Part shown: positions 1 through 64,000 of the stretch, in pieces | Layout: the number at the start of each line of letters is the position of its first letter | Position numbering within the stretch: the first letter of the stretch is position 1 | From: Spongiibacter nanhainus | GTDB taxonomy: Bacteria; Pseudomonadota; Gammaproteobacteria; Pseudomonadales; Spongiibacteraceae | NCBI RefSeq assembly: GCF_016132545.1 | Contig: NZ_CP066167.1 | Coordinates: forward strand, 647,001-711,000 | Direction of reading: 5' to 3' | Length of the DNA: 64,000 nt | Notes under the pieces: generated by a model | What the model saw: only the letters and a program-made list of their open reading frames with translations | What the model was told of the DNA's origin: nothing | Database searches by the model: none | Translations under genes and position numbers: made by a program

Positions 1-1
1 C

Positions 2-1369
2 GTTACCGACCCACAATTACCTGTGCAAAATGGCGAGCTGGATATTGCCGCTGCTGGCAGCAGCTTGGGGATTACCCCGGGCGCGGTGACCCATGCAGTG
101 GTGGGCTTGCAGTACGTGGCGGTGACGGTGGAAAACAGTAATCCGCAGAGCTCAGGTTTTGTCGCCTTCTACGATCTCGACGATCTGAGCCTCGTTGACG
201 CCTTTACTGTGGGTGCCGGGCCAAATATGGCTGTGTTTGATCAGATTTCCACCACCCTGCTGGTGGCTAATGAAGGTCAGCCCAGCGATGACTACAGTGT
301 CGATCCCGAGGGCAGTGTCACGGTGATCAATTTTAGCGATGGCATTGCCAGTGCAACGGTCAGCACCATCGACTTTGCTGATTTTAATGTCGGCGCCAGC
401 CGGGCGGCGGAGTTGCCGGCCGGGGTGCGGATTTACGGCCCTGGAGCAACCGTGGCAGAAGACTTGGAGCCGGAAACTATCTCTGTGGGGCTGGATAACA
501 ACACCGTGTTTGTCGGCCTGCAGGAAAACAACGCCGTCGCGGTGCTGGACCTGGGAGAACTCAGCGTTGAGCGGATTGTGGCGCTGGGTACTAAAGATTT
601 CGGCCGCAAAGGCAATGAGCTGGATGTTAACGACGATGGCGTGGTGGATCTAAAAACCTGGCCAGGCGTGGCGGGGATGTATCAACCTGACGGCATTGGC
701 GCCTACCAATACCAGGGCGACAACTACTTTGTTACCGCCAATGAGGGTGAGGCCAGAGATTACAGCGGTTTTAGCGAGCAGCAGCGTGCCTTTGAACTGG
801 ATGGTGTCAACGGTCCGGATATCGATAACAATAACCCCAGCGCCAGCGATGCGGCTGATAACAATGCGCTGGGGCGTTTAACGGTATCTAACCAAAGTGG
901 CGATAGCGACGGTGATAACGACATCGATGTGATCACCGCCTTTGGTGGTCGTTCCTTCGCCATTTGGGACGAGCAGGGCAATCTAATCTACGACTCCGGA
1001 TCAGATATTGCCCGGGTGACGGAAGCGCAGCTCGGTTTCAATTTTAACGATGTGGATACCGCCAGCGACGAGAAGGGCGCCGAGCCGGAAGGCCTGAGCC
1101 TGGTGGCCAGCTTGGGCCGTGTCTATGCCTTTATTACCCTTGAGCGTGCCGGCGGCCTGATGATTTATGACGTCAGCAATCCTTACGGCGTGCAGTTTGT
1201 GCAGTATGTGAATAATCGCGACTTTACTGCCCAGGACAGTGGGGATGTTGGCCCAGAAGGCATCGCAGGATTCACCATTGATGGTCAGGGCTATATCGCG
1301 GTGGGCAACGAGCAATCCGGCAACGTGCGTATCTTTGAGCTGGATGCCGGCAATAGCACCACCCAGTAA
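2..1369 (+). CDS. Choice-of-anchor I family beta-propeller protein, 5'-truncated by the window
   Basis: The reading frame is open to the left edge, so the true start lies upstream; an in-frame GTG at 23 is only an internal codon. The 455 visible residues resemble the choice-of-anchor I domain, an extracellular beta-propeller often found fused to or near phosphatase/phytase-like proteins. Family-like segments are VANEGQPSDDY, the repeated ANEGEARDY block, FGGRSFAIWD and GAEPEGLSL, followed by a final blade ending VRIFELDAG. No C-terminal anchor or sorting signal is seen and the protein stops soon after the propeller. The enzymatic role is unknown for most members. A GC-rich hairpin follows the stop. 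Confidence 0.75.
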   Translation, partial: VTDPQLPVQNGELDIAAAGSSLGITPGAVTHAVVGLQYVAVTVENSNPQSSGFVAFYDLDDLSLVDAFTVGAGPNMAVFDQISTTLLVANEGQPSDDYSVDPEGSVTVINFSDGIASATVSTIDFADFNVGASRAAELPAGVRIYGPGATVAEDLEPETISVGLDNNTVFVGLQENNAVAVLDLGELSVERIVALGTKDFGRKGNELDVNDDGVVDLKTWPGVAGMYQPDGIGAYQYQGDNYFVTANEGEARDYSGFSEQQRAFELDGVNGPDIDNNNPSASDAADNNALGRLTVSNQSGDSDGDNDIDVITAFGGRSFAIWDEQGNLIYDSGSDIARVTEAQLGFNFNDVDTASDEKGAEPEGLSLVASLGRVYAFITLERAGGLMIYDVSNPYGVQFVQYVNNRDFTAQDSGDVGPEGIAGFTIDGQGYIAVGNEQSGNVRIFELDAGNSTTQ

Positions 1370-1383
1370 GGGCCAGTCCAGGG

Positions 1384-1409
1384 GGCGGCCGATGTTAATG
1401 TCGGCCGCC
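1384..1409. terminator. GC-rich hairpin between convergent genes
   Basis: A perfect 9-bp stem (GGCGGCCGA / TCGGCCGCC) with an 8-nt loop sits between the propeller gene and the end of regA. There is no U-run on either side, so it is a possible but not classical terminator. Confidence 0.4.
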
Positions 1410-1438
1410 TACCAATATCAGAGTTTCACCGGGCAGTA

Positions 1439-1981
1439 TCAGGATTTCACCGGGCGCTTTTGCAGCTTGCGCTGTAGCGTGCGCCGGTGCATGCCCAGCT
1501 GTCGTGCGGTGGCAGAGATATTGCCATCGTTGTCTTTTAGAGCCTGCTGGATATGCTCCCAGGTGAATCGTTGCAGCGAAGGGGCTGCGATCTCTGGCTC
1601 TTCGCTAGTGATTGTCGCCGGTTTGGCGGCGCTGTCCAGGGCTTCAATAATGGCGCGGGTGCCGGCGGGTTTTTGCAGATAATTGTCGGCCCCCAGCTTA
1701 ATGGCATCCACTGCGGTGGCGATACTGGAGTAGCCGGTTAGCATTAGCATGCGAACATCGGCGAAGCGCTGTCGCAATTCGGGGATCAATGTCAGCCCGC
1801 TTTGCTTTTCCAGCTTTAAGTCAATCACGGCTTTCTTCGGCTGGTAGCGCTCGCACAGCGACAGTGCCTGGTCGATGCTTACCGCCACGATCACCGAGAA
1901 GCCCTTGCGCTCCAGTGAGCGTTTCAGAGCGGTGCCGAAGGCCGGGTCGTCGTCGACCACCAGAAAATCTACTTGCTCCAT
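1439..1981 (-). CDS. regA: Redox response regulator, RegA/PrrA/ActR family
   Basis: A 180-residue response regulator in the compact RegA form: receiver domain at residues 5-115, short linker, then a Fis-type helix-turn-helix. Visible receiver residues are the acidic pocket DDD at 10-12, phospho-acceptor Asp54 in AVIDLKLE, Thr82 and Lys104 in YLQKPAG. The HTH is NISATARQLGMHRRTLQRKL near 154-173, the near-invariant RegA DNA-binding helix. In the family it is phosphorylated by RegB and controls respiration, carbon, nitrogen and hydrogen metabolism in response to redox state. It follows regB by 12 bp and is almost certainly co-transcribed. The last codons and stop are tandemly duplicated just downstream (21-bp unit). 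Confidence 0.93.
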   Translation of the reverse strand: MEQVDFLVVDDDPAFGTALKRSLERKGFSVIVAVSIDQALSLCERYQPKKAVIDLKLEKQSGLTLIPELRQRFADVRMLMLTGYSSIATAVDAIKLGADNYLQKPAGTRAIIEALDSAAKPATITSEEPEIAAPSLQRFTWEHIQQALKDNDGNISATARQLGMHRRTLQRKLQKRPVKS

Positions 1982-1993
1982 GGCGAGCCCTTC

Positions 1994-3256
1994 CTATTTC
2001 GCTGACTTTACGGCGATTCGCTCCAGCGGCAGCGCCAGGGTGACATGGCTGCCGCCACCGTCCCTCGCCTGCCAGTATAGCGTGCCGCCGTAGCGGTCTG
2101 CGGTGGCGTTACTGAGAAATAGCCCCAGCCCCCGACCGTCGCCCTTAGTGCTCACAAAGGGTTTTACCACGCCCTTGTCGGCGTGGTGAGGCAGCCCCGG
2201 TCCGCGGTCGCTCACCGTGATTGTCAGCTGGTCGCTGTCGAGGGTGGCGTTTAGAGAAACTTGCTGGGGGCTGACGTCGGCGGCGTTATTCAACAGATTG
2301 AGTATCGCTTGCACTACTGTGCCATCCAGCGCCACCTCAAGCTCGGCCGCCTCTGAGCTGATGGCCAGTTTAAAGTCTTGGCACTCGGGGCGGGTCACCT
2401 GCCAGCGCTCCACGGCGTTATCTATCAACTGCGGGACGCTACAGGTGCTAACCTGCCCGCTGTTGAGGTCCCGAGCGGTGCTGACCAGGTTGCTGAGAAT
2501 CGCCTTGCACTGGCTGATTTGCGCCGCTATCGCCTCCAGGTCCTCTCGGCTTTCCGCGTCGGAGAGGGTGTCTCGGAGGTCTTCTACGATGACTTCGACA
2601 GTGGACAGCGGCGTGCCAAGTTCGTGGGCGGTGCCGGCGGCCAGGCTGGCGACGGCCAGGAGCTGATCGTCCTGCAATTGCCTTTCCCTGACTAGGGCCA
2701 GTTCACTTTCCCGCTGTCGCAGCGTACTGGCCATTTTAAAGACGAAATAGCTGATCAGCAGGGCGCTGACGACAAAGTTGACCCACATCCCGAGGATATG
2801 AATGTTTAGGGCGCCGCCGTGGCCCTGGTGGGGAGACAGGGCTGCCAGCGGTACATAAAAGAACAGCAACAGGCTGTAGGCGCCTAGACTGAGTGCCCCC
2901 AGCAGCCAGGTATACAGCCACGGTAGCGTTGCCGCTGATATGCACAGTGGCACAAGCAAGTAGGAGATAAAGGGGTTGTTGGCGCCGCCAGAGAAAAAGA
3001 TCACCGCACTGAAGGCGACGATATCCACGCACAGCTGTACAAACAATTCAGCATCGGTGACTGGCCAGGCTTGGTAGCTGCGCCACCAGCAAAACAGCGT
3101 AAAGACCGCCAGCGCCGAGAACAGCAGCGACAGCGTCACCAGCGGTAGCATCCAGCCCAGTGCAAGCGATGCATAGCCGCAGGCGACGACTTGTCCTGTC
3201 AGCACAAGAGCGCGGATGGCACACAATCGGCGCGAGTTGGCTAGGTTAGGCTGCAA
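1994..3256 (-). CDS. regB: Redox sensor histidine kinase, RegB/PrrB/ActS family
   Basis: A 420-residue membrane histidine kinase with about six N-terminal membrane segments (roughly residues 15-175), then dimerisation and ATPase domains. Three RegB hallmarks are visible. The quinone-sensing loop GGANNPF lies at 90-96. The H-box has phospho-accepting His211 in GTAHELGTPLS. Cys250 in SQCKAIL sits 39 residues after the His, matching the redox-active Cys265 position of Rhodobacter RegB. N-, D- and G-box segments follow (LNLLNNAADVS, VSDRGPGLP, GRGLGLFLSNA). It therefore looks competent to sense both the quinone pool and thiol redox state. It is the first gene of the regBA pair; its start is about 155 bp from the divergent lipoprotein gene. 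Confidence 0.94.
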   Translation of the reverse strand: MQPNLANSRRLCAIRALVLTGQVVACGYASLALGWMLPLVTLSLLFSALAVFTLFCWWRSYQAWPVTDAELFVQLCVDIVAFSAVIFFSGGANNPFISYLLVPLCISAATLPWLYTWLLGALSLGAYSLLLFFYVPLAALSPHQGHGGALNIHILGMWVNFVVSALLISYFVFKMASTLRQRESELALVRERQLQDDQLLAVASLAAGTAHELGTPLSTVEVIVEDLRDTLSDAESREDLEAIAAQISQCKAILSNLVSTARDLNSGQVSTCSVPQLIDNAVERWQVTRPECQDFKLAISSEAAELEVALDGTVVQAILNLLNNAADVSPQQVSLNATLDSDQLTITVSDRGPGLPHHADKGVVKPFVSTKGDGRGLGLFLSNATADRYGGTLYWQARDGGGSHVTLALPLERIAVKSAK

Positions 3257-3411
3257 AAGTAGATCCCAAATGCATCAGTATAGCGCCGGGAACCCCCGCT
3301 GCCGAATGCGACAAATTGCCACAGTGGGGCCGTAGGCGAACTCCTCGGCGCAGATGTTGTCCAGTGTAAGACGATGAGAAAAATAGCTATTTAAAGTCAG
3401 AGGAGAGAATC

Positions 3412-4461
3412 ATGGCGAATTACCCTCGTTACTCCGTTAAATACGGCGTACTACTCAGCAGTGTGGTGGGGGTTTCCCTGCTGGCTGGTTGCGGCGGAGA
3501 CGGAAGCTCCGGCGGCGGTAGTGGCTCCACGACGGCCTCCTTTGCGGTAACCGATGCCCCTGTGGACGATGTCGAATCCATCAAAGTTACCTTCAGCCGC
3601 TTGGACCTCAAGCCTGCCCAGGGTGATCCGATCAGTGTGAGCTTGGATGAACCTGTGGTGATTGACAATCTGTTGGCGCTGACTGGCAATGCTGCGGCGC
3701 CGATTGTTAACGATATCGAAGTCGAACCGGGTGAGTATCAATGGGTGCGCCTCTATGTCGACGGTGGTATTCCGGACTCAGAAGTACAGCCCGAGGTCGG
3801 TAACAAACTGGATCTGTTTATTCCCGGTCAGCAAAACGGCAACGGCAATGGCAACCCCCGCTTTTTGCAGTTGAATACCGGCTTTACGATTGCCGCCGGT
3901 AGTGAGGCAGATTTCACTATCGACTTTGTGTTGCGCAAGGGCTTAACCAAACCGGCTAATTCGGACTACTACCTGCTGCGGCCCGCCATGCGACTGGTCG
4001 ACAATGTTGAAGTGGGCACCATCACGGGTACTGTCGATAGTGCTATTCCGGACAGCCTGGCTTGTGTTGAGACAGATGCCGACTACTTTGGCAGCGTCTA
4101 TCTCTATGAAGGCGACCTTACCGCAGAAGGCTCGGCGGAGCCCGACGATGTCTACGACCCAGGCATTGAAAGTGGCAGCGACGATGTGCAGGACGCGGCG
4201 GGCGAGAGACCGGTAACCACTGCAAACGTCGTGTTTGACGAGGATAGTGCGACCTTGCGCTATGAAATCGGCTTTGTTCGGGCGAATGAAGAAGGCTATA
4301 GCCTGGCTTACAGCTGCAATGCCAAAGGCGATGATCCCGCGACCGACGACGATATTCCCTACACAGAAGTGAAGTACACCACCGTCGAAGCGGGTGGAAC
4401 AGCGACGGTAGACTTCTCCACTGTGCCAGAGGTGCCGAAAGAGCCGGAAGAAGGCACTTAG
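3412..4461 (+). CDS. DUF4382 domain lipoprotein
   Basis: A 349-residue exported protein preceded by a GAGGAG ribosome site. A signal peptide ends in the lipobox LLAGC (Cys near residue 27), followed by a Gly/Ser-rich tether. The body begins SFAVTDAPVDDVESIKVTFSR, the typical opening of DUF4382, an immunoglobulin-like beta domain found in bacterial surface lipoproteins. The C-terminal third is acidic and ends in a Pro/Glu-rich tail (EVPKEPEEGT). Function of the family is not established. It is monocistronic by appearance, with a strong hairpin terminator shared with the convergent gene downstream. Confidence 0.85.
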   Translation: MANYPRYSVKYGVLLSSVVGVSLLAGCGGDGSSGGGSGSTTASFAVTDAPVDDVESIKVTFSRLDLKPAQGDPISVSLDEPVVIDNLLALTGNAAAPIVNDIEVEPGEYQWVRLYVDGGIPDSEVQPEVGNKLDLFIPGQQNGNGNGNPRFLQLNTGFTIAAGSEADFTIDFVLRKGLTKPANSDYYLLRPAMRLVDNVEVGTITGTVDSAIPDSLACVETDADYFGSVYLYEGDLTAEGSAEPDDVYDPGIESGSDDVQDAAGERPVTTANVVFDEDSATLRYEIGFVRANEEGYSLAYSCNAKGDDPATDDDIPYTEVKYTTVEAGGTATVDFSTVPEVPKEPEEGT

Positions 4462-4533
4462 CCTGAGGCGTGAGGTCGCCAATGACTTTAGCTATGTACG
4501 GACCGTTGCTAAGGACCTTGCAAACGCGGCGAC

Positions 4534-4569
4534 AAAAAAAGGGGGCGCCATTGTGGCGCCCCCTTTTTG
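4534..4569. terminator. Bidirectional rho-independent terminator
   Basis: An A-run, a GC-rich stem (GGGGGCGCCA / TGGCGCCCCC) with a TTG loop, and a T-run. It has tracts on both sides and serves both the lipoprotein gene (+) and the convergent secreted-protein gene (-). Confidence 0.92.
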
Positions 4570-4586
4570 TTTCTATTCGGATCAAC

Positions 4587-5303
4587 CTAGAACAGATCCA
4601 TAAAGTCCAGCCAGGTATCGCTGCCTGAGCCGGCGGGGTCTTCCTGCACTTCTGCGCTCTTAACCATGCGCACTTCTTCCGCCGCAAGGGTGCCATTACC
4701 TACAATAGCAGACGCCGTTGCCGTGCCAGAGTCAAACGAGGTGGATGAATCGATTTTGGCTTGTACTGCCACGGTGTGTTCGCCAGAGCGTAGGTTTGCA
4801 AGAACAAAGTTAAACGCACTGGCCTTCAGGGGCGTCATAGCAAGTCCCAGTTCCTCACTCTCATCGCACTCATCATAGTTGACGATGCCGTCGTTGTTGT
4901 CGTCTTCGCAAATGCCGGCGAAGCTGGCGCTCATCTCCTGGTTACGAGCACAGAGTGTAATTTCACCTGGGAAAGCCAGCTGCTCACTAGCAGTGCCTGG
5001 ATCCAGGATAACCCGTGCGCGCACTACGGCTTCGGCCTGGCTTTGGTCAAGTTCCCCGAACAGCGAAGACACCAGTGTTTGCGTGTAAAGGCCACATTCC
5101 ATGGATACTTGGACGAACAAGTCTTTCTGACTGGGAGAGCGGATGTCTGTGCTTAATACAGTGGTGTAGTCAGTTTGCATCCCCTGAAGGAGAACGTGGT
5201 CACTTGTCGCCGCAGAGAATTTAGACGATTCCGCCCATGTTGCAGAGGTAAAGGCGCTGGAAGCAATGAGAGCTGCGAATGCAGCAGATTTGATGTAGTT
5301 CAT
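4587..5303 (-). CDS. Secreted protein of unknown function with EF-hand-like loop
   Basis: About 238 residues. I prefer the ATG at 5303 over the one at 5309 because AAGGA then sits at normal spacing. A clear signal peptide ends near SATWA|ES. The mature protein is acidic and mostly beta-like. A loop DDNNDGIVNYDE near residue 137 has the D-x-N-x-D-G-x-x-x-x-x-E arrangement of a calcium-binding EF-hand/dockerin-type loop. Three cysteines flank or lie in this part, a sign of export and possibly disulfides. I do not recognise the family. The C-terminus (DTWLDFMDLF) is hydrophobic-acidic. An 8-bp inverted repeat lies about 100 bp upstream. Confidence 0.75.
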   Translation of the reverse strand: MNYIKSAAFAALIASSAFTSATWAESSKFSAATSDHVLLQGMQTDYTTVLSTDIRSPSQKDLFVQVSMECGLYTQTLVSSLFGELDQSQAEAVVRARVILDPGTASEQLAFPGEITLCARNQEMSASFAGICEDDNNDGIVNYDECDESEELGLAMTPLKASAFNFVLANLRSGEHTVAVQAKIDSSTSFDSGTATASAIVGNGTLAAEEVRMVKSAEVQEDPAGSGSDTWLDFMDLF

Positions 5304-5406
5304 TTCCATAGTTCCTTTGTTTTATGTCGGGCTTAAAGAGATATCCCAGAGTTATTTTTTTTGGGGATACATGCTTTTTCTTAGCCCGGTGGTTTTTGGT
5401 AGCACT

Positions 5407-5425
5407 GTACGATCGGTGATCGTAC
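5407..5425. promoter_or_regulatory. Perfect 8-bp inverted repeat, candidate operator
   Basis: GTACGATC-GGT-GATCGTAC lies about 100 bp upstream of the secreted-protein start. It has no T-run, so a protein-binding site is more likely than a terminator. No regulator can be assigned. Confidence 0.45.
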
Positions 5426-5613
5426 GGCGACAGACTCTATGGAAAAAAAGGCAGCTGAATCTAGGCGTTATAGATAGAGAATGAAAATATTTATTTTAAA
5501 TAAAGTACTGTTATTTAAAGAAAAATAAGGCGCTATTTTTGTAAGTTTGCATCTTTATTATTGGATTGTGGTGTTTTCTCTATTGGAGGACTTTGTTGGG
5601 CGATTTGAGGGAA

Positions 5614-5643
5614 TAAAAAAAGCCCCTGCATGGCAGGGGCTTG
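5614..5643 (-). terminator. Rho-independent terminator of the giant adhesin gene
   Basis: On the minus strand a stem AGCCCCTGC / GCAGGGGCT with a short ATG-type loop is followed by seven U residues. It lies about 57 bp past the stop of the 5701-10227 gene. Confidence 0.9.
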
Positions 5644-5700
5644 TGTTAGGGCCTCAAATAGCGACAGGTTTTAGTCGCTGGATGAGTGAGTACTGCTGGC

Positions 5701-8700
5701 TTAGTAAATACCGAAGTTGGTTACATCCAGGCCTGAAGTGTCAGCTAGATCGGTAAAGGTTGCCACGACCTCGTAATCTCCCGCGCTGCTCCAGTCGTCG
5801 TCGAACAGGATTTGTACCTGGCTTGTAGTGGCGTTCTCCACAACCAAGTACGTATTTGTGGCTGAGCTGGTAAGCGCGTCAAGCAAATCATCAGTTAGGG
5901 CGGGGTCGTCCAACAAGGCTACCGCATCGCTGAGCCCGTTGGCGTTGGCGGTAAAGTCTGCCGCCACTGCAAACTCCTCGTAGTCGTCGGTATCACCTGC
6001 CGTAAAGAGCGTGCCTGCGGCACCGTCGGCGCTGTCATCCTTAGTAAACGCCACTGAACCGTTGCTGCCATCGCCGTCTAGGAAGAAGATGCCATCAGCA
6101 GTAACTTCGAACCCAGTAACGGTGTCGCTGCCATCTCCCGTACGGAAATGGACTTCATCCAGTACCGCGTCGGCATTTAGCGTAATGTCGTCATTGCCAA
6201 GCAGACCGCCGATGATATCCAGGCCATCCCCGGCTGTTATGTCGTCATCGCCATCACCGCCTACCAGTAGGTCATTGCCGTCGCCGCCGTCCAGAATATC
6301 ACTTTCAATTCCGCCGCGAAGTACGTCGTCAAAAGCAGACCCTGTCAGTGAGCTGGCGGTGTCACCGGCCTCGACTGTGTAGCCGTTCGGGCCGCCTGCC
6401 AGCGACAGGTCGACTTCTGAGGCGGTGCCGAGGAGTATCGTTGCTGAGCCCTCGTTGGCGGTGTCGCCTGTAGCGATAAAATCAAATAACACAGTTGCCT
6501 CTACAGACGCGCCGCTGGCAACGAGCAAAATATCATTGGTATTAAGGTCTTCTACGATATCCTGACCGCTGGATATAACGAAGGTATCCTGATTGACGTC
6601 TGTTCCCTTCAGCGTGTCATTACCCAGGCCGCCGTCAAGATAGTCTTCGCCTTGACCACCGATCAGTGTATCGTCGCCGTCGCCGCCGACTAACTCGACA
6701 CCTTCGTCGCTCAGCGTATAGTCGCTGACATCAAGAGTATCATTGCCGCTATTGCCTATTACGGTGCGAATGCCAGCAACTTCAGCGTTTGTTCCCAGCG
6801 ATACCAGGTTGTCTCCTTGGCCAAGTTTGAGAATCTCCAGGTTTGAGAGCGTTCCAGCAAAGTCTGTATCGTCCAATCCGCCGGCGTGGGCGGAAATGTC
6901 AAGAAACAGAGTGTCTGTGCCCAAGCTTGCGAAAATCGAATCGCCGGTGGTAAAGGTGGTAAGGTTCAGCGCGTCATTGTCGCTGCTGTCACCGAGCACG
7001 CCATAGTATCGGTCATCGCCACTCGATCCATTCTGCTCTTCGTCGGCGGCATCGAGGATCACTCCATTGATGATGTCTTCATCAACAAAGATATTGATGA
7101 CCTGGAATACTGGATCGGACTCGCCATTGGTCACCCGAACTCTGATGGTATCGCGACCAATAAATCCTGCGTCGGGAGTATAGACATACTCGTTGTCGGA
7201 GGTTGAGGTCGTCAAGCTGCCAAATTGCGGGTTGTCCAGCACGGTATAGGTCAGGGTGCCGGTGGCATCCGGGTTCTCAACATCAATGCTAACAGTCTGT
7301 GGCGCAGAGCCATCTATGAGGTAGTAATTTTGTGGCGCCAGAGCAATAGGGTCGGCAACCGGGTTGATCGTAATATCGACGGTTGCGGTGTCCACGCCGC
7401 CATCAGGGTCAGTAATTGAGTAGGTGAAACTGTCACTACCATTAAAGTTCGCATCGGGGGTATAGGTAAAGGTGCCATCATCGTTGTTGGTGACCTCACC
7501 ATTTGACGGACCCGTTTCAACGGCAAATGTGCTGTTTGCCAGCTCGCCCTCTGGATCCTCGTCATTGTCGATAACGCTGATGTTGACGCTATTATCTTCG
7601 TCAACTGTGGCTTCGTCGTTTTGGGCCACCGGTGCGTCATTGGCGCCGGTGACGGAGACAGTGACGGTTTCTGTAGTGCCGTCGGCAGTCTGAATTGAGA
7701 AGGAGTCTTCTGCTACCTGGCCTTCTTTTAGCGCGTCAGTGTCAGGGTCGGTATTGTCGAGGGTGTAAGTCCAGGAGCCATCTTCGCCGAGATCGAAGCT
7801 ACCGTAGGTGCCCTCGGTGCCGGTTTGCGCTTGGAATACCTCGTCACCACCATCCGGGTCAGTGGCAGTCAGGTTACCTGAAGCGGTATTGCTTGGGTCG
7901 TCTTCGGTAACAGAGCCAGTCAGGTTGCCGGCGATAATGGCGGCAGTATCGGTGACGGTGATGGTGATAGAGTCCACATCGGTTTGCGCGCCGCCGGCGC
8001 CGGTGTTGCCGCCGTCGTCAGTGGTCACGGTGAGGGTGTCGTCACCCGTGAAACCGGTGCTGGGAGTATAGGTTACGTCGGCCAAGCTGCTGTTGACGGC
8101 GGCAAGCGAACCAAAAAGCGTAACAGAGCCAGTATTGTTGTTTGTGAGGGTGGCCGTGCCGCCGACACTGAGTGTGCCATTGCTCACTTCTAGGGTAACG
8201 GTAATGTCGCCACTACCGACATCAATATCGGCAACGCTAAGACCGGGGATGTCGAGGTCTGTGTTTTTGTCAGAGGTTTGGTCGGCCGGCATAGTGTTGA
8301 CTGGCGCGTCGTTGACCGCATCAACAGTGATGGATACGGTGGCAGTATCGGAAGCGCCATTGGGGTCGGTCAGCGTATAAGTGAAGCTATCGCTGCCACT
8401 AAATTCTGCGTCCGGTATGTAGTCGAATGTGCCGTCGCCGTTATACACCAGTGTGCCGTTGCTCACCCCTGTCAGCAGTGTGATGTTTGTGCCTTCGAGA
8501 GAGTTGTCCACATCACTATCATTGGCGAGTACGTCCAGAGTTGATGCTCCGCTGTCCTCGTCAATGGTCAATGCATCATCAACTGCAACTGGGGCGTCGT
8601 TAACGGCTTCAACGGTAATGGTGGCCGTTGCGGTATCGGAGGCGCCATCGGAGTCTGCCAGGGTGTAGACGAAGCTGTCGTTACCATTGAAGTCGGCGTC

Positions 8701-10227
8701 CGGGGTATAGCTGAAAGTGCCGTCATTGTTGTAGGTCAGCGTGCCATTGCTCACATCGGTCAGCAGAGTAATGCTGGTGCCGTCGAGAGTGTTGTCCACA
8801 TCGCTATCATTGGCGAGAACGTCGAGTGTTGAGGTCCCACTGTCTTCGTCAATGGTTAAAGCATCATCCACCGCAACTGGGGCGTCGTTTACGGCTTCAA
8901 CCGTAATGCTGGCCGTTGCGGTATCAGAAGCGCCATTGGGGTCGGTCAGCGTATAAGTGAAGCTATCGCTGCCACTATATTCAGCGTCCGGAGTGTAGCT
9001 GAAAGTACCGTCGTTGTTGTAGGTCAGCGTGCCATTGCTCACATCGGTCAGCAGAGTAATGCTGGTGCCGTCGAGGGTGTTGTCGGAATCGCTGTCATTC
9101 GCCAGTACGTCCAATTCGGTAGTGACGTCTTCATTGACCGTGAACGTGTCATCTTCAGCTACCGGGGCGGTATTGATGATGTCTACCCGCATATTGATCG
9201 TCTGGGTGGCCGTACCACCATTGCCATCGCTAACGGTGACATCAAAGGTGTCAGAGCCGACATAATTTGTGGCGGGAGTGTACACAACTTTATCGGAGCT
9301 CCCTTCCAGGAATCGCACTTCACCACCGTTGGCTGTCGTTTGGCTGTCGAGAGCAAAAGTCAGGTCGTCGCCATCAGCATCCGAAGCGTTCAGTTGGATA
9401 ATGACGTCAGTATTCTCGTCTGTGGCCACCTCGCGATTGCCCTCTGCGTCACTGTCGTCGAAGACCGGTGCCTCGTTGGGTGCAGGGGTGATAGTAATAT
9501 TTACCGCTACGATATCCGTGCCGCCTCTGCCGTCGCTGACAGAAACAGTAAAGGTATCGCTGCCGCTGAAATCCGGGTTGGGCTCGTATTTGAACGTGCC
9601 GCTAATGGTTTGGGTGACGGTGCCGTTAGTGGGGCTGCTGGCGCTAAATACCAAATCGTCGCCATCGGCGTCGCTGGCGTTGACAGTAAATGTTACGTCG
9701 CCATTCTCAATGACCGTTTGCTCTGGAACGGACGCGAGGGTAGGCGCGTTATTTGGTGTCGGAGTATCGTCGTCATCGTCCCCATCACCGGGGTCGCCGC
9801 CATTGTTGTTGTCATCGTTGTTGTTATTGTTATCGTCATCATCGCTATCCGCGAGAGCGACAATGCCGGCAACAGCCAGAACCCCACCGCCAATAGCGAG
9901 CCAGGGCGAAATGCCGGAAGAACCGCCGCCGGTCTCATCGGCATAACTCTCGTAGGTTTGTTGTTCGACTTCGCTGCCAACATCAATCATTGCTGCGTTG
10001 GTCACGTCGACAATACCGCCCGCGGATGCGAGCTGAATCGCGGGCTGGTTATCGCTGTCGGAAAGTTCCTTTTCCTCCTTCTCGCGCTCTTTTTCGACTA
10101 AATCGGATTGTGACAGGTCGGTCTTAAGTTCCACCGCATCCATCAAGTTATCACTCAGCAGGGCTAAGTGGTCTGCAGCTTCCTGAGCAGAAATTGTATC
10201 CACTACAATTTGGGTGGTTCTTTTCAT
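5701..10227 (-). CDS. Giant Ig-like/VCBS/RTX surface protein, probable type I secretion substrate
   Basis: About 1508 residues. ATG at 10227 is preferred over 10239 because GGAG lies six bases before it. Domain order: a 105-residue charged leader; a hydrophobic segment around 105-126 (WLAIGGGVLAVAGIVALA); an Asp/Asn/Gly-rich linker; about nine tandem cadherin/Ig-like or VCBS domains with NDAPVA..D and DGTFTYTPDA..G.DSFTY signatures; then RTX nonapeptides such as GGDGDDTLIGGQGEDYLDGG and GGDGNDLLVGGDGDDD. The acidic C-terminus lacks cysteine, as expected of a type I secretion signal. Three Ig domains are near-identical in DNA. Family role: calcium-rigidified adhesin or surface-layer-like protein. 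No exporter genes adjoin it. The N-terminus matches that of the second giant gene in this window. Confidence 0.85.
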   Translation of the reverse strand: MKRTTQIVVDTISAQEAADHLALLSDNLMDAVELKTDLSQSDLVEKEREKEEKELSDSDNQPAIQLASAGGIVDVTNAAMIDVGSEVEQQTYESYADETGGGSSGISPWLAIGGGVLAVAGIVALADSDDDDNNNNNDDNNNGGDPGDGDDDDDTPTPNNAPTLASVPEQTVIENGDVTFTVNASDADGDDLVFSASSPTNGTVTQTISGTFKYEPNPDFSGSDTFTVSVSDGRGGTDIVAVNITITPAPNEAPVFDDSDAEGNREVATDENTDVIIQLNASDADGDDLTFALDSQTTANGGEVRFLEGSSDKVVYTPATNYVGSDTFDVTVSDGNGGTATQTINMRVDIINTAPVAEDDTFTVNEDVTTELDVLANDSDSDNTLDGTSITLLTDVSNGTLTYNNDGTFSYTPDAEYSGSDSFTYTLTDPNGASDTATASITVEAVNDAPVAVDDALTIDEDSGTSTLDVLANDSDVDNTLDGTSITLLTDVSNGTLTYNNDGTFSYTPDADFNGNDSFVYTLADSDGASDTATATITVEAVNDAPVAVDDALTIDEDSGASTLDVLANDSDVDNSLEGTNITLLTGVSNGTLVYNGDGTFDYIPDAEFSGSDSFTYTLTDPNGASDTATVSITVDAVNDAPVNTMPADQTSDKNTDLDIPGLSVADIDVGSGDITVTLEVSNGTLSVGGTATLTNNNTGSVTLFGSLAAVNSSLADVTYTPSTGFTGDDTLTVTTDDGGNTGAGGAQTDVDSITITVTDTAAIIAGNLTGSVTEDDPSNTASGNLTATDPDGGDEVFQAQTGTEGTYGSFDLGEDGSWTYTLDNTDPDTDALKEGQVAEDSFSIQTADGTTETVTVSVTGANDAPVAQNDEATVDEDNSVNISVIDNDEDPEGELANSTFAVETGPSNGEVTNNDDGTFTYTPDANFNGSDSFTYSITDPDGGVDTATVDITINPVADPIALAPQNYYLIDGSAPQTVSIDVENPDATGTLTYTVLDNPQFGSLTTSTSDNEYVYTPDAGFIGRDTIRVRVTNGESDPVFQVINIFVDEDIINGVILDAADEEQNGSSGDDRYYGVLGDSSDNDALNLTTFTTGDSIFASLGTDTLFLDISAHAGGLDDTDFAGTLSNLEILKLGQGDNLVSLGTNAEVAGIRTVIGNSGNDTLDVSDYTLSDEGVELVGGDGDDTLIGGQGEDYLDGGLGNDTLKGTDVNQDTFVISSGQDIVEDLNTNDILLVASGASVEATVLFDFIATGDTANEGSATILLGTASEVDLSLAGGPNGYTVEAGDTASSLTGSAFDDVLRGGIESDILDGGDGNDLLVGGDGDDDITAGDGLDIIGGLLGNDDITLNADAVLDEVHFRTGDGSDTVTGFEVTADGIFFLDGDGSNGSVAFTKDDSADGAAGTLFTAGDTDDYEEFAVAADFTANANGLSDAVALLDDPALTDDLLDALTSSATNTYLVVENATTSQVQILFDDDWSSAGDYEVVATFTDLADTSGLDVTNFGIY
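8303..9166 (-). repeat. Three tandem 288-bp Ig-domain repeats
   Basis: Unit borders marked by the NDAPVA codons recur at 8303, 8591 and 8879, exactly 288 bp (96 codons) apart; the outermost copy is one codon shorter. The copies are close to identical over long stretches, indicating recent duplication or gene conversion inside the adhesin gene. Confidence 0.88.
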
Positions 10228-10411
10228 GTGGCGCTCCATGTAACAGCGATTTTGATTCTGTAAGCGAGTTTATTAGGGAATTTAATAATCAAAGACTCAG
10301 TTTACGTTTTTTGTGCAGATATGGAAGTCAATAGCTGTGAAATTACCGAGAACGTGATTTGGGAGGAGGGCTGGCCCTCGCCGGTTAGGGCGGGGGCCAG
10401 GGGGGAAGGGC

Positions 10412-11773
10412 CTATTTAATCCAAATTTGCTTGGCGTTGACGAACTCCTTGATGCCGTGGGGGCCCAACTCCCGGCCATAGCCGGAGCGCTTGATGCCGC
10501 CACTGGGCAGTCTGGGGTCAGTTTTGACGATGCCGTTAATGGCGACCTGGCCACTTTCGATACGCAGCGCTAGCTGCTCCGCCAGTTCGGCGTTTTGCGT
10601 CCACACGCCGGCGCCAAGGCCATAGTCGGTCTCGTTGGCCAGTTGCAGCGCTTCCTCGGCGTCGGTGGCGCGGATCACCGCCATCACCGGGCCGAAGGTC
10701 TCTTCCCGAAAGGCGCACATCCCTTCTGTGACGTCGGTAAGCAGTGTCACCGGGTAGAAGTAGCCGGGGCCGTCGGGCAGCTCGCCGCCCAGCAGGCATT
10801 GGGCGCCGGCCTCAATCGTCTCGGTGACCTGGCGGTGAAGGTTGGTACGTAAATCCTCCCGGGCAATGGGGCCAATGTCGGTGTCGCCTTTGAGGGGGTC
10901 GCCGAGCTTGAGTTTGGCCAGCCGGCTTTGCACTTTCTCGATAAAGACATCGTAGACCGACTCTTCCACGATGACCCGCTTGGCGGCAATGCAGCTTTGG
11001 CCGGCATTGATGATGCGCGATAGCGTCGCGACATCGGCGGCGGTGTCCAGGTCGGCGTCGGCCAACACAATAAAAGGATCGGAGCCGCCCAATTCCATGA
11101 CCACGGGCTTGAGTACCGAGCCCGCCATACTGGCCACCTTGGCGCCGGCCCGGTCGGAGCCGGTGAAGGACACGGCGCTGATACGGGGGTCGCAAATGGC
11201 CTGTTCCACTTCTGGCGTGGCCAGAGGCAGGTTCACCATGATGTTGTCCGGCGCGCCGGCCTTTTGAAAGGCCTCAGCAATTGCTGAGGCGGTGCCCTGC
11301 ACGTGGGGGTCGTGCTTCATTACGCAGGTGTTGCCCGCCATTAGCGCCGGCGCCAAAAAGCGGAAAGCCAGCCATACCGGGGCGTTCCAGGGCAGTATGC
11401 CCAGTATGGTGCCCAGTGGTTGGTAGCACACATAGCTGAGTGAGGCATCGGAAGGGAGTTCCTCCCGGGCCAGGTAGGCTTCGGCGTGCTCGGCGTAGTA
11501 TTCGCTGCACCAGGCGCCTTTTTCCACTTCAGGGCCGCCTTCTTTAACGGGTTTACCCATCTCTTTGGCCATCAGTTCGGCCAGGCGGGGTTTGTCCGCT
11601 CGCAGTGCGGCGCCCACGGCGCGTAAGATTTCGGCCCGCTCGCTGATGGGCATAGCCTGCCAGGTGTCAAAGGCCCGGTAGGCGTCGCCAATACGTTCGT
11701 GCATTTGCTCGGAGTTGAGTGACGGCGTCTCAGAGAGAATCTCGCCGTCCATGGGGTTTCTTGCTATCAGCAT
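10412..11773 (-). CDS. doeC: Aldehyde dehydrogenase, probable aspartate-semialdehyde dehydrogenase of ectoine breakdown
   Basis: A 453-residue NAD(P)-dependent aldehyde dehydrogenase of the succinate-semialdehyde dehydrogenase (Sad/YneI) type. Visible catalytic residues are Asn130 in LPWNAP, the general base Glu227 in VMELGGSDP and the nucleophile Cys261 in NAGQSCIAAKR; the cofactor loop is FTGSDRAG near 203-210. By sequence alone it would be called a succinate-semialdehyde dehydrogenase. Its place as last gene of an operon with ectoine hydrolase, a deacetylase and a class III transaminase argues for the DoeC role, oxidising aspartate semialdehyde to aspartate. It starts 14 bp after doeA. Confidence 0.8.
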   Translation of the reverse strand: MLIARNPMDGEILSETPSLNSEQMHERIGDAYRAFDTWQAMPISERAEILRAVGAALRADKPRLAELMAKEMGKPVKEGGPEVEKGAWCSEYYAEHAEAYLAREELPSDASLSYVCYQPLGTILGILPWNAPVWLAFRFLAPALMAGNTCVMKHDPHVQGTASAIAEAFQKAGAPDNIMVNLPLATPEVEQAICDPRISAVSFTGSDRAGAKVASMAGSVLKPVVMELGGSDPFIVLADADLDTAADVATLSRIINAGQSCIAAKRVIVEESVYDVFIEKVQSRLAKLKLGDPLKGDTDIGPIAREDLRTNLHRQVTETIEAGAQCLLGGELPDGPGYFYPVTLLTDVTEGMCAFREETFGPVMAVIRATDAEEALQLANETDYGLGAGVWTQNAELAEQLALRIESGQVAINGIVKTDPRLPSGGIKRSGYGRELGPHGIKEFVNAKQIWIK

Positions 11774-11787
11774 GAAAATCTCCTCAG

Positions 11788-13065
11788 TTAACCGTGATCC
11801 CGCTGTTCGTCTTTGCCGCCGTCTTTGGGGGGCTTGTCGGCCGGGTTTTTGGTCTTGGTTTTCACACTATCCAATTTGACCGGTTTGCTGGCGGTCTCGC
11901 TGCTGTTGACCACAGTAAAGTCCCGGTCCAGGTTAAAGAAAGACTTACAGCCGTCTCCAGTGATGTAGATGGAGTCGGAAATACCCACGGTCTTATCTCC
12001 ATCCACGCCCCACATCCAGGGGATGATGTGGAAGGTCATGCCTTCCTGCAGCACCGTGGATTCACCCTGCTTGAGACTGACGATATAGCCCTCGTCCCAG
12101 CTCGGTGGGAAGGCAATGCCTATGGAATAGCCTGAGCGGGTAACCAGACGCGCATCGACATTGTTGTCGGAGATGATATTGCGAATCATGTTGTCGGCAT
12201 CGGACACTGTCATGCCGGGTTGGACGTTCTCGTGGACCATATCCAGGGCATGCTTCATACGTTCTTGGGCCTGGTGCATGGAATCGCTGAGGGGCCCGAT
12301 AGTGGCCGTGCGCATCATGCAGGTATGGTAGCGTCGGTAGCAGCCACCCACCTCGAGAAACACGTGATCGCCGGGTTGCACGGTGCGCCCTTCCCAGGTG
12401 GCGTGACCAATCATGGTACGGGGGCCGGAGGTGACATAGGGCATGACCGCCGGTGCTTCGCCACCGGCGCGGAACATGGCAGCACTGATTGCGGCACCGA
12501 TTTCGTTCTCGGTCACGCCGGCCTGGCAGGCTGCCAACCCTGCCTTCATGCCTTCTTCGGCTGCCCGAGCCGCCTTGTGCATGATCTCGATCTCAGCCTG
12601 GGATTTGCAGATACGCCCCTGCTCGACAATGCCGAAGCAGTCCAGCAGCTTGGCCTCTGTCAGCGTGGTGTGAATGCGGTCCTGTTGATAGGCCGGGAAA
12701 AAGTAGCTGTTCCGCTCATAGCCGATGCGCTTGTCGTCCAGGCCGAACTCCCGCAGTGCATCCACCAGCATCTGAATCGCATCCCCGGTGTCGGGGTAGG
12801 GGCGGGTGAGCTCCACCCAGGTACGGGCGTGGACATTGGATTCCTCCATGGCCCGGGTGATCATAAAGGGCTCTTGGTCCAGCGGGACCACCAGCGCCTG
12901 GAAGAAGGAGTAACCGGTTGTTTGGTAGTCGGTCAGGTACATAATGTTCTCCGGGTCGGAGATCACTATGGCATCCAGCCGGCGCTGGGCAATGCGGTCG
13001 CGCAGCTCAGTCAAGCGGCGCTGGTATTCCTCGAAAGGAAAGGTCATATCATCGCGCTGTTTCAT
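11788..13065 (-). CDS. doeA: Ectoine hydrolase
   Basis: A 425-residue creatinase/M24-fold hydrolase that opens the ectoine ring to N-acetyl-diaminobutyrate in the family. The N-terminal creatinase domain (1-155) includes YLTDYQTTGYS; the pita-bread domain follows (160-390). In true M24 metallopeptidases two aspartates hold metal in the blocks around 234-252. Here they are Glu238 (FLEVGG) and Cys249 (YHTCMMRT), fitting the metal-free creatinase-like mechanism of ectoine hydrolases. A Lys/Pro/Asp-rich tail (last 35 residues) looks disordered. The start ATG overlaps the doeD stop in an ATGA, with GGAGG just upstream, implying translational coupling. Confidence 0.88.
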   Translation of the reverse strand: MKQRDDMTFPFEEYQRRLTELRDRIAQRRLDAIVISDPENIMYLTDYQTTGYSFFQALVVPLDQEPFMITRAMEESNVHARTWVELTRPYPDTGDAIQMLVDALREFGLDDKRIGYERNSYFFPAYQQDRIHTTLTEAKLLDCFGIVEQGRICKSQAEIEIMHKAARAAEEGMKAGLAACQAGVTENEIGAAISAAMFRAGGEAPAVMPYVTSGPRTMIGHATWEGRTVQPGDHVFLEVGGCYRRYHTCMMRTATIGPLSDSMHQAQERMKHALDMVHENVQPGMTVSDADNMIRNIISDNNVDARLVTRSGYSIGIAFPPSWDEGYIVSLKQGESTVLQEGMTFHIIPWMWGVDGDKTVGISDSIYITGDGCKSFFNLDRDFTVVNSSETASKPVKLDSVKTKTKNPADKPPKDGGKDEQRDHG

Positions 13066-14333
13066 GCGGCCTCCATCACTTGGTGAGTGGTTTCGACCAG
13101 TGTGTCCAAGCCGAACTTGAGATCACTGTCGGGGATAGTCAGCGGAGGAATCAGTTTGACTACCCGACCGCCACTGCCGCAGGCAGACACCAGCAGGCCT
13201 TTCTCGAAGCATTTACTGACAATGGCTTTGGCCTTTTCGCCGCTGCCCACGTCGATGCCAATCATCATGCCCTTGCCGCGCACTTGAATGCTGGTATAGC
13301 GATCGCCCAGGGGGTCAACAGCTTCCCGCATCGTTGCCGTTTTGCGGGTTACATCCTGCATCAGCTCGTCGTTCTCGAAGTAGCTCAGCGCCTCGGTGCC
13401 GGCGACAAAAGAGAGGCCCTGTCCGCGGAAAGTGCCTGTGTGCTCGCCGGGGGACCAGTGCTTGTCGATCTCCGGCTTCACCAGGTTCATTGCCAGCGGC
13501 GTGCCGATGCCACCGATGCCCTTGGCCAGGCAGACGATATCGGGGTCGACACCCATATCGTCAAAGCTGAAGTAGGACCCGGTACGTCCACAGCCGGCCT
13601 GAATGTCGTCAAAGATCAACACCGCACCGACGTCTTTGGCCAGTTTGCTCAGCGCCTGAAGCCAGGCTTTACTGGCGACATTGACACCGCCTTCGGCCTG
13701 CACAGGTTCCACCAGGAAAGCAGCGGGGGGCAGCAGGCCACTGGAGCCATCCTCGTAGGCGGCGCGCAGCTCGTCGAGTCGCTCGATACCGCAGCCCAGC
13801 TTGCAGTCCCCGCACTTGGTCTCGCAGCCGAAGGGCAAGTGGCGCACGTGCTCAAGGGGAATGCCGGCAGCGCCGCGGAAGGCCTGATTTGACGTACAGG
13901 CCAAAGCCCCCAGAGTCATACCGTGAAAGCCGTGACTAAACGCCACGATTTCTCGGCGACCCGTGGCCCGGCGGGCAATTTTCAGCGCGGCTTCCACCGC
14001 ATTGGTACCGGTGGGGCCCATAAACTGCATTTTGTGGGGCATGTTGCGGGGCTCGAGAATGACCTTGGTAAAGCGCTCCATAAAGCGCCGCTTGGCGGTG
14101 GTGTGCAAATCCAGACTGTGCAGCACGCCATTGCTTTGGATGTAGTCGATCATGGCCTTCTTCATGCGCTCGTTGTTGTGGCCAAAGTTCAGTACCCCGG
14201 CGCCGGCAAAGAAGTCGACGTATTCCTTGCCGTTTTCATCGGTCTGTCGGGCATTCTCGGCTTTGTCGAACACCACCGGATAGACCCGGCAGTAGCCTCG
14301 GATTTCAGACTCGCGTTGCTCAAAAATACTCAT
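13062..14333 (-). CDS. doeD: Diaminobutyrate transaminase of ectoine breakdown (class III PLP)
   Basis: A 423-residue class III aminotransferase related to EctB. PLP-binding features are GPTGTNAVEAALKIAR (106-121), the SHGFHGMTLGAL block (133-144), Asp242-Asp243 in IFDDIQAGCGRTG and the Schiff-base Lys271 in CLAKGIGG. In the pathway it converts diaminobutyrate to aspartate semialdehyde. An oddity is four cysteines at 170, 174, 177 and 181 (C-x3-C-x2-C-x3-C), a spacing suggestive of a structural metal site. EctB (the biosynthetic counterpart) is the alternative, but no ectA or ectC is present and the neighbours are catabolic. The stop overlaps doeA by four bases. Confidence 0.83.
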   Translation of the reverse strand: MSIFEQRESEIRGYCRVYPVVFDKAENARQTDENGKEYVDFFAGAGVLNFGHNNERMKKAMIDYIQSNGVLHSLDLHTTAKRRFMERFTKVILEPRNMPHKMQFMGPTGTNAVEAALKIARRATGRREIVAFSHGFHGMTLGALACTSNQAFRGAAGIPLEHVRHLPFGCETKCGDCKLGCGIERLDELRAAYEDGSSGLLPPAAFLVEPVQAEGGVNVASKAWLQALSKLAKDVGAVLIFDDIQAGCGRTGSYFSFDDMGVDPDIVCLAKGIGGIGTPLAMNLVKPEIDKHWSPGEHTGTFRGQGLSFVAGTEALSYFENDELMQDVTRKTATMREAVDPLGDRYTSIQVRGKGMMIGIDVGSGEKAKAIVSKCFEKGLLVSACGSGGRVVKLIPPLTIPDSDLKFGLDTLVETTHQVMEAA

Positions 14334-14377
14334 ACTTCCTCCATAGCCTTGGATAGGCGTGGTGCTTCAGGTTTGGT

Positions 14378-15562
14378 TCAGGCCGATTCCGCGCTGGTGT
14401 CGAACGCCGGTGTGTGAATGCCGACCAGGCCGGCGTAAGCGCGACATACCATGGGAATCAAGCGATCGTTAAAGTCGTAGTGCGGGTTGTGGCAGGGCGC
14501 GTCGTGGCCCTGGCCATCGTCGGCACCAATTAGCGCGAACGCGCCGGGGACTTCACGCAGGTAATAGCTGAAATCCTCGGAGGCCATAATTGGTGTCGGC
14601 AGTTGGGTGTCGACGCTGTCGGCGCCGTAGAGCGTTTGCCACTGCTGGCGGAAACGCTGTGCCTGTTGCGGGTGGTTAATCGTGGCTTGGTAGCGCGGCT
14701 GGATGTCTACCTCGCACTCCAGGCCATAGCTGGCTGCGGTGTGCTGGGAAATTTCCCGGATCAGGGTGTTGAGTGTGTCGCGGGTCGTTTCGTTGGGCAC
14801 GCGAATACTGCCCCCTAAGATCGCCTCACTGGGGATCACGGTGGCGGCGCTGGGTGCCTCGATGGAGGTGACGCTCAACACCGCAGCCTGTTGAGGCGGC
14901 AGACGCCGGCTCACGGCCTGCTGTAGGGCGATGTTAATGGCGCAGGCACCCAGTACCGGGTCGCGGCACAATTCCGGCTGACTGGCGTGGCCACCTTTAC
15001 CAATGACCTTGATGGTAAAGGTGCCGTTGCCGCACATTACGATGCCGTCGGGGCACACCATCTTGCCGTAGGGGATAGCGGGCCAGTTGTGCCAGCCAAA
15101 GATTTCGTTAACGCCTTCCAGGGCGCCGTCGGCGATCATTTCCCGGGCGCCGTGGCCGCCTTCTTCAGCAGGTTGAAACAGCAGTGTTACCGGCCCCGGT
15201 AGCTCGTCCTCCCGCTGCTTAAGCCAGTGAGCTGTTGCCATCAACGTTGCGGTGTGGCCGTCATGGCCGCAGGCGTGCATGCAACCATCTACGGTTGAGC
15301 GCCAGTCTTTGTCGGTTTGCTCGCGGATTGGCAGGGCGTCGATGTCACCCCGCAGTGCAATGTGCTTGCCGGTGCCTCCGGGGTTGAGGGTTGCCACGGT
15401 GCCGGTGGAGGCACAAGGGCGCCAGCGTATAGCGTGCTTGTTGAGATAGTCGCGTATTGTCTCCGCTGTGCGCTGTTCCTGCCAGCCGAGTTCAGGGTAA
15501 GTATGGAGCTGGCGGCGCAGTGTGATCGCCGAGTCCACAATGTCTTGCCATTGCGCGGGCAT
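14378..15562 (-). CDS. doeB2: N-acetyl-diaminobutyrate deacetylase, M20 amidohydrolase type
   Basis: A 394-residue M20/amidohydrolase. Metal-binding motifs are HIALRGDIDALPI (near 69-81), HACGHDGHTATL (near 96-107), QPAEEGGHGAR and a C-terminal HNPHYDFND. Such enzymes hydrolyse N-acyl amino acids. In the context of doeDAC this should be the DoeB2-type enzyme removing acetate from N-acetyl-2,4-diaminobutyrate after ectoine ring opening. The classical DoeB belongs to a different (AstE/aspartoacylase) family and is not in this window. It is the first gene of the operon, 44 bp before doeD. No EnuR-type MocR regulator lies alongside. Confidence 0.8.
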   Translation of the reverse strand: MPAQWQDIVDSAITLRRQLHTYPELGWQEQRTAETIRDYLNKHAIRWRPCASTGTVATLNPGGTGKHIALRGDIDALPIREQTDKDWRSTVDGCMHACGHDGHTATLMATAHWLKQREDELPGPVTLLFQPAEEGGHGAREMIADGALEGVNEIFGWHNWPAIPYGKMVCPDGIVMCGNGTFTIKVIGKGGHASQPELCRDPVLGACAINIALQQAVSRRLPPQQAAVLSVTSIEAPSAATVIPSEAILGGSIRVPNETTRDTLNTLIREISQHTAASYGLECEVDIQPRYQATINHPQQAQRFRQQWQTLYGADSVDTQLPTPIMASEDFSYYLREVPGAFALIGADDGQGHDAPCHNPHYDFNDRLIPMVCRAYAGLVGIHTPAFDTSAESA

Positions 15563-15870
15563 GATCCCCCTTGTTGTTAATGTCGTTTGCGGTTTGTGCG
15601 AGGCGCCCCGAGATCAGGGAGCGGTCGCGGTGTGTGCTCATGCCTGTCTAGTGTTCTACAGACTAGACGATGAGCAAGGGTTGTTCCAATAACTTGTTTT
15701 CCCTTTGTGTGACAGGTAAATCCAGCTTATGTTCTCTATTTTCTGCACCTTTGTGGTGCGTTTTGACCGCGCAGACGCCAATTGGGCCACCCCGTAGGGC
15801 AATCAGGCCGGTAAAACGGCCGGCACAAACTCTGCATGACCTACACTACGCTCACAACCAGAGGGATGTC
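15563..15870. other. Divergent promoter region between doeB2 and ggpPS
   Basis: 308 bp between divergent osmolyte genes, so it must hold both promoters. The ggpPS frame is open back to 15670, but that extension has no family-like sequence. A weak -24/-12-like string (CGGCACAAACTCTGCA, 15821-15836) is present. I could not place a convincing sigma-70 pair. Confidence 0.5.
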
Positions 15871-18150
15871 ATGCTTTTAGCGACGGATTTGGACGGTACG
15901 TTTTTGGCCGGAGAGACCGAGCAGCGTTTAAAGCTTTATCAATTGATCGCCGCACACCCAGAAATTCAATTGGCCTATGTCACAGGCCGCGGGCTGGAGT
16001 CGGTATTACCCCTGTTGTCTGACCCCACTTTGCCAGAGCCGGATTACATTATTTGCGATGTCGGCTGTACGGTCGTGCACGGCGCCACCCAGCAACCGGT
16101 GCAACCCTTGCAGTCGGAGATTGACCGTCGCTGGCCCGGCGAGCACGTCGTTGAGGAGGCCGTGGCCCATATACCCAACTTGCTGCGCCAGGATGTGCCC
16201 CAAGAGCGGCGAGTGTCGTTCTTTTGCAGTGAGGGCGCGGTGTCTGCCGAACTGGCCTCGATTGTGGAGACCTTGGATTGCGACCTGCTTTACTCTGCGC
16301 AGCGCTACCTCGATATTCTGCCCAGGAGTGTCAATAAAGGCAGCACCTTGCGGGGCTTGGTAGAGCACCTGGGGATTTCCCACGAAGACGTGATGGTAGC
16401 GGGTGACACCCTCAACGACCTGTCCATGTACGAAGCCGGTTTTATCGGGGTCTGTGTGGGCGAGTCGGAGCGCGGCTTGATTGCCGCCACTGAAAGCCAA
16501 GCCCGGGTCTATCACGCTGAGCGGCCTGGTTGTGGCGGCATTCTCGAAGCGATTCATCATTTTGGTTTTCTGGGGGTGGAGGGCCTGGCTGCAGAAGAGC
16601 GGGAGGCAGTGGCGCCGGGAAAGTCCGACCTAGTCATCGTTTATCACCGCCTGCCCTATGAGGAGGTTGTTGAGGACGGTGTCATGAAACGCCGCCGGCC
16701 ATCTTCTCCCAATGGCATCATTCCCACCCTGTTAAGCTTCTTTGCCGACGGCAAAGCCGGCTCCTGGGTGGCGTGGTCGGTTCACGACCCCAAATACGGA
16801 GCCTTTGAGAGTCATACTGAGGTGGATGCCAGCCGCTATCCCCGCCTGGTGGCCGCGAGGGTGCCCCTCAGCAAGCGCGATGTGGATATCTTCTACAAGA
16901 AGTTCTCCAAAGAGGCCTTTTGGCCCACCTTGCACACCTTCTGGGAGCGGGCCAGTTTTCGGGATGATCACTGGCAAGTGTTTCTCGATGTGAACCGGCG
17001 TTTTGCCGAGAGTGCAGCGGCGGAAGCCGCAGAGAACGCTGTTGTCTGGATTCACGATTACAACCTGTGGATGGTGCCGGCCTACTTGCGGGAGTTGCGG
17101 CCCGATGTGACCATCGCCTTCTTCCACCATACTTATTTTCCCTCTGCTGACGTATTTAACGTATTGCCCTGGCGCCGGGATATCATCGGCAGCCTGTTGC
17201 AGTGCGACTACATCGGCTTTCATATTCCTCGGCAGGCGGAAAACTTTGTCGATGTTGCCCGGGGTGTCACGCCGCTGGAAGTCACCGAAAAGGTCAGCTG
17301 CGCACCGCGCTTCTTTACCTATGGCTGCGCGGTGGGGCTGGACGAGATGTCGGCTGAGATTGCCGTTAATGACCGACGCATTCGTCTGGGGGCCCATCCC
17401 GTCGGCTTAGATTTAAAGCGGGTTGAAAACGCCCTTGCCCAGGACAAAGTACAGGACCTGATGAAAAACCTGCGCAGTGATTTGGCGGGTACTCGGATGA
17501 TGTTATCTGTGGGGCGACTGGACTATACCAAGGGTATTATCGAGCAGCTCGATGCGTTTGAGACCCTGCTGGACGAGCATCCCGAGCTTTGCGGTAAGGT
17601 TACGCTGGTGATGGTGTGCGTGCCGGCTGCCCAGGAGATGACGGTTTACCGCAAGCTGCAGCTTCAGATCGAGCAAGCAGTGGGGCGAATCAATGGTCGC
17701 TTTGCCCAGGTGGGCTGGACGCCGGTACAGTTTTTCTTCAGGGCCTTGCCCTTCGAGGAATTGGTGGCCTACTACGCCATGGCGGATGTGATGTGGATTA
17801 CCCCCTTGCGGGACGGTCTGAATCTTGTAGTGAAGGAATATATCGCTACTCAAGGAGAGACCAAGGGTGCCGGTGTAGTGGTGCTGTCTGAGTTTGCTGG
17901 TGCTGCAGCCGAGTTGCGTGGCCCAATACTGGCTAACCCCCACGATCCTAAAGAGATGGTTAATAGCTGCTATTTGGCCTTAACCATGAGTCGCGACGAG
18001 GCCAGGGGACGCCTAAAAGAGGCGTTGGATGTGGTGCGTCATAACGATATTGGTATGTGGAGTAACGAGTTTATGACGGCAGTGGAAGATTGCAGACCGG
18101 AGCAAGGCGAACCAAGCGCGCTGGCCAACGTAGTTAATTTTTCTTCCTAG
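15871..18150 (+). CDS. ggpPS: Bifunctional glucosylglycerol-phosphate phosphatase/synthase
   Basis: 759 residues from the ATG at 15871, chosen because AGAGGG precedes it and the HAD motif begins immediately. Residues 1-235 form a sucrose-phosphatase-like HAD phosphatase: nucleophile block ATDLDGTF (Asp6, Asp8), VTGRG, and GDTLNDLSMY. Residues 255-745 form a GT20 glycosyltransferase with VWIHDYNLW, FFHHTYFP, FHIPRQAENF, HPVGLD, GRLDYTKGI and RDGLNLVVKEY. This phosphatase-first fusion is the architecture of the GgpPS enzymes reported from Stenotrophomonas and relatives, which make the compatible solute glucosylglycerol from ADP-glucose and glycerol-3-phosphate. A trehalose-6-phosphate synthase fusion is the alternative but usually has the order reversed. 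A strong terminator follows. Confidence 0.87.
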   Translation: MLLATDLDGTFLAGETEQRLKLYQLIAAHPEIQLAYVTGRGLESVLPLLSDPTLPEPDYIICDVGCTVVHGATQQPVQPLQSEIDRRWPGEHVVEEAVAHIPNLLRQDVPQERRVSFFCSEGAVSAELASIVETLDCDLLYSAQRYLDILPRSVNKGSTLRGLVEHLGISHEDVMVAGDTLNDLSMYEAGFIGVCVGESERGLIAATESQARVYHAERPGCGGILEAIHHFGFLGVEGLAAEEREAVAPGKSDLVIVYHRLPYEEVVEDGVMKRRRPSSPNGIIPTLLSFFADGKAGSWVAWSVHDPKYGAFESHTEVDASRYPRLVAARVPLSKRDVDIFYKKFSKEAFWPTLHTFWERASFRDDHWQVFLDVNRRFAESAAAEAAENAVVWIHDYNLWMVPAYLRELRPDVTIAFFHHTYFPSADVFNVLPWRRDIIGSLLQCDYIGFHIPRQAENFVDVARGVTPLEVTEKVSCAPRFFTYGCAVGLDEMSAEIAVNDRRIRLGAHPVGLDLKRVENALAQDKVQDLMKNLRSDLAGTRMMLSVGRLDYTKGIIEQLDAFETLLDEHPELCGKVTLVMVCVPAAQEMTVYRKLQLQIEQAVGRINGRFAQVGWTPVQFFFRALPFEELVAYYAMADVMWITPLRDGLNLVVKEYIATQGETKGAGVVVLSEFAGAAAELRGPILANPHDPKEMVNSCYLALTMSRDEARGRLKEALDVVRHNDIGMWSNEFMTAVEDCRPEQGEPSALANVVNFSS

Positions 18151-18182
18151 TCTTACTCGTCACCGTAAAGGCTCAACTTTCG

Positions 18183-18222
18183 ACCACAAAAAAGCCCTCC
18201 GTTTGGAGGGCTTTTTTGTGGT
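18183..18222. terminator. Strong bidirectional terminator after ggpPS
   Basis: A perfect 18-bp inverted repeat around a GTTT loop, with core AGCCCTCC / GGAGGGCT flanked by A6 and T6. It can stop transcription from both ggpPS and the convergent adhesin gene. Confidence 0.95.
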
Positions 18223-18237
18223 CCTGTATTTTGTGGT

Positions 18238-18271
18238 CCTGTAGTGCACACAGCGCAGTGTGCGCTACAGG
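18238..18271. terminator. Second hairpin downstream of the second adhesin gene
   Basis: A 14-bp stem with one mismatch (CCTGTAGTGCACAC / GTGTGCGCTACAGG) and a 6-nt loop, just past the adhesin stop. There is no U-run; it may back up the stronger terminator next to it. Confidence 0.45.
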
Positions 18272-18286
18272 GTATTTAGGGTGAGA

Positions 18287-21200
18287 TTAAACAACGAAGT
18301 CAGTGCCGTCGATCACGGTGCCACCGGCGCCGCTGAGCAAAATGAACTCGACGTCGACAGTGTCGATTGCGGGATTTCCTGCGCCATCGTTATTGGCATT
18401 GGCGTCGAAGGCCAGCAGCAGATCACTGCCGGTGCTGTCATTGACGGTAAAGACATCGTCAGCGCCTAATGTGCCGCCAAAGTCACCGCGGATAACAACG
18501 TACTCGTTGTCCTGCAAGCCAAAGTCTGTCAGGTCCACATCAAAGGCCTGGGAGGCCAGCACTTTGGTCAATTGAGCGCCGCCAATGTCCAGGTCGATGA
18601 GGTCATCGCCGTTGCCGAAGTCGAGGATGGTGTCGACACCGTTGCCGAAGCCCAGCTCGTCGCCATTGGTGAGGCCATTGGCGCCGTTATCCGCTGTTGC
18701 CGTCGGTCCAACACCGTCACCCATGCTGTGAACAAAGGTGTCGGAGTTGGCGCCGCCGCTCATGGTGTCAGCGCCGAGACCGCCACTGATGCTATCCAGG
18801 CCACCCTCGCCATTGAGAATGTCATCGGCGCCGCTGCCAATGATGGTGTCGTCATCCTGGCCGGCATTGACTGTTACGGTTACGTCATTGGTATCCACGT
18901 TGAGGGTGGAGATATCGATGGTGTCTGGGGTATTGCCGCCATTGACCACCAGTGATTCGCCGCCATTGTTGCCGCTACCGTTGATTGCGACAGTCAAGCC
19001 GTCTAACTGGGCGGCGTTGAACGTGGCGGTGGTGCCTTCAGCGAGCTCTACCGTATCAAGCCCGGTCAGGGCGCTGTTGCCGCCATTCATGGCGCCGAAG
19101 CCGGTGCTGCTTTCAACCACAAAGGTATCGTCCAGATCACCAAAAGCGATGGTCTCGCCAGTGCCCACATCACCGGTGTTGTAGATATAGGTGTTGTCGA
19201 TGCCGTTGCGGCCGGCCACGGTATCAGCGCCAACGCCGGCGTCAACAGCGACCATTACCGGTGCAGTATTGGAGATAGTGAATTGCAGGGCTTCGAGGTC
19301 GATAGTGTCCGCGGAGTCAGTGCCGTGAATTTCCAGAGTTTCTACAGCGCCGCCGGTATTGCCCGATACGACTGGGGCCGCGTTGCCGGAGAGCTGGTTG
19401 ACCAGGAAGCTGGCGGTCTGTCCTTCAACGATGGTGATCGCGTCTACCGCAGAGAGGCGCGCGCCATTATTCAGCGCAAAGAACTCAGTGGAGCTGTTGA
19501 CTCGCAAGGTCTCGGTACCGGCGTTATTAAAGGTGATGGTTTCACCCGCCACAACACTGCCGGTGGTAAACACATAAGTGTTGTCACCCAGGCCGCCGGT
19601 CATGTTGTCGGCGCCGCCACCACCGATGATGGTGTCGTTGCCATCGGTGCCGATGATCACATCATCGCCGCCCAGGCCAGAGATTCGGGTGGTGGGGGCG
19701 CCGGTGATATCGCTTAAATCGATGGTGTCTTCACCGCTGGTACCGAGGAACACAGTAGAGGCGAAGTTGGTGAAGGTAATGGTTTGACCACTAACGGCAG
19801 AGGCCGCCAGCGCCAGTGAACCGTTTGCCGGGTCTGACTCAATAAACTCAACACCCGACAGAGTAAGGGACTCAATATTGTTGCTGGCGGCTGTCAGTAC
19901 CAAGGTGTCGACGACACCGTTGCCAAGATCAAGGTTGATATTGGCGCCATCGTTGGCCTCGAACTGCTCATTTAACGTAACACGGTCATCGCCGGAGCCG
20001 GTGACGACGGTAATTTGATTACGGCCGGTTCCTGCGCTGATCTGATTGTCGAGCACACTGGAGCCGGTGATATCTGCGGCGCCGTTGCCAGTGAGGAAGG
20101 CGGCAATATCTACATTGAGCCCAAGGCCTGCTGCAGTCGCAACAACAGCAGATTCAGCATCAACATTCACGGTTTGGGAAAACGCACCAATGCCTGCTTG
20201 GGCACCGGTGGCTGGGGTGAAGGTCAGGTCCATACCGCCGAGGCTGGTCGATGCAATGGACTCGATACTGTTAAGGTTGGAGTCCCCCAAGCCGTTAATG
20301 ACGGCACTGCCCGACACATTGAGGTCGGTCACATTTTCAGCTAACAGGCTCAGCCCGAGGATTTCGGTATCGGTTGCGCCGTTAATGGCAATAGTCTCGG
20401 CGCTGGTCACCGACAGCGTGGCACTGTCGATAGCACCGCCGGCGTCAATCTGAATACTGGCGCTATCCGCAGCATTGGCGGTCACTATGCCGCTGTAGGT
20501 GGTGTCTGCACCAATCACTAAATTAACATGAGGGGCGGCAACTGCAGTGACGTTGTCGGCAAAGCTACCCGAGCTATTGTTGTTGCCGCTGATGGTTGAA
20601 ATCGTCAGCTCGCCAGAATCCTGAACTGTAAAATTGTCATTCCCGTTGTAGGTTTGGCCCGCAAGTTCACGGAAATCTAGATTGAGTACCTCTCCGCCGC
20701 GATCCCGGATGGTGGTACTGGTGACAGCTCCGGCATCTCCATCGATGCCGTTACTGTTACTAACCTGAACGGTCTGCAGGCCTTCAGTATTACTGAGCGA
20801 AAGGGTGAAGGTAGCGACGCTACTTTCCAGGCCTAAATCCAGAGTCTCAAAGCCACGCATATCGGGCGTGAGCGTCGCATTGGGAGTTCCTGCTACGTCA
20901 TCGATGCCCGACAGCATCAAAATATCTTCGCCATCCCCACCATCGAGGAAGGTTGATGAGCGTATGTTATTCCCCGCTGCGATGATGTCGTTGCCAAAGC
21001 CTGCGCGGAGGCTGTTCATCATGGTTTGAGAGTACAGTGCCAAGGTGAGGTCACCTAGTGCGGCTGACGCATTGACGCTACTCAGACTGGTGAAAGGGGT
21101 TTGGTCGCCGCCTGTACCATTGTTAAAGGCATTGTTGAAAGTGAGTGTATCGAGCTCGCCCTCGCCGCCAATGGTGATGGACTTGGTGTCGGCCAGCGGC

Positions 21201-23638
21201 AGTAAGTCAATATAATTCTGTTGGCCTTGGGCGACGATAGTCAGGTTTTCGATATCTGTCGCGATAACAGCGACGCCATCGTCGGGCCGGCCTTGGGATA
21301 CGTTGCGACGGCCAACATCGTTGAGAATGAGGGTCAGGGAGTCGTCTTCGTTGTCGTTGACGTCTGTGCCAAAATTCAACTGATAGGAAAGTGTGGGTAC
21401 CGCTGAACTGATATTGCTTGGGTTAACGCTGTCGGCGTCTTCCAGCTCAAAGGTCAGGTCGGTGTCGCTCAGCGCGTCGAAGATAAAGCTCTCATCGTTG
21501 GCATCCAGGAACAGATATTCCAGGCCACTGGCGCCAGTCGCGTTAAACGTGGTGCTGGTGCCAGCGGTATTACTGATTTCCAGCCCTTCAACGTTGCTCA
21601 AGCTGCCTTGCGACAGCGGGTTGGCGCCACCGAACCCGGTAAAATCGACCGATTGGCTGATCTGCAAGCTGTCGAAACCGCCTTGGCCATCGATGCTGTC
21701 GCCGGCATTGAGCGTACTGCCTGTATCTGAGACAGAACCGCGAATGATATCTGCTTCGTCAGTGAGGCCAATCGCGGGTCCGGCCAATGGGGTTAGGTCG
21801 TATTCGGTTCCCTCACTGTCGGCTACTGTCACAGTGACCGTTTGCGTGCTGGTTCCGCCGTTGCCGTCGGAGACGATCACTTCAAAACTGTCTTCACCGG
21901 CAAAGCCTGCATCCGGACGGTATATAAACTGGCCAGGTGTACTGCCAGGGACCACGCTGCCGTTGCTGGCCGATCCGGCGCCGTAGCTCAACGGATCGCC
22001 TTCGGCGTCGGTGGCGTTTACTGTGATGGTCACTGGTGCGGCAGACTCGGTTGACACCGTCTGGGTGTCGTCCACTTGTGGGGCGTCGTTGTCGGCGTTG
22101 ACGGTGATGCGAACCTCTTGGGTCGTTGTGCCGCCGTTGCCGTCACTGATCTCAACTTCGAAGCTGTCCTGGCCGATAAAGTCGCCATCGGTAGGGGTAT
22201 AGGTAAAGCTGCCGTTGCCGTTATTGACGACGGTGCCGTTGGCGGCATCGGTGACCACCGCATAGCTCAGCGTGTCGCCTTCAACGTCTGTGGCATCGAC
22301 CTGGATGTTGACCGAGGCGCCCTCTGGAGAAGAGACATTCTGAAAAGCATCCGCTTCTGGTGCGTCGTTAACAGCGGTAATGGTCAGGTTGACTGTCTGT
22401 GTGACTGTGCCACCGTTGCCGTCAGTGACGGTAACGGTAAAGCTATCGCTGCCAAAGAAATTGGCATTTGGCGTGTATTCAAACTCGCCAGGTACGCCGG
22501 TGCTTTCTACGCTGCCATTGTCTGGCGAAGCGGTGATCTCATAGCTAAGGGTGTCGCCATTGGCATCAGTGGCACCAATATCGATGGTGGTGGGGGTGTC
22601 TTCCGCCAGTGTGACGTCTTGTTCGGCGTCGGCCTCTGGAGCAATGTTGCCGCCAACCTGAACTTGGATGGTGCGGTTTATTGAGGCGCCGTTGTCGTCA
22701 GAGATGGTGACGGTGAAGCTGTCGGTGCCAGTAAAACCTTGATCGGGGATGTACTCATATTGGCCGGGGCTGCCCGCAATAATGTTGACCGAGCCATTAG
22801 ATGGCTGGCTGTTCAACTGGTAGGTGAGCGGGTCTCCCTCTGGATCGCTAGCGCCGGTAGTCGCGTCGATAATGACGGTCTGCCCATTGGCCGTTTGCGA
22901 ATTAAGCGTTGCCGCTTCTGGTGCATCGTTGACCGGTGCCACATTGACCACAACAGTTTGACTGTCAAAGCCACCCCTGCCGTCGGTGACTTCTACCGTG
23001 ATTTGATCAGTGCCATTAAAGTCAGCGTTGGGTGTGTATTCGAACTGACCGGGGTTGCCTGCCACCGCATTAACGGTGCCGTTATTGGCAGTGAAGTTGG
23101 TTTGGATGGTGTCGCCATCAGGGTCGTTGCTGGAGACATTAAAGGTGACAGATTGGTCTTCGTTGGTGGCGATCGGCGATTGGATATTGTCCAAAATAGG
23201 ATCGCTGTTGACCGGCGGGTTGCCGCCACCTTTACTGCTGCTGCCACCGCCGCCGCTCAGTGCGGCCGCGATACCCACTACGGCCAGCAAGCCCAGTCCA
23301 AAGACGGCAACGGGGGGGAGTCCCTCGCTGCCACCGTCATAGCCGGAGTAGCCGGATTGATAGCTGGTATCGATATTCTGCAAGCTGCCTTCGCTGGCCG
23401 CCATGGGGATGTCTACGGCGATGACATCTGCGGCAGCCAGCTGTTTGGCTTGCTGCTCAGGGTCTTTTGCCTCTTTGTCGTTTTCCTCTTTTTCCTCCCT
23501 CCACGATAGGGGGCGAGTCACGACTTCATCGAGAGCGGCAACAAGTTGGTCTACGGGGATGGAGAGTTGGTCTAACATCGCAATGTCCTGTGCGTGTCCC
23601 TGGCTTGTTATTACTGTGGTCAGGTTGTCTTGATTCAT
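18287..23638 (-). CDS. Giant Ig-like/RTX surface protein, second paralogue
   Basis: 1783 residues, start supported by GGAG about ten bases upstream. The leader of about 105 residues has a charged block (EEKEENDKEAKDPEQQ), then a Gly/Tyr stretch and a hydrophobic segment at 108-127 (LPPVAVFGLGLLAVVGIAAAL) and a Gly/Ser linker. Five Ig/cadherin-like domains follow (about 145-610; signatures NDAPEA, GDTLSY, FTGTDSFTV). A long acidic, low-complexity Thr/Asn/Asp region of about 1100 residues comes next. RTX-type motifs are GGAGADNMTGGLGDNTYVF and the block LNGEGGLDSISGGLGADTMSGG near the end; the terminal part carries DTILDFGNGDDLIDLD, typical before type I secretion signals. Likely a secreted adhesin or S-layer-like protein. 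Its N-terminus is laid out like that of the 5701-10227 product. Confidence 0.84.
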   Translation of the reverse strand: MNQDNLTTVITSQGHAQDIAMLDQLSIPVDQLVAALDEVVTRPLSWREEKEENDKEAKDPEQQAKQLAAADVIAVDIPMAASEGSLQNIDTSYQSGYSGYDGGSEGLPPVAVFGLGLLAVVGIAAALSGGGGSSSKGGGNPPVNSDPILDNIQSPIATNEDQSVTFNVSSNDPDGDTIQTNFTANNGTVNAVAGNPGQFEYTPNADFNGTDQITVEVTDGRGGFDSQTVVVNVAPVNDAPEAATLNSQTANGQTVIIDATTGASDPEGDPLTYQLNSQPSNGSVNIIAGSPGQYEYIPDQGFTGTDSFTVTISDDNGASINRTIQVQVGGNIAPEADAEQDVTLAEDTPTTIDIGATDANGDTLSYEITASPDNGSVESTGVPGEFEYTPNANFFGSDSFTVTVTDGNGGTVTQTVNLTITAVNDAPEADAFQNVSSPEGASVNIQVDATDVEGDTLSYAVVTDAANGTVVNNGNGSFTYTPTDGDFIGQDSFEVEISDGNGGTTTQEVRITVNADNDAPQVDDTQTVSTESAAPVTITVNATDAEGDPLSYGAGSASNGSVVPGSTPGQFIYRPDAGFAGEDSFEVIVSDGNGGTSTQTVTVTVADSEGTEYDLTPLAGPAIGLTDEADIIRGSVSDTGSTLNAGDSIDGQGGFDSLQISQSVDFTGFGGANPLSQGSLSNVEGLEISNTAGTSTTFNATGASGLEYLFLDANDESFIFDALSDTDLTFELEDADSVNPSNISSAVPTLSYQLNFGTDVNDNEDDSLTLILNDVGRRNVSQGRPDDGVAVIATDIENLTIVAQGQQNYIDLLPLADTKSITIGGEGELDTLTFNNAFNNGTGGDQTPFTSLSSVNASAALGDLTLALYSQTMMNSLRAGFGNDIIAAGNNIRSSTFLDGGDGEDILMLSGIDDVAGTPNATLTPDMRGFETLDLGLESSVATFTLSLSNTEGLQTVQVSNSNGIDGDAGAVTSTTIRDRGGEVLNLDFRELAGQTYNGNDNFTVQDSGELTISTISGNNNSSGSFADNVTAVAAPHVNLVIGADTTYSGIVTANAADSASIQIDAGGAIDSATLSVTSAETIAINGATDTEILGLSLLAENVTDLNVSGSAVINGLGDSNLNSIESIASTSLGGMDLTFTPATGAQAGIGAFSQTVNVDAESAVVATAAGLGLNVDIAAFLTGNGAADITGSSVLDNQISAGTGRNQITVVTGSGDDRVTLNEQFEANDGANINLDLGNGVVDTLVLTAASNNIESLTLSGVEFIESDPANGSLALAASAVSGQTITFTNFASTVFLGTSGEDTIDLSDITGAPTTRISGLGGDDVIIGTDGNDTIIGGGGADNMTGGLGDNTYVFTTGSVVAGETITFNNAGTETLRVNSSTEFFALNNGARLSAVDAITIVEGQTASFLVNQLSGNAAPVVSGNTGGAVETLEIHGTDSADTIDLEALQFTISNTAPVMVAVDAGVGADTVAGRNGIDNTYIYNTGDVGTGETIAFGDLDDTFVVESSTGFGAMNGGNSALTGLDTVELAEGTTATFNAAQLDGLTVAINGSGNNGGESLVVNGGNTPDTIDISTLNVDTNDVTVTVNAGQDDDTIIGSGADDILNGEGGLDSISGGLGADTMSGGANSDTFVHSMGDGVGPTATADNGANGLTNGDELGFGNGVDTILDFGNGDDLIDLDIGGAQLTKVLASQAFDVDLTDFGLQDNEYVVIRGDFGGTLGADDVFTVNDSTGSDLLLAFDANANNDGAGNPAIDTVDVEFILLSGAGGTVIDGTDFVV

Positions 23639-23847
23639 GTTGGTTTATCTCCAGATCCCTAGATACTGTCGCTATAGTGGAAAATACGGCTAGCCTAAAG
23701 ACTATCAGTTTACTTGCCCGACGGGAATTTGAAAGTCGCGCCATAGCCACAAATAGAGGCCAATCCCGCCGCTCAATTTCGTGAATATTTACGCCCGCTG
23801 TGGCGGGGCATTCAGTGTTTGTTCAGCCTGACGGCGAGTCGCTGGCC

Positions 23848-25401
23848 TCAGCGAAAAAACCACACCAATACAGCGGTCGCTACTGCCAGCAACAGTGCCG
23901 ATATCTTCAAGGCTCCCGACACGGTTTCGCCGTGTCGTATTGGCGCTGCCTCACGTGCAGCGCTTGCCCTGCTGGCATCACTGGCTTGCCAAAGGTAAAT
24001 AGCAAGGATCGTGAGTACAAAAAGTAAGCCCGCCACCAGGGTAAAGTGGATGTTGTGCCAGCCCAGTTGTGCGCCGATAAAAAGAATGGCGGATACACCG
24101 TGGCCTGACGCTGTACCGTGCAGTGCCGCACGGGCGTCTATCGATCGGGTCGTCATGCCGATGGCAAATACGGCAACCAAGGGTGGGGTCACGTAGGCAA
24201 AGGCTTGTTGCAGGTACGCGAACAGGCCCGGGAAACGATCAATATTGGGTGCCCACAGCGCCGCTATTAACATCAGCAGCAGGGTAATCCAGCGTCCCAA
24301 CTTGGCGATATGGCGATCACTGAGCTCGGGGTGCCGGGGTTTGACAAAGTCCACCATCACGAGCGTTGAGGCCGAGTTCAATGCTGAGTCAACACTGGAC
24401 ATGATGGCGGCAATCAGCCCGGCCAGTAGCAAGCCGGTGAGTCCTGCGGGGGCGTAGTCGATAATGAGGCGGGGAAAAACGGTATCGGCCCGGTCCAGGT
24501 CGGGGATGAGTGTCGCTGCCATTGCGCCGGGCAGCACCATCAAAAACAGAGGCAGCAGTTTTAGCGTCGCCGCTATCAGCGCCCCCCAGCCAGCGGCCTG
24601 GATATCCCGCGCGCCCAGCAGGCGCTGAGCGACATATTGGTTCATGGTCCAATAGTAAAAGCCCAGTATTGGCAGTCCGATAAGGGTGCCCAGCCAGGGT
24701 AGGGTGGGGTCATCCAGCGGTCGCAACAAAGAGAGCTTTTCTGCCGGCAGAGCCGCGCTCACTGCCGACCAGCTGAAATCGAACTCGGCAAAGACCAGGG
24801 TGCTGAGTATCAGTGAGCCCAACAGCAACACAATGGACTGCACGACATCGGTGTAGGCCACGGCCCGCAGTCCGCCCGCCGCGGTATAAATGCCGGCAAA
24901 CAATGCCATGGCGGCGCAGGTGGGCCCCAAGCTGAGGTCGGGAAAAAATAACATTAGCACCAGCGCGCCGGCGTAGAGGCTACCGGCAGTATCCAGCACC
25001 ACGCTTAAAAAGAGGGACGTGGCGGAGAGATACTTGCGCAGTCGCGGGTCAAAGCGCTGCTCCAATATCTCTGGCACCGTGGTGATGCCCCGCCGCAAGA
25101 ACACAGGCGCGACATAAATAGCCGTAAATAAAAGTACCAGCGCCGCCATCCACTCATAGTTGGCTACGGCAATGCCGGTATCCCAGGCGGCGCCAGGCAG
25201 GCCTATCAGAGTGGTGGAGGAAATGTTGGAGGCAAACAGCGACAAGCCGATAACCGCAGGCCCCAGGCTGCGCCCCGCCAAAAACAGCTCGTCAGCATCC
25301 GGGTTGCGCAAGGTGACCTTAATGCACAGGGCGACAACGACCGCTAAATACAGGCCGAGAATGCCGAAATCGATAAGGTGTAGCTCGGGCATAACATCCA
25401 T
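23848..25401 (-). CDS. Sodium:solute symporter (SSS/SGLT family)
   Basis: A 517-residue polytopic membrane protein with about 13-14 hydrophobic segments. Family signatures include the LAGRSLGPAVIGLSLFASN block near residue 42, the GLPGAAWDTG loop, YTAAGGLRAVAYTDVVQ and the MSSVDSALNSASTL segment near 326-339, corresponding to the sodium-site helix of vSGLT. Members import sugars, inositol, proline and similar solutes with sodium. The substrate cannot be read from sequence. Its place downstream of phytase and a TonB receptor suggests inositol or another phytate-derived solute, as inference. It is 146 bp from the phytase stop, with a hairpin between them. Confidence 0.85.
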   Translation of the reverse strand: MDVMPELHLIDFGILGLYLAVVVALCIKVTLRNPDADELFLAGRSLGPAVIGLSLFASNISSTTLIGLPGAAWDTGIAVANYEWMAALVLLFTAIYVAPVFLRRGITTVPEILEQRFDPRLRKYLSATSLFLSVVLDTAGSLYAGALVLMLFFPDLSLGPTCAAMALFAGIYTAAGGLRAVAYTDVVQSIVLLLGSLILSTLVFAEFDFSWSAVSAALPAEKLSLLRPLDDPTLPWLGTLIGLPILGFYYWTMNQYVAQRLLGARDIQAAGWGALIAATLKLLPLFLMVLPGAMAATLIPDLDRADTVFPRLIIDYAPAGLTGLLLAGLIAAIMSSVDSALNSASTLVMVDFVKPRHPELSDRHIAKLGRWITLLLMLIAALWAPNIDRFPGLFAYLQQAFAYVTPPLVAVFAIGMTTRSIDARAALHGTASGHGVSAILFIGAQLGWHNIHFTLVAGLLFVLTILAIYLWQASDASRASAAREAAPIRHGETVSGALKISALLLAVATAVLVWFFR

Positions 25402-25487
25402 GCGTTGTTGTTATCGTCAGGGCAGCGGGTTAGCGCTTTGTCCTAACTATTCACGATGCAGGAATCAGGCCAAGGAGCGGAGGGACT

Positions 25488-25529
25488 ATCTGCCGTTGGA
25501 GCCGCAAAGGCGCGATAGCAACGGCAGAT
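25488..25529. other. Long-stem hairpin between phytase and symporter genes
   Basis: Perfect 11-bp arms (ATCTGCCGTTG / CAACGGCAGAT) around a 20-nt loop. Neither side has a U-run. It could attenuate or stabilise the phytase transcript. Confidence 0.5.
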
Positions 25530-25547
25530 TCAGGGGGGGTATCCGAT

Positions 25548-27110
25548 CTAGTGAGCCGTCTTGATCAGCGCGTCAATTTTGCGCCAGTCCACCACTTTAA
25601 AATTCTGATTGGCCTGGGGCGACCGGTTGCGGCCGTCTTGCACCACCAATATGCCCAAAGGGTAGCCGGGCAGTGGCGCTGAAGTGACCGCCAGGCCATC
25701 GGTTTCCGAAGCGCCATCCAGGCCGCGCTGGTAGTCGGCGCCGATGCGGAACTTGGCGACCAGTCGCCAGGGGTCCATGGCGTAAACCGCGTAGGCGTCC
25801 TCGCCCTGGCTGGAGGCCACCAGCCAGCGCTGATCGCCGCGGCGGTATATATCCAGGCCTTCCACGTCGGCCACCAAATTGCCGGCCTCAATGGCCTCAA
25901 CCAGTGTGCGACTACCGTCGCTCAAGCCAAAGCGCCAGATGCCCAGTTCTTCCTGACCCACGTAGAGCGCGTTCTCTTCGGCGTCGTAGACGCAGCCCTC
26001 GGTCTGGGTATCAAAATCCCATTGCTGGAGCATTTTTGCCTTGCCACTGCTGAGCTGCCAGTGTTGAACAGCACCCTCCGAGTCTCCCACAAAGATCTGC
26101 GGGTCGCCGTTGGCAGCGCGGCCCATACACAGGCCGTAGGGGTCCGCCAGATTCAGGGGGATGGCACTGGTGAATTCGATCTGGTTTTTCGCCAGATTCG
26201 CGGAGTAGAGATCGATGGTCTTTTCTGTGCGGTTGCTGGCGGTAAGCAAGAATTGGTCGTCGCCAGTTGGGATGGCATCAACATTATTGACCCGCCCCCG
26301 GGGCAGGAAGTGGATCTGTGCACCGCTGGCGTCGTAAATCCCCAATCCCTTTTGCTTATCGGTGCCGGCAATCCAATAGTTGTCGCTGCCCACCAGAATG
26401 GCGGGGTCATCGGCCGCGTCGCCGTGACTGTCGACAGCGGCGGTTTCCAGCGATGCGGTAAGCACAGCGTAGTCATGCTGGGGAAGGGCGACCACGTTGC
26501 GGTCTAGCGCAAAACTGTCGGACTTCAACTGCTTGGATTGGCGATCACTCAAGGGCGGAGCGGGTCGCAGTATGGCATCGTTTTCAGGGTCCCGTTGGGC
26601 AGCGATTGGGCCCAGGTAGGGGTCATCCAGCACCACCGCGGCCTCGGTCAGCAGGCAGCGCTCAATGTCGGGGTTGGTGTTCAGACGTCGCACTGAGGTG
26701 AGGGTGGCATCGACGGTTTGCAACCAGTAGTGATACAGACCGCCATCACCGTCGCTGATAAAGATATCCAGCACGCCCTTGTCTACCGGCGCGGCACAAA
26801 TACCGTCGATATCATGCTTTAAGGCGCCTAAGGGGGCGGCATTGAGCTCGCCTTCCTGCAAGGCACCAAGCCACAGCTCGGCACCGGGGTCCTGTCCCCA
26901 CAGAATGTGCTCACCGCTGACGTAAAGGGCTTCGATTTCCCCGGGCGCCTGGTGCAGGACCTGTTGCTGACCGGTGCTTTGCCACAGTAGGCGGTTGTCG
27001 TCGGTAGTCAGCTCCACCGCCAGGGTCGCGTCGTCGTTGTGTTGAACTACGCCGCAAGCGGTGTTGAGCGCCACCAGTAGGCTGATGCAGACTTTGTGAA
27101 TACTAGACAT
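25548..27110 (-). CDS. Beta-propeller phytase (3-phytase)
   Basis: A 520-residue exported protein; the N-terminus ends LNTAC near residue 19, which could be an atypical lipobox or simply a signal peptide. The second half carries beta-propeller phytase signatures: DDPAILVG (near 230), the EGCVYDAEENALYVGQEE block (near 358-375), GNLVADVEGLDIY and the C-terminal DGLAV and GILVVQDGRN...NFKVVDW. The first half (about 30-200) looks like a second, degenerate propeller domain, as in dual-domain phytases. It would release phosphate from calcium-phytate outside the inner membrane. It lies 10 bp behind a TonB receptor gene, so uptake and hydrolysis are likely co-expressed. Confidence 0.88.
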   Translation of the reverse strand: MSSIHKVCISLLVALNTACGVVQHNDDATLAVELTTDDNRLLWQSTGQQQVLHQAPGEIEALYVSGEHILWGQDPGAELWLGALQEGELNAAPLGALKHDIDGICAAPVDKGVLDIFISDGDGGLYHYWLQTVDATLTSVRRLNTNPDIERCLLTEAAVVLDDPYLGPIAAQRDPENDAILRPAPPLSDRQSKQLKSDSFALDRNVVALPQHDYAVLTASLETAAVDSHGDAADDPAILVGSDNYWIAGTDKQKGLGIYDASGAQIHFLPRGRVNNVDAIPTGDDQFLLTASNRTEKTIDLYSANLAKNQIEFTSAIPLNLADPYGLCMGRAANGDPQIFVGDSEGAVQHWQLSSGKAKMLQQWDFDTQTEGCVYDAEENALYVGQEELGIWRFGLSDGSRTLVEAIEAGNLVADVEGLDIYRRGDQRWLVASSQGEDAYAVYAMDPWRLVAKFRIGADYQRGLDGASETDGLAVTSAPLPGYPLGILVVQDGRNRSPQANQNFKVVDWRKIDALIKTAH

Positions 27111-27120
27111 CGAATTCCCC

Positions 27121-29337
27121 TTAGAAGCGGCCGCGGAAGTTTAGCAGGATGGCCGGGCTGGTGTTTTCCACCTCGGTTTCCCGGGTCTCAAACTCGCCGG
27201 CGCGGAAGGCATCGCCATCGTCGTACTCTTTGATCAGCTCGCGCTTTTCCGCATCCAGCAGATTCTGCCCACTCAGACGCAGAGCGTAGTCGCCATTGGC
27301 AAAGCGCTTCTCGATAAAGACTTCCAGGTTGCCGTCGTAAGTAATGCGATTCACTTCGCCGCCTTCGAACTCCTCGCTGGCGCCCTGGCGTTGGTAGCTC
27401 ATGCCGTAGCTAAAGGCCCAGGGCGTGATTTCGTGCTCGAAGCCGATGTTGTACACATATTCCGCCTGGCCACTGAAACGTCGCTCGACGCCATCCAGGA
27501 AGGGATCCTCTACCTCTGAGTCCAGGTAGGTGTAGTTCAAAAAGCCCTGTAGGTTGGGCAGGCCAACGATGCTGAACGGCGCGCTGACATCCAGCTCGAC
27601 GCCGGTGACTTTGCCGGTGTTGTTATTGTTGATGGGCTGGCGTAGCTCAAACTCTTCACCGCCGACGATGACGTCACTCTGGGTGAATTCAATCAGGTCT
27701 TTCACTTCGCGGTAGAACACGTTGATGCCCACCACGCCGACATTGCCGATAAAGTGGTCGTAACCCACGTCCAGACCCCAGGCAGCTTCCGGGTCCAGCT
27801 CCGGGTTGCCGCGGAATTTCTCATCTTCAATGGTGAGCTCCACCGGGTTGAGTTGGTCAAACTGGGGGTAGCGCAGAGTGCGCGCCAGACTGACGCGAAC
27901 CTGGTCGCTCTCGCTGAGGTGCCAGCGCAGGTGCACAGAAGGGTTGTACTGCCAGTCGTCGTTATTGCTGTTGGTCACGGTGCCGTCGAAGTCGGCGCCT
28001 TTGACGTCCTGCTCACGGTACTCGGCCCGGACACCCGCCTCGATATCCAGCTGCTCGCTGAGGGTGATTTTGCTGGTGGCGTAGAGGTCGATGCCGTCGA
28101 TAGTGGCTTTAAAGTCGGCGAACTCGTCATCCTCATCGTCCAGCTCCCCTTCGTCGTCGACAATAAAGACATTGAAGTCGCGCTCCCGGGAGCTGAATTC
28201 GCCGCCCAGCTTGGTCTCGATTTTTTCTCCTCCCAGGCTCCATTTCACGCCCAAGCGGGTTTCGCTGTCGTCGATCTCTTCGACTTCCCGCTCGCCAAAT
28301 TCCAGTGGCTCACCAGCGTCGGCTTCGCTCTCATCGGAGACTTTGTCCTGCTCAAATTGGTTGCTGTAGGCATACAAGCTCAGCTTGCTGCTGCCAAATT
28401 CGATGTCGTAGTCAACGCCCAGGTTGGTGTTGCTCTGCTCGATGTCTTCCAGCTGGTGCTCCAGGACTTGCTCATCCAGGCTGAAGGGAGAGTTTTCGTC
28501 ATCGCGGAGAAACACAAAGACATCGGTGTTCTCTTCTTCTTCGCGCTCGGTGTCCACATAAAAGAGATTGAAGCTGAGCTTTTGATTGTCGGCAATACGG
28601 AAGGCGATATCACCGGCGAGGGACACATCCCGGCTATCCCGAACGTCCGACTCTTTGGTGTCTTCCCGCTCGTTTTCTTCTGCAGCACTGGAGACTTTGT
28701 CTTTGGGGTTGTAGCGCTCTTGGATGTTGGCCGAGACGTTGTACTCAATGCGCTCGTTGACACCGGTAAAACCGATAAAGCCGCTGCCGTCGGTTTCTTC
28801 CATGTGAACGGCGCCGATTCGCCATACGCCGCCCTGATACTTGGCGCCCTCTTTCAGAATGATGTTCAGCGTGCCGCCGATACCTTGGCTGTCGATATCA
28901 CTGGTGGGGCTGCGCACAATTTCAATTTTTTCCACCATCTCGGCGGGAATGCGGTCCACGGCGATGGCGCCGTCATTCTCCTCGCCGGGCAGGCGGCGGC
29001 CGTTAATCAATACCTGGGTGTATTTGGAGTCCAGACCCCGTAGGCGCGGCAGGTCGTACTCACCGACATCGCTGGTAAAGGTCACGCCGGGTACCCGCTT
29101 CAGCATGTCCCCCACCGAGATGGGCTCAAAGCGCTGGAAGAAAGCAGAGTCGTAGACCAGCTTGGGGGCGGGGCCGTTGACGTGGTTGCGCTTGACTACC
29201 CGCTTGGCAACCACGGTGACCAGCTCGACGTCCTGGCTTTGCTCGATGTTGCTTTGCTGCGCAAGCGCCGCCGGGCTGGCCACCGCCATGGCCATCGCGC
29301 TTGCGAGTAGGGATTGGTGGGGTATCGGATTTTTCAT
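27121..29337 (-). CDS. TonB-dependent outer-membrane receptor (phytase-associated)
   Basis: 738 residues with a signal peptide cleaved near AALAQ. The plug domain (about 60-165) includes VGDMLKRVPGVTF, LRGLDSKYTQVLINGRRLPG and IEIVRSPTSDIDSQGIGGTLNIILK. A 22-strand barrel follows with strongly acidic loops (for example DDEGELDDEDDEFAD) and the C-terminal aromatic NFRGRF. A TonB receptor next to a beta-propeller phytase is a recurring arrangement in aquatic proteobacteria. The substrate is therefore probably phytate, metal-phytate or an inositol phosphate, though this is context inference. It is the first gene of the pair; GGAG precedes the start. Confidence 0.88.
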   Translation of the reverse strand: MKNPIPHQSLLASAMAMAVASPAALAQQSNIEQSQDVELVTVVAKRVVKRNHVNGPAPKLVYDSAFFQRFEPISVGDMLKRVPGVTFTSDVGEYDLPRLRGLDSKYTQVLINGRRLPGEENDGAIAVDRIPAEMVEKIEIVRSPTSDIDSQGIGGTLNIILKEGAKYQGGVWRIGAVHMEETDGSGFIGFTGVNERIEYNVSANIQERYNPKDKVSSAAEENEREDTKESDVRDSRDVSLAGDIAFRIADNQKLSFNLFYVDTEREEEENTDVFVFLRDDENSPFSLDEQVLEHQLEDIEQSNTNLGVDYDIEFGSSKLSLYAYSNQFEQDKVSDESEADAGEPLEFGEREVEEIDDSETRLGVKWSLGGEKIETKLGGEFSSRERDFNVFIVDDEGELDDEDDEFADFKATIDGIDLYATSKITLSEQLDIEAGVRAEYREQDVKGADFDGTVTNSNNDDWQYNPSVHLRWHLSESDQVRVSLARTLRYPQFDQLNPVELTIEDEKFRGNPELDPEAAWGLDVGYDHFIGNVGVVGINVFYREVKDLIEFTQSDVIVGGEEFELRQPINNNNTGKVTGVELDVSAPFSIVGLPNLQGFLNYTYLDSEVEDPFLDGVERRFSGQAEYVYNIGFEHEITPWAFSYGMSYQRQGASEEFEGGEVNRITYDGNLEVFIEKRFANGDYALRLSGQNLLDAEKRELIKEYDDGDAFRAGEFETRETEVENTSPAILLNFRGRF

Positions 29338-29645
29338 GTCGCCACTCCGTCAGCTGTCAGGCTGATTAGCTTGTGTTTAAAAATTGCCCGGCTACGGCCG
29401 GCAATCGTCGTTATAAAACGGCTTGTTGAAATCCTTGCCGGGCAAGGTTTATGGCTGATTCGGGGAGCACGCTAGAGAGGTTTTATGACAATCCGTTGAC
29501 GGCCGGGCGGGCTAGCGGGGCCAGTGGGGCGGTTTTGCATGGCCCTGAGCTGAAATGACCTTTTGCTGTCATCTGTCGGCGCTAAACTCGGGCCGAATAC
29601 ATGTGTCAGCGCCCTGATCTCGGGGCTGAGCGGGATATAAAGATC

Positions 29646-30629
29646 ATGAAAGACAGCAATCTATTGAGCTATTACGACTCCTTGGGCCGCTCGAGCCTGT
29701 TGCGGGGTGTTCCGCCTTGGCGGCGTCTGGCCCATATTCCGGTCTATATCGGCATTGCGCTGTTGTTCGGTTTCACCACCGCGTTGTCGGTCAGCTACGG
29801 CGATGTCAAAGCGTGGCCCGAGATTGACTGGTTGGATGTGGCGGGGGAGGGGAGTCTTACCGTTGCGACACTGGTGTGGCTGCACTTTTTGTTGGCTTGG
29901 CGGCCGCCGGGGCCGGTGACGGGCTGGCTGACCGCGGGCTTCTCGTTGCTTGCCTACGGCTTTTTTCTCGACACCTTAGACGAGGTGGTGAGGATGGCCG
30001 ATACCCTGGTTGGCGCCTCGCTGGAATCGGTGGTGTCGCCGCTGTCAATTGCGTTGATTACCTTTGCGGTGTTGATGCTGAGCCGGGAGCAGCGGGTGCT
30101 GGGTCGCCAGCTGCAACGTCGCGAAGCTCACTATCGCAACCACCGCAACATTGATGCGGTAACGGATCTCTACAGCGGCGCCTATCTTGAGCAGGTGCTG
30201 TCGGAGTCGCTGCTGGCGGGCCGACCGGTGTCACTGTGTTTAATCGATCTCAACGATTTCAACACGATTAATCTGCGCTACGGCTTTGCGGTAGGGGATG
30301 CGGTGTTGAATCGGGCTGCCCATACGCTGGTGGCGGCGGCACCCAGCGATTCACTGGTGTGTCGCTACGGTGGAGACCGATTTGCACTACTCCTGGAGGA
30401 ACGGCGCGCCGATTCTGAAGAGAGGCCAGCGCTGGAGATGGAGAAGCGCCTGGGCCGCTTGCTCGGCGAGGCGGTGGACCTGGCACTGCTCCATGAAACC
30501 GGTGAACCGCTTGGCCTCTCGGTCGCGGTGGTGCAATGTGGCAGTCGCCCGGGTGAATCCGCCGCTGCCTTGATGCAGCGAGCCAGCGCCGCGCTACAGC
30601 AACGCAAGCGCACGCCTGGGGGCGCCTGA
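29646..30629 (+). CDS. Membrane GGDEF-domain protein with degenerate active site
   Basis: About 327 residues from the ATG at 29646; an in-frame start at 29601 is less likely because the membrane domain begins right after 29646. Four hydrophobic segments (about 25-155) precede a GGDEF domain (about 170-320) with VTDLYSGAYLEQ, LIDLNDFNTINLRYG and the signature site at 242-246, which reads GGDRF. The glutamate needed for metal/GTP chemistry is arginine, so diguanylate cyclase activity is doubtful; a GTP or partner-binding role is possible. The AraC gene follows two bases after the stop, suggesting a signal-sensing pair. Confidence 0.82.
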   Translation: MKDSNLLSYYDSLGRSSLLRGVPPWRRLAHIPVYIGIALLFGFTTALSVSYGDVKAWPEIDWLDVAGEGSLTVATLVWLHFLLAWRPPGPVTGWLTAGFSLLAYGFFLDTLDEVVRMADTLVGASLESVVSPLSIALITFAVLMLSREQRVLGRQLQRREAHYRNHRNIDAVTDLYSGAYLEQVLSESLLAGRPVSLCLIDLNDFNTINLRYGFAVGDAVLNRAAHTLVAAAPSDSLVCRYGGDRFALLLEERRADSEERPALEMEKRLGRLLGEAVDLALLHETGEPLGLSVAVVQCGSRPGESAAALMQRASAALQQRKRTPGGA

Positions 30630-30631
30630 AA

Positions 30632-31660
30632 ATGCGCGGGGATATTTTGCTCCAGGATGACAAGGTCATTCCCGCCTGGGTGCAGCCAATCGCCCTACTG
30701 GATTTGTGCCACGCCCGGGGCGTAGCGCTGGAAAAACTGCTGGTCGGCACCAGCTTGTTTGCTGACCAGATTCCCTTTCACGGTCAGTTTATCAGCCCCC
30801 GCCATTACAGTATTTTGCTGGACAATGCCGAACGGTACTGGCCAGGGGACGACTTCGCTTTTCAGTTAGGACACCATCTCGCCAACACCGCCTTGGGGCC
30901 GCTGGGCCCACTGCTCGATCGCTGTGAGGGCGCCGACCAGTACCTGGACGCGCTGTGCCGGTTCGCCTATTTGCTGAATCCATTGTTGCGGCTGCGTCGC
31001 TGTGTCAGTGACGACGGTCGGGTGCTGCTATTGCTCAGCAGTTGTTGTTATTTGTCGTTAACACCCTGTCAGTTGCGGGTGGCGATAACGGCGCTGAGCC
31101 ATTTGCTTACCCGCCTGCCCGACGTGGATGCAGTGGAGGGCATGCTGTCGATCCCCTCACCGGCGAATATCGCCCAGTATTTTAGCCACGTTGCGGCGCA
31201 GGTGTATTTTGATCTGCCCTTTGATGGTGTGCGCATCAGTTTGCAGCCTCAGTCCGCCGTCGCTGAAGGCTCAGCGAGCTTGTCTCAGCAGGCGGCGCGG
31301 GCTGGGTGCGAGACCGAGGACCGGGGGCAGTATTTTTTGCTGTCGGTGCTGCGCCGGTACTGGCTGAACAATGGCGAGGTCGCCGATCTACAGCACTGTG
31401 CCGAGCTATTGGAGATCAGTGCCGCCACCCTCAAACGGCGTTTGGGGGAGCAGGGCTGCACTTTTCAGGCGGTATTGGACAGCGCTCGGCGCGAGCAGGC
31501 GCTGATCGAGTTACTGGTTCATGGGGCATCGATTGACGCGATCTCCGAGCAGCTGCACTTCCATGACAGCAGTAACTTCCGTCGCGCCTTTAAACGCTGG
31601 ACCGGTATGACGCCCAGTTTGATGAAGGCGGCCTTTAAAGAGCTGGCCAGCCTGGGATAA
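30632..31660 (+). CDS. AraC-family transcriptional regulator
   Basis: 342 residues. The N-terminal two-thirds match the arabinose-binding/OruR-type domain of AraC regulators (ISPRHYSILLDNAERYWPG, LGHHLANTALGPLG). The C-terminal two-HTH domain spans about 245-340: ADLQHCAELLEISAATLKRRL, then SIDAISEQLHFHDSSNFRRAFKRWTGMTPS, which is the canonical AraC signature. It is coupled to the preceding GGDEF gene (two-base gap). Targets are not evident; the divergent TonB/phytase operon is one candidate. Confidence 0.9.
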   Translation: MRGDILLQDDKVIPAWVQPIALLDLCHARGVALEKLLVGTSLFADQIPFHGQFISPRHYSILLDNAERYWPGDDFAFQLGHHLANTALGPLGPLLDRCEGADQYLDALCRFAYLLNPLLRLRRCVSDDGRVLLLLSSCCYLSLTPCQLRVAITALSHLLTRLPDVDAVEGMLSIPSPANIAQYFSHVAAQVYFDLPFDGVRISLQPQSAVAEGSASLSQQAARAGCETEDRGQYFLLSVLRRYWLNNGEVADLQHCAELLEISAATLKRRLGEQGCTFQAVLDSARREQALIELLVHGASIDAISEQLHFHDSSNFRRAFKRWTGMTPSLMKAAFKELASLG

Positions 31661-31712
31661 GGTTAGCCCTAATAACCCCTGTGTATCGCTTGTGGCTCGG
31701 TGACGGTTACCC

Positions 31713-32465
31713 ATGGCCTCTTTTTCCAAATCCAATTATGCGGATCACTCTGCGCTGTTGGGGGAAGTCGATGGCTTGGAGCAATTGCGTCTGGCCTGTG
31801 GCGACGAGCTGGGTATTCCCGAGGTGCGGCAAGTTGGCGATCGGCAGTTGCGTTTACAGCGCATCGACAGTGTGCCCTTCAGTGACGAGCACTGGCGGCG
31901 ACTGGGGCAGGGCCTGGCGGCGCTGCACGCTGTGCCGCAGTCCAGCTATGGCTATGAGCGGGACAACATGATTGGTGCCAACCCTCAGCCCAATGTGGTG
32001 AGTGATCACTGGGGGCACTTCTTTGTGCGCTGGCGGTTGCAGACCCAGGTCGAACAGATTGAAGACCGGGGCGTCCGCCGTGACTTCAGTCAGGTGCTTT
32101 CCCGTCACGGTGACCGTTTGGCGGATTGGCTAAATAGCCACACCCCTTCCCCATCATTGCTGCACGGCGATCTGTGGCAGGGCAACGTGCTGGCCAGCGG
32201 TGACGGTCGTGTTTGGCTGATTGACCCGGCGGTATATCGGGGAGACGCCGAGGCCGACCTGGCTATGACCGAACTGTTCGGCGGCTTCGGGCAGGCATTT
32301 TATCGGGCCTATTATCAGCGGCGGCCGCCGTCAGCCGTCTATGACAGCAAGCGGCGTATCTACAACCTTTACCACTTGCTGAATCACTACAACTTATTTG
32401 GCAGTGCCTACTTGGGTGACTGCCGCCGCCACATCGAGTTTATTGCGGACGGCGACTGGCTTTAG
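31713..32465 (+). CDS. Fructosamine kinase family protein
   Basis: 250 residues of the fructosamine/ketosamine-3-kinase (YniA) family, an aminoglycoside-phosphotransferase fold. Catalytic-loop motif [10 protein letters not shown] lies near 150-159, and the metal-binding block [24 protein letters not shown] near 169-192. Members phosphorylate sugars attached to amines, starting protein deglycation; some act on small metabolites. The N-terminus is shorter than in typical 290-residue members: the usual extended ATP-binding segment is compact here. The gene converges on the RhlE-like gene, with stop codons sharing two bases. Confidence 0.85.
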
Positions 32466-33763
32466 CCGGCGTTGGCTTTGCGCTGATTGGACGGGCGGCG
32501 CCGGCGGCGTGCCGGTTGGCGATCCCCTGAACCGGGAGCGCGGTTGCCATTGTTGTTCCCGGTCGGGCGTCGACGCTGAGGCTTACCCTGGGACGGTCTG
32601 CGCACCGGTGAGCCGGATTCGGGCAGGGCGTGCTGGGGATCGAATCCCTCCACAATCTCACGGCGGAGGTTTTGGCGAATCAGACGCTCAATATCCCGCA
32701 GCTGATCGACTTCATCGGCACTGACCAGAGACACCGCCGAGCCGCTGGCACCGGCTCGCGCGGTGCGACCGATGCGGTGTACGTAATCCTCCGCCACATT
32801 GGGCAGGTCCACATTGACAACATGGGGTAGGTGGCTAATGTCGATGCCCCGGGCAGCGATATCAGTGGCCACCAGCGCCTGTATTTTGCCGGCTTTAAAA
32901 TCCGCCAGGGCCCGCAGACGGGCGTTCTGACTTTTGTTGCCGTGGATTGGCGCCGAGGGGATGCCGGCCTCGTCCAAAAAACGACTCAGCTTGTTGGCGC
33001 CGTGCTTGGTGCGGGAAAACACCAGCACCTGATGCCAGCCGTTTTCATTGATCAGATGGGCCAGCAGAGCGGGCTTGCGTTTCTTGTCTACCGGGCAGAT
33101 CCACTGTTCGACTTTTTCGGCGGTAGAGTTGGGCGGCGCCACCGAAACTTCAATTGGGTCTTGCACCAGGGTCTTGGCCAATTTGCGGATCTCGGCGGAG
33201 AAGGTGGCGGAGAACATCAGCGTCTGCCGACGCTCTGGCAGCACCCGGACAATGCGGCGTATGTCGTGAATAAAGCCCATATCCAGCATGCGGTCGGCTT
33301 CGTCCAGCACCAGGGTCTGCAAAGCATCGAATTTCACCGCGCCCTGTTGATGCAGGTCCAGCAGACGACCGGGGGTGGCCACCAGGATTTCGCAGCCCCG
33401 GCCCAGGGTGGTGATCTGGGGATTGATTTTAACGCCGCCAAATACCACCGCGGTGCGCACCGACAGGTATTTGCTGTAGTGGGCGATGTTGTCCTTGATC
33501 TGTGCGGCCAGCTCACGGGTTGGGGTCAGGATCAGCACTTTGCATTGCTTGGCGGGTGCCGGTTTTTCGCTGCTTAGCTGCTCCAGCAGGGGCAGAGTAA
33601 AGGCTGCGGTTTTGCCAGTGCCGGTTTGGGCGGCGGCCATCACGTCCCGCCGGCGCATCACTGCGGGGATGGCTTCGGCCTGGATAGGAGATGGGGTGTC
33701 ATAGCCGCTTTCGGCCACGGCCTTAAGGATAGGGGCCGACAGGCCCAGGGATTCGAAAGACAT
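32462..33763 (-). CDS. rhlE: ATP-dependent DEAD-box RNA helicase, RhlE-like
   Basis: About 433 residues from the ATG at 33763, where the Q-motif region begins ([14 protein letters not shown]...[11 protein letters not shown]); an upstream in-frame start at 33838 adds 25 atypical residues. Helicase motifs are [11 protein letters not shown] (I), PTRELAAQI (Ia), [12 protein letters not shown] (II), FSATF (III), [11 protein letters not shown] (V) and [10 protein letters not shown] (VI). The C-terminal tail of about 65 residues is Arg/Pro/Gly/Asn-rich and basic, as in RhlE, and likely binds RNA. Role: RNA remodelling, ribosome assembly and turnover. Confidence 0.92.
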
Positions 33764-33942
33764 AGGGTGCTCAGATTGACGGCGGCGAAAACAGGCCGCC
33801 GGGAAAAGGAGCGAAAGTGTAGTCGCACAGCCAGGCAAAGGCGAGGAAAATTCGCGCTACAGTGGGATTCAGTGAAAATTACCTTTAAATGCCGTAAAAT
33901 CCCCGCCCTTTTCCTAGCCCAGCCACGTGCGAAGACTTACTC

Positions 33943-35544
33943 ATGTCAGACAGCGCTACCCAGCAACGCAGTGTTCAACAGGACATCGCCAATCGCCGTA
34001 CTTTTGCCATTATCTCTCACCCCGATGCCGGTAAAACCACCATTACCGAAAAGCTGATTCTGTTGGGCCAGCTGATTCAGGTGGCGGGCACCGTCAAAGG
34101 CAAGAAGCATGATAAGTCGGCGACCTCGGATTGGATGAGTTTGGAAAAGGAGCGGGGCATCTCGGTGACCTCGTCGGTGATGCAGTTTCCTTACAAGGGC
34201 CGCACCGTGAATCTGCTGGATACCCCGGGGCACGAGGACTTCTCCGAGGATACCTACCGGACCCTTACCGCTGTGGACTCGGCGTTGATGGTGATCGATG
34301 GCGCCAAGGGTGTCGAGGATCGGACCATCAAACTGATGAATGTGTGCCGGCTCCGGGACACCCCCATCATCGGCTTTGTGAACAAGATGGACCGGGATAT
34401 CCGCGACCCTATTGAACTGTTGGACGAAATCGAGGAAGTATTGGGCATCGCTGCGGCGCCGATTAACTGGCCAGTTGGGATGGGTAGCGAATTCAAAGGG
34501 GTGTACAACCTCTATACCGACACCATCCACGTGTTTAAGCCCGGCAAGGGCTCGGTGGTGGCGGAGGATATCCGTATCGATGGCCTGGACAGTGACGAGG
34601 CCAAAGCTTTACTGGGTGACGAATACGACGATTTTATCGACGAAATCGAGCTAGTGAAGGGCGCCAGCCACGAGTTCAGCCTTGAAGATTACCTGGCGGG
34701 TCAACAAACCCCGGTCTTTTTTGGTACCGCACTGGCTAACTTTGGGGTGCGGGAAATGCTTGACGATTTTGTGGAGTGGGCGCCGCCACCTTTAAACCGG
34801 GAGACCGAGCAGCGGGTCGTCGATGCCAAAGAAGAGGCGTTTTCGGGGTTTGTCTTTAAAATTCAGGCCAATATGGACCCCCGCCACCGGGACCGTATCG
34901 CCTTTATGCGGATTTGTTCGGGTACCTACCGCAAGGGCATGAAAATGCGCCACGTGCGTCTGGGCAAAGACGTCAAAATCGCCGATGCGGTCAGCTTTTT
35001 GGCCGGTGATCGGGAGCTGGTAGAAGAGGCCGTGTCCGGGGATATTATCGGCCTGCACAACCACGGCACTATTCAGATTGGCGACACCTTTACTGAGGGC
35101 GAGGAATTCCGCTTTACTGGCATCCCCCACTTTGCTCCGGAACTGTTTCGCCGTATTCGCCTAAAAGACCCGATGAAGTCCAAGGCTCTACAAAAGGGCT
35201 TGCAGCAGCTGTCCGAGGAGGGTTCCACCCAGGTCTTTATGCCGCAAAACAATTCTGACTTGATCGTCGGCGCGGTGGGGGTACTGCAGTTCGATGTGGT
35301 GGCCTATCGCTTGAAAGACGAATACAAGGTCGACGCCATTTACGAGCCGGTGAATGTCTATACCGCCCGCTGGGTGAGCTGTGACGATCCCAAAGCTTTC
35401 GAGCAGTTCAAGCGAAAATGCGCCGACAACCTCGCCATCGACGGTGGTGGCTATCTAACCTATCTGGCCCCAACTCGGGTCAACCTGTCCCTCACTGAAG
35501 AGCGCCACCCCGAAGTGGTCTTCCGGTCGACCCGGGAACACTAA
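33943..35544 (+). CDS. prfC: Peptide chain release factor 3
   Basis: A 533-residue translational GTPase. G-motifs are [13 protein letters not shown] (P-loop, near 24-36), the switch region [32 protein letters not shown] (G3) and VNKMDRD (G4). Domain II includes [21 protein letters not shown], and the C-terminal domain carries [22 protein letters not shown], both RF3-specific. It removes RF1/RF2 from the ribosome after peptide release. Length matches E. coli RF3 closely. Confidence 0.98.
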
Positions 35545-35546
35545 TC

Positions 35547-35575
35547 GGCGCTCCGGCCGGCGAAGTCGGAGCGCC
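35547..35575 (+). terminator. Hairpin after prfC
   Basis: A perfect 9-bp GC-rich stem (GGCGCTCCG / CGGAGCGCC) with an 11-nt loop, directly after the prfC stop. No U-run follows, so it may not be an intrinsic terminator. Confidence 0.45.
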
Positions 35576-35735
35576 AGAGACAGGGCGGAAGACAGATAGT
35601 TGCACAACAGATCGATAAAAAAGTGTGTCAAATTACCCCTTGTTCCCCACCCGCGAAGCAGTAGACTTCGTTCAGGTATCGTTCATCGGTGCTATTGATA
35701 ATGACAACTCGTTTTATTTTTTGGGGAGCAACACT

Positions 35736-36179
35736 ATGAAGAAAATGACTGCAGTAATGTTGGCCGCCGCACTGGGTGCATCCAACGTTGCCATGGCCGA
35801 TGGCTTTTTCAGCAACCTTTTTGGCGGTAAAAAAGAAGCAAAAGTAGAAGCCAAGGCTGAAGTGGATACCCAAGGCGCAGCAGATGCCATGGATGAAGCC
35901 AGCGCCACAGGCAAGGAAATGAGCGCGGAAGCGAAAGCAAACGCCAAAGCCAAGCAAGAAGAAATGAAGGCTAAGCAGGCTGAGATGAAAGCCGAGATGG
36001 AAGCCAAACAGGCTGAGCGCAAAGCCGAGGCCGAAGCCAATGCTGAAGCCCGTGCCGAGGCTCGCGCCGAAGCCAAAGCCGATATGAAAGAAGCGGCAGC
36101 TAAAACGAAGGACACTGTCAAAGGCCTGACTGACGTCAATGTGAAGGTCAACGCCAATGTCGGTGCGCAAGCTCAGTAA
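35736..36179 (+). CDS. Small exported Ala/Lys/Glu-rich coiled-coil protein
   Basis: 147 residues from the ATG at 35736, with GGGGAG seven bases upstream. The signal peptide MKKMTAVMLAAALGASNVAMA is followed by DGFFSNLFGGKK. Residues 55-125 are almost only A, K, E, M, Q, R and D in heptad-like order (AKAKQEEMKAKQAEMKAEME), a long charged helix or coiled coil. The tail (TDVNVKVNANVGAQAQ) is Val/Asn-rich. I do not recognise a family; periplasmic charged helices of this kind can be structural or scaffolding. Monocistronic with its own terminator. Confidence 0.75.
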   Translation: MKKMTAVMLAAALGASNVAMADGFFSNLFGGKKEAKVEAKAEVDTQGAADAMDEASATGKEMSAEAKANAKAKQEEMKAKQAEMKAEMEAKQAERKAEAEANAEARAEARAEAKADMKEAAAKTKDTVKGLTDVNVKVNANVGAQAQ

Positions 36180-36225
36180 AGCATTGTCGATAATGCTATC
36201 GGCATTGCCGTGATAGTAATGAAAG

Positions 36226-36249
36226 CGGGGACTTCGGTCCCCGTTTTTT
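36226..36249 (+). terminator. UUCG-loop rho-independent terminator
   Basis: Stem CGGGGAC / GTCCCCG closing a TTCG tetraloop, followed by six T residues. A textbook intrinsic terminator for the coiled-coil gene. Confidence 0.95.
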
Positions 36250-36250
36250 G

Positions 36251-36880
36251 TGGCACTCTGTCGGGGTTGTATTGGCATACGGCTGGCAGGGGTTTCACTC
36301 GGGCCGTCCTTGGCCCTCGCCCTGCGGGCACTCTGTCGAGTGTGTAAAAGTGCTTTCCTGCACTTTTTTCGCCCAGCTGGGCGACCTACTTCTTTTTGTG
36401 TGAAAAAGAAGTAGGCAAGAAAAGCACACCCCTATCGCTCGCCCTTCGGGTTCCCTGCGCTTCTCACCATTCAATGAAAACGCTGCGGAACTCGCTTCGC
36501 TCAAACAGTCCTCGCTAAAAGCCTTTCATTGAATGGCTGCGATGCTCGGCGAGCTCAAAGGGGATTCAAACCCGGTGCCAATAGCGGGAAAAGAACACCA
36601 TTTTCTCCGTGTGGCACCCCCGGGCCCCTTCAGTGCCGCTGAGCATCGCAGGGACAAAACGGAATAAGCGCGAGGACTGTTTGAGCGAAGCGAGTTCCGC
36701 AGCGCCCGTTTTGGCCCGAGAAGCGCAAGGAACTGCTGGCATCTTTTTGCCAGCAGCGGCTCTGCAGGGTGTCTTTTCTCTTTGCTTACTTTCTCTTTGG
36801 ACAAGCAAAGAGAAAGTCAGTCGCCCAGCAGGGCGAAACCCTAGCTGCCCGTATGCCAATACAACCCCGACAGGGTGCCA
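36251..36880. repeat. 630-bp nested palindromic element (MITE-like)
   Basis: The ends form a 32-bp inverted repeat with one mismatch (36251-36282 and 36849-36880). Inside are three mirrored layers: an 18-bp arm around GCCCAGCTGGGC/GCCCAGCAGGGC (36368-36385 and 36820-36837), local hairpins at 36385-36415 and 36788-36817, and a perfect 35-bp inverted repeat (36481-36515 and 36670-36704). The only frames inside are overlapping ones caused by symmetry, so I call it non-coding. Similar structured intergenic repeats occur in many gammaproteobacteria. No transposase and no clear target duplication are seen. Its right end reaches into the upstream part of the rsuA frame. Confidence 0.8.
36481..36704. 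repeat. Perfect 35-bp inner inverted repeat
   Basis: Arms 36481-36515 and 36670-36704 are exact reverse complements, separated by 154 bp. The left arm itself is enclosed by a 13-bp inverted pair (CCATTCAATGAAA at 36467 and its complement ending at 36536), giving a cruciform within the larger element. Confidence 0.9.
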
Positions 36881-36982
36881 AAAGAGCAAGAACCAAGACC
36901 GGCCCAAGTCAACCCCGGCTGTAAGCCCACACATACCCCCGACTTGTCCCGCAACGGCCTGCATCGTAAAGTGCCCCATCAC

Positions 36983-37735
36983 GTGAAATTGACAGTGAAT
37001 CCAGTGAAGCCCGCCAATAAAACGCTCAGATTAGACCGATACCTGGCTACAGTGACTGATTACTCCCGCAACGAAGTCAAAAGACTGATCAAGCGCGGTG
37101 AAGTGCTTGTAGACGGTGAGGTTGCCAGCAACCCCGCCAGCCAAGTTGCCCCCGATGCAGATGTGACCCTGGCCGGGGAGAGTCTACGTGAGGCGCGCCC
37201 CCGCTATTTTATGCTGAACAAGCCTCAGGGTTATGTGTGTGCCGCCCGGGATCGGCGCCATATGACGGTGCTGGAACTGATTGATGAGGACAATCCCGAG
37301 CGTTTACACGCCGCCGGCCGCCTGGATATCGATACTACGGGTCTGGTGCTGCTGACTGACGATGGGCAGTGGTCACATGCCATCACCTCCCCGCAGCGCC
37401 AGTGTTGGAAGCGCTACTATGTGGAAACCGCGGAGCCGGTGAGTGACAAAAGTATCGAGCACTTGCAGCGCGGCGTTTTTCTCCACGACGAAAAAGCCCG
37501 TACCTTGCCGGCTCGCATTGAGCGTATTGAGGAGGATCGACTGCGGGTGTGGATACAAGAGGGGCGTTACCATCAGGTCAAGCGGATGTTTGCGGCCGAA
37601 GGGAATGCGGTCGAGGTGCTTCACCGCGAGGCCATTGGCGGTATTGAGTTGGACCCGGACCTGGAGGAAGGCGAGTATCGGCCACTGACCGAGTGGGAGA
37701 TTGGCAGTGTCGATGGAGTGGCGGATGGTGACTGA
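36983..37735 (+). CDS. rsuA: 16S rRNA pseudouridine(516) synthase, RsuA family
   Basis: About 250 residues. The N-terminal S4 RNA-binding domain (LRLDRYLATVTDYSRNEVKRLIKRGEVLVDG) is followed by the pseudouridine synthase core with the catalytic Asp in GRLDIDTTGLVLLTDDG, plus YFMLNKPQGYVCA, KRYYVE and EGRYHQVKRMF. The start is unsure: no ATG exists before the S4 domain. In-frame GTGs lie at 36971, 36983, 36995 and 37004; the more distal GTG at 36875 sits in the repeat element and is unlikely. It overlaps the next gene by 11 bases, implying co-translation of two rRNA-modifying enzymes. Confidence 0.88.
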   Translation: MKLTVNPVKPANKTLRLDRYLATVTDYSRNEVKRLIKRGEVLVDGEVASNPASQVAPDADVTLAGESLREARPRYFMLNKPQGYVCAARDRRHMTVLELIDEDNPERLHAAGRLDIDTTGLVLLTDDGQWSHAITSPQRQCWKRYYVETAEPVSDKSIEHLQRGVFLHDEKARTLPARIERIEEDRLRVWIQEGRYHQVKRMFAAEGNAVEVLHREAIGGIELDPDLEEGEYRPLTEWEIGSVDGVADGD

Positions 37736-38765
37736 TCCCTGCCTGGAAGTATTGTGCGGCCAATTTGCCGACTGCAACGCGCCGCTTTGGTGGCTGGTGG
37801 ACGAGCACGGCGCGGGCTGTCATCCGCCGGCCCCGGCTGGCGACTGGCTGGCCATCACTAATCGCTGTGATGTCGCTTCGCAGCTGGAGTCTTATGGTTA
37901 TTCGGTGTCAGTGGGGGATTTTGTGCTGCCGACGGAGCCGCCGCCAGCCACGGTCTGTTATCGGGTCTCCAAGGAAAAGCCACTGGTCCACTACCTGATT
38001 AATCGCGCCCTGGCGGCGCTTCCCCTGGGCGGTGAGTTGGTGTTGACCGGCGCTAAAAACGAAGGGCTAAAGACCTATGCCGATAAGGCCGCTCGACTGG
38101 TATCCGGAGGCAAGTCGCTGAAGAAACTGGGCAAAGATGTTTATCTGGCGGTGATTGTGAAAAATGCTGAGCCCAGTGAATGGTTGCCTGACAGTGACTA
38201 CACCGAGCTGAGGGTGATTGATGAAACCCTGGGCCTGGTCAGTAAGCCCGGCGTCTACGGGTGGAATAAGATCGACAAAGGCAGTGCTCTGCTAGTGTCC
38301 TGCATTCCGCAGGCGCTGCAGCGATCAGGGCAGGTACCCCAGCGGGTGGCTGATTTGGGCTGTGGCTATGGCTATTTGCCCGTGGCGGCGCAGGCTGACC
38401 TTGGTGAGGCACACTGGCTGCTTACTGATAACAATGCCACGGCCTTAATGGCCTGTCGCAGGAATATTGAGCGGCACGGCATTGACGCCGATATCGCGCT
38501 GGCAGATTGTGCTGAAGGGCTCAGCGGGCCGGTGGACATGCTGCTGTGTAACCCGCCCTTTCATCAGGGCTTTGCCGTGGAGGGCGAACTGACAGAGCGT
38601 TTTTTAACGGCGGCCCGGCGGCTGCTTCGCCCCGGCGGCTGCGCGCTGTTTGTGGTTAACCAGTTTATTCCCCTGCCTCGCAAGGCCGAGGCACTGTTTG
38701 CTGACTGTCAGCTGCTCGGTGAGGGTCAGGGTTTTAAGGTGTACTGTCTGTCCCAGCCCCGCTAG
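37725..38765 (+). CDS. rsmC: 16S rRNA guanine-N2 methyltransferase, RsmC-like
   Basis: 346 residues from ATG 37725, preferred because GGAG lies six bases upstream. A degenerate methyltransferase-like N-terminal half (1-170) is followed by an active class I SAM domain: ADLGCGYGYLPVAA (motif I), LTDNNATALMACRRN, and the catalytic NPPFHQG of base-N2 methyltransferases. The two-lobe layout fits RsmC (m2G1207) or the related RlmG; I prefer RsmC by length. Its 3' end overlaps the convergent AsmA gene by 32 bp. Confidence 0.82.
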   Translation: MVTDPCLEVLCGQFADCNAPLWWLVDEHGAGCHPPAPAGDWLAITNRCDVASQLESYGYSVSVGDFVLPTEPPPATVCYRVSKEKPLVHYLINRALAALPLGGELVLTGAKNEGLKTYADKAARLVSGGKSLKKLGKDVYLAVIVKNAEPSEWLPDSDYTELRVIDETLGLVSKPGVYGWNKIDKGSALLVSCIPQALQRSGQVPQRVADLGCGYGYLPVAAQADLGEAHWLLTDNNATALMACRRNIERHGIDADIALADCAEGLSGPVDMLLCNPPFHQGFAVEGELTERFLTAARRLLRPGGCALFVVNQFIPLPRKAEALFADCQLLGEGQGFKVYCLSQPR

Positions 38766-41493
38766 CGGGGCTGCCCGGTGCTGTACCGTTCTCTGGTGTG
38801 CCGCCATCTTCGGAAGGTTGAGGCGGGTTAATCAGCTCGTCTGGCAAGGCCTCCACGCTAGGAATAGCATCCAGCTCGCCATCGCAGGCGCTGCCGGAAT
38901 ACATTGCTCGCTTGTAAAGTCCCTGGGCCAATAGCGATAAACCGCCGGTATAAATCGCGGCGCCGGTAGACAGGCTGCCAGTGACCATGCCGCCGGGGTC
39001 AGCAACGACTTTGGGTTTGCTGAGGGTGCCTCCTAATCGAACCAGTCCCGCTGCTGCGCCCACGTTAATACCCACACCTTTGCGGGCGATGGGGGACACA
39101 CCCAGTGACAATTCTTCCTGGGCGAGGTCGACCTTGCCGGTACCAATGATTTTGGTGGTGTCGGTTTCCAGTGCCAGGCCGTCGTCGGTAATAAAGTTGC
39201 CATTCTTACCTTTGAAGTGCACGGCAACGCATTCGATATCGGTTTGGGTGCGTTTCTTGGTGAAAGGGTTCAGTTTGTCGATGGTTTCGCTAAGGATATC
39301 GGAGCCGATCAGGTTGAGGGCATTGCCCTTGGCGACCAGGTCCTTCACCTTCATGTCGATTTGGCCATCAAGGTTGGCGGCCAATTGTCGCTGGCTATTG
39401 CCCTCGCTGTTAAGCTCTATGCGGATTTTACCCTTACCACCGGTAATACCGGCGAGTTTTTCGAGGCCCATTTCGCCGTAGTCTTCACTGTCTACTTTCA
39501 GGTCCAGTTCGAGGGCGGGAGTCTCCAGGCTGCTATCAAATAGCAGTGAAGCCAAGGCCTCGCCGTGAACGAATTTCAGCCGCCCGTCGTCCAGTTGGAA
39601 TTTACCGTCTTCGAGTTGCGGCGCCAGTGTAGCGTTTTCGATATGGACGTAACCGGTATCGATATCTTTGAGGTTGATACTTAACTGGGCGTTGATTGAT
39701 TTAAGGCTGTCCAGGGGCAGTGTGTCGTCACTAAAAATACGACCCGATTTGTTGGCTGCAGGCTCAGGCTTTTCGTCGTCGCTTGGGCCGGACTGCAAGT
39801 TGCGCATAAAGGCTAGGTCCAGCTTGCTGGCCGAGAGCTCGCCGTTGAGTTTGGCAATGTCGCCGGGGTGATAGGTCAGCACAAGTTCACTGCGTTGCTC
39901 GCCCAGGCCCAATGTGGCGTCGACGTCGTATTGCTGTTCCTCTATGGTCAGGTCGAGATCGACGTCCAAGGCGCCGGCCTCTTTCCACGGCTGAAGCGCC
40001 AGAGCCCATACCGGCTGGGACTGCGCTGCCTTGGCGGCGACGTTAACTGCCGTGCCGGCCAGGCCATTCACATTCACTTTGCCCTCAGCGGAGAGATTCA
40101 GAGCGGTTGAGGTGGCGTTGAGTGTGAGCTCGGCATCGGTGCCCTGGGTCGGTTTATCCAGCGACAGCGGAGTGAATGTGACGTCGGCATCCAGGGCGGT
40201 AAGTTGTCGCTCGGTGGCTACTTCGTTGATTTCATCCGCCTTGAGTTTGGCGTCGACACGCTTGTCGACGGTGGCCTGCAGTTTGGCGGCTTTGATCTGC
40301 CAACCCCGTGCGTCCAGCTCACCGATGTTCAAATCTAGCGCAATTTTGCGATCCTGCATCCAGGACCAATCGATCGGAGCTTCTTGCTGGTCTTTTGAGG
40401 CGGCGCCGTTCGCCGTGCCGGCATTGGCAAGCTGTTTATCGCCATTTTCTGCCTTAGCGTTTCCTCCTGCGTCGCCTTTATTATCAAGACCAACGTCGTC
40501 TTCTTCAGTGGCTGGGAATAATGCATCGATGTCCAGTGTGTTGGCCTTGAGTTGGGCCTTGATATCCTCGAAGGCGGGGTCGAGTTGCAGTTCGCCCTCA
40601 ATGCGCTGGCCGTCCAGTGTGACCACCAGTTCTGAAATGTGGTAAGCCGGACGAATGGCAATATCGGCGGAGAGGGTGACAGCCGGAAGCGGTGCCAGCT
40701 CAATATCGGCCAGCGCCGCCAGATGGGGAATGTCTTGGGCTGAAAGCGAAATGCTCATTTCGCTGCCGCTGAGATTGGGAGACAGTACCAAGCGGCCACC
40801 GGATTCGACCTTGGCTTTGTCGTGGTCCAGCTTCAAGCGGTAGTCGAGGATACCTTGCTGGGGGTCGAATAACTCAATTCCGCCGCTCAAGGCAAAGCGC
40901 TGCTGGCGGTAGTCCAATAGCAGCGTCAGTTCGCCGCTGGCGGTTTGCAGGCGTTGACCGGCGATCTCGGGAAATTTCAGCACCATCGGCTCGTTGTTCG
41001 CGGCTTGCCAGGTGATGGTGACATCTTCAATGCGCACGTGATCAAAGTTGAAGTCTTTCGGCAGGATGGGACCGTCGTCGTCCGCCTCGGGCTCCTCTTC
41101 TTCCTGCTCGGCGGCTTGGCTCAGCGTCGGGCTGATCCAGTTCAATTCGCCCGCGTCGTTGCTGGCTACCGTCACATTGAGGCCTTTGGCGTCCAGCGAC
41201 CAGAACGGGTCCTGGCCAAAGGGCATGTTCTGCAGGGCAATGGTGGCCTGTGACAGGGTGAGCAGCTCGGGCTCGGGCCAGCTGGGGTTGGCAATGCGCA
41301 AGCCCTCGATTTCCAGGCGCAGGGGCTTGCGGGCTGAGCGCAGGCCGGTAAAAGTAATGTCGAGGCCAGCAAAGCGCTGCCCGCCGTCTCGAATCAAGCC
41401 GGTGAGCAAATCGGGTTTTATCAGCACCGTTGTAATGGCTGCAATGATCAGCAGCAAAATCAGCAGCAGTGCAAATGCGAGTTTTTTCAACAT
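38734..41493 (-). CDS. AsmA-family envelope protein
   Basis: 919 residues: one N-terminal membrane anchor (about 3-27, LAFALLLILLLIIAAITTVLI) and a large periplasmic region. The AsmA N-domain follows (GLDITFTGLRSARKPLRLEIEGLRIANP), then beta-rich repeats with an acidic linker near 130-145 and an Asn/Gly/Ala-rich linker near 330-365. The C-terminal AsmA domain includes GKGKIRIELNSEGNSQRQLAANLDGQIDMKVKD in its family-typical form. The extreme C-terminus is Pro/Gly/Ser-rich. Relatives (AsmA, YhdP, TamB) are implicated in lipid transport and outer-membrane homeostasis. Divergent from sfsA. Confidence 0.88.
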   Translation of the reverse strand: MLKKLAFALLLILLLIIAAITTVLIKPDLLTGLIRDGGQRFAGLDITFTGLRSARKPLRLEIEGLRIANPSWPEPELLTLSQATIALQNMPFGQDPFWSLDAKGLNVTVASNDAGELNWISPTLSQAAEQEEEEPEADDDGPILPKDFNFDHVRIEDVTITWQAANNEPMVLKFPEIAGQRLQTASGELTLLLDYRQQRFALSGGIELFDPQQGILDYRLKLDHDKAKVESGGRLVLSPNLSGSEMSISLSAQDIPHLAALADIELAPLPAVTLSADIAIRPAYHISELVVTLDGQRIEGELQLDPAFEDIKAQLKANTLDIDALFPATEEDDVGLDNKGDAGGNAKAENGDKQLANAGTANGAASKDQQEAPIDWSWMQDRKIALDLNIGELDARGWQIKAAKLQATVDKRVDAKLKADEINEVATERQLTALDADVTFTPLSLDKPTQGTDAELTLNATSTALNLSAEGKVNVNGLAGTAVNVAAKAAQSQPVWALALQPWKEAGALDVDLDLTIEEQQYDVDATLGLGEQRSELVLTYHPGDIAKLNGELSASKLDLAFMRNLQSGPSDDEKPEPAANKSGRIFSDDTLPLDSLKSINAQLSINLKDIDTGYVHIENATLAPQLEDGKFQLDDGRLKFVHGEALASLLFDSSLETPALELDLKVDSEDYGEMGLEKLAGITGGKGKIRIELNSEGNSQRQLAANLDGQIDMKVKDLVAKGNALNLIGSDILSETIDKLNPFTKKRTQTDIECVAVHFKGKNGNFITDDGLALETDTTKIIGTGKVDLAQEELSLGVSPIARKGVGINVGAAAGLVRLGGTLSKPKVVADPGGMVTGSLSTGAAIYTGGLSLLAQGLYKRAMYSGSACDGELDAIPSVEALPDELINPPQPSEDGGTPENGTAPGSPASGAGTDSTP

Positions 41494-41563
41494 GGAGGTA
41501 CGTAGGTCGTTGAGTTTCCGTTACTGATGGCTACCATACCATTTTCACAACGATGGCGGCGCA

Positions 41564-42274
41564 ATGCAGTGGCAACCGGCCTTGGTCGAAGGGCGATTAA
41601 TTCGACGATACAAGCGATTTCTGGCCGATGTGCGCCTTGGCAACGGCGAGGTGGTCACGGCGCATTGCCCCAATACCGGGGCGATGACGGGCTGTGCCCC
41701 GGAGGGTGCCAAAGTCTGGCTTAGCCCCAGCACTGACCCGCGTCGCAAAACCCCCTTTACCTGGGAGATGGTGGAGGCAGAGAGCGGCGACCTAGTGTGC
41801 ATTCACTCCGCGCGGGCCAATGCCCTGGTGGATGAGGCGCTGGGGACGAGAGTGATAGCTGAGCTGGGAGATTATCCGCAGTGGCGCAGGGAATACCGAC
41901 TCCCCTCGGGTAGCCGGGTGGATTTCTATTTCCCCGAGCAGTCACAGCTCCCTGAGTGCCTGATGGAAGTGAAGGCGGTCACTTTACATCAGGGGGCGGG
42001 CCGGGGAGCGTTTCCCGATGCGGTTAGTCAGCGTGCCAGCCGCCATGTCAATGAATTACAGCAGGCAGTAGAGCAGGGGCAGCGCGCTGTATTGCTATTT
42101 GCGGTCTTGCACCAGGGGGTGAGGTCGGTATCACCGGCGGCGGAGATTGATCCCCATTATGCTGAGAGCCTGTGTCGCGCTGTCGAGGCGGGGGTGGAGG
42201 TGCTGGCCTACCGCGCTGAGCTTGGCCAGGATGATATTCGCTTGGTGGAGGCGCTGCCTTTCTCCCTCCCGTAG
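41564..42274 (+). CDS. sfsA: Sugar fermentation stimulation protein SfsA
   Basis: 236 residues matching the SfsA family over full length: LVEGRLIRRYKRFLADVRL, AHCPNTGAMTGCAPEGAKVWLS, the nuclease-like core FYFPEQ...LMEVKAVTL, FPDAVSQRASRHVNEL and VLLFAVLHQGVRSVSPA. The fold is OB plus a PD-(D/E)XK-like nuclease domain; the physiological role is unclear. It converges on the Rieske gene with only four bases between stops. Confidence 0.95.
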   Translation: MQWQPALVEGRLIRRYKRFLADVRLGNGEVVTAHCPNTGAMTGCAPEGAKVWLSPSTDPRRKTPFTWEMVEAESGDLVCIHSARANALVDEALGTRVIAELGDYPQWRREYRLPSGSRVDFYFPEQSQLPECLMEVKAVTLHQGAGRGAFPDAVSQRASRHVNELQQAVEQGQRAVLLFAVLHQGVRSVSPAAEIDPHYAESLCRAVEAGVEVLAYRAELGQDDIRLVEALPFSLP

Positions 42275-42278
42275 CAGA

Positions 42279-42596
42279 TCATTCTTCCAGGTAGACGGTC
42301 CCTTCGGCCACTGAGCAAGCCACGCTCTCCAGCTTGTCGCCGGCGCAGGGGCCGGATACGCACTCACCGCTTTCAATAAGAAACAGTGCACCGTGGGTGG
42401 CGCATTGAATCAGTGATTGGCTGTCATCAAGGAACTGATCGGGCTGCCACTGCAATTCGATGCCTCGGTGCGGGCAGCGGTTGCGATACAGATAGACTTG
42501 ATCCCGCCAGCGTACGGCGAACAGAGACTGGTCGTCGTGGCGAATCGCTTTACTGCCCGGGTCGCTGATCTCGTCGAACATACAGATTGGCGTCAT
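42279..42596 (-). CDS. Rieske [2Fe-2S] domain protein
   Basis: 105 residues forming a stand-alone Rieske ferredoxin. Both cluster-binding boxes are intact: CPHRG (near 40-44) and CATHG (near 65-69), separated by about 20 residues. There is no membrane segment or oxygenase domain, so it is a soluble electron carrier or regulatory subunit. It lies nine bases behind the patatin gene and is probably co-transcribed with it; no oxygenase partner is in the window. Confidence 0.9.
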   Translation of the reverse strand: MTPICMFDEISDPGSKAIRHDDQSLFAVRWRDQVYLYRNRCPHRGIELQWQPDQFLDDSQSLIQCATHGALFLIESGECVSGPCAGDKLESVACSVAEGTVYLEE

Positions 42597-42605
42597 GCTG
42601 CAGGC

Positions 42606-43682
42606 CTAGCCTTCCTCATCGGTGGCGAGACCGACGCCGAGTCCGCCTTCATTGTTAAAAGCATGGCGAATTGCGGGCAACATGCGATCCACAGCATCCC
42701 GACCTTCGGCAACCGCTTCGCTGGCATTGCCGAAATCTAGCAAACCAATATGGCCGAGGCGGGGCCACAGCATGATATCGGCGGGTTCGCCGGCGAGCCG
42801 CGAGCGGGTAATCCGGTCCTGCATGATATTTATCGCTCCCATCATCATCGACAGGGTGCCTGGGGGCTCGGGCTTTTTCTCCACCGGCTCGTTGCTGCGC
42901 AGGTTGCTGGCGGCCTCCCACACCGAGCTGGCAAAGCGATTCCAGGCGGCGGCGAACTGATTCTCGTCTTCGGCATGATCGCCCTCGAAAACAGGCTTCG
43001 CTCCCTGTAACTCCTGCTCCGCGTCCACCACCGGATCCTTTGCGGGTGGCTTTGGCGGCTCGGTCTTGTCATCGCTAATCCCGGCGTTGCGAACCTCCCG
43101 GCGGCGGCTGACAAGATCGCTGTTGAGGTCGACGCCGATAATAATATCGGCGCCCAATGCCCGGCATACCGAGACTGGAACCGGGTTAACCAAGCCGCCG
43201 TCCACCAGCCAGGTGTCGCGCAATGCGACCGGAGTCAGGATGCCGGGAATGGCCATCGATGCCCGCACCGCCTGCCACAGCGGCCCCTGCTGAAGCCACA
43301 CTTCTCTACCCCGGTAGAGGTCGGTAGCTACGGCGGCAAATGGCTTGGGTAAGTCCTCGATATTGGGGTTGCCATACTCGCGGATAAAGAAGTCCATCAA
43401 GCGGGTGGCGTGAGCCATGCCGCCGGCGGCGGTAAGGCTAACACTCATATAATGAAAGACCTGGGTACTACTGAGTGACTGTATCCAATCGGAGAAGTGA
43501 TCCAGTTTGTCGGTGAGGTAGCAGCCGGCGATCACTGCGCCAATGGAGGTGCCGCAGATAATATCGGGGCGTATTCCCAACTCCTGCAAACGCTGGATGA
43601 CGCCTATATGTGCCATGCCCCGTGCAGACCCGCTGCCCAGGGCCAGTGCGATACGTTTCTGATAATGGGGTGACGAGTCCAA
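42606..43682 (-). CDS. Patatin-like phospholipase, RssA-like
   Basis: 358 residues. The patatin domain (10-200) has the oxyanion loop GSGSARGMAH, nucleophile elbow ICGTSIGAVIAG (GxSxG) and the catalytic Asp in LVDGGLVNPVP. An insertion of about 90 residues rich in Pro/Lys/Asp/Glu (about 200-280) follows the core and looks flexible. The end carries LWPRLGHIGLLDFGNASEAVAEGRDAV, typical of RssA-type bacterial patatins. Expected activity is lipid acyl hydrolysis at the inner membrane. Upstream gene of a two-gene unit with the Rieske protein. Confidence 0.88.
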   Translation of the reverse strand: MDSSPHYQKRIALALGSGSARGMAHIGVIQRLQELGIRPDIICGTSIGAVIAGCYLTDKLDHFSDWIQSLSSTQVFHYMSVSLTAAGGMAHATRLMDFFIREYGNPNIEDLPKPFAAVATDLYRGREVWLQQGPLWQAVRASMAIPGILTPVALRDTWLVDGGLVNPVPVSVCRALGADIIIGVDLNSDLVSRRREVRNAGISDDKTEPPKPPAKDPVVDAEQELQGAKPVFEGDHAEDENQFAAAWNRFASSVWEAASNLRSNEPVEKKPEPPGTLSMMMGAINIMQDRITRSRLAGEPADIMLWPRLGHIGLLDFGNASEAVAEGRDAVDRMLPAIRHAFNNEGGLGVGLATDEEG

Positions 43683-43760
43683 GGTTGCTACTCTCTAACT
43701 ATTAACCGGGTGTAAATGCCTTTACCATGAGGGGGTACAGACGTTCTCTAGGCGACAACA

Positions 43761-44498
43761 GTGACGCAGTATACGGTAAGTATTGAACAGGTGCTTGGCC
43801 AGGACGACAGCGAAATAGTCGGAGTCCTGGGTGCGCCCGTGCACCGAGCCATCGTTGCGCCTTTTCAGGCACTGCGGGACGATGCCGACAAGGCCGGTTT
43901 TGATTTGCGTATTGTCAGTGGTTACCGCAGCTTCGATCGCCAGCTGGCGATTTGGAACGCCAAGGCCTGTGGTGAGCGCGCGCTGTTGGATAGTGATGGC
44001 AAACCTGTGGATTTCGCGGCTCTGAACAATGAGCAACTGGCGGCCTCGATCTTGCGGTGGTCGGCTCTGCCGGGGGCGTCCCGCCATCACTGGGGAACCG
44101 ATATCGATATCTACGATGCCGCAGCGGTTGCAGACGACTACCAAGTCCAACTGACGCCCCAGGAGGTGGCCGACGACGGCGTGTTTGGGCCTTTCCATCA
44201 CTGGTTGGATGAGCACTTTGCCACTGGCGCCGGGTACGGTTTCTTTCGGCCCTATTGCCAGGACCGCGGTGGCATTGCGCCCGAGCGCTGGCACCTGAGC
44301 TATGCGCCGCTGGCAGCTCGCTTTGAGGCGCTACTGACACCCAAGGTGCTGGCCAAGGCGCTGGATAGCTCTGGCTTGCAGTTAAAGCAGACTGTGCTGG
44401 CGCAAATCGACGACATATTTCAACGCTACGTGGCGGTGCCGGTGGATTTGTACCCCTCGGCCTACGCCAACCGACTGGCGGAGAGTGACTTACCATGA
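43761..44498 (+). CDS. M15-family D-Ala-D-Ala carboxypeptidase-like protein
   Basis: 245 residues starting at GTG 43761, with AGGCGA a few bases upstream. VanY/DdcY-like zinc motifs are FDLRIVSGYRSFDRQ (near 48-62), the SRHHWGTDIDI block (near 107-117, His and Asp ligands) and ERWHLSYAPLAAR (near 174-186). No signal peptide is visible, unusual for an enzyme acting on peptidoglycan, so a cytoplasmic or recycling role is possible. The stop overlaps the cysE start (ATGA), so the two are translationally coupled. Confidence 0.85.
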   Translation: MTQYTVSIEQVLGQDDSEIVGVLGAPVHRAIVAPFQALRDDADKAGFDLRIVSGYRSFDRQLAIWNAKACGERALLDSDGKPVDFAALNNEQLAASILRWSALPGASRHHWGTDIDIYDAAAVADDYQVQLTPQEVADDGVFGPFHHWLDEHFATGAGYGFFRPYCQDRGGIAPERWHLSYAPLAARFEALLTPKVLAKALDSSGLQLKQTVLAQIDDIFQRYVAVPVDLYPSAYANRLAESDLP

Positions 44499-45286
44499 CT
44501 TTGAGCACTGATCAGCTTTGGTCGGCGATGGCAGAAGAGGCCCGTACCTTTGGTGGTAACGAACCGGTACTGGCCAGTTTCTACCACGCCAATATACTCA
44601 ATCACGATAATTTTGCAGCGGCGCTGAGCTTTCATATTGCCGCCAAACTGGGTTGCGACTCGGTGCCCGCCATGCTGATCCGGGATGTCTTCCACCAGGC
44701 CTTTGAGCGCGACCCCGGGATAGTAGAAGCTGCAGTGGCGGATATCTGTGCACATTACGACCGCGACCCGGCCTGTGACCACTACGGTATGCCCTTTCTT
44801 TACTTTAAAGGCTTTCAAGCAATTCAGGCTTACCGTATTGCCCATTGGTTGTGGGGAGAGGGCCGTCAAGCCATGGCACTGTTCCTGCAAAACCGGATTG
44901 CCACGGTATTCGATGTTGATATTCATCCCGCGGCCACGGTGGGCTCTGGGGTGATGGTGGATCACGCGACCGGCTTGGTCATTGGCGAGACCGCGGTGGT
45001 GGGCAACAACGTGTCGATGTTGCACTCCGTCACCTTGGGGGGCTGCGGCAGCGGCTCGGGGCCTCGCCACCCGACCATTGGCGACGGCGTGCTGATCGCA
45101 ACTGGCGCCAAAATCCTCGGCAATATCCTGGTTGGCGAGGGCGCCAAAATTGCGGCTGGCAGTGTAGTGCTTGAGAGCGTTCCTCCGCATTCCACCGTGG
45201 CCGGCGTACCGGCTAAAGTGGTAGGGCGGCCCTCGGAAGCCGTGCCGGCACTGGATATGGATCAGCACATTAACGGCAGTGATTAG
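44495..45286 (+). CDS. cysE: Serine O-acetyltransferase
   Basis: 263 residues. A helical N-terminal domain (1-140) with the HIAAKLGCDSVPAMLIRD block precedes a left-handed beta-helix of hexapeptide repeats (VDIHPAATVGSGVMVDHATGLVIGETAVVG...GAKILGNILVGEGAKIAAGSVV). The catalytic Asp-His pair is in DHATG near 154-158, and HPTIGDGV follows. It makes O-acetylserine, the precursor of cysteine. The full helical N-terminus marks it as the CysE proper, not a short acetyltransferase relative. Confidence 0.95.
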   Translation: MTLSTDQLWSAMAEEARTFGGNEPVLASFYHANILNHDNFAAALSFHIAAKLGCDSVPAMLIRDVFHQAFERDPGIVEAAVADICAHYDRDPACDHYGMPFLYFKGFQAIQAYRIAHWLWGEGRQAMALFLQNRIATVFDVDIHPAATVGSGVMVDHATGLVIGETAVVGNNVSMLHSVTLGGCGSGSGPRHPTIGDGVLIATGAKILGNILVGEGAKIAAGSVVLESVPPHSTVAGVPAKVVGRPSEAVPALDMDQHINGSD

Positions 45287-45312
45287 CCGTACTAAAGTTG
45301 GACTGTATGGGC

Positions 45313-45330
45313 TTTGGTATTAATACCAAA
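45313..45330. promoter_or_regulatory. 18-bp perfect palindrome, candidate operator
   Basis: TTTGGTATTAATACCAAA is fully self-complementary and lies 27 bp after the cysE stop and 14 bp before a TTGACA box. No loop and no T-run make an intrinsic terminator unlikely. Confidence 0.55.
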
Positions 45331-45343
45331 AGGGCTGGGCAGC

Positions 45344-45371
45344 TTGACAGTTTCGTCAGATAGAGTAAGTT
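45344..45371 (+). promoter_or_regulatory. Candidate sigma-70 promoter of the 45413 gene
   Basis: A perfect -35 box TTGACA (45344-45349) is followed after 16 bp by a weak -10, TAAGTT (45366-45371). The start codon is 42 bp downstream of it. Confidence 0.5.
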
Positions 45372-45412
45372 AAACAGCTCAAAATATAGGCAGTTTTAGG
45401 GGTGTGCTACCC

Positions 45413-45889
45413 ATGAGTGTTAAATTGCTCGACAACAAAGCGTTTTACGGTTTCCGCGTGCGCCGCACTGTAGCGGGAGAGCTGTACCAAGAGTATTTCT
45501 CGCTGAAGAAAGACGGCAAACGCCTGGAAGGCCGTCAAAAGAAAGCCGTTGAAAAAGAAGCCATCGCCCGGGATGCAGAGCTGGAAGCCGAGCAGAAGCA
45601 GTATCTTGAAGAAACAAAAGAAGATCGATGCTTCAAACCCGACGGCACCGTCCGCGGCATTAGCTACCTGTTAAAAACCGAGAAAAGCGGCAACCTGACG
45701 CCTATCTTCCAGGTTGGTGTGGCATCAAAAGTTGAGAAAAAGACGGTGTGCACCAGCTTCTCCCTCAACGCCCACGGCAGTGAAGACGCTTGGAACCGCG
45801 CGGTGGATGCCTACGCCAAACACAAGTCCATCCACAAAAATTCCAAGCTGTATCAGCGTTTGCTGAAGGCAATGCCGAAAGTGTCCTAA
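45413..45889 (+). CDS. Conserved-looking hypothetical protein with AP2-like halves
   Basis: 158 residues from ATG 45413, chosen over GTG 45404 because AGGGG then has workable spacing. Two beta-beta-beta-helix-like halves are separated by a charged helix (residues 35-75, rich in K, E, A): first KAFYGFRVRRTVAGELYQEYFSL, later TPIFQVGVASKVEKKTVCTSFSLNAHGSEDAWNRAVDAYAKHKS. The second resembles an AP2/ERF-type or integrase N-terminal DNA-binding arrangement. That comparison is by eye and weak. Strongly basic, no signal peptide. A palindrome and promoter upstream and a terminator downstream mark an independent gene. Confidence 0.7.
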   Translation: MSVKLLDNKAFYGFRVRRTVAGELYQEYFSLKKDGKRLEGRQKKAVEKEAIARDAELEAEQKQYLEETKEDRCFKPDGTVRGISYLLKTEKSGNLTPIFQVGVASKVEKKTVCTSFSLNAHGSEDAWNRAVDAYAKHKSIHKNSKLYQRLLKAMPKVS

Positions 45890-45917
45890 GCAAATTTTTG
45901 CGGCATAATTCAACACA

Positions 45918-45943
45918 AAGCGGGTCTTTTGGACCCGCTTTTT
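45918..45943 (+). terminator. Rho-independent terminator
   Basis: Stem AAGCGGGTC / GACCCGCTT with a TTTTG loop and a following T-run, 29 bp after the hypothetical gene. Confidence 0.93.
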
Positions 45944-45990
45944 CGTTTTGGGCTTGGGCTTTCCATTGAGCCCGTTAAGGACAGTCAACA

Positions 45991-46740
45991 ATGCTTGATA
46001 GCAATACCACAATGCTTGTTATGGGCACGGGGCGGGGCGGCACCACTATTATTACTGCGGCCTTGGGCGCGCACCCTGATATCGCAATGCTGGATGAAGA
46101 ATATACCGGTGCGGTATTTCATGTGACGGGCGGCAAGATTCGTGGCAACAAGCTTTGTGTTCCCCATCAGTTGGAGTGGACCAAGCATTGGCGGTGGTGG
46201 CACCGGCTTTACGGCTTGACTGGATATCAGCGCAAGCGCAAATGGTACAACCTGCACCCACGCAGTGAATTATCGATCAGCGACTATATTGAACGGGCAC
46301 CGCTGCAGCCGATTTGCATACTCCGCGAGCCCAATGCCGTGATTAACTCGGTGCAAAAACGCGCCAGGCGCAGCGCCGATATCGCAATTTTTCGCTGGTG
46401 TCGGTATATGGAGATTGTTCAGCAGTGCCTGGATGAGCACGACAGGCACGACAACCTGCTTGCGCCAGCAATCCTGTCCTTTGAAGGTTTAGTGCAACAA
46501 CCCGAAGCTGTCCTGCGGGCCCTCTGCCAACAGATCGGTCTGCCATTTCACCCGGTGATGTTGGAAGCACCGCAACGCAATGCCCGCTACAGCCAATCCG
46601 GCTTCGACGCCAAGCGGACCTCCCAGGGGGATCAGCCTTGCTACCTTTCGCAGATTCCTGCAGCCTCGCTGCAGCTCTACGAGCGTTTGCTACAAAAAGA
46701 CCTTGTCCATTCTGTGCTTGCCTCGCCAGCTGGCGATTAA
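45991..46740 (+). CDS. Sulfotransferase-family protein
   Basis: 249 residues. The N-terminal 5'-phosphosulfate loop reads MGTGRGGTTIITAALGAHP (near 11-29), and the 3'-phosphate block is ICILREPNAVINSVQKRARRS (near 110-130). These are the two PAPS-binding elements of the sulfotransferase fold. The acceptor is unknown; bacterial members modify surface polysaccharides, lipids or small molecules. No glycan genes adjoin it. It is not obviously in an operon and converges on the metal permease with a four-base overlap. A nearby start at 46009 is also possible. Confidence 0.8.
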   Translation: MLDSNTTMLVMGTGRGGTTIITAALGAHPDIAMLDEEYTGAVFHVTGGKIRGNKLCVPHQLEWTKHWRWWHRLYGLTGYQRKRKWYNLHPRSELSISDYIERAPLQPICILREPNAVINSVQKRARRSADIAIFRWCRYMEIVQQCLDEHDRHDNLLAPAILSFEGLVQQPEAVLRALCQQIGLPFHPVMLEAPQRNARYSQSGFDAKRTSQGDQPCYLSQIPAASLQLYERLLQKDLVHSVLASPAGD

Positions 46741-47765
46741 GACGAGGCCAAGTAACTCAAGCCGCGCCGGCGCAGTGGCTTGATGGCCAGCAAAATCAGG
46801 CCCAGCAGCGCAGAGGCCGCTAGCCACTCCGGCAGCAAGCTGTGCTGGTGGCCGCCTGAGGCGCGAATTGTCCATCCAAAGGTATCGATCAACGCGTCCA
46901 GGCTGAGGCCGGCTGCGATACTGACTGCGGCAACAGAGGCCAGGTAGGCGGTCACAGCCCGCCGTCCCAGTTCACGGTATACCAAACCCACTGCGGCGAT
47001 ATTGCTGGCAGGCCCCGCCATCATAAAGACCAGCACGGTTCCCGGCGACACGCCCGCCAGCAGCAATCCCGCGGCGATGGGGGTGGAGGCGCTGGCGCAG
47101 ATATACATGGGTATCCCTATCAGGATCATGATCACCATGGCCAGGGGACCCTGCCCCCACTGGGCCAGCCATTGTTCCGGGACAAAGGTCTGCACCACAG
47201 CGGCAAACACCAAGCCCACCGTTAGCCATGGCAGCATGTCCTCGTAGAGTCGCCCAAAAGTGAAATGGAGCCCTTCCCGAAGAGTGGGGCGGCGACTGTC
47301 GTTCTCGGCGGATGTTTTGCTCGCGCAGCAGCGCTTTGTTGCCTCGGTTGCCGGCTGCCGGGGGGCGTCTGCCCAACCGGTTAGCAACCCAGCGACGATG
47401 GCGTTAATGATCGCGACCACAGGCCGCGTCACCGCCATCACTGGCCCCAGTAATCCGTAGCTGAGGGCGATGGAGTCGACACCGGTCTCGGGTGTGGCTA
47501 CAAGAAATGACACCGTCGAGCCCTTGGAGGCGCCGGCGCGGCGCAGGCTCAATGCCACCGGCAGAACACCGCAGGAGCAGAGGGGCATCGGTGCACCGAA
47601 CAGGGCGGCCTTGATCACTGAGCCCGGCCCGGGTTTGCCGAGCTGCCTTTCCAGAAAATGGCTGGGCAACCAGGCCCGCATCACTGCCGCCAATAGTAAG
47701 CCCAATGCCAATAAAGGAGCGGCGTCCAGGCTCAGTCGGTAAAGGTTGTAGAGTAGTTCAGCCAT
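46737..47765 (-). CDS. SO_0444-type Cu/Zn efflux permease (DUF318)
   Basis: 342 residues with about 8-10 membrane segments. Signature motifs are GAPMPLCSCGVLPVALSLRRAG (near 57-78), FLVATPETGVDSIALSYG and PMYICASASTPIAAGLL in the second half, with MAGPASNIA. The mid loop contains a Cys pair (KRCCASK) that may bind metal. Family members are predicted divalent metal exporters. It overlaps by eight bases the end of a ZntR/CadR-like MerR gene, giving a regulator-transporter operon. Confidence 0.87.
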   Translation of the reverse strand: MAELLYNLYRLSLDAAPLLALGLLLAAVMRAWLPSHFLERQLGKPGPGSVIKAALFGAPMPLCSCGVLPVALSLRRAGASKGSTVSFLVATPETGVDSIALSYGLLGPVMAVTRPVVAIINAIVAGLLTGWADAPRQPATEATKRCCASKTSAENDSRRPTLREGLHFTFGRLYEDMLPWLTVGLVFAAVVQTFVPEQWLAQWGQGPLAMVIMILIGIPMYICASASTPIAAGLLLAGVSPGTVLVFMMAGPASNIAAVGLVYRELGRRAVTAYLASVAAVSIAAGLSLDALIDTFGWTIRASGGHQHSLLPEWLAASALLGLILLAIKPLRRRGLSYLASS

Positions 47766-48195
47766 GCTTCCGCTTCCTTGTGCCTTCGTTAGGTGTTTCC
47801 AGGGCCTGCAAAATGGTGCAGTGGTTGGCGGGTACGTCGCCGCCGCAGCAGGCGTCGACCACTTTACGGAGCGCGTCTCGCACAGCGATTAGCTCGCTAA
47901 TTTTATGGTCCACTACGTCCAGTTTGTGCTCGGCTATGGCTTTGACGTCTGCACAGGCTTTGGCGGCGGGCTCCACCCGGATACTCAATAAATCGCGGAT
48001 TTCCCCCAGGCTGAAGCCCATCGCTTTGGCGCGAAAGATAAAATGCAACTGCTGGCGAGCGGCTTCGTTGTAGTAGCGATAGCCATTGCTACTGCGGCCA
48101 GTGGCCTGGAGCAGGCCTTCCCGCTCGTAGTAGCGCAGTGCTTCCACGCTGCAGTCCAGTTCGTTGGCCAGTTCACCAATTCTGTATTGAGGCAT
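47758..48195 (-). CDS. MerR-family Zn/Cd-type metal regulator
   Basis: 145 residues. The winged-helix domain YRIGELANELDCSVEALRYYEREGLL (4-29) is followed by a dimerisation helix and a metal loop. Ligand candidates are Cys81, Cys116-Cys117 and His125-Cys126. They match the ZntR/CadR scheme (Cys79, Cys114, Cys115, His119, Cys124 in E. coli ZntR) with a slightly longer loop, indicating Zn, Cd or Pb rather than Cu or Hg. The C-terminus KRKHG is basic. It is transcribed ahead of the permease, with a typical MerR-type distorted promoter upstream. Confidence 0.92.
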   Translation of the reverse strand: MPQYRIGELANELDCSVEALRYYEREGLLQATGRSSNGYRYYNEAARQQLHFIFRAKAMGFSLGEIRDLLSIRVEPAAKACADVKAIAEHKLDVVDHKISELIAVRDALRKVVDACCGGDVPANHCTILQALETPNEGTRKRKHG

Positions 48196-48227
48196 GCTGA
48201 ATGTCCCCGTATCGGTATCGTGCTTAC

Positions 48228-48259
48228 AGCATAAAGCCTAAAGTCGGCTACAGGGTCAA
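48228..48259 (-). promoter_or_regulatory. MerR-type promoter/operator with 20-bp spacer
   Basis: On the minus strand TTGACC (-35, 48254-48259) and TATGCT (-10, 48228-48233) are separated by 20 bp instead of 17. The spacer holds the imperfect dyad CCTGTAG-N4-CTTTAGG. This stretched spacer is the hallmark of promoters activated by MerR proteins through DNA untwisting, and resembles the zntA promoter. Confidence 0.85.
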
Positions 48260-48335
48260 GGGTGTGGCGGGGGAGACGGTGTACATGGAAAGCGATGTAC
48301 ACCCTACGGGTATCGGGTGCCCGAGGGGTGGGTAG

Positions 48336-48361
48336 GGCGGACAGCGCTGTATCTGTCCGCC
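48336..48361 (-). terminator. Hairpin downstream of ppa
   Basis: Perfect 9-bp stem GGCGGACAG / CTGTCCGCC with an 8-nt loop, 13 bp past the ppa stop. It lacks a U-run, so termination is only likely. Confidence 0.5.
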
Positions 48362-48374
48362 TCTGGGAGCTGGC

Positions 48375-48902
48375 TCAGCCTTTGTAAGCTGCTGCAGCCT
48401 TTTCTACTTCTGCCAGGGCTTCTTTGCTGCCGGCCCAGCCGTCAACTTTAACCCACTTGCCTTTTTCCAGGTCTTTGTAGTTCTCAAAGAAGTGCTCAAT
48501 CTGCTGGATCAGCAGTTCGGGCAGGTCTGAAGGCTCCTTCACGTCTTTGTAGAGCACAGTCAGTTTGTCGTGGGGTACGGCCAGCAGTTTGGCGTCTTGC
48601 CCAGCTTCGTCGCTCATGTTGAGGATGCCAATAGGGCGAGCGCGGATCACTGAGCCGGGTACTACGGGGTAGGGGGTGACTACCAGTACATCCAGCGGGT
48701 CGCCATCTTCGGACAAGGTGTTGGGAATGTAACCGTAGTTGGCGGGGTAGAACATTGGCGTGGCCATGAAGCGATCCACCATCAGCGCGTCGTAGTCCTT
48801 TTCGATTTCGTACTTGATGGGGCTGCTGTTGGCGGGGATTTCGATGGCAACGAAAATATCGTGGGGCAGCTCTTTGCCTGCCGGAATGTTGTTGTAGCTC
48901 AT
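48375..48902 (-). CDS. ppa: Inorganic pyrophosphatase
   Basis: 175 residues, full length for the bacterial family I enzyme. The signature [15 protein letters not shown] (near 66-80) carries the metal-binding aspartates; [21 protein letters not shown] and [12 protein letters not shown] are also typical. It hydrolyses pyrophosphate to drive biosynthesis. Monocistronic, with hairpins on both sides. Confidence 0.97.
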
Positions 48903-49018
48903 TGGGTGGTTTCCGTGGTCTTGAGTGGATTGAGAAGGTACATAAATGACAAAACGGGCGAATTATAAACGCTCTGCGTAGGGGAAGCCAAAAACCCTGA
49001 CATTCCGTGCCACCGGCA

Positions 49019-49054
49019 CAAAAAAAGCCGGAGGCGCAGTGCGCGTTCCGGCTA
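49019..49054 (-). terminator. Rho-independent terminator of nirBD
   Basis: On the minus strand stem AGCCGGA / TCCGGCT with a GC-rich inner stem, followed by a run of seven U. It lies 50 bp past the nirD stop. Confidence 0.92.
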
Positions 49055-49104
49055 AGGTCGTAGAGGGAGACTAATCCTAACGGTGATGCAATTTAGAAAT
49101 CTTG

Positions 49105-49425
49105 TTATTCGATATGGACCTGCACCCGGTCCTCCTGAGTGCGCACCGCATAGCGGGGCACGGAGACGGTTTCATCCTCTAGGCACTGGCCGGTCTCGAG
49201 GGTGAAATGCTGCTTGTAAATGGGGGAGGCCACTACCAGCTGCTCGTCCAGATTGCCAACAATGCCGCGGGACAGAACGTTGGCGTTACTGAAAGGGTCG
49301 TGGTTGTCCAAGGCAAACAGTTGTTCGCCAATTTTGAATACCGCTACTTGCTTGTCGTCTACCAGAGCTGCGATGCCGGCGTTGGGCAACAGGTCGTCGA
49401 CCCGGCAGATATCTACCCATGTCAT
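49105..49425 (-). CDS. nirD: Nitrite reductase (NADH) small subunit
   Basis: 106 residues from ATG 49425 (GGAG upstream); the longer in-frame start at 49584 would overlap nirB and adds no family-like sequence. This is a Rieske-like fold without cluster ligands, as expected for NirD: WVDICRVDDLLPNAGIAALV, KIGEQLFALDNHDPFSNANVLSRGIVG, ASPIYKQHFTLETGQCLED. It supports NirB in the six-electron reduction of nitrite to ammonium. It lies 79 bp behind nirB. Confidence 0.95.
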   Translation of the reverse strand: MTWVDICRVDDLLPNAGIAALVDDKQVAVFKIGEQLFALDNHDPFSNANVLSRGIVGNLDEQLVVASPIYKQHFTLETGQCLEDETVSVPRYAVRTQEDRVQVHIE

Positions 49426-49504
49426 GCTGTGTTTCTCCAATTGGCGACCGCCGTTGCCGGCGGCCGTGAGGCAATGTGTTACTTCGTCGGACTCCCTGCG
49501 GGGG

Positions 49505-52054
49505 TCAGGCGACGGCGATAAGATCCTCGGCCTTGGCCTTCTCTTCTTCAGTGGCGGGGCGAATCTGGCCGCGCTCTTGAACAAATACGATGTTGTTGTC
49601 GCCTTTGTCGGCGTTCACAAAGCTGCGGAAGCGCTTGACCTTGTCCTCGTTCTCAACGGTTGTCTTCCACTCGCACTGGTAGCTTTCAATGACGTGCTGC
49701 ATTTCCGCTTCCAGCTCGGCGGCAATACCCAGCGAATCGTCGATGATGACTTTGCGCAGGTAGTCCAGACCACCTTCGAGGTTTTCCATCCAGACTGATG
49801 TGCGTTGCAGGCGGTCTGCGGTGCGCACATAGAACATTAAGAAGCGGTCGATATATTTGAGCAGAGTGTCGGTGTCGATATCCGAAGCAAACAGATCGGC
49901 ATGGCGGGGTTTCATGCCGCCGTTACCGCAAACGTAGAGGTTCCAGCCCTTCTCGGTGGCGATAACACCCACATCTTTGCTCTGAGCCTCGGCGCACTCG
50001 CGGGTGCAGCCGGAGACGGCCATCTTCAGCTTGTGGGGGCTGCGCAGGCCTTTGTAACGGTTTTCCAGATCAATGGCCTGGCCGACACTGTCCTGTACAC
50101 CGTAACGGCACCAGGTAGAGCCTACGCAGGATTTTACTGTGCGCAGCGCCTTGCCGTAGGCGTGGCCGGATTCAAAGCCGGCGTCGATCAGCTCTTGCCA
50201 GATTAGCGGCAGCTGGTCGACAGTTGCGCCGAACATATCCACCCGCTGGCCCCCGGTAATTTTGGTGTAGAGGTTGTATTTCTTGGCAATAGTGCCCACG
50301 GCGATCAGGCCATCGGGGGTGACTTCGCCGCCCGCCATGCGGGGCACCACAGAGAAGGTGCCATCCTTTTGCATATTGGCAAGGAAGCGGTCGTTGGTAT
50401 CCTGCAGGCCGGCGTGCTGGGACTCCAGAATGTAGTCATTCCAGCAAGAGGCTAGGATGGAGGCGGCGGTGGGTTTGCAGATATCACAACCATAACCGCT
50501 TCCGTGCTTTTCCAGCAGCTCATCAAAGGACTTGATCTCACCGACACGGACCAGGTGGTAGATTTCCTGGCGGGTGTAGGGAAAGTGCTCGCAGATATCG
50601 GTATTGACCTCTACCCCAAGCTTGGTGAGCTCGGCGTTCATAACCTGACCCACCAGCGCCGTACAACCACCACAGGTGGTGGCCGCTTTGGTACAGGTTT
50701 TCAGGTCGCCGACAGTGTGGGCGCCTTCCTGAACCGCCGCGCAGATGTCGCCTTTGCTGACGTTGTTACAGCTACAAATCTGCGCGGTGTCCGGGAGTGC
50801 GTCCACCCCGAGGCCAACACTGGCACTGCCATCCAGTTGAGGGAGGATCATGGCCTCGGGGTGTTCGGGTAATTCAATGCTGTTCAGTGCGAATTGCAAC
50901 AGGTTGCCGTAATCGTCGGCGTCGCCGACCAGGACTGCGCCCAGTAAGTATTCGCCGCTTTCGCTGACCACAATCTTCTTGTACACCTCGGCCTGTTCGT
51001 CGATAAAGGTGTAGCTTTTAGCGCCGGGGGTGTTGGCGTGGGCATCGCCAATAGAGGCGACATCAACCCCCATCAGTTTCAGCTTGGTGCTCATGTCGGC
51101 ACCGGTGAAGGCCTTGCCCTCAATGCTGCCCAGTACGTGGTCGGCTGCGGCCCGCGCCATATCCCAGCCGGGAGCGATCAGGCCAAAGATGCGGCCGCCC
51201 CACAGGGCGCACTCGCCAATGGCGTAGATGCTGGGGTCCGAAGTCTGGCAGTTGTCGTTAATGACGATACCGCCGCGCTCGCCGATTTCCAGCTCGCTTT
51301 GGCGGGCCAGGGCATCTTGGGGGCGTATACCGGCGGAAAAGACGATTAGGTCTGTTTCCAGTACCTCGCCGTCGGCAAACTCCATTTTATGATTGCAGCT
51401 CTCACCGTCGCCGATATTTTGGGTGTTCTTCTGAGTGTGTACTTTTACGCCCAGGTCCTCTATTTTTCGACGCAACAGCGCTCCGCCGCCATCATCAACC
51501 TGCACCGCCATCAGGCGTGGGGCGAATTCGACGACGTTGGTTTCCAGTCCCAGGTCTTTAATGGCCTTGGCGGCCTCCAGGCCCAGCAGACCGCCGCCGA
51601 TGACGGTGCCCACTTTGGCGTTTTTTGCGGCGGCAGTGATTGCCTCCAAATCCTCTATAGTGCGGTAGACAAAGCAGTTGTCACGGTCGTGACCGGGCAC
51701 GGGGGGCACAAAAGGAAAGGAGCCGGTGGACAATACCAGCACATCGTAAGGGTATTCTTCGCCTTTATCGGTACTAACAACCTTGTTTGTGCGGTCAATG
51801 GCAGTGGCTTTTTCGCCGCTTTTTACCGCGATGTTGTTGGTGTCGTAAAAACCGTCTGCCACCATATTGAGTGACTCCGCCTGTCGGGTCTCAAACCAGG
51901 CAGTTAGGTGCACACGGTCGTAAGCGGGGCGGGGCTCTTCGCCAATAACGGTAATGGCGAAGCGGTCTCCGCCCTGGTTTTCAATCAGGCTCTCCAGAAA
52001 CTGGTGACCGACTGGGCCGTTGCCAACCACGAGTAGGCGTTGTTTCTCGGGCAT
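49505..52054 (-). CDS. nirB: Nitrite reductase (NADH) large subunit
   Basis: 849 residues. Domains in order: FAD/NAD(P)-dependent oxidoreductase (1-310; VVGNGPVGHQFLE, LSTGSFPF, GTVIGGGLLGLEAA); two BFD-like [2Fe-2S] regions (CSCNNVSKGDI...TCGGC near 430-465 and GYGCDICKP near 515); and the nitrite/sulfite reductase domains with siroheme/4Fe-4S ligands SCVGSTWCRYG and SGCTRECAEAQSKD. It catalyses cytoplasmic nitrite-to-ammonium reduction. The promoter upstream is sigma-54-like, which points to nitrogen control and an assimilatory role. No nitrate reductase gene is nearby. Confidence 0.97.
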   Translation of the reverse strand: MPEKQRLLVVGNGPVGHQFLESLIENQGGDRFAITVIGEEPRPAYDRVHLTAWFETRQAESLNMVADGFYDTNNIAVKSGEKATAIDRTNKVVSTDKGEEYPYDVLVLSTGSFPFVPPVPGHDRDNCFVYRTIEDLEAITAAAKNAKVGTVIGGGLLGLEAAKAIKDLGLETNVVEFAPRLMAVQVDDGGGALLRRKIEDLGVKVHTQKNTQNIGDGESCNHKMEFADGEVLETDLIVFSAGIRPQDALARQSELEIGERGGIVINDNCQTSDPSIYAIGECALWGGRIFGLIAPGWDMARAAADHVLGSIEGKAFTGADMSTKLKLMGVDVASIGDAHANTPGAKSYTFIDEQAEVYKKIVVSESGEYLLGAVLVGDADDYGNLLQFALNSIELPEHPEAMILPQLDGSASVGLGVDALPDTAQICSCNNVSKGDICAAVQEGAHTVGDLKTCTKAATTCGGCTALVGQVMNAELTKLGVEVNTDICEHFPYTRQEIYHLVRVGEIKSFDELLEKHGSGYGCDICKPTAASILASCWNDYILESQHAGLQDTNDRFLANMQKDGTFSVVPRMAGGEVTPDGLIAVGTIAKKYNLYTKITGGQRVDMFGATVDQLPLIWQELIDAGFESGHAYGKALRTVKSCVGSTWCRYGVQDSVGQAIDLENRYKGLRSPHKLKMAVSGCTRECAEAQSKDVGVIATEKGWNLYVCGNGGMKPRHADLFASDIDTDTLLKYIDRFLMFYVRTADRLQRTSVWMENLEGGLDYLRKVIIDDSLGIAAELEAEMQHVIESYQCEWKTTVENEDKVKRFRSFVNADKGDNNIVFVQERGQIRPATEEEKAKAEDLIAVA

Positions 52055-52202
52055 TGTCTCTTCCTCTACTACTATACTGGGTCGTCTGCCGGCCTCATTC
52101 TGTATTGCCTGGGCTGGCTCGACGACAGGGTTTCGTCGTCCTTGGATCGCGTTGTGTCATTGCGGGCAAAAAGGTCTCCCCCGCACTTGTAGCCTGAGGG
52201 AA

Positions 52203-52218
52203 AGCAAGGGTTGTGCCA
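52203..52218 (-). promoter_or_regulatory. Sigma-54 promoter of nirBD
   Basis: The minus strand reads TGGCACAACCCTTGCT, with GG and GC exactly 10 bases apart. It matches the -24/-12 consensus TGGCACG-N4-TTGCW at all but one position. Predicted leader to the nirB start is about 140 nt. Confidence 0.85.
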
Positions 52219-52481
52219 CGGTTTGAGAATATACTTAACTCATTGTTTTATATGGTTTATTTATTGTTTGTGCCCGATAGGGGTGCGTTTTGGGCGCGCT
52301 AGATAGGAGCGGCGCTGTTTTTAAATGGGGCATTACGGGTTTATTTGGTGCGCTGCGCCCCTGTTTTGGTCGCCGGATGTTTTTTGCTAGTGTTCAATCT
52401 TGGTGCATTTTGGGTGTTTTAGAATTAATAAATTTATAAAAAACAAAGGGTTATAGTTTTTGTTCTGGTTTCTATGAGGCC

Positions 52482-52497
52482 TGGCATAGGCTTTGCT
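52482..52497 (+). promoter_or_regulatory. Sigma-54 promoter of narK
   Basis: TGGCATAGGCTTTGCT has GG-N10-GC and intact TTGCT. The start codon of narK is 67 bp past the element, giving a leader of about 55 nt. Confidence 0.82.
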
Positions 52498-52563
52498 CCA
52501 AGGCCGTCATCCCGTGAGAGTGCTTGGTCCACTCTCTAAAGTGACTCGCTATTTGGAGCTGAT

Positions 52564-54036
52564 ATGTCGTCTTCGACCGTGAATGTGCTCGATATTAAGG
52601 AGCCGAAAATCCGACTGCTGCACCTCAGTTGGTTTGCCTTTTTTCTTACCTTTGTTGTGTGGTTTAACCACGCGCCGATGTTGGCCTCTATAAAGGAGGC
52701 TTTTGATCTCAGTACTCAGCAAGTTAAAGCGCTGATGATACTCAATGTGGCCTTGACCATTCCGGCCAGGGTGGTTGTCGGCATGTTGGTGGATCGTTTT
52801 GGTCCGCGGATTATCTTTAGCTGCTTGCTGGTGACTGGCGGCGCAATCTGTTGCTTTTTTGCGTTTGCCAATAGTTACGAGATGATTGCACTGCTGCGCT
52901 TCCTGATGGGCTTTATCGGCGCAGGCTTTGTGATTGGCATCCGTTTGGTGGGGGAGTGGTTTCCCGCCCGACAGGTCGGTTTGGCTGAGGGTGTCTATGG
53001 CGGCTGGGGTAACTTTGGTTCAGCGGCGGCGGCGATGAGCCTCCCTACCTTGGCGCTTATTTATGGTGGTGACGATGGCTGGCGCTATGCGATAGCCACT
53101 ACCGGTGTCATAGCTGCCTGCTACGGTGTGTTCTTTTATTGGCGCGCCCGCAATACGCCAAAAGGTTCTACCTACTTCAAGCCCAAGCGCTCCGGTGGTC
53201 TGGTGGTAACCAGTAAGGGTGACTTGTACTTTTATATTGCCATGTGCATCCCTATGTATCTGGCTTTGGCGGTGCTCACCTGGAAGTTGTCGCCAGCAAA
53301 TTTGGGCTTGCTCACCGACTTGGCGGCCATGGCTATCTATGTGGTGCTTGCGGTGTTGTTTGTTTTTCAGGTCAGCCAGATCCTGCGGGTAAACAGCGAT
53401 GTGCTAAAGGGCGTGCCTGTGCCCGAGGTGCAACGCTATGAATTTAAGCAGGTGGCGATATTGAATGTGTCCTACCTGGTGACCTTCGGCTCGGAGTTGG
53501 CGGTTGTCTCCATGTTGCCGCTATTCTTTATGGATACTTTTGACCTTTCTGCAGTAACGGCAGGGATGTTGGCGTCGGGCTTTGCCTTTATGAACCTGGT
53601 GGCGCGTCCCACTGGCGGCTTTTTCTCCGATAAGTTTGGCCGGCGCAAGTCGCTGTCAATTTTGGTGGCAGGGTTGGCCGTGGGTTACTTGTTGCTGAGC
53701 CAAATTACCTCAGAGTGGCCAATATGGTTGGCGGTCGTGGCCACAATGTGTTGTTCGTTCTTTGTGCAAGCCGGAGAGGGTGCGGTATTTGCCATCGTAC
53801 CCTTGGTGAAGCGGAGTATGACCGGACAGATTGCCGGCATGACTGGTGCCTACGGTAATGTGGGAGCGGTGAGTTTCCTGACGGCGCTAAGCTTTGTCAG
53901 TGACTCGGGCTTCTTTATGATTATTGCGGCCTGTGCCGGGGTTGTCTTTATTGCTGTGCAGTTTATGACTGAACCCCGGGGACATATTGCTGAATACAAT
54001 GATGATGGCAGCGTTGCCCTTATTGAGGTCAGTTGA
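52564..54036 (+). CDS. narK: Nitrate/nitrite transporter, MFS NarK/NasA type
   Basis: 490 residues with 12 predicted membrane segments. Signatures include [24 protein letters not shown] (MFS loop 2-3), [18 protein letters not shown] (nitrate-binding Arg region) and [20 protein letters not shown], the glycine-rich nitrate signature. A central insertion (about 205-280) carries two extra hydrophobic stretches, as in some assimilatory transporters. The sigma-54 promoter and divergent nirBD imply use in nitrate/nitrite assimilation. The kinase/phosphatase gene follows by 22 bp. Confidence 0.92.
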
Positions 54037-54058
54037 GGAGACCCTGTAATCTCGTTAT

Positions 54059-55780
54059 ATGAAGCATCTTGAAGCCGGTATGCGTTTGTCCGTCGCTCAG
54101 CACAGCGCTGCTGGGCGAAAGGACATCAATGAGGACAGTCTTGGGGTTCGGGTGCCGGATGGCTTGGCGCTGACCACTAAAGGTGCGGTCGCTGTTATTG
54201 CCGATGGGGTGTCTGCTGCTGAGGCGGGCAAAGAGGCCGCAGAAAGCTGTGTTACCGGCTTCCTGAACGACTACTTTTCCACCCCGGATATGTGGTCGGT
54301 CAAACGTTCCGCCCAGCAGGTGCTTAATGCCCTGAACCGCTGGCTTTTTGCACAGGGCCAGGGCTTTGCCCAGGCGGAGAAGGGTTACGTCTCGACGCTG
54401 AGCGCTATTGTGCTCAAATCCCGTACCGCGCATATTTTTCACGTTGGCGATAGCCGTATCTACAGGCTGCGCAGTGGCGTGCTGGAGCCCTTGACCCGTG
54501 ACCACGCCCGGCGAATAAATCGCCACCAAACCTATCTGACCCGGGCTATGGGCTTGGACGCCAGCCTGGATGTCGACTATCGCACTGTGGAAATCGAGCA
54601 GGGTGACCTGTTTCTGCTGACGACTGATGGTGTTCACGATGTTCTGGGGTCCGCAGAGATGGCGGAGCTAATCCCGGCAGAGGGAGGCCCCCTGGATGTC
54701 GCCTGCGAATCGCTGATTGCTTCCGCGCTGTCTGCCGGGAGTACAGATAACCTCAGTTGCCAGCTTGTGCGGGTGGATAACTTGCCTGTCCCGGAGGCGG
54801 ATGATGTCTACCGCAAGTTGGCTGAATTGCCTTTTCCTCCGCCTCTGGAGAAAGGTGCCGTGGTTGACGGCTTGCTGGTTGAGGCAGAGATTCATGCCAG
54901 TGCCCGCAGTCAGGTATATCGCGTCTATGACCCTGAGCGTCAACGACGCTATGTGATGAAAACCCCTTCACCTAACTACGTTGACGATCCCGCTTATATC
55001 GAGCGCTTTGTTCTGGAGGGGTGGATTGGTAGTCGGATAGACAACAAACACGTGGTCGCGGTCGTGCCAACACCGCATCGGCCCAGCTATTTATACTATC
55101 TGACAGAGTGGGTAGAGGGCGTGACGCTCAGCCAATGGATGAAACAGTATCCAGCGCCTGCCTTGGCCGATGCCCTGGCACTGATCACAGGGGTGGCGGA
55201 GGGTATTCAGGCGATGCATCGCAAGGGTACGCTTCACCAGGACATTAAGCCGGACAATATTCTTGTTCGCGAAGACGGCGTGCCGGTGATTATCGATTTT
55301 GGTTCCTGCTATGTGGCAAGCCTGGCGGAGATCGCCGCACCTATCGAGCGGGATCTCGTGTTGGGGACCGCCCAATATTCGGCACCAGAGCATGCACTTG
55401 GTCGCACAGCGGGGGCCGCAGCAGACCAGTTTTCCTTGGCCGTGATTGTGTTTGAGTGGCTGGCTGGCAAGCAGCCTTACGCCGGAAAGCTGGAGGGGAG
55501 CCAATCACTGGCGGCCTACTCGCGCCTTAAATACATTTCTCTATGTAGTTATAACCCCCATGTGCCCCTATGGATTGATGGCGCTATAAAAAAGGCGCTG
55601 AGCATAAACCCGGCGTCGCGCTATGGGGATATTGCGGAGTTTCTCCACGATTTAAAACACCCTAACCCGCGGTTTTCTACGGTTCACTATCAGCCATTTA
55701 TTGAGAAAAACCCCCTGCTGTTTTGGCAAGTGTTATCAGCGGTACTGTTTTTGCTTCTAATTTATAGCCATACAAATTGA
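54059..55780 (+). CDS. Bifunctional PP2C phosphatase / Ser-Thr kinase, membrane-anchored
   Basis: 573 residues. Residues 1-235 form a PP2C phosphatase: GRKDINEDSLGV, VIADGVSAAEAGKEA, HVGDSRIYRL, LLTTDGVHDVL and STDNLSC supply the metal-binding aspartates. Residues 265-530 form a Hanks-type kinase with Lys in YVMKTPSP, HQDIKPDNIL (catalytic loop, HQD for HRD), IIDFGSC (DFG) and APEHALG. A C-terminal membrane segment (LFWQVLSAVLFLLLIYSH) tethers it. Such fused enzymes recur beside nirBD/narK in pseudomonads and relatives, but their substrate is unknown. It is co-transcribed with narK by spacing. GAGGAG is far from the first ATG; a second start at 54080 is possible. Confidence 0.9.
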   Translation: MKHLEAGMRLSVAQHSAAGRKDINEDSLGVRVPDGLALTTKGAVAVIADGVSAAEAGKEAAESCVTGFLNDYFSTPDMWSVKRSAQQVLNALNRWLFAQGQGFAQAEKGYVSTLSAIVLKSRTAHIFHVGDSRIYRLRSGVLEPLTRDHARRINRHQTYLTRAMGLDASLDVDYRTVEIEQGDLFLLTTDGVHDVLGSAEMAELIPAEGGPLDVACESLIASALSAGSTDNLSCQLVRVDNLPVPEADDVYRKLAELPFPPPLEKGAVVDGLLVEAEIHASARSQVYRVYDPERQRRYVMKTPSPNYVDDPAYIERFVLEGWIGSRIDNKHVVAVVPTPHRPSYLYYLTEWVEGVTLSQWMKQYPAPALADALALITGVAEGIQAMHRKGTLHQDIKPDNILVREDGVPVIIDFGSCYVASLAEIAAPIERDLVLGTAQYSAPEHALGRTAGAAADQFSLAVIVFEWLAGKQPYAGKLEGSQSLAAYSRLKYISLCSYNPHVPLWIDGAIKKALSINPASRYGDIAEFLHDLKHPNPRFSTVHYQPFIEKNPLLFWQVLSAVLFLLLIYSHTN

Positions 55781-56176
55781 GACGTAGTTCTCAGTTTGTT
55801 CGAAAATGGCGCACTCGTTTTTCCCACCTTTTTATCCCCTTGTTTTATTTCGGTGCTTATTTTGCGTTCTTGTGATGCGCATGCAAAAAAGTGCGTGACC
55901 TCTTTGCGAGCAAAAATAGAGTTTTTATTGGTGCGCCCTGCTGTTTGTGCACTGGTGTTACGCAAAAAGGCGATTTAACCACTATTTTCGTTACCTTTGG
56001 TATCAGGTGGCATGGCGGTTGCAAAAAGTCCTGTGCAGCTCGGCGATGGAAACTGGCACAACGGAGTGAGAGTTAGGGCGGCTGTGGCGCTTTCGTCTCA
56101 CTCCGACAGACAAGTTCGGCGGGCATGTAAAGAAAAGCAATGAATACACTTTCTTAGGTGCTTTGGAGTAGCGGAG
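55781..56176. other. Control region of the DUF3034-haemoglobin operon
   Basis: 396 bp with no supported gene. It contains the sigma-54-type promoter at 56008-56023 and, 60-90 bp upstream, a run of GTGC/GCAC half-sites (including GTGCAC near 55956) that could be enhancer sites. The leader from the predicted start to the ATG is about 140 nt and purine-rich at its end. Confidence 0.65.
56008..56023 (+). promoter_or_regulatory. Sigma-54 promoter of the DUF3034-haemoglobin operon
   Basis: TGGCATGGCGGTTGCA matches TGGCACG-N4-TTGCW with a single change and the required GG-N10-GC spacing. It is the only strong promoter-like element I see before the four-gene operon. Confidence 0.83.
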
Positions 56177-57211
56177 ATGGTTAAGATGAATAGAAGCGGA
56201 ATCGCTCGTGGTTTATGTGTATCCCTCGTCAGTCTTGTACTGAGTGGGAATGTGGCAGCCGAGTTGTTTAATACCGGTAAGGTATTGGCTACCGGCGGCG
56301 TAAGTATGATTGATGGTGCAGGCGGTGGTGGTATTACGCCGTGGGCCACTATTACCGGTTACGCAACAAGAGATGGTGTAAACGGTAACGTGCACTACAC
56401 CTACGCCCCCCTGGCTAACTATACCCTTCACTCTGTGGGTGTGGCTGCAGGCTTGTGGGACAGGGTTGAGTTGTCCTATGCCAAGAGCTCGCTGACAACG
56501 GCTGCAACCTTTGACACGCTGGGTTTGGTCTTAGATACCGTGAGTGGTGTGCTAGGCGACTCTCTGGAAACAGGTATCGCGCCTTTTAATACCACTATTG
56601 ATATGGATGTAATCGGCGCCAAGGTCAGGGTGTTTGGTGAGGCAATATACGACTCGGACAACCTGATTCCCCAGGTCGCCATCGGTGCGTTCTACAAGAA
56701 AAACAAAAACGACAAGTTGTTGCACACCTTGAAGGCAGCTGAAACTGACGGCTGGGAATACTATATTTCAGCGACAAAAATCTTCTTCCCTATCAATACC
56801 TTGATTAACTTTACGGCGCGGTATACCGCGGCAAACCAGACGGGTCTAGTCGGTTTTGGGGGCCCTGATGGAACGGAAGAAGAAATTCGCCCGGAGGTCT
56901 CGATAGCCTATCTGCTTAATAAGCGGACAGCGATCGGTGCGGAGTGGGCAGCTCATGGCGATAACCTGAACGGTGAAAGCGTCAACCTGGGTGGTTTGAG
57001 TGTCACCGAGCTTCAGCCGATCCTGGAAACAGCGGGCTTGGGTAACTTGTCGGGCACATTGACCCAAAACGAAAGCGACTGGTTTGATGCTTTTGTCGCC
57101 TACTTCCCCAGTAAGAACCTTTCGATGACCTTCGCTTATGCCTGGTTGGGTGATATCACCATTACCCCTGATCAGCATGGCTTTTACCTATCATTGCAGG
57201 CTTCTTTCTAA
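56177..57211 (+). CDS. DUF3034 family outer-membrane-like protein
   Basis: 344 residues. A signal peptide ends near NVAAELF; the mature part is rich in alternating aromatic/hydrophobic beta strands and ends in Phe (YLSLQASF), typical of outer-membrane barrels. DUF3034-like features include TGGVSMIDGAGGGGITPWATITGYATRDG near the N-terminus and SVGVAAGLWDRVELSYAKSSL; the second half has AWLGDITITPDQHGFYLS. The function is not established. It leads an operon whose other products are an exported haemoglobin, an FMN protein and a PepSY membrane protein (gaps 36, 31 and 28 bp). A pore or docking role for that system is inference. Confidence 0.85.
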   Translation: MVKMNRSGIARGLCVSLVSLVLSGNVAAELFNTGKVLATGGVSMIDGAGGGGITPWATITGYATRDGVNGNVHYTYAPLANYTLHSVGVAAGLWDRVELSYAKSSLTTAATFDTLGLVLDTVSGVLGDSLETGIAPFNTTIDMDVIGAKVRVFGEAIYDSDNLIPQVAIGAFYKKNKNDKLLHTLKAAETDGWEYYISATKIFFPINTLINFTARYTAANQTGLVGFGGPDGTEEEIRPEVSIAYLLNKRTAIGAEWAAHGDNLNGESVNLGGLSVTELQPILETAGLGNLSGTLTQNESDWFDAFVAYFPSKNLSMTFAYAWLGDITITPDQHGFYLSLQASF

Positions 57212-57247
57212 GCAAAGACTGACGACCGAGATTAATAGGAGAGTTCT

Positions 57248-57712
57248 ATGAAACCGTTTAAATTAATGATTGCCTCCGTGTTTCTCATGTTGCTGGCAGT
57301 ATCGTCTGTCAGTCATGCCCAAACCGGTGAGACGAAAACCATTCCACCACTGGATAACGACGCCCTGGAGCAATGGGGTGGCGAGGAAGGCATCCGCAAC
57401 TGGGTAGAGAGTCTGTTCTACTACATTATGCTGGATAACCGCATCAATCACGTGTTCCGCGAGTTCGGCAACATTGAGCGGCAAATCTTCCTCAATACCC
57501 AGCTGGAGCAGTTGGTGTTGGGTGGTGACGTGGAGTACCAAGGTGCCAGCATGGCAGCGGCTCACGCCGATCTGGGCATTACCTTGACCCAGTTTAATGC
57601 GGTGGTCGAGGCGGCCTATAACGCTTGCGAGCGGGTGAATGTGACCTATGAGGCCTGCAACCAGCTCATCGCTGCGCTGGCACCCTACGAGCGTGTCATT
57701 GTAACCCGTTAA
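57248..57712 (+). CDS. Exported group 1 truncated haemoglobin
   Basis: 154 residues with a signal peptide (cleavage near SHA|QTGE), which is unusual because most truncated haemoglobins are cytosolic. The globin part begins EQWGGEEGIRNWVESLFYY. Likely haem-pocket residues are Tyr58 (B10), a CD-region Phe in NHVFREF, and proximal His106 in SMAAAHADLGIT; LGGDVEYQG is typical of group 1. Cys127 and Cys137 in the last helices could form a disulfide, fitting an oxidising compartment. Possible roles are NO dioxygenation, oxygen binding or electron transfer in the periplasm. Reduction would need a partner, and the FMN-binding and PepSY genes follow directly. Confidence 0.88.
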   Translation: MKPFKLMIASVFLMLLAVSSVSHAQTGETKTIPPLDNDALEQWGGEEGIRNWVESLFYYIMLDNRINHVFREFGNIERQIFLNTQLEQLVLGGDVEYQGASMAAAHADLGITLTQFNAVVEAAYNACERVNVTYEACNQLIAALAPYERVIVTR

Positions 57713-57743
57713 TCGAGTTTAATCGTTTACTAAGTGAGGAAGT

Positions 57744-58373
57744 ATGTCTTTCTTAGCAGGTATTGTGGGACGGGAGAGTAAAAGGGTGGCAGGAGCCGCC
57801 CTTGTTTCTCGAGACTCTATTGGTGAGAGCGCCAAGGGGGTGTTGACAATTGTCGGTGCGGTAATGGTGGTCTTATCTATCGTTATCATGTTTCCTCGGG
57901 CTGAATCATTTGAGCTCTATAAGACCTTTCAAACCCCCGAAGTTTTCTTGAATGAAGTATTTAGTAATGCCCCACCCAGCCCCCAAGTTTTAAATCTAAG
58001 CAGTAGTGATCAATCGGAGATTCAAAAAGTGTTCGGACGATCTTTCCCGCAACAGCGAGTGAGATATTGGACCGACGGAGATCGAACGGTGTGGATTTTT
58101 GACGACATCGGCAAAGAAGGTTATGTGCCGACGACATGTGGTTTTGTCATTAAAGATGAGGCTGTGGCAGCGGCGAAGGTGTTGATCTATCGCGAGTCCC
58201 GCGGTGAGCAGGTCGCTGAACCGTCTTTCCTGAATCAGTTGGCTGGTGCTAAAGCTGCAGGAAAAAAGCTCGATGTAGAGGTCGACAATATCACAGGTGC
58301 GACATTGTCCGTTCAAATGATGGAGCGCATGGCGCGCACCGCCCTGACGCTAGATGCGTTGACCAAAACATAA
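57744..58373 (+). CDS. Membrane-anchored FMN-binding protein
   Basis: 209 residues. One membrane segment (about 32-50, GVLTIVGAVMVVLSIVIMF) places the rest in the periplasm. The C-terminal FMN-binding domain carries the flavinylation motif DNITGATLSV, in which Thr187 would hold FMN by a phosphoester bond, as in RnfG/NqrC/NosR-type domains. A Cys in PTTCGFVIKDE precedes it. Flavinylation needs ApbE, which is not in this window. It is a plausible electron donor to the exported haemoglobin encoded just upstream. Confidence 0.87.
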   Translation: MSFLAGIVGRESKRVAGAALVSRDSIGESAKGVLTIVGAVMVVLSIVIMFPRAESFELYKTFQTPEVFLNEVFSNAPPSPQVLNLSSSDQSEIQKVFGRSFPQQRVRYWTDGDRTVWIFDDIGKEGYVPTTCGFVIKDEAVAAAKVLIYRESRGEQVAEPSFLNQLAGAKAAGKKLDVEVDNITGATLSVQMMERMARTALTLDALTKT

Positions 58374-58401
58374 CAGGCCTAAGTAAAAGCAGGGGATAAT
58401 C

Positions 58402-59367
58402 ATGTCTAACAATACAGTAAGGGCGATTGCTGATAGGCAGCCCTTATCGCAAACGGGAACAAAAAAATCTGAAGCTAATCCGGCTGTTTCGGCGAGCAGT
58501 ACGGCGTCGCCTGTAACAGCCGATGGCGTTGCATCAGGTGTAGGGCGCGACCAGAAACAAGCGCCAAGGTCGCCGCGGCCCAAGGCTGGCAAAAAAAATA
58601 TGTCGATGTTTTTGCGCCAGTGGCACCAACGCGGTGGACTATTTGCGTTTCTTTTCATGGGTTGGCTCGGTATCAGTGGATTTCTTCTTAATCAGAGCGC
58701 CTCGTGGGGGCTTGATGCTATTCGGGTCGGTTCACAAACCCTAATGGCCATGTATGGGCTGCATCCCGAAGTGCCTGACTCCGGCTACAAACAAGGAGAA
58801 CATTGGCTGGCAACGACCACTGAAAATACCGTGGTGGACGGTCATGTGTTGAACGCCCACATCCCATCGCCATTGGGTTTTGCGGCCGTGAATATCGATG
58901 GCAGTCAAACGCTGTTTGTTGCCACAAAAGATAAAGTCACAGTGTTGGATACTGATGGCCGTGTTATCGATGAACTCAGTGATTATTTGCTGCCTGTTGG
59001 CGCAGTCTCGGCCCTGGGAACTACCAGCAGTGGCGAGGACGGCGCCTCAACCATTGTGGTAAAGGGGGAGCGAAGCTACACCAGTCGGGACGGTATTGCC
59101 TGGGTCCCATTGCAGGATGATAGCGCTGTGTCGTGGTCCCAGCAGACGGCATTGAGTGAGGGAATTAAGTCACAGGTTGAGCCCTTTGCCAGGCCTACTG
59201 TGGCTTTGGAACAAGTCTTGATCGATTTGCACAGCGGGCGCCTTTTTGGTCGCGTTGGCCCGTGGGTTATCAATACAGTAGGTGTGATTTGCGTGTGGTT
59301 GTCCATAAGTGGTGTGTGGATGATGTGGCGTGCGAACAAGCGAAAAACCTCAGCACGTCGCCGTTGA
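58402..59367 (+). CDS. PepSY-associated membrane protein
   Basis: 321 residues. A polar, probably disordered cytoplasmic N-terminus of about 70 residues precedes the PepSY-associated helix (WHQRGGLFAFLFMGWLGISGFLLNQ, near 72-98). A periplasmic beta-rich domain (about 100-275) follows, then a second helix (WVINTVGVICVWLSISGVWMMW, near 288-309) before a basic tail. His75 near the first helix and His261 in LIDLHSGRLFG before the second are typical of PepSY_TM proteins, where paired histidines hold haem and move electrons across the membrane. It is the last gene of the operon. Confidence 0.82.
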   Translation: MSNNTVRAIADRQPLSQTGTKKSEANPAVSASSTASPVTADGVASGVGRDQKQAPRSPRPKAGKKNMSMFLRQWHQRGGLFAFLFMGWLGISGFLLNQSASWGLDAIRVGSQTLMAMYGLHPEVPDSGYKQGEHWLATTTENTVVDGHVLNAHIPSPLGFAAVNIDGSQTLFVATKDKVTVLDTDGRVIDELSDYLLPVGAVSALGTTSSGEDGASTIVVKGERSYTSRDGIAWVPLQDDSAVSWSQQTALSEGIKSQVEPFARPTVALEQVLIDLHSGRLFGRVGPWVINTVGVICVWLSISGVWMMWRANKRKTSARRR

Positions 59368-59390
59368 TTCAGCGACATCGATCAGTTCTA

Positions 59391-59406
59391 TGGCATCAAA
59401 ATTGCT
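59391..59406 (+). promoter_or_regulatory. Sigma-54-type promoter before the TPR gene pair
   Basis: TGGCATCAAAATTGCT has GG-N10-GC spacing and intact TTGCT, 24 bp after the PepSY stop. The next start codon is 228 bp downstream, so the leader would be long. No competing promoter is evident. Confidence 0.72.
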
Positions 59407-59633
59407 CAAGTAAGAAACAAGATAGGAAAGGTAAGTGGCGAGTGAGTGGAGCTGGGGTGCAGCTGTAAAAGCAAAGGTTGCTTCGAAGAGTGTTCGGCTC
59501 TTAAGTTCCACTAACGCATTGATTATGCGGGCTCTTCTTTACAGAGGCGCGCCACTGAATGGTTGCTAACGCGAAAGCGACGTGTACTTTCGCCGGTAAC
59601 TGCAATTACGGAGTTTACGTTGGAGGGCTCATA

Positions 59634-61616
59634 ATGGAGCATCATCCACATAGATCCACAACAAGTTGCGCAGCGCTTGCGCCGCTCTCCCGTATTCAAC
59701 AGATCCTACTTGTGATCTTGTTCACAGTTTTAAACACTGCTTCCTATGGAGAGGTACGTCACCCAATCAATGGCGATGCTGGGCCGGTATTTGAAGCGTC
59801 GCTTATCGTTGATGCAGATAGTGGTACTTTCTTAGAAGATGATAGTGATACTTCTTTGGAAGAGAAGGCCGAAGCGATTCTTTCTGAAATTAGTAGTGGA
59901 CGAAAGTTACTAGGGGTCGATGGATACATACCGGTTCGGGTGTATACGTCCCATTCATTAGCAGAAATCTTATTGCGTAAAGTCAGCGTGGAACTACAGG
60001 GCCAAGCGGATAGTGGGGACGAATTAGCAGAATCACGAGAATATTGGTACAGCGCGCGGGAAAGTGCGGCGCTCAGCGCAGGCGGGTTACACGAGCTGGG
60101 AACCTGGTGGCTTAAGCCAGGGACGTATTCGGTCAAGAGCAAGCTTGTAGCCGAAGACGATCTGGAGGCCGCGAATGTACCTCGTATCAATGTATCCAAA
60201 GAGATTAGCCTCAATGTCGACGGTGAGCCGCTTTATATAGAGGTGTCGCTGGATAGGCAGTCGAGCTTGTTCGGCTTAAAAGAAAAGTCGCAACTCAAGG
60301 TGCTGTCGCGAGAGTCGACAGATCAGGAGTCGCATGCGGTGCTGGAGCGGCGAGTAAGATACCACGTTCTAAGCGGCAATGAACTTCTCGCGAGTCTACT
60401 CGGCAGGAACGAAGTCGATGTTGACGCAGGAAGAATTAGCATAACAGAAGAAGTTGTAACAACTGTAAGTACTAACGATGCTGGAAGCGAGGGAGAAACT
60501 CGGCAGGCGCCTGGCGTCGAAAACTGGTACAGGCAATACCGAAGTGCGATGGCAGAACTGGCGGATGGCCGTGAGCCTGCGGCTCTAAAAGGACTTGTCG
60601 AAATTGCCAGTGCTCCAGTTGAGGATATAGTGGATGATGTGGAATCTGCACGACTACTGCAGGACCGTATCAACGTTGAGCTGGGGTTTTACTTTCTAAA
60701 GACGGGGCGAAACCTCAGCGCCGCGCAGCATTTTCGAGTCGTACGCCGCTTTAGTCCCTACGCCAAGAAAGCACTTATCGGCTTGGGGTGGGCTTTGCTG
60801 CGGCCAACTGAACGCAGTATCGATGTCGAAGGTAAGCCCCAAGCGGACTACTTATGGTCGGGCTCGGATGAGTATGTGGCGTGGGCACGTCGCAACGCGC
60901 CCTATCGCAATGCCTGGGCGGTGGGTTCTGGAGAAAAACTGGCGGACCTACGCAATGCCTTGTCACCGTGGCTGGAACTGGTGGCGGGTAACACTTTGAC
61001 AGCAGAGGTCCAGGAGGGTTTGCTGGTCATTCCCTATGCGCTAACCCATTTCGGTGCCTTGGATCGAGCTGAGGAGCGCTACCGCCGGGCTGATGACACG
61101 TTGTTGCAGGCCTCTCAACGCTTAAGCAATCTAAAAAGCGAAATACAGCAAGGCAAGCTTGTCGACGATCTGCTCGCATACTTTGCTCAGCAAGACAGTG
61201 GCTGGCGAGACTGTTTGTGTGGATTTGAGCGTGATGATGAGGAGGCACTGTCTTTAGTCATCGAAGCGCCTGCCGTTATGTTGGAGCTGGATGCACTTCG
61301 TCAATGGACAGTAGTACGGGAGGAGTTCCGGCGCTATCAGCAAAGTCTGAGTGAAGTACACAGTGATTCGATCAGCACGGGTAGTCGTGCGAGCCTATCC
61401 CATTTGCTGGCAAAGCTAGAAAGCCTAGAATCGCGTCTAACGGCGCGTATCGCCGAGCAATCCCAAGCGTTTAATGACGTAGCGGAAATGATAACCGCCG
61501 AGCATATTGAGCGCACAGAAGCCTATCTCGCCGAGTCACGATTTGCTCTAGCGCGACTTAATGAGCGCCGCAGGGAGCAGCTTCTGGGGTATAGCGAGCA
61601 GGGAGGTGAACGCTGA
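59634..61616 (+). CDS. Large exported helical repeat protein of unknown function
   Basis: 660 residues from ATG 59634, preferred over the in-frame GTG/ATG-type starts from 59559 because GGAGGG lies six bases upstream. A signal peptide (about 18-40, IQQILLVILFTVLNTASYG) is followed by a beta-rich half (40-290). An alpha-helical half with TPR-like segments comes next (NVELGFYFLKTGRNLSAAQHFRVVRRFSPYAKKALIGLGWALL; FGALDRAEERYRRADDTL). I do not recognise a named family. The stop overlaps the next start as TGATG, so the two products are coupled and probably form a complex. Confidence 0.75.
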   Translation: MEHHPHRSTTSCAALAPLSRIQQILLVILFTVLNTASYGEVRHPINGDAGPVFEASLIVDADSGTFLEDDSDTSLEEKAEAILSEISSGRKLLGVDGYIPVRVYTSHSLAEILLRKVSVELQGQADSGDELAESREYWYSARESAALSAGGLHELGTWWLKPGTYSVKSKLVAEDDLEAANVPRINVSKEISLNVDGEPLYIEVSLDRQSSLFGLKEKSQLKVLSRESTDQESHAVLERRVRYHVLSGNELLASLLGRNEVDVDAGRISITEEVVTTVSTNDAGSEGETRQAPGVENWYRQYRSAMAELADGREPAALKGLVEIASAPVEDIVDDVESARLLQDRINVELGFYFLKTGRNLSAAQHFRVVRRFSPYAKKALIGLGWALLRPTERSIDVEGKPQADYLWSGSDEYVAWARRNAPYRNAWAVGSGEKLADLRNALSPWLELVAGNTLTAEVQEGLLVIPYALTHFGALDRAEERYRRADDTLLQASQRLSNLKSEIQQGKLVDDLLAYFAQQDSGWRDCLCGFERDDEEALSLVIEAPAVMLELDALRQWTVVREEFRRYQQSLSEVHSDSISTGSRASLSHLLAKLESLESRLTARIAEQSQAFNDVAEMITAEHIERTEAYLAESRFALARLNERRREQLLGYSEQGGER

Positions 61617-64000
61617 TGCGCAGTCTTGGTAAGTGTCCCTCGTTCAGGTCTGGTTTGAGCAAGGCCTTCCTACACAGACCCCAGCCACCCGAGGCTACAC
61701 CGATGGCTACACTCGTGGGAAAGGGAGTCAGGTTGAGTTCGCTGTCCCGCTGTTGTGCGGTGTTCGCTGCTCAGCTCTTGTTAGTCGCCTGTCAAAGTGG
61801 CGTTCGTAGCGATCTGCAGAGCCAGACCATTGGCGAGCTGATAGACAACAGTGGTCTGCGTCCCGAGCAGATGGGAATTTCCGTCGAAAAGTCCGCGACA
61901 GCCTCAGTGACTGTAGCCAAGGAAAACACCCAGGCTGCGCTGGAACGCTCCACTGACGATGCTATCGATCACTACGACAAGGTCGTCTCCGTTGAGGCTC
62001 AGCCAGCCGTACGTGCCGAGTCGCTACGACGTTCCGCGGATCTTCGCATCGAGCGAGCAGAGCAGCTACAGATCGATGGTGAAGGGGGAGTCAGCACACA
62101 ACTGGATGCGGCCATAGAGGCTTATCAATCTTTGCTGGGGGACTACCGAGATTACACAAATCGTGCCCAGGTCTACTATCAACTTGCCCGCGCTTACGAG
62201 CTGTCGGGGGACCCGGAGCGCACCATTCACTACTTACTGGCGGCGTCAGAGGCGCCCTACAGCGGCGATATTGCCAGTGAGGCGCAATTCCGTGCCGCCG
62301 AACTACTCGTTCAGGCAAAACGATATCAGCGAGCAACAGAAGTCTATTCAGCCGTACTCTTAGACGAAAATACTGAGTACAGCGATATAGCCCTCTACAA
62401 GCGGGGCTGGAGTTTTTATCAGATGGCTGACTATCAAGCGGCATTGACCGATATGGGGGGGCTGTTTGAGCAGTTGTTAGCCAGCGAAACCACGACGGTA
62501 GCACTTCCTGATCTGGCATCTCTAAGCGCGGAAGAAGCGGTTTCCCCTATAGAGATAATCAAGGAAGAAAACAGAGAAATGGCAAGGGATGCGATGAGGC
62601 TGAGTGTCCTCAGCCTTGCTGCTGATACATCTCTGCTTCTGCAAGATAGCTTTACAACGCCCTCCGCACTCCGGTTTCGCGACGATATATACCACCAATT
62701 GGGTGACTACTTATTAGAAAAAGAGCGCTATACCGATGCGGCCGATGTCTATCGAGGCATGGTTACTGTCAAGGGGCCGAGTGTTGACTCCGCACCTTAT
62801 ATGGACAAAGCGATAGCGTCTCTGGAAGCTGGCGGCTTTGCTACCTTGGCTATTACCGCCAGAGAAGACTACATCGATCTGTTTGAGCCGTTGCTGGCGC
62901 CAGAGCAAGGGGGAGTCGGAGAGAGCGGTGCTACAGATGAAGTGGCAGAAAATTGGGTTCGCTATTGTCTCGACATAGCCGCTTGGCGCCACAAAGAAGC
63001 GAAGGAAACACCTGAAGCGGAAGCTGACAAGCGCGCGAGCCGTTTCCTGGTGGCTGCCCAGTGGCATGCGCGACTACTGGATAAGTTCCCAAGTCACGCT
63101 GAAGCCGCGCAAACGGCTGTGTATTACGGTGATGCCTTGTACAACGCCGGCGACCTGCAATCCGCTGCCCTAGCCTATGCTCGGGCGGGGTACCAATACC
63201 CGGACTTTGAGGGGGCTGCGGATGCCGCGCTGGCCTCGGTGAAAAGTTATCGAGCGCTCTTAGACCTGGACGATGCCACTAGTGATGCTGGGCTAACGTC
63301 ATTTTTTGAGGCTAGCCAGCGCTTCGTTAACCACTATCCAGACCACAAAGACGCCACAAGTGTGCAGCTGGGGAGCCTTAATGTCCTGTACAGCCAAGAA
63401 CAGTACGAGGCGCTTATTTCGGCTTCTGCCTCAGTGTTGAAGAACCCCGCCCTGTCAGAGGGCCAGCGCGCTGAGCTGCTCGCGATGGTCGCGGAATCGA
63501 ATGTGACTTTGCAGCAGTACTCGGCGGCGGAGCAGGCCTTTTCCAAGCTACTGGCGCTGGAGTCTATAGCGGGTACGGCGCGTGCAGATCAGGTTCGCGA
63601 AAGGCAGGCCTTTGCAGTATACCGCTACGCTGAAACGTTGCGGGACAGTGGCCAAGCTCAGCAACGCACGATCGCTGCTGGCAAACTGCTAGAGGTTGTC
63701 GCCTTGTCCAGGGATGAGTCGATACGGGAGTCCGCTCTGTATGACGCTGCAGTGCTCCGCTATGAGCTGGAGCAATGGCGGGACAGTGCGGCCTTACTTG
63801 CCCGTTTTATGACGATGTTCCCATCCAGTGACCTAGTGCCGGACGCCAGAGGTTTGATCGCGTCTGCCTATGAAGAGGATGGAAATTACGTCGCGGCAGC
63901 GGAAGCCTATCGTCGAATTGCAATGCAGCAAAAGGTCGACCGGGAAATCCGTTTCAACGCCAGCCTAAAGGCGGCTGATCTCTATCGCCGCGACAACAAT
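61616..64000 (+). CDS. Large TPR lipoprotein, 3' end outside the window
   Basis: The frame stays open for 795 codons to the right edge, so the gene is truncated by the window. A GGAGGTGA ribosome site precedes ATG 61616; ATG 61703, with GAGG upstream, would give a more normal 29-residue signal. The lipobox LLLVAC puts the lipidated Cys at residue 59 (or 30). The rest is tandem helical repeats: AIEAYQSLLGDYRDYTNRAQ, YYQLARAYELSGDPERTIHY, DALYNAGDLQSAALAYARAG, FSKLLALES, YEEDGNYVAAAEAYRRIA. This is a BamD/gliding-type TPR scaffold. It likely sits in the outer membrane facing the periplasm with the 59634 product. Confidence 0.82.
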   Translation, partial: MRSLGKCPSFRSGLSKAFLHRPQPPEATPMATLVGKGVRLSSLSRCCAVFAAQLLLVACQSGVRSDLQSQTIGELIDNSGLRPEQMGISVEKSATASVTVAKENTQAALERSTDDAIDHYDKVVSVEAQPAVRAESLRRSADLRIERAEQLQIDGEGGVSTQLDAAIEAYQSLLGDYRDYTNRAQVYYQLARAYELSGDPERTIHYLLAASEAPYSGDIASEAQFRAAELLVQAKRYQRATEVYSAVLLDENTEYSDIALYKRGWSFYQMADYQAALTDMGGLFEQLLASETTTVALPDLASLSAEEAVSPIEIIKEENREMARDAMRLSVLSLAADTSLLLQDSFTTPSALRFRDDIYHQLGDYLLEKERYTDAADVYRGMVTVKGPSVDSAPYMDKAIASLEAGGFATLAITAREDYIDLFEPLLAPEQGGVGESGATDEVAENWVRYCLDIAAWRHKEAKETPEAEADKRASRFLVAAQWHARLLDKFPSHAEAAQTAVYYGDALYNAGDLQSAALAYARAGYQYPDFEGAADAALASVKSYRALLDLDDATSDAGLTSFFEASQRFVNHYPDHKDATSVQLGSLNVLYSQEQYEALISASASVLKNPALSEGQRAELLAMVAESNVTLQQYSAAEQAFSKLLALESIAGTARADQVRERQAFAVYRYAETLRDSGQAQQRTIAAGKLLEVVALSRDESIRESALYDAAVLRYELEQWRDSAALLARFMTMFPSSDLVPDARGLIASAYEEDGNYVAAAEAYRRIAMQQKVDREIRFNASLKAADLYRRDNN

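Follow-up and report, generated by a model that had tools for sequence, protein, structure and literature searches.

The system described here is built on a pair of genes, one for a protein of the DUF3034 family and the other for an exported group-1 truncated globin; an FMN-binding protein and a PepSY-type membrane protein are a clade-specific addition to this pair, and a cupredoxin belongs to the gene set as well. We studied it in a stretch of 64,000 nucleotides from Spongiibacter nanhainus, hereafter the window. An architecture in which a periplasmic globin is tethered to the outer membrane is well supported, while the electron path and the chemistry of the globin are what we infer from it. 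In our estimation, there is an even chance that these proteins form a trans-envelope redox system with the haem globin, held on the periplasmic side of the outer membrane, as its business end. The literature that we searched contained no description of an exported globin, an outer-membrane barrel and an inner-membrane electron supply in combination.

Make-up and conservation of the gene cluster

The four genes of the cluster and the two that follow them within the window are these:

56177..57211, forward strand: DUF3034 protein with a signal sequence and a predicted outer-membrane β-barrel (Pfam PF11231; model of a homologous fusion; C-terminal Phe)
57248..57712, forward strand: exported group-1 truncated haemoglobin with proximal His106, Phe at B10 and Cys127/Cys137 (phmmer against the PDB; trHbN fold; export signals and cysteine pairs in the family)
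57744..58373, forward strand: membrane-anchored FMN_bind protein with the flavinylation motif DNITGAT (Pfam FMN_bind; [ST]GAT in the aligned rows)
58402..59367, forward strand: PepSY_TM membrane protein with the candidate haem histidines H75, H134 and H277 (Pfam PepSY_TM; histidines invariant in the aligned rows)
59559..61616, forward strand: ORF685, exported-looking, first gene of the downstream stretch (homologues near the same cluster in relatives; no Pfam family over the cut-off)
61616..64000, forward strand: ORF1017, with a lipoprotein-like start, second gene of the stretch, running past the window end

The tight spacing that the original prediction described is confirmed: all four open reading frames are present and point in the same direction, with gaps of 36, 31 and 28 bases. 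The cluster of the window extends about 5.4 kb past the window end, through genes for ExbB, two ExbD proteins and TonB to a two-domain cupredoxin; the order of the downstream stretch, which reaches the window-equivalent position 69368, is ORF685, ORF1017, TPR, ORF108, ExbB, ExbD, ExbD, TonB and cupredoxin. Homologues of ORF685 lie near the same cluster in loci L086 and L155–L159 and are absent in L088 and L160–L163.

DUF3034 neighbourhoods were called from HMM matches on all reading frames. The same four genes are found in the same order at all 12 DUF3034 loci of the genus of the window and at nine of 80 DUF3034 loci that were taken from named genomes, and the set also occurs in Nevskiaceae and in two uncultured gammaproteobacteria; the four families are thus kept together and not scattered. 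In the DUF3034 tree, the nine named-genome rows and three rows from the window genus form a single clade (12 rows; support 100/100) that spans Zhongshania, Nevskiaceae and uncultured gammaproteobacteria. The proposal of a four-gene system consequently stands as far as the togetherness of the genes is concerned, but the widespread unit is DUF3034 plus globin, with FMN and PepSY proteins as an addition made in the clade. A globin lies near DUF3034 at 78 of the 80 named-genome loci, and at 39 of the 80 it is the sole sought family within 6 kb; within the window genus, the exported globin is present in exactly those 12 of 18 genomes that carry DUF3034. In other lineages, the pair is usually accompanied by a blue-copper protein and by a protein of the dCache-GGDEF-EAL type; in the window clade, FMN_bind, PepSY_TM and a different cupredoxin stand in for these. 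The GGDEF-EAL protein and the amicyanin-like cupredoxin were therefore rejected as fixed members of the system of the window, since both mark other DUF3034 lineages.

The exported globin and its outer-membrane partner

The window globin scores 18.2 bits against Pfam Bac_globin, below the curated cut-off of 21; phmmer against the PDB matches it to structurally characterized group-1 truncated haemoglobins (E 2.3e-8), and its model matches the M. tuberculosis trHbN in Foldseek with a TMt of about 0.78, so that both sequence and fold are those of a group-1 truncated haemoglobin. Its N-terminus (MKPFKLMIASVFLMLLAVSSVSHAQ), judged by eye, is a Sec-type signal. A lipobox or a Sec-type signal is carried by 58 of 60 DUF3034-linked globins according to our own rule, which took the place of a dedicated signal predictor and leans towards positives because the best-looking start codon was picked. 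Export of the globin, as the original prediction had it, is thus supported. With few exceptions, these globins also contain one or the other of two cysteine pairs, the window globin having Cys127/Cys137. The proximal histidine (H106 in the window) is kept in 60/60 globins and in 69/78 of another set, in which the remaining nine are fusion rows truncated by a script to the barrel end. Position B10 is occupied by Phe57 in the window globin, and by Leu, Val, Ile or Phe in 55 and Tyr in two of the 60; the Tyr B10 of trHbN-type O2/NO chemistry is thus missing from the window protein. Loss of this tyrosine reportedly weakens O2 holding and NO dioxygenation in trHbN mutants, and its absence here therefore counts against an NO-removing role. 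Among seven exported globins without DUF3034, whose contexts were compared by eye, no common neighbour was seen.

The DUF3034 protein of the window is recognized by PF11231 with 278.5 bits (cut-off 25) and ends in a C-terminal Phe. At nine of the 80 named-genome loci, nature has fused the two partners, and a single polypeptide contains the globin followed by a predicted 12-strand outer-membrane barrel; Pseudoduganella violacea is one species with a fused protein of this kind. The model of one homologous fusion (mean pLDDT 80.1) comprises the globin and 12 strands, with ten-residue blocks of the barrel mostly at 77–91 pLDDT and one at 65; its Foldseek matches are NanC (TMt 0.67), OmpG and FapF. 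A signal sequence, an even strand number and a barrel fold, the hallmarks of an outer-membrane β-barrel, are all found by way of this homologous fusion, whose model, and not that of the window copy alone, carries the barrel prediction. What had been called an outer-membrane-like protein accordingly has a relative that models as an outer-membrane barrel.

The FMN_bind and PepSY proteins

The FMN protein of the window passes the Pfam FMN_bind cut-off (24.6 bits; cut-off 22). Inspection by eye shows the motif DNITGAT and a single membrane helix at the N-terminus, and the extracytosolic location was likewise judged by eye only; the flavinylation motif [ST]GAT is present in 14/14 aligned rows, with TGAT in the window, as had been anticipated for a membrane FMN domain. 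The neighbouring protein matches the PepSY_TM families PF03929 and PF16357 with 50.7 bits (cut-off 28.8) and 30.3 bits, both above cut-off, and the three histidines suggested as haem ligands (H75, H134, H277) are invariant in 14 aligned rows. Both a PepSY_TM protein and a predicted extracytosolic [S/T]GA[S/T] substrate, two components of a PepSY-like flavinylation system, are thus present. ApbE adjoins the four-gene variant in 5/13 genomes (Pfam-confirmed for three); there is none near the window cluster, and three ApbE are encoded elsewhere in the window genome. Related FMN–PepSY pairs elsewhere follow a porin gene and lack a globin, and the module could thus be a reductase of general use.

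A proposed electron path

We suggest that the exported globin, whether lipid-anchored, soluble or fused, works with the 12-strand DUF3034 barrel, a step to which sequence, fusion and model all point. The PepSY protein, as a b-type cytochrome, would take electrons at the inner membrane and pass them to FMN that ApbE has attached to the TGAT motif, as motifs and neighbours suggest, and from there they might reach the globin haem directly or via the linked cupredoxin. The reduced globin would then remove NO or other reactive nitrogen species arising from nitrate and nitrite use outside the cytoplasm, a task suggested by regulation in relatives, while the barrel may admit a small ligand or merely anchor the globin.

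Nitrogen genes and regulation

Two genes of nitrogen metabolism lie upstream of the cluster and provide its context:

49505..52054, reverse strand: NirB-type assimilatory nitrite reductase (presumed from its sequence)
52564..54036, forward strand: NarK nitrate/nitrite transporter (NCBIfam TIGR00886, 321 bits; cut-off 311.7)

The emphasis that the original prediction placed on this proximity is supported, as nitrate, nitrite or NO genes recur beside the four-gene variant in different families. In Solimonas (L162), the cluster likewise has a NirB homologue next to it, 67% identical, and nitrogen genes (NirB/NarK, ANTAR/NasS-like, NsrR-like) accompany the variant in 7/13 distinct genomes versus 1/107 other DUF3034 loci (Fisher p 2e-7 with ancestry ignored; the cases are not independent because all fall in one clade). 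Among seven window-genus genomes with wide flanks, NirB/NarK lie near the cluster in two, the window and L086, and are absent in L087, L088, L089/L155, L160 and L161. The regulator beside the cluster in L156 and L157 has NsrR as its best NCBIfam family, with 114 bits, below the equivalog cut-off of 182, and carries C-x4-C-x5-C. In L157, the NasST-like pair is paralogous to the nas pair of the same genome, so that it may have a ligand other than nitrate.

Leaders of the ANTAR/NasT type consist of two small hairpins, each with a loop of six nucleotides that has A in first and G in fourth place, followed by a terminator (PMC3369931 and PMC3795266, as far as the available parts of these sources describe them). 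Such a leader precedes DUF3034 in L156, L157, L158, L159 and L162 with 41–79 bits under a covariance model trained on L156, L157 and L159, so that L158 and L162 stand outside the training set; the best score among 99 control loci was 19.9 bits. The same leader class also precedes cupredoxin or TPR-module genes in some relatives, and globin–barrel, cupredoxin and TPR-module genes are not what the leaders of the two sources, in their available parts, precede. The loops deviate from the pattern in L157, L158 and L162, the alignment contains one covarying P1/P2 pair, a count not above that of shuffles (351/500), and an Rfam scan of L156, L157 and L159 gave no match at the gathering threshold. The window and the genus-mates examined lack the leader that would mark a NasT/ANTAR-controlled operon; L158 has the leader and no nitrogen gene in the flanks examined. 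In five relatives, the strict pattern gave no leader in the roughly 1.5 kb before nirB, and a weak covariance match ahead of nirB in L277 (22.5 bits) was not built upon.

The claim of a promoter type shared with narK and nirB is not supported, as no shared promoter or operator was found. FNR-like sites, tried as the shared element and rejected, number 28 in the window (≤2 mismatches) versus 18.0 (sd 4.4) by chance, with none in 55781–56176, and a sigma-70 scan of 55700–59700 found two versus 4.1 expected. Across 21 rows (18 distinct genomes), sites for Fur, FNR, NarL, a CueR-like regulator and NsrR ahead of DUF3034, with consensus letters that we assumed, beat the best of 40 shuffles in 2/105 comparisons; both were NsrR sites, at L009 and L011, and were not built upon.

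Alternative readings

The cluster could serve iron or haem acquisition, with PepSY and FMN proteins reducing ferric (or haem) iron in the periplasm, the barrel as channel, the globin as haem shuttle or oxygen guard, and ExbB/ExbD/TonB powering uptake. PepSY-like flavinylated clusters have been tied to iron (PMC8238504, available part). A porin-like gene precedes the related FMN protein in 14 of 18 fetched loci (Pfam for one porin), a FeoB-type gene is present in three of these 18 (Pfam for one), and ExbB/ExbD/ExbD/TonB genes are present in the stretch of the window genome, in L086 and in L155. TonB receptors, however, are larger, plugged barrels, unlike the 12-strand barrel of the modelled DUF3034 relative. 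No Fur-like site by our assumed consensus rose above shuffles ahead of DUF3034 in the 21 rows, the neighbouring regulators of the clade are of the nitrogen type, and 71 of the 80 named loci have no FMN and PepSY proteins of this kind; we regard this reading as unlikely.

About as unlikely, in our judgement, is a ligand sensor in which the exported globin and DUF3034 sense O2 or NO and inform a membrane c-di-GMP enzyme, the FMN–PepSY pair only resetting the globin. In 19 of 33 wide loci, the pair lies close to genes for a GGDEF-EAL protein and a cupredoxin, dCache_3 and HAMP are present in both GGDEF-EAL proteins tested by Pfam, and plasmids of Caballeronia (two) and Novosphingobium (one) carry the same setting; however, the search around FMN-type clusters found no GGDEF-EAL protein of this kind, and the 39 named loci with the globin as the sole sought family within 6 kb also speak against it.

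O2 reduction or electron export at the outer membrane, running from PepSY, FMN and cupredoxin through the globin to O2, would resemble what has been proposed for cable-bacteria fusions, in which truncated globin domains lie outside the cytoplasm (PMC11976967, available part). The exported globin does occur with a barrel and redox carriers, and one relative (L160) has a cytochrome c gene about 2.8 kb upstream, but regulation in relatives is nitrogen-type, and we consider this very unlikely. A chance neighbourhood of two unrelated pairs, DUF3034–globin and FMN–PepSY, is in our view the least likely of these readings: each pair is found without the other, but their order is the same in 12/12 genus loci and six other taxa, and in relatives a single leader class precedes DUF3034 as well as genes for cupredoxin and the TPR module.

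Relation to known systems and significance

Hmp is a cytoplasmic globin–flavoprotein pair, and the globin–reductase pairs known to us are all cytoplasmic; the trans-envelope redox system proposed here would be the periplasmic counterpart of Hmp and Bjgb–Flp. The narK-bjgb-flp-nasC genes of Bradyrhizobium (PMC6759348, available part) likewise combine a globin and a flavoprotein donor with an adjacent NarK in a nitrate assimilation setting, and NasT hairpins are predicted there ahead of narK and bjgb. Bjgb is cytoplasmic, whereas export and an association with an outer-membrane barrel set the window globin apart, and its candidate donor is membrane-bound; the likeness to this cytoplasmic pair is thus functional only. 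In the nasT mutant grown under denitrifying conditions, narK-bjgb-flp went up, not down (same source, available part), which counts against the nitrogen parallel. The PepSY-like flavinylated clusters of Meheust et al. 2021 (PMC8238504, available part) share PepSY_TM and a non-cytosolic [S/T]GA[S/T] substrate of ApbE, with ApbE nearby in relatives of the window, but their frequent partners are DUF2271 and DUF4198; the word 'globin' is absent from the main text, and DUF3034 is not mentioned. With trHbN (PDB 1idr/2gkm), the window-type globin shares the fold and the proximal histidine; unlike trHbN, it is exported, has paired cysteines and lacks Tyr B10. The pentahaem cytochrome–truncated globin fusions of cable bacteria (PMC11976967) also place a globin domain, a proposed electron acceptor, outside the cytoplasm; their partner is a multihaem cytochrome and not a barrel, and the available part of the article tells of no flavin or PepSY partner.

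With less than even confidence, we tentatively propose a new class of envelope machine, in which a globin tethered to or fused with an outer-membrane barrel would be reduced by an inner-membrane relay of PepSY haem, covalent flavin and blue copper and would consume NO (or related species) before cell entry, and which in Nevskiaceae would be switched on together with the cupredoxin and the TPR module by a dedicated NasST-type antiterminator. Such a system would link envelope redox chemistry to nitrate/NO signalling, and the globin would offer a terminal acceptor for orphan PepSY–flavin systems. The widely conserved pairing of exported globin and barrel gives DUF3034, a family of unknown function, a partner and a testable task, and the natural globin–barrel fusion allows this pairing to be tested with one protein.

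Conservation of the Four-Gene Cluster

Four open reading frames on one strand, separated by intergenic gaps of 28–36 bases, fill the segment 56177–59367; Pfam identifies the products of the first, third and fourth as DUF3034, FMN_bind and PepSY_TM proteins, and the second encodes a globin.

54059–55780, fused PP2C phosphatase-protein kinase after NarK, with 62.7% identity to its counterpart in the genus-mate locus L086
56177–59367, DUF3034, globin, FMN_bind and PepSY_TM genes
59559–61616 (+), ORF685
61616–64000 (+), ORF1017, running past the window's end

DUF3034 is present in 12 of the 18 genomes of the genus (the window's own included), and the order DUF3034-globin-FMN-PepSY is kept in all 12 loci; Zhongshania, represented by three named loci (L155, L160, L161), falls within this genus. 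A scan of named genomes matched at least 596 stretches, 560 of them encoding a relative, of which the best 80 were used, a sample thus lying close to the window's sequence. In 78 of these 80 a globin gene lies within 2.5 kb of DUF3034, and nine also have the FMN and PepSY genes, arranged as in the genus (three Zhongshania, Stenotrophobium, Panacagrimonas, Solimonas, and Nevskia, gammaproteobacterial and Salinisphaerales MAGs). In the 121-sequence DUF3034 tree, the 12 rows of this FMN type make up one side of a 100/100 branch, so the cassette is either old or has been transferred between families. Independent scattering of the four genes in relatives, which would have contradicted the original prediction, is thus not what these loci show, but the core of the set is the DUF3034-globin pair, and FMN-PepSY pairs also occur elsewhere.

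The Globin-DUF3034 Core

The core unit is the globin together with DUF3034; within the class this family occurs in 18 of 369 genomes, and within the phylum in 39 of 398. Among the matches listed, 39 of 45 loci outside the genus carry a globin within 1.5-kb flanks of DUF3034; of the six that do not (L018, L026–L030), four (L026–L029) form one clade in the DUF3034 tree. In a further locus (L014:1489-2511), one TAG interrupts the DUF3034 reading frame.

Nine of the best 80 named loci encode globin and DUF3034 in a single reading frame, in which one signal sequence is followed by the globin, a short linker and a barrel without a signal of its own; three of these were inspected over their full sequence. 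Eight of these fusions stem from Oxalobacteraceae and the ninth from a MAG named Burkholderiaceae that groups with Pseudoduganella; unfused rows are interspersed among them in the tree. An AlphaFold2 model of one fusion protein (68-row alignment; mean pLDDT 80.1, pTM 0.73) comprises a globin plus 12 strands; the linker drops in places below a pLDDT of 50. In Foldseek searches, one half of this model matches trHbN-type globins and the other NanC, OmpG, FapF and other porins.

An Exported Group-1 Truncated Haemoglobin

The window's globin scores marginally below the Pfam cut-off, matches solved group-1 truncated haemoglobins in sequence and is predicted to have the same fold (mean pLDDT 77.3). 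Across the 18 genus genomes, this exported type (E below 1e-42) is confined to the 12 with DUF3034; among the other six, five give weaker globin matches (1e-22 to 1e-25) and one gives none.

A cytosolic globin, which would contradict the original prediction, is not what the sequences suggest: export signals were called in 58 of 60 DUF3034-linked globins (29 with a lipobox, 29 Sec-type) by a simple rule of our own that takes the best-looking start codon and thus leans towards finding signals, and that assigned a few calls (L034, L039, L098) to the wrong class or place. The two globins missed (L025, L097) are judged by eye to be exported as well, and Asp does not follow the lipobox Cys in any of the 29 lipobox calls. 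The globin is accordingly placed outside the cytoplasm on sequence grounds. Paired cysteines fit such an oxidising location: each of the 60 globins holds exactly one of two pairs, C88/C95 (48) or C127/C137 (12, all from the window's genus). Among the 78 globins of the best 80 named loci, 64 have C88/C95 (nine of these being the fusions), nine have C127/C137 and are exactly the FMN-type loci, and five have neither (L185, L189, L193, L196, L223).

A globin profile matched in 119 of 340 genomes of the class. Of 30 such loci listed, 16 encode a globin with a Cys pair, all beginning with an export signal by eye, and 14 one without, two of which (L257, L260) look exported. Nine of the 16 adjoin DUF3034 and seven do not; the latter (L243, L244, L246–L249, L251) are exported truncated globins with C88/C95 and no shared neighbour seen.

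The proximal His106 is kept in 60 of 60 globins. In the window's globin, the residues that we take, from the T. pyriformis chain numbering, to be B10, E7 and E11 are Phe57, Gln79 and Asn83, the B10 assignment being backed by PDB titles; Tyr occupies B10 in two of the 60.

The FMN-PepSY Module

The [ST]GAT motif occurs in every one of 14 FMN proteins, and 14 aligned PepSY rows share three invariant His residues; in both alignments, L089 and L155 represent the same genome. An ApbE gene follows PepSY by about 0.5 kb or less in L156–L159 and L162, and the window's genome has three ApbE genes, all away from the cluster. The Stenotrophobium FMN protein (L156:11438-11986) begins with a twin-arginine-like motif, SRRAFIR; that of the window has a membrane anchor.

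Within the order, 56 of 244 genomes give a profile match to the FMN protein. A porin-like gene precedes the FMN gene in 14 of 18 fetched loci, and three of the 18 have a FeoB-type gene nearby; the FMN-PepSY pair is therefore a module able to serve other ends. The porin-FMN_bind-PepSY set represents another FMN-PepSY system of this order (L136–L153, e.g., L142, L148, L149, L153), and two genus-mates (L149, L150) possess both it and the globin cluster. PepSY-like flavinylated clusters linked to iron are described by Meheust et al. (PMC8238504); the main texts of that paper and of PMC11334425 do not mention a globin.

Nitrogen Genes and Other Partners

The cluster has NirB and NarK as neighbours in the window, L086 and Solimonas; nearby genes in relatives encode ANTAR proteins (L156, L157, L159, L163), a NasS-like (NMT1_2) protein (L157, L159) and an Rrf2 protein whose closest family is NsrR (L156, L157). 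With flanks of up to 10 kb (shorter at contig ends), some such nitrogen gene occurs in 7 of 13 distinct FMN-type genomes versus 1 of 107 other DUF3034 loci, which are not all distinct genomes and include as sole positive a 30% identical substrate-binding protein (L168). For named loci only, the figures are 5 of 9 versus 1 of 71 (p 3e-5); since the loci share ancestry, p-values for these comparisons overstate the association. The six FMN-type genomes without a nitrogen gene are five of Zhongshania type and Panacagrimonas; in the genome of L159, NirB lies about 11 kb away on the same contig.

Within 4.5 kb of DUF3034, 28 of 33 loci with long flanks outside the genus have a globin, 23 a cupredoxin and 21 a GGDEF-EAL protein; 19 combine all three. 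The cupredoxin residues H108, C144, H147 and M150 are invariant in 11 aligned rows, and Pfam assigns dCache_3 and HAMP domains to the two GGDEF-EAL proteins examined. Annotated plasmid examples come from Caballeronia (two) and Novosphingobium (one).

The FMN-type clade is linked to another cupredoxin than the other DUF3034 loci: a two-domain protein after PepSY in Zhongshania and about 9 kb further on in the window's genome, and an OmpA-cupredoxin fusion in Stenotrophobium, Panacagrimonas and Solimonas. In the window's genome, PepSY is followed by ORF685, ORF1017, a TPR protein, ORF108, ExbB, ExbD, ExbD, TonB and the cupredoxin, the Exb/TonB names being based on sequence by eye and one TonB_C match below the cut-off. 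This stretch is complete in L086 and L155 and partial in L156–L159; ORF685, ORF1017 and the TPR protein are absent from the available flanks of L088 and L160–L163. Low-complexity proteins that look exported and contain repeated segments rich in Leu, Gly and Val, as judged by eye, recur near the clusters (L156:15143-15808; L155:8621-9133 and 15908-16303; window's genome, C1:724036-724812).

ANTAR-Type Leaders

The stretch preceding DUF3034 in L156 and L159 contains a pair of A1-G4 hexaloop hairpins, of which the second forms the top of a terminator; none of 300 shuffles gave this arrangement in either case. It is the layout of the ANTAR antiterminators described in PMC3369931. In 421,822 bases of sequence from FMN-type loci, nas regions and the window, the strict pattern has five matches: two precede DUF3034 (L156, L159), one an exported low-complexity gene that lies before OmpA-cupredoxin (L156), one OmpA-cupredoxin itself (L157) and one the ORF685 homologue (L157). 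It has no match in 1,731,686 bases of 104 other DUF3034 loci. The genes so headed would form operons.

An alignment of six leaders retains every P1/P2 pair; one varies (A-U, C-G, U-A), the others are invariant, and the number of covarying pairs is not above shuffles. With the terminator included there are two covarying pairs, matched by 48 of 500 shuffles. A covariance model of the six picked up places outside its training set: upstream of DUF3034, in L158 (42.3 bits) and L162 (41.4 bits), and upstream of OmpA-cupredoxin, in L162 (28.7 bits). Its best score in 99 control loci (1,662,810 bases) was 19.9 bits (E 0.14). The loops of L157, L158 and L162 depart from the pattern in letters or in size. 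The model found no leader in the window, the searched genus-mates or L163, and the single ANTAR protein of the window's genome is encoded far from the cluster.

Further leaders of this type lie near the cluster at L156:8250-8302 (-; 39.9 bits), ahead of a 153-aa exported-looking protein of no Pfam family, and at L157:5747-5801 (-; 60.9 bits). More operons may belong to the leader regulon.

Nitrate/nitrite is the signal answered by NasS-NasT, according to PMC3795266. Since the genome of L157 holds a separate NasST-like pair in its nas region, 36–38% identical to that of the cluster, the latter is a paralogue whose ligand may not be nitrate.

A Proposed Variant PepSY-Flavin System

Taken together, these data support an exported globin paired, and at times fused, with a barrel; a conserved cassette that contributes a flavinylation-motif protein and a member of a membrane cytochrome family; and nitrogen-type regulators that accompany the cluster in relatives. 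We infer that electrons would pass from PepSY via flavin to the globin, that the cupredoxin would have a part in the system, and that NO would be the substrate.

In the nearest functional parallel, narK-bjgb-flp-nasC of Bradyrhizobium, Flp is the flavoprotein that supplies electrons to the globin Bjgb, and NasT hairpins have been predicted upstream of narK and bjgb, although these genes rose in a nasT mutant under denitrifying conditions (PMC6759348). By analogy, the window-type system would be its envelope counterpart. Keyword searches of open-licence PMC papers listed none on a globin-DUF3034-flavin-PepSY system. We place the window's set among the PepSY-flavin electron-transfer systems as a variant; the globin-barrel unit itself may deserve more than variant status.
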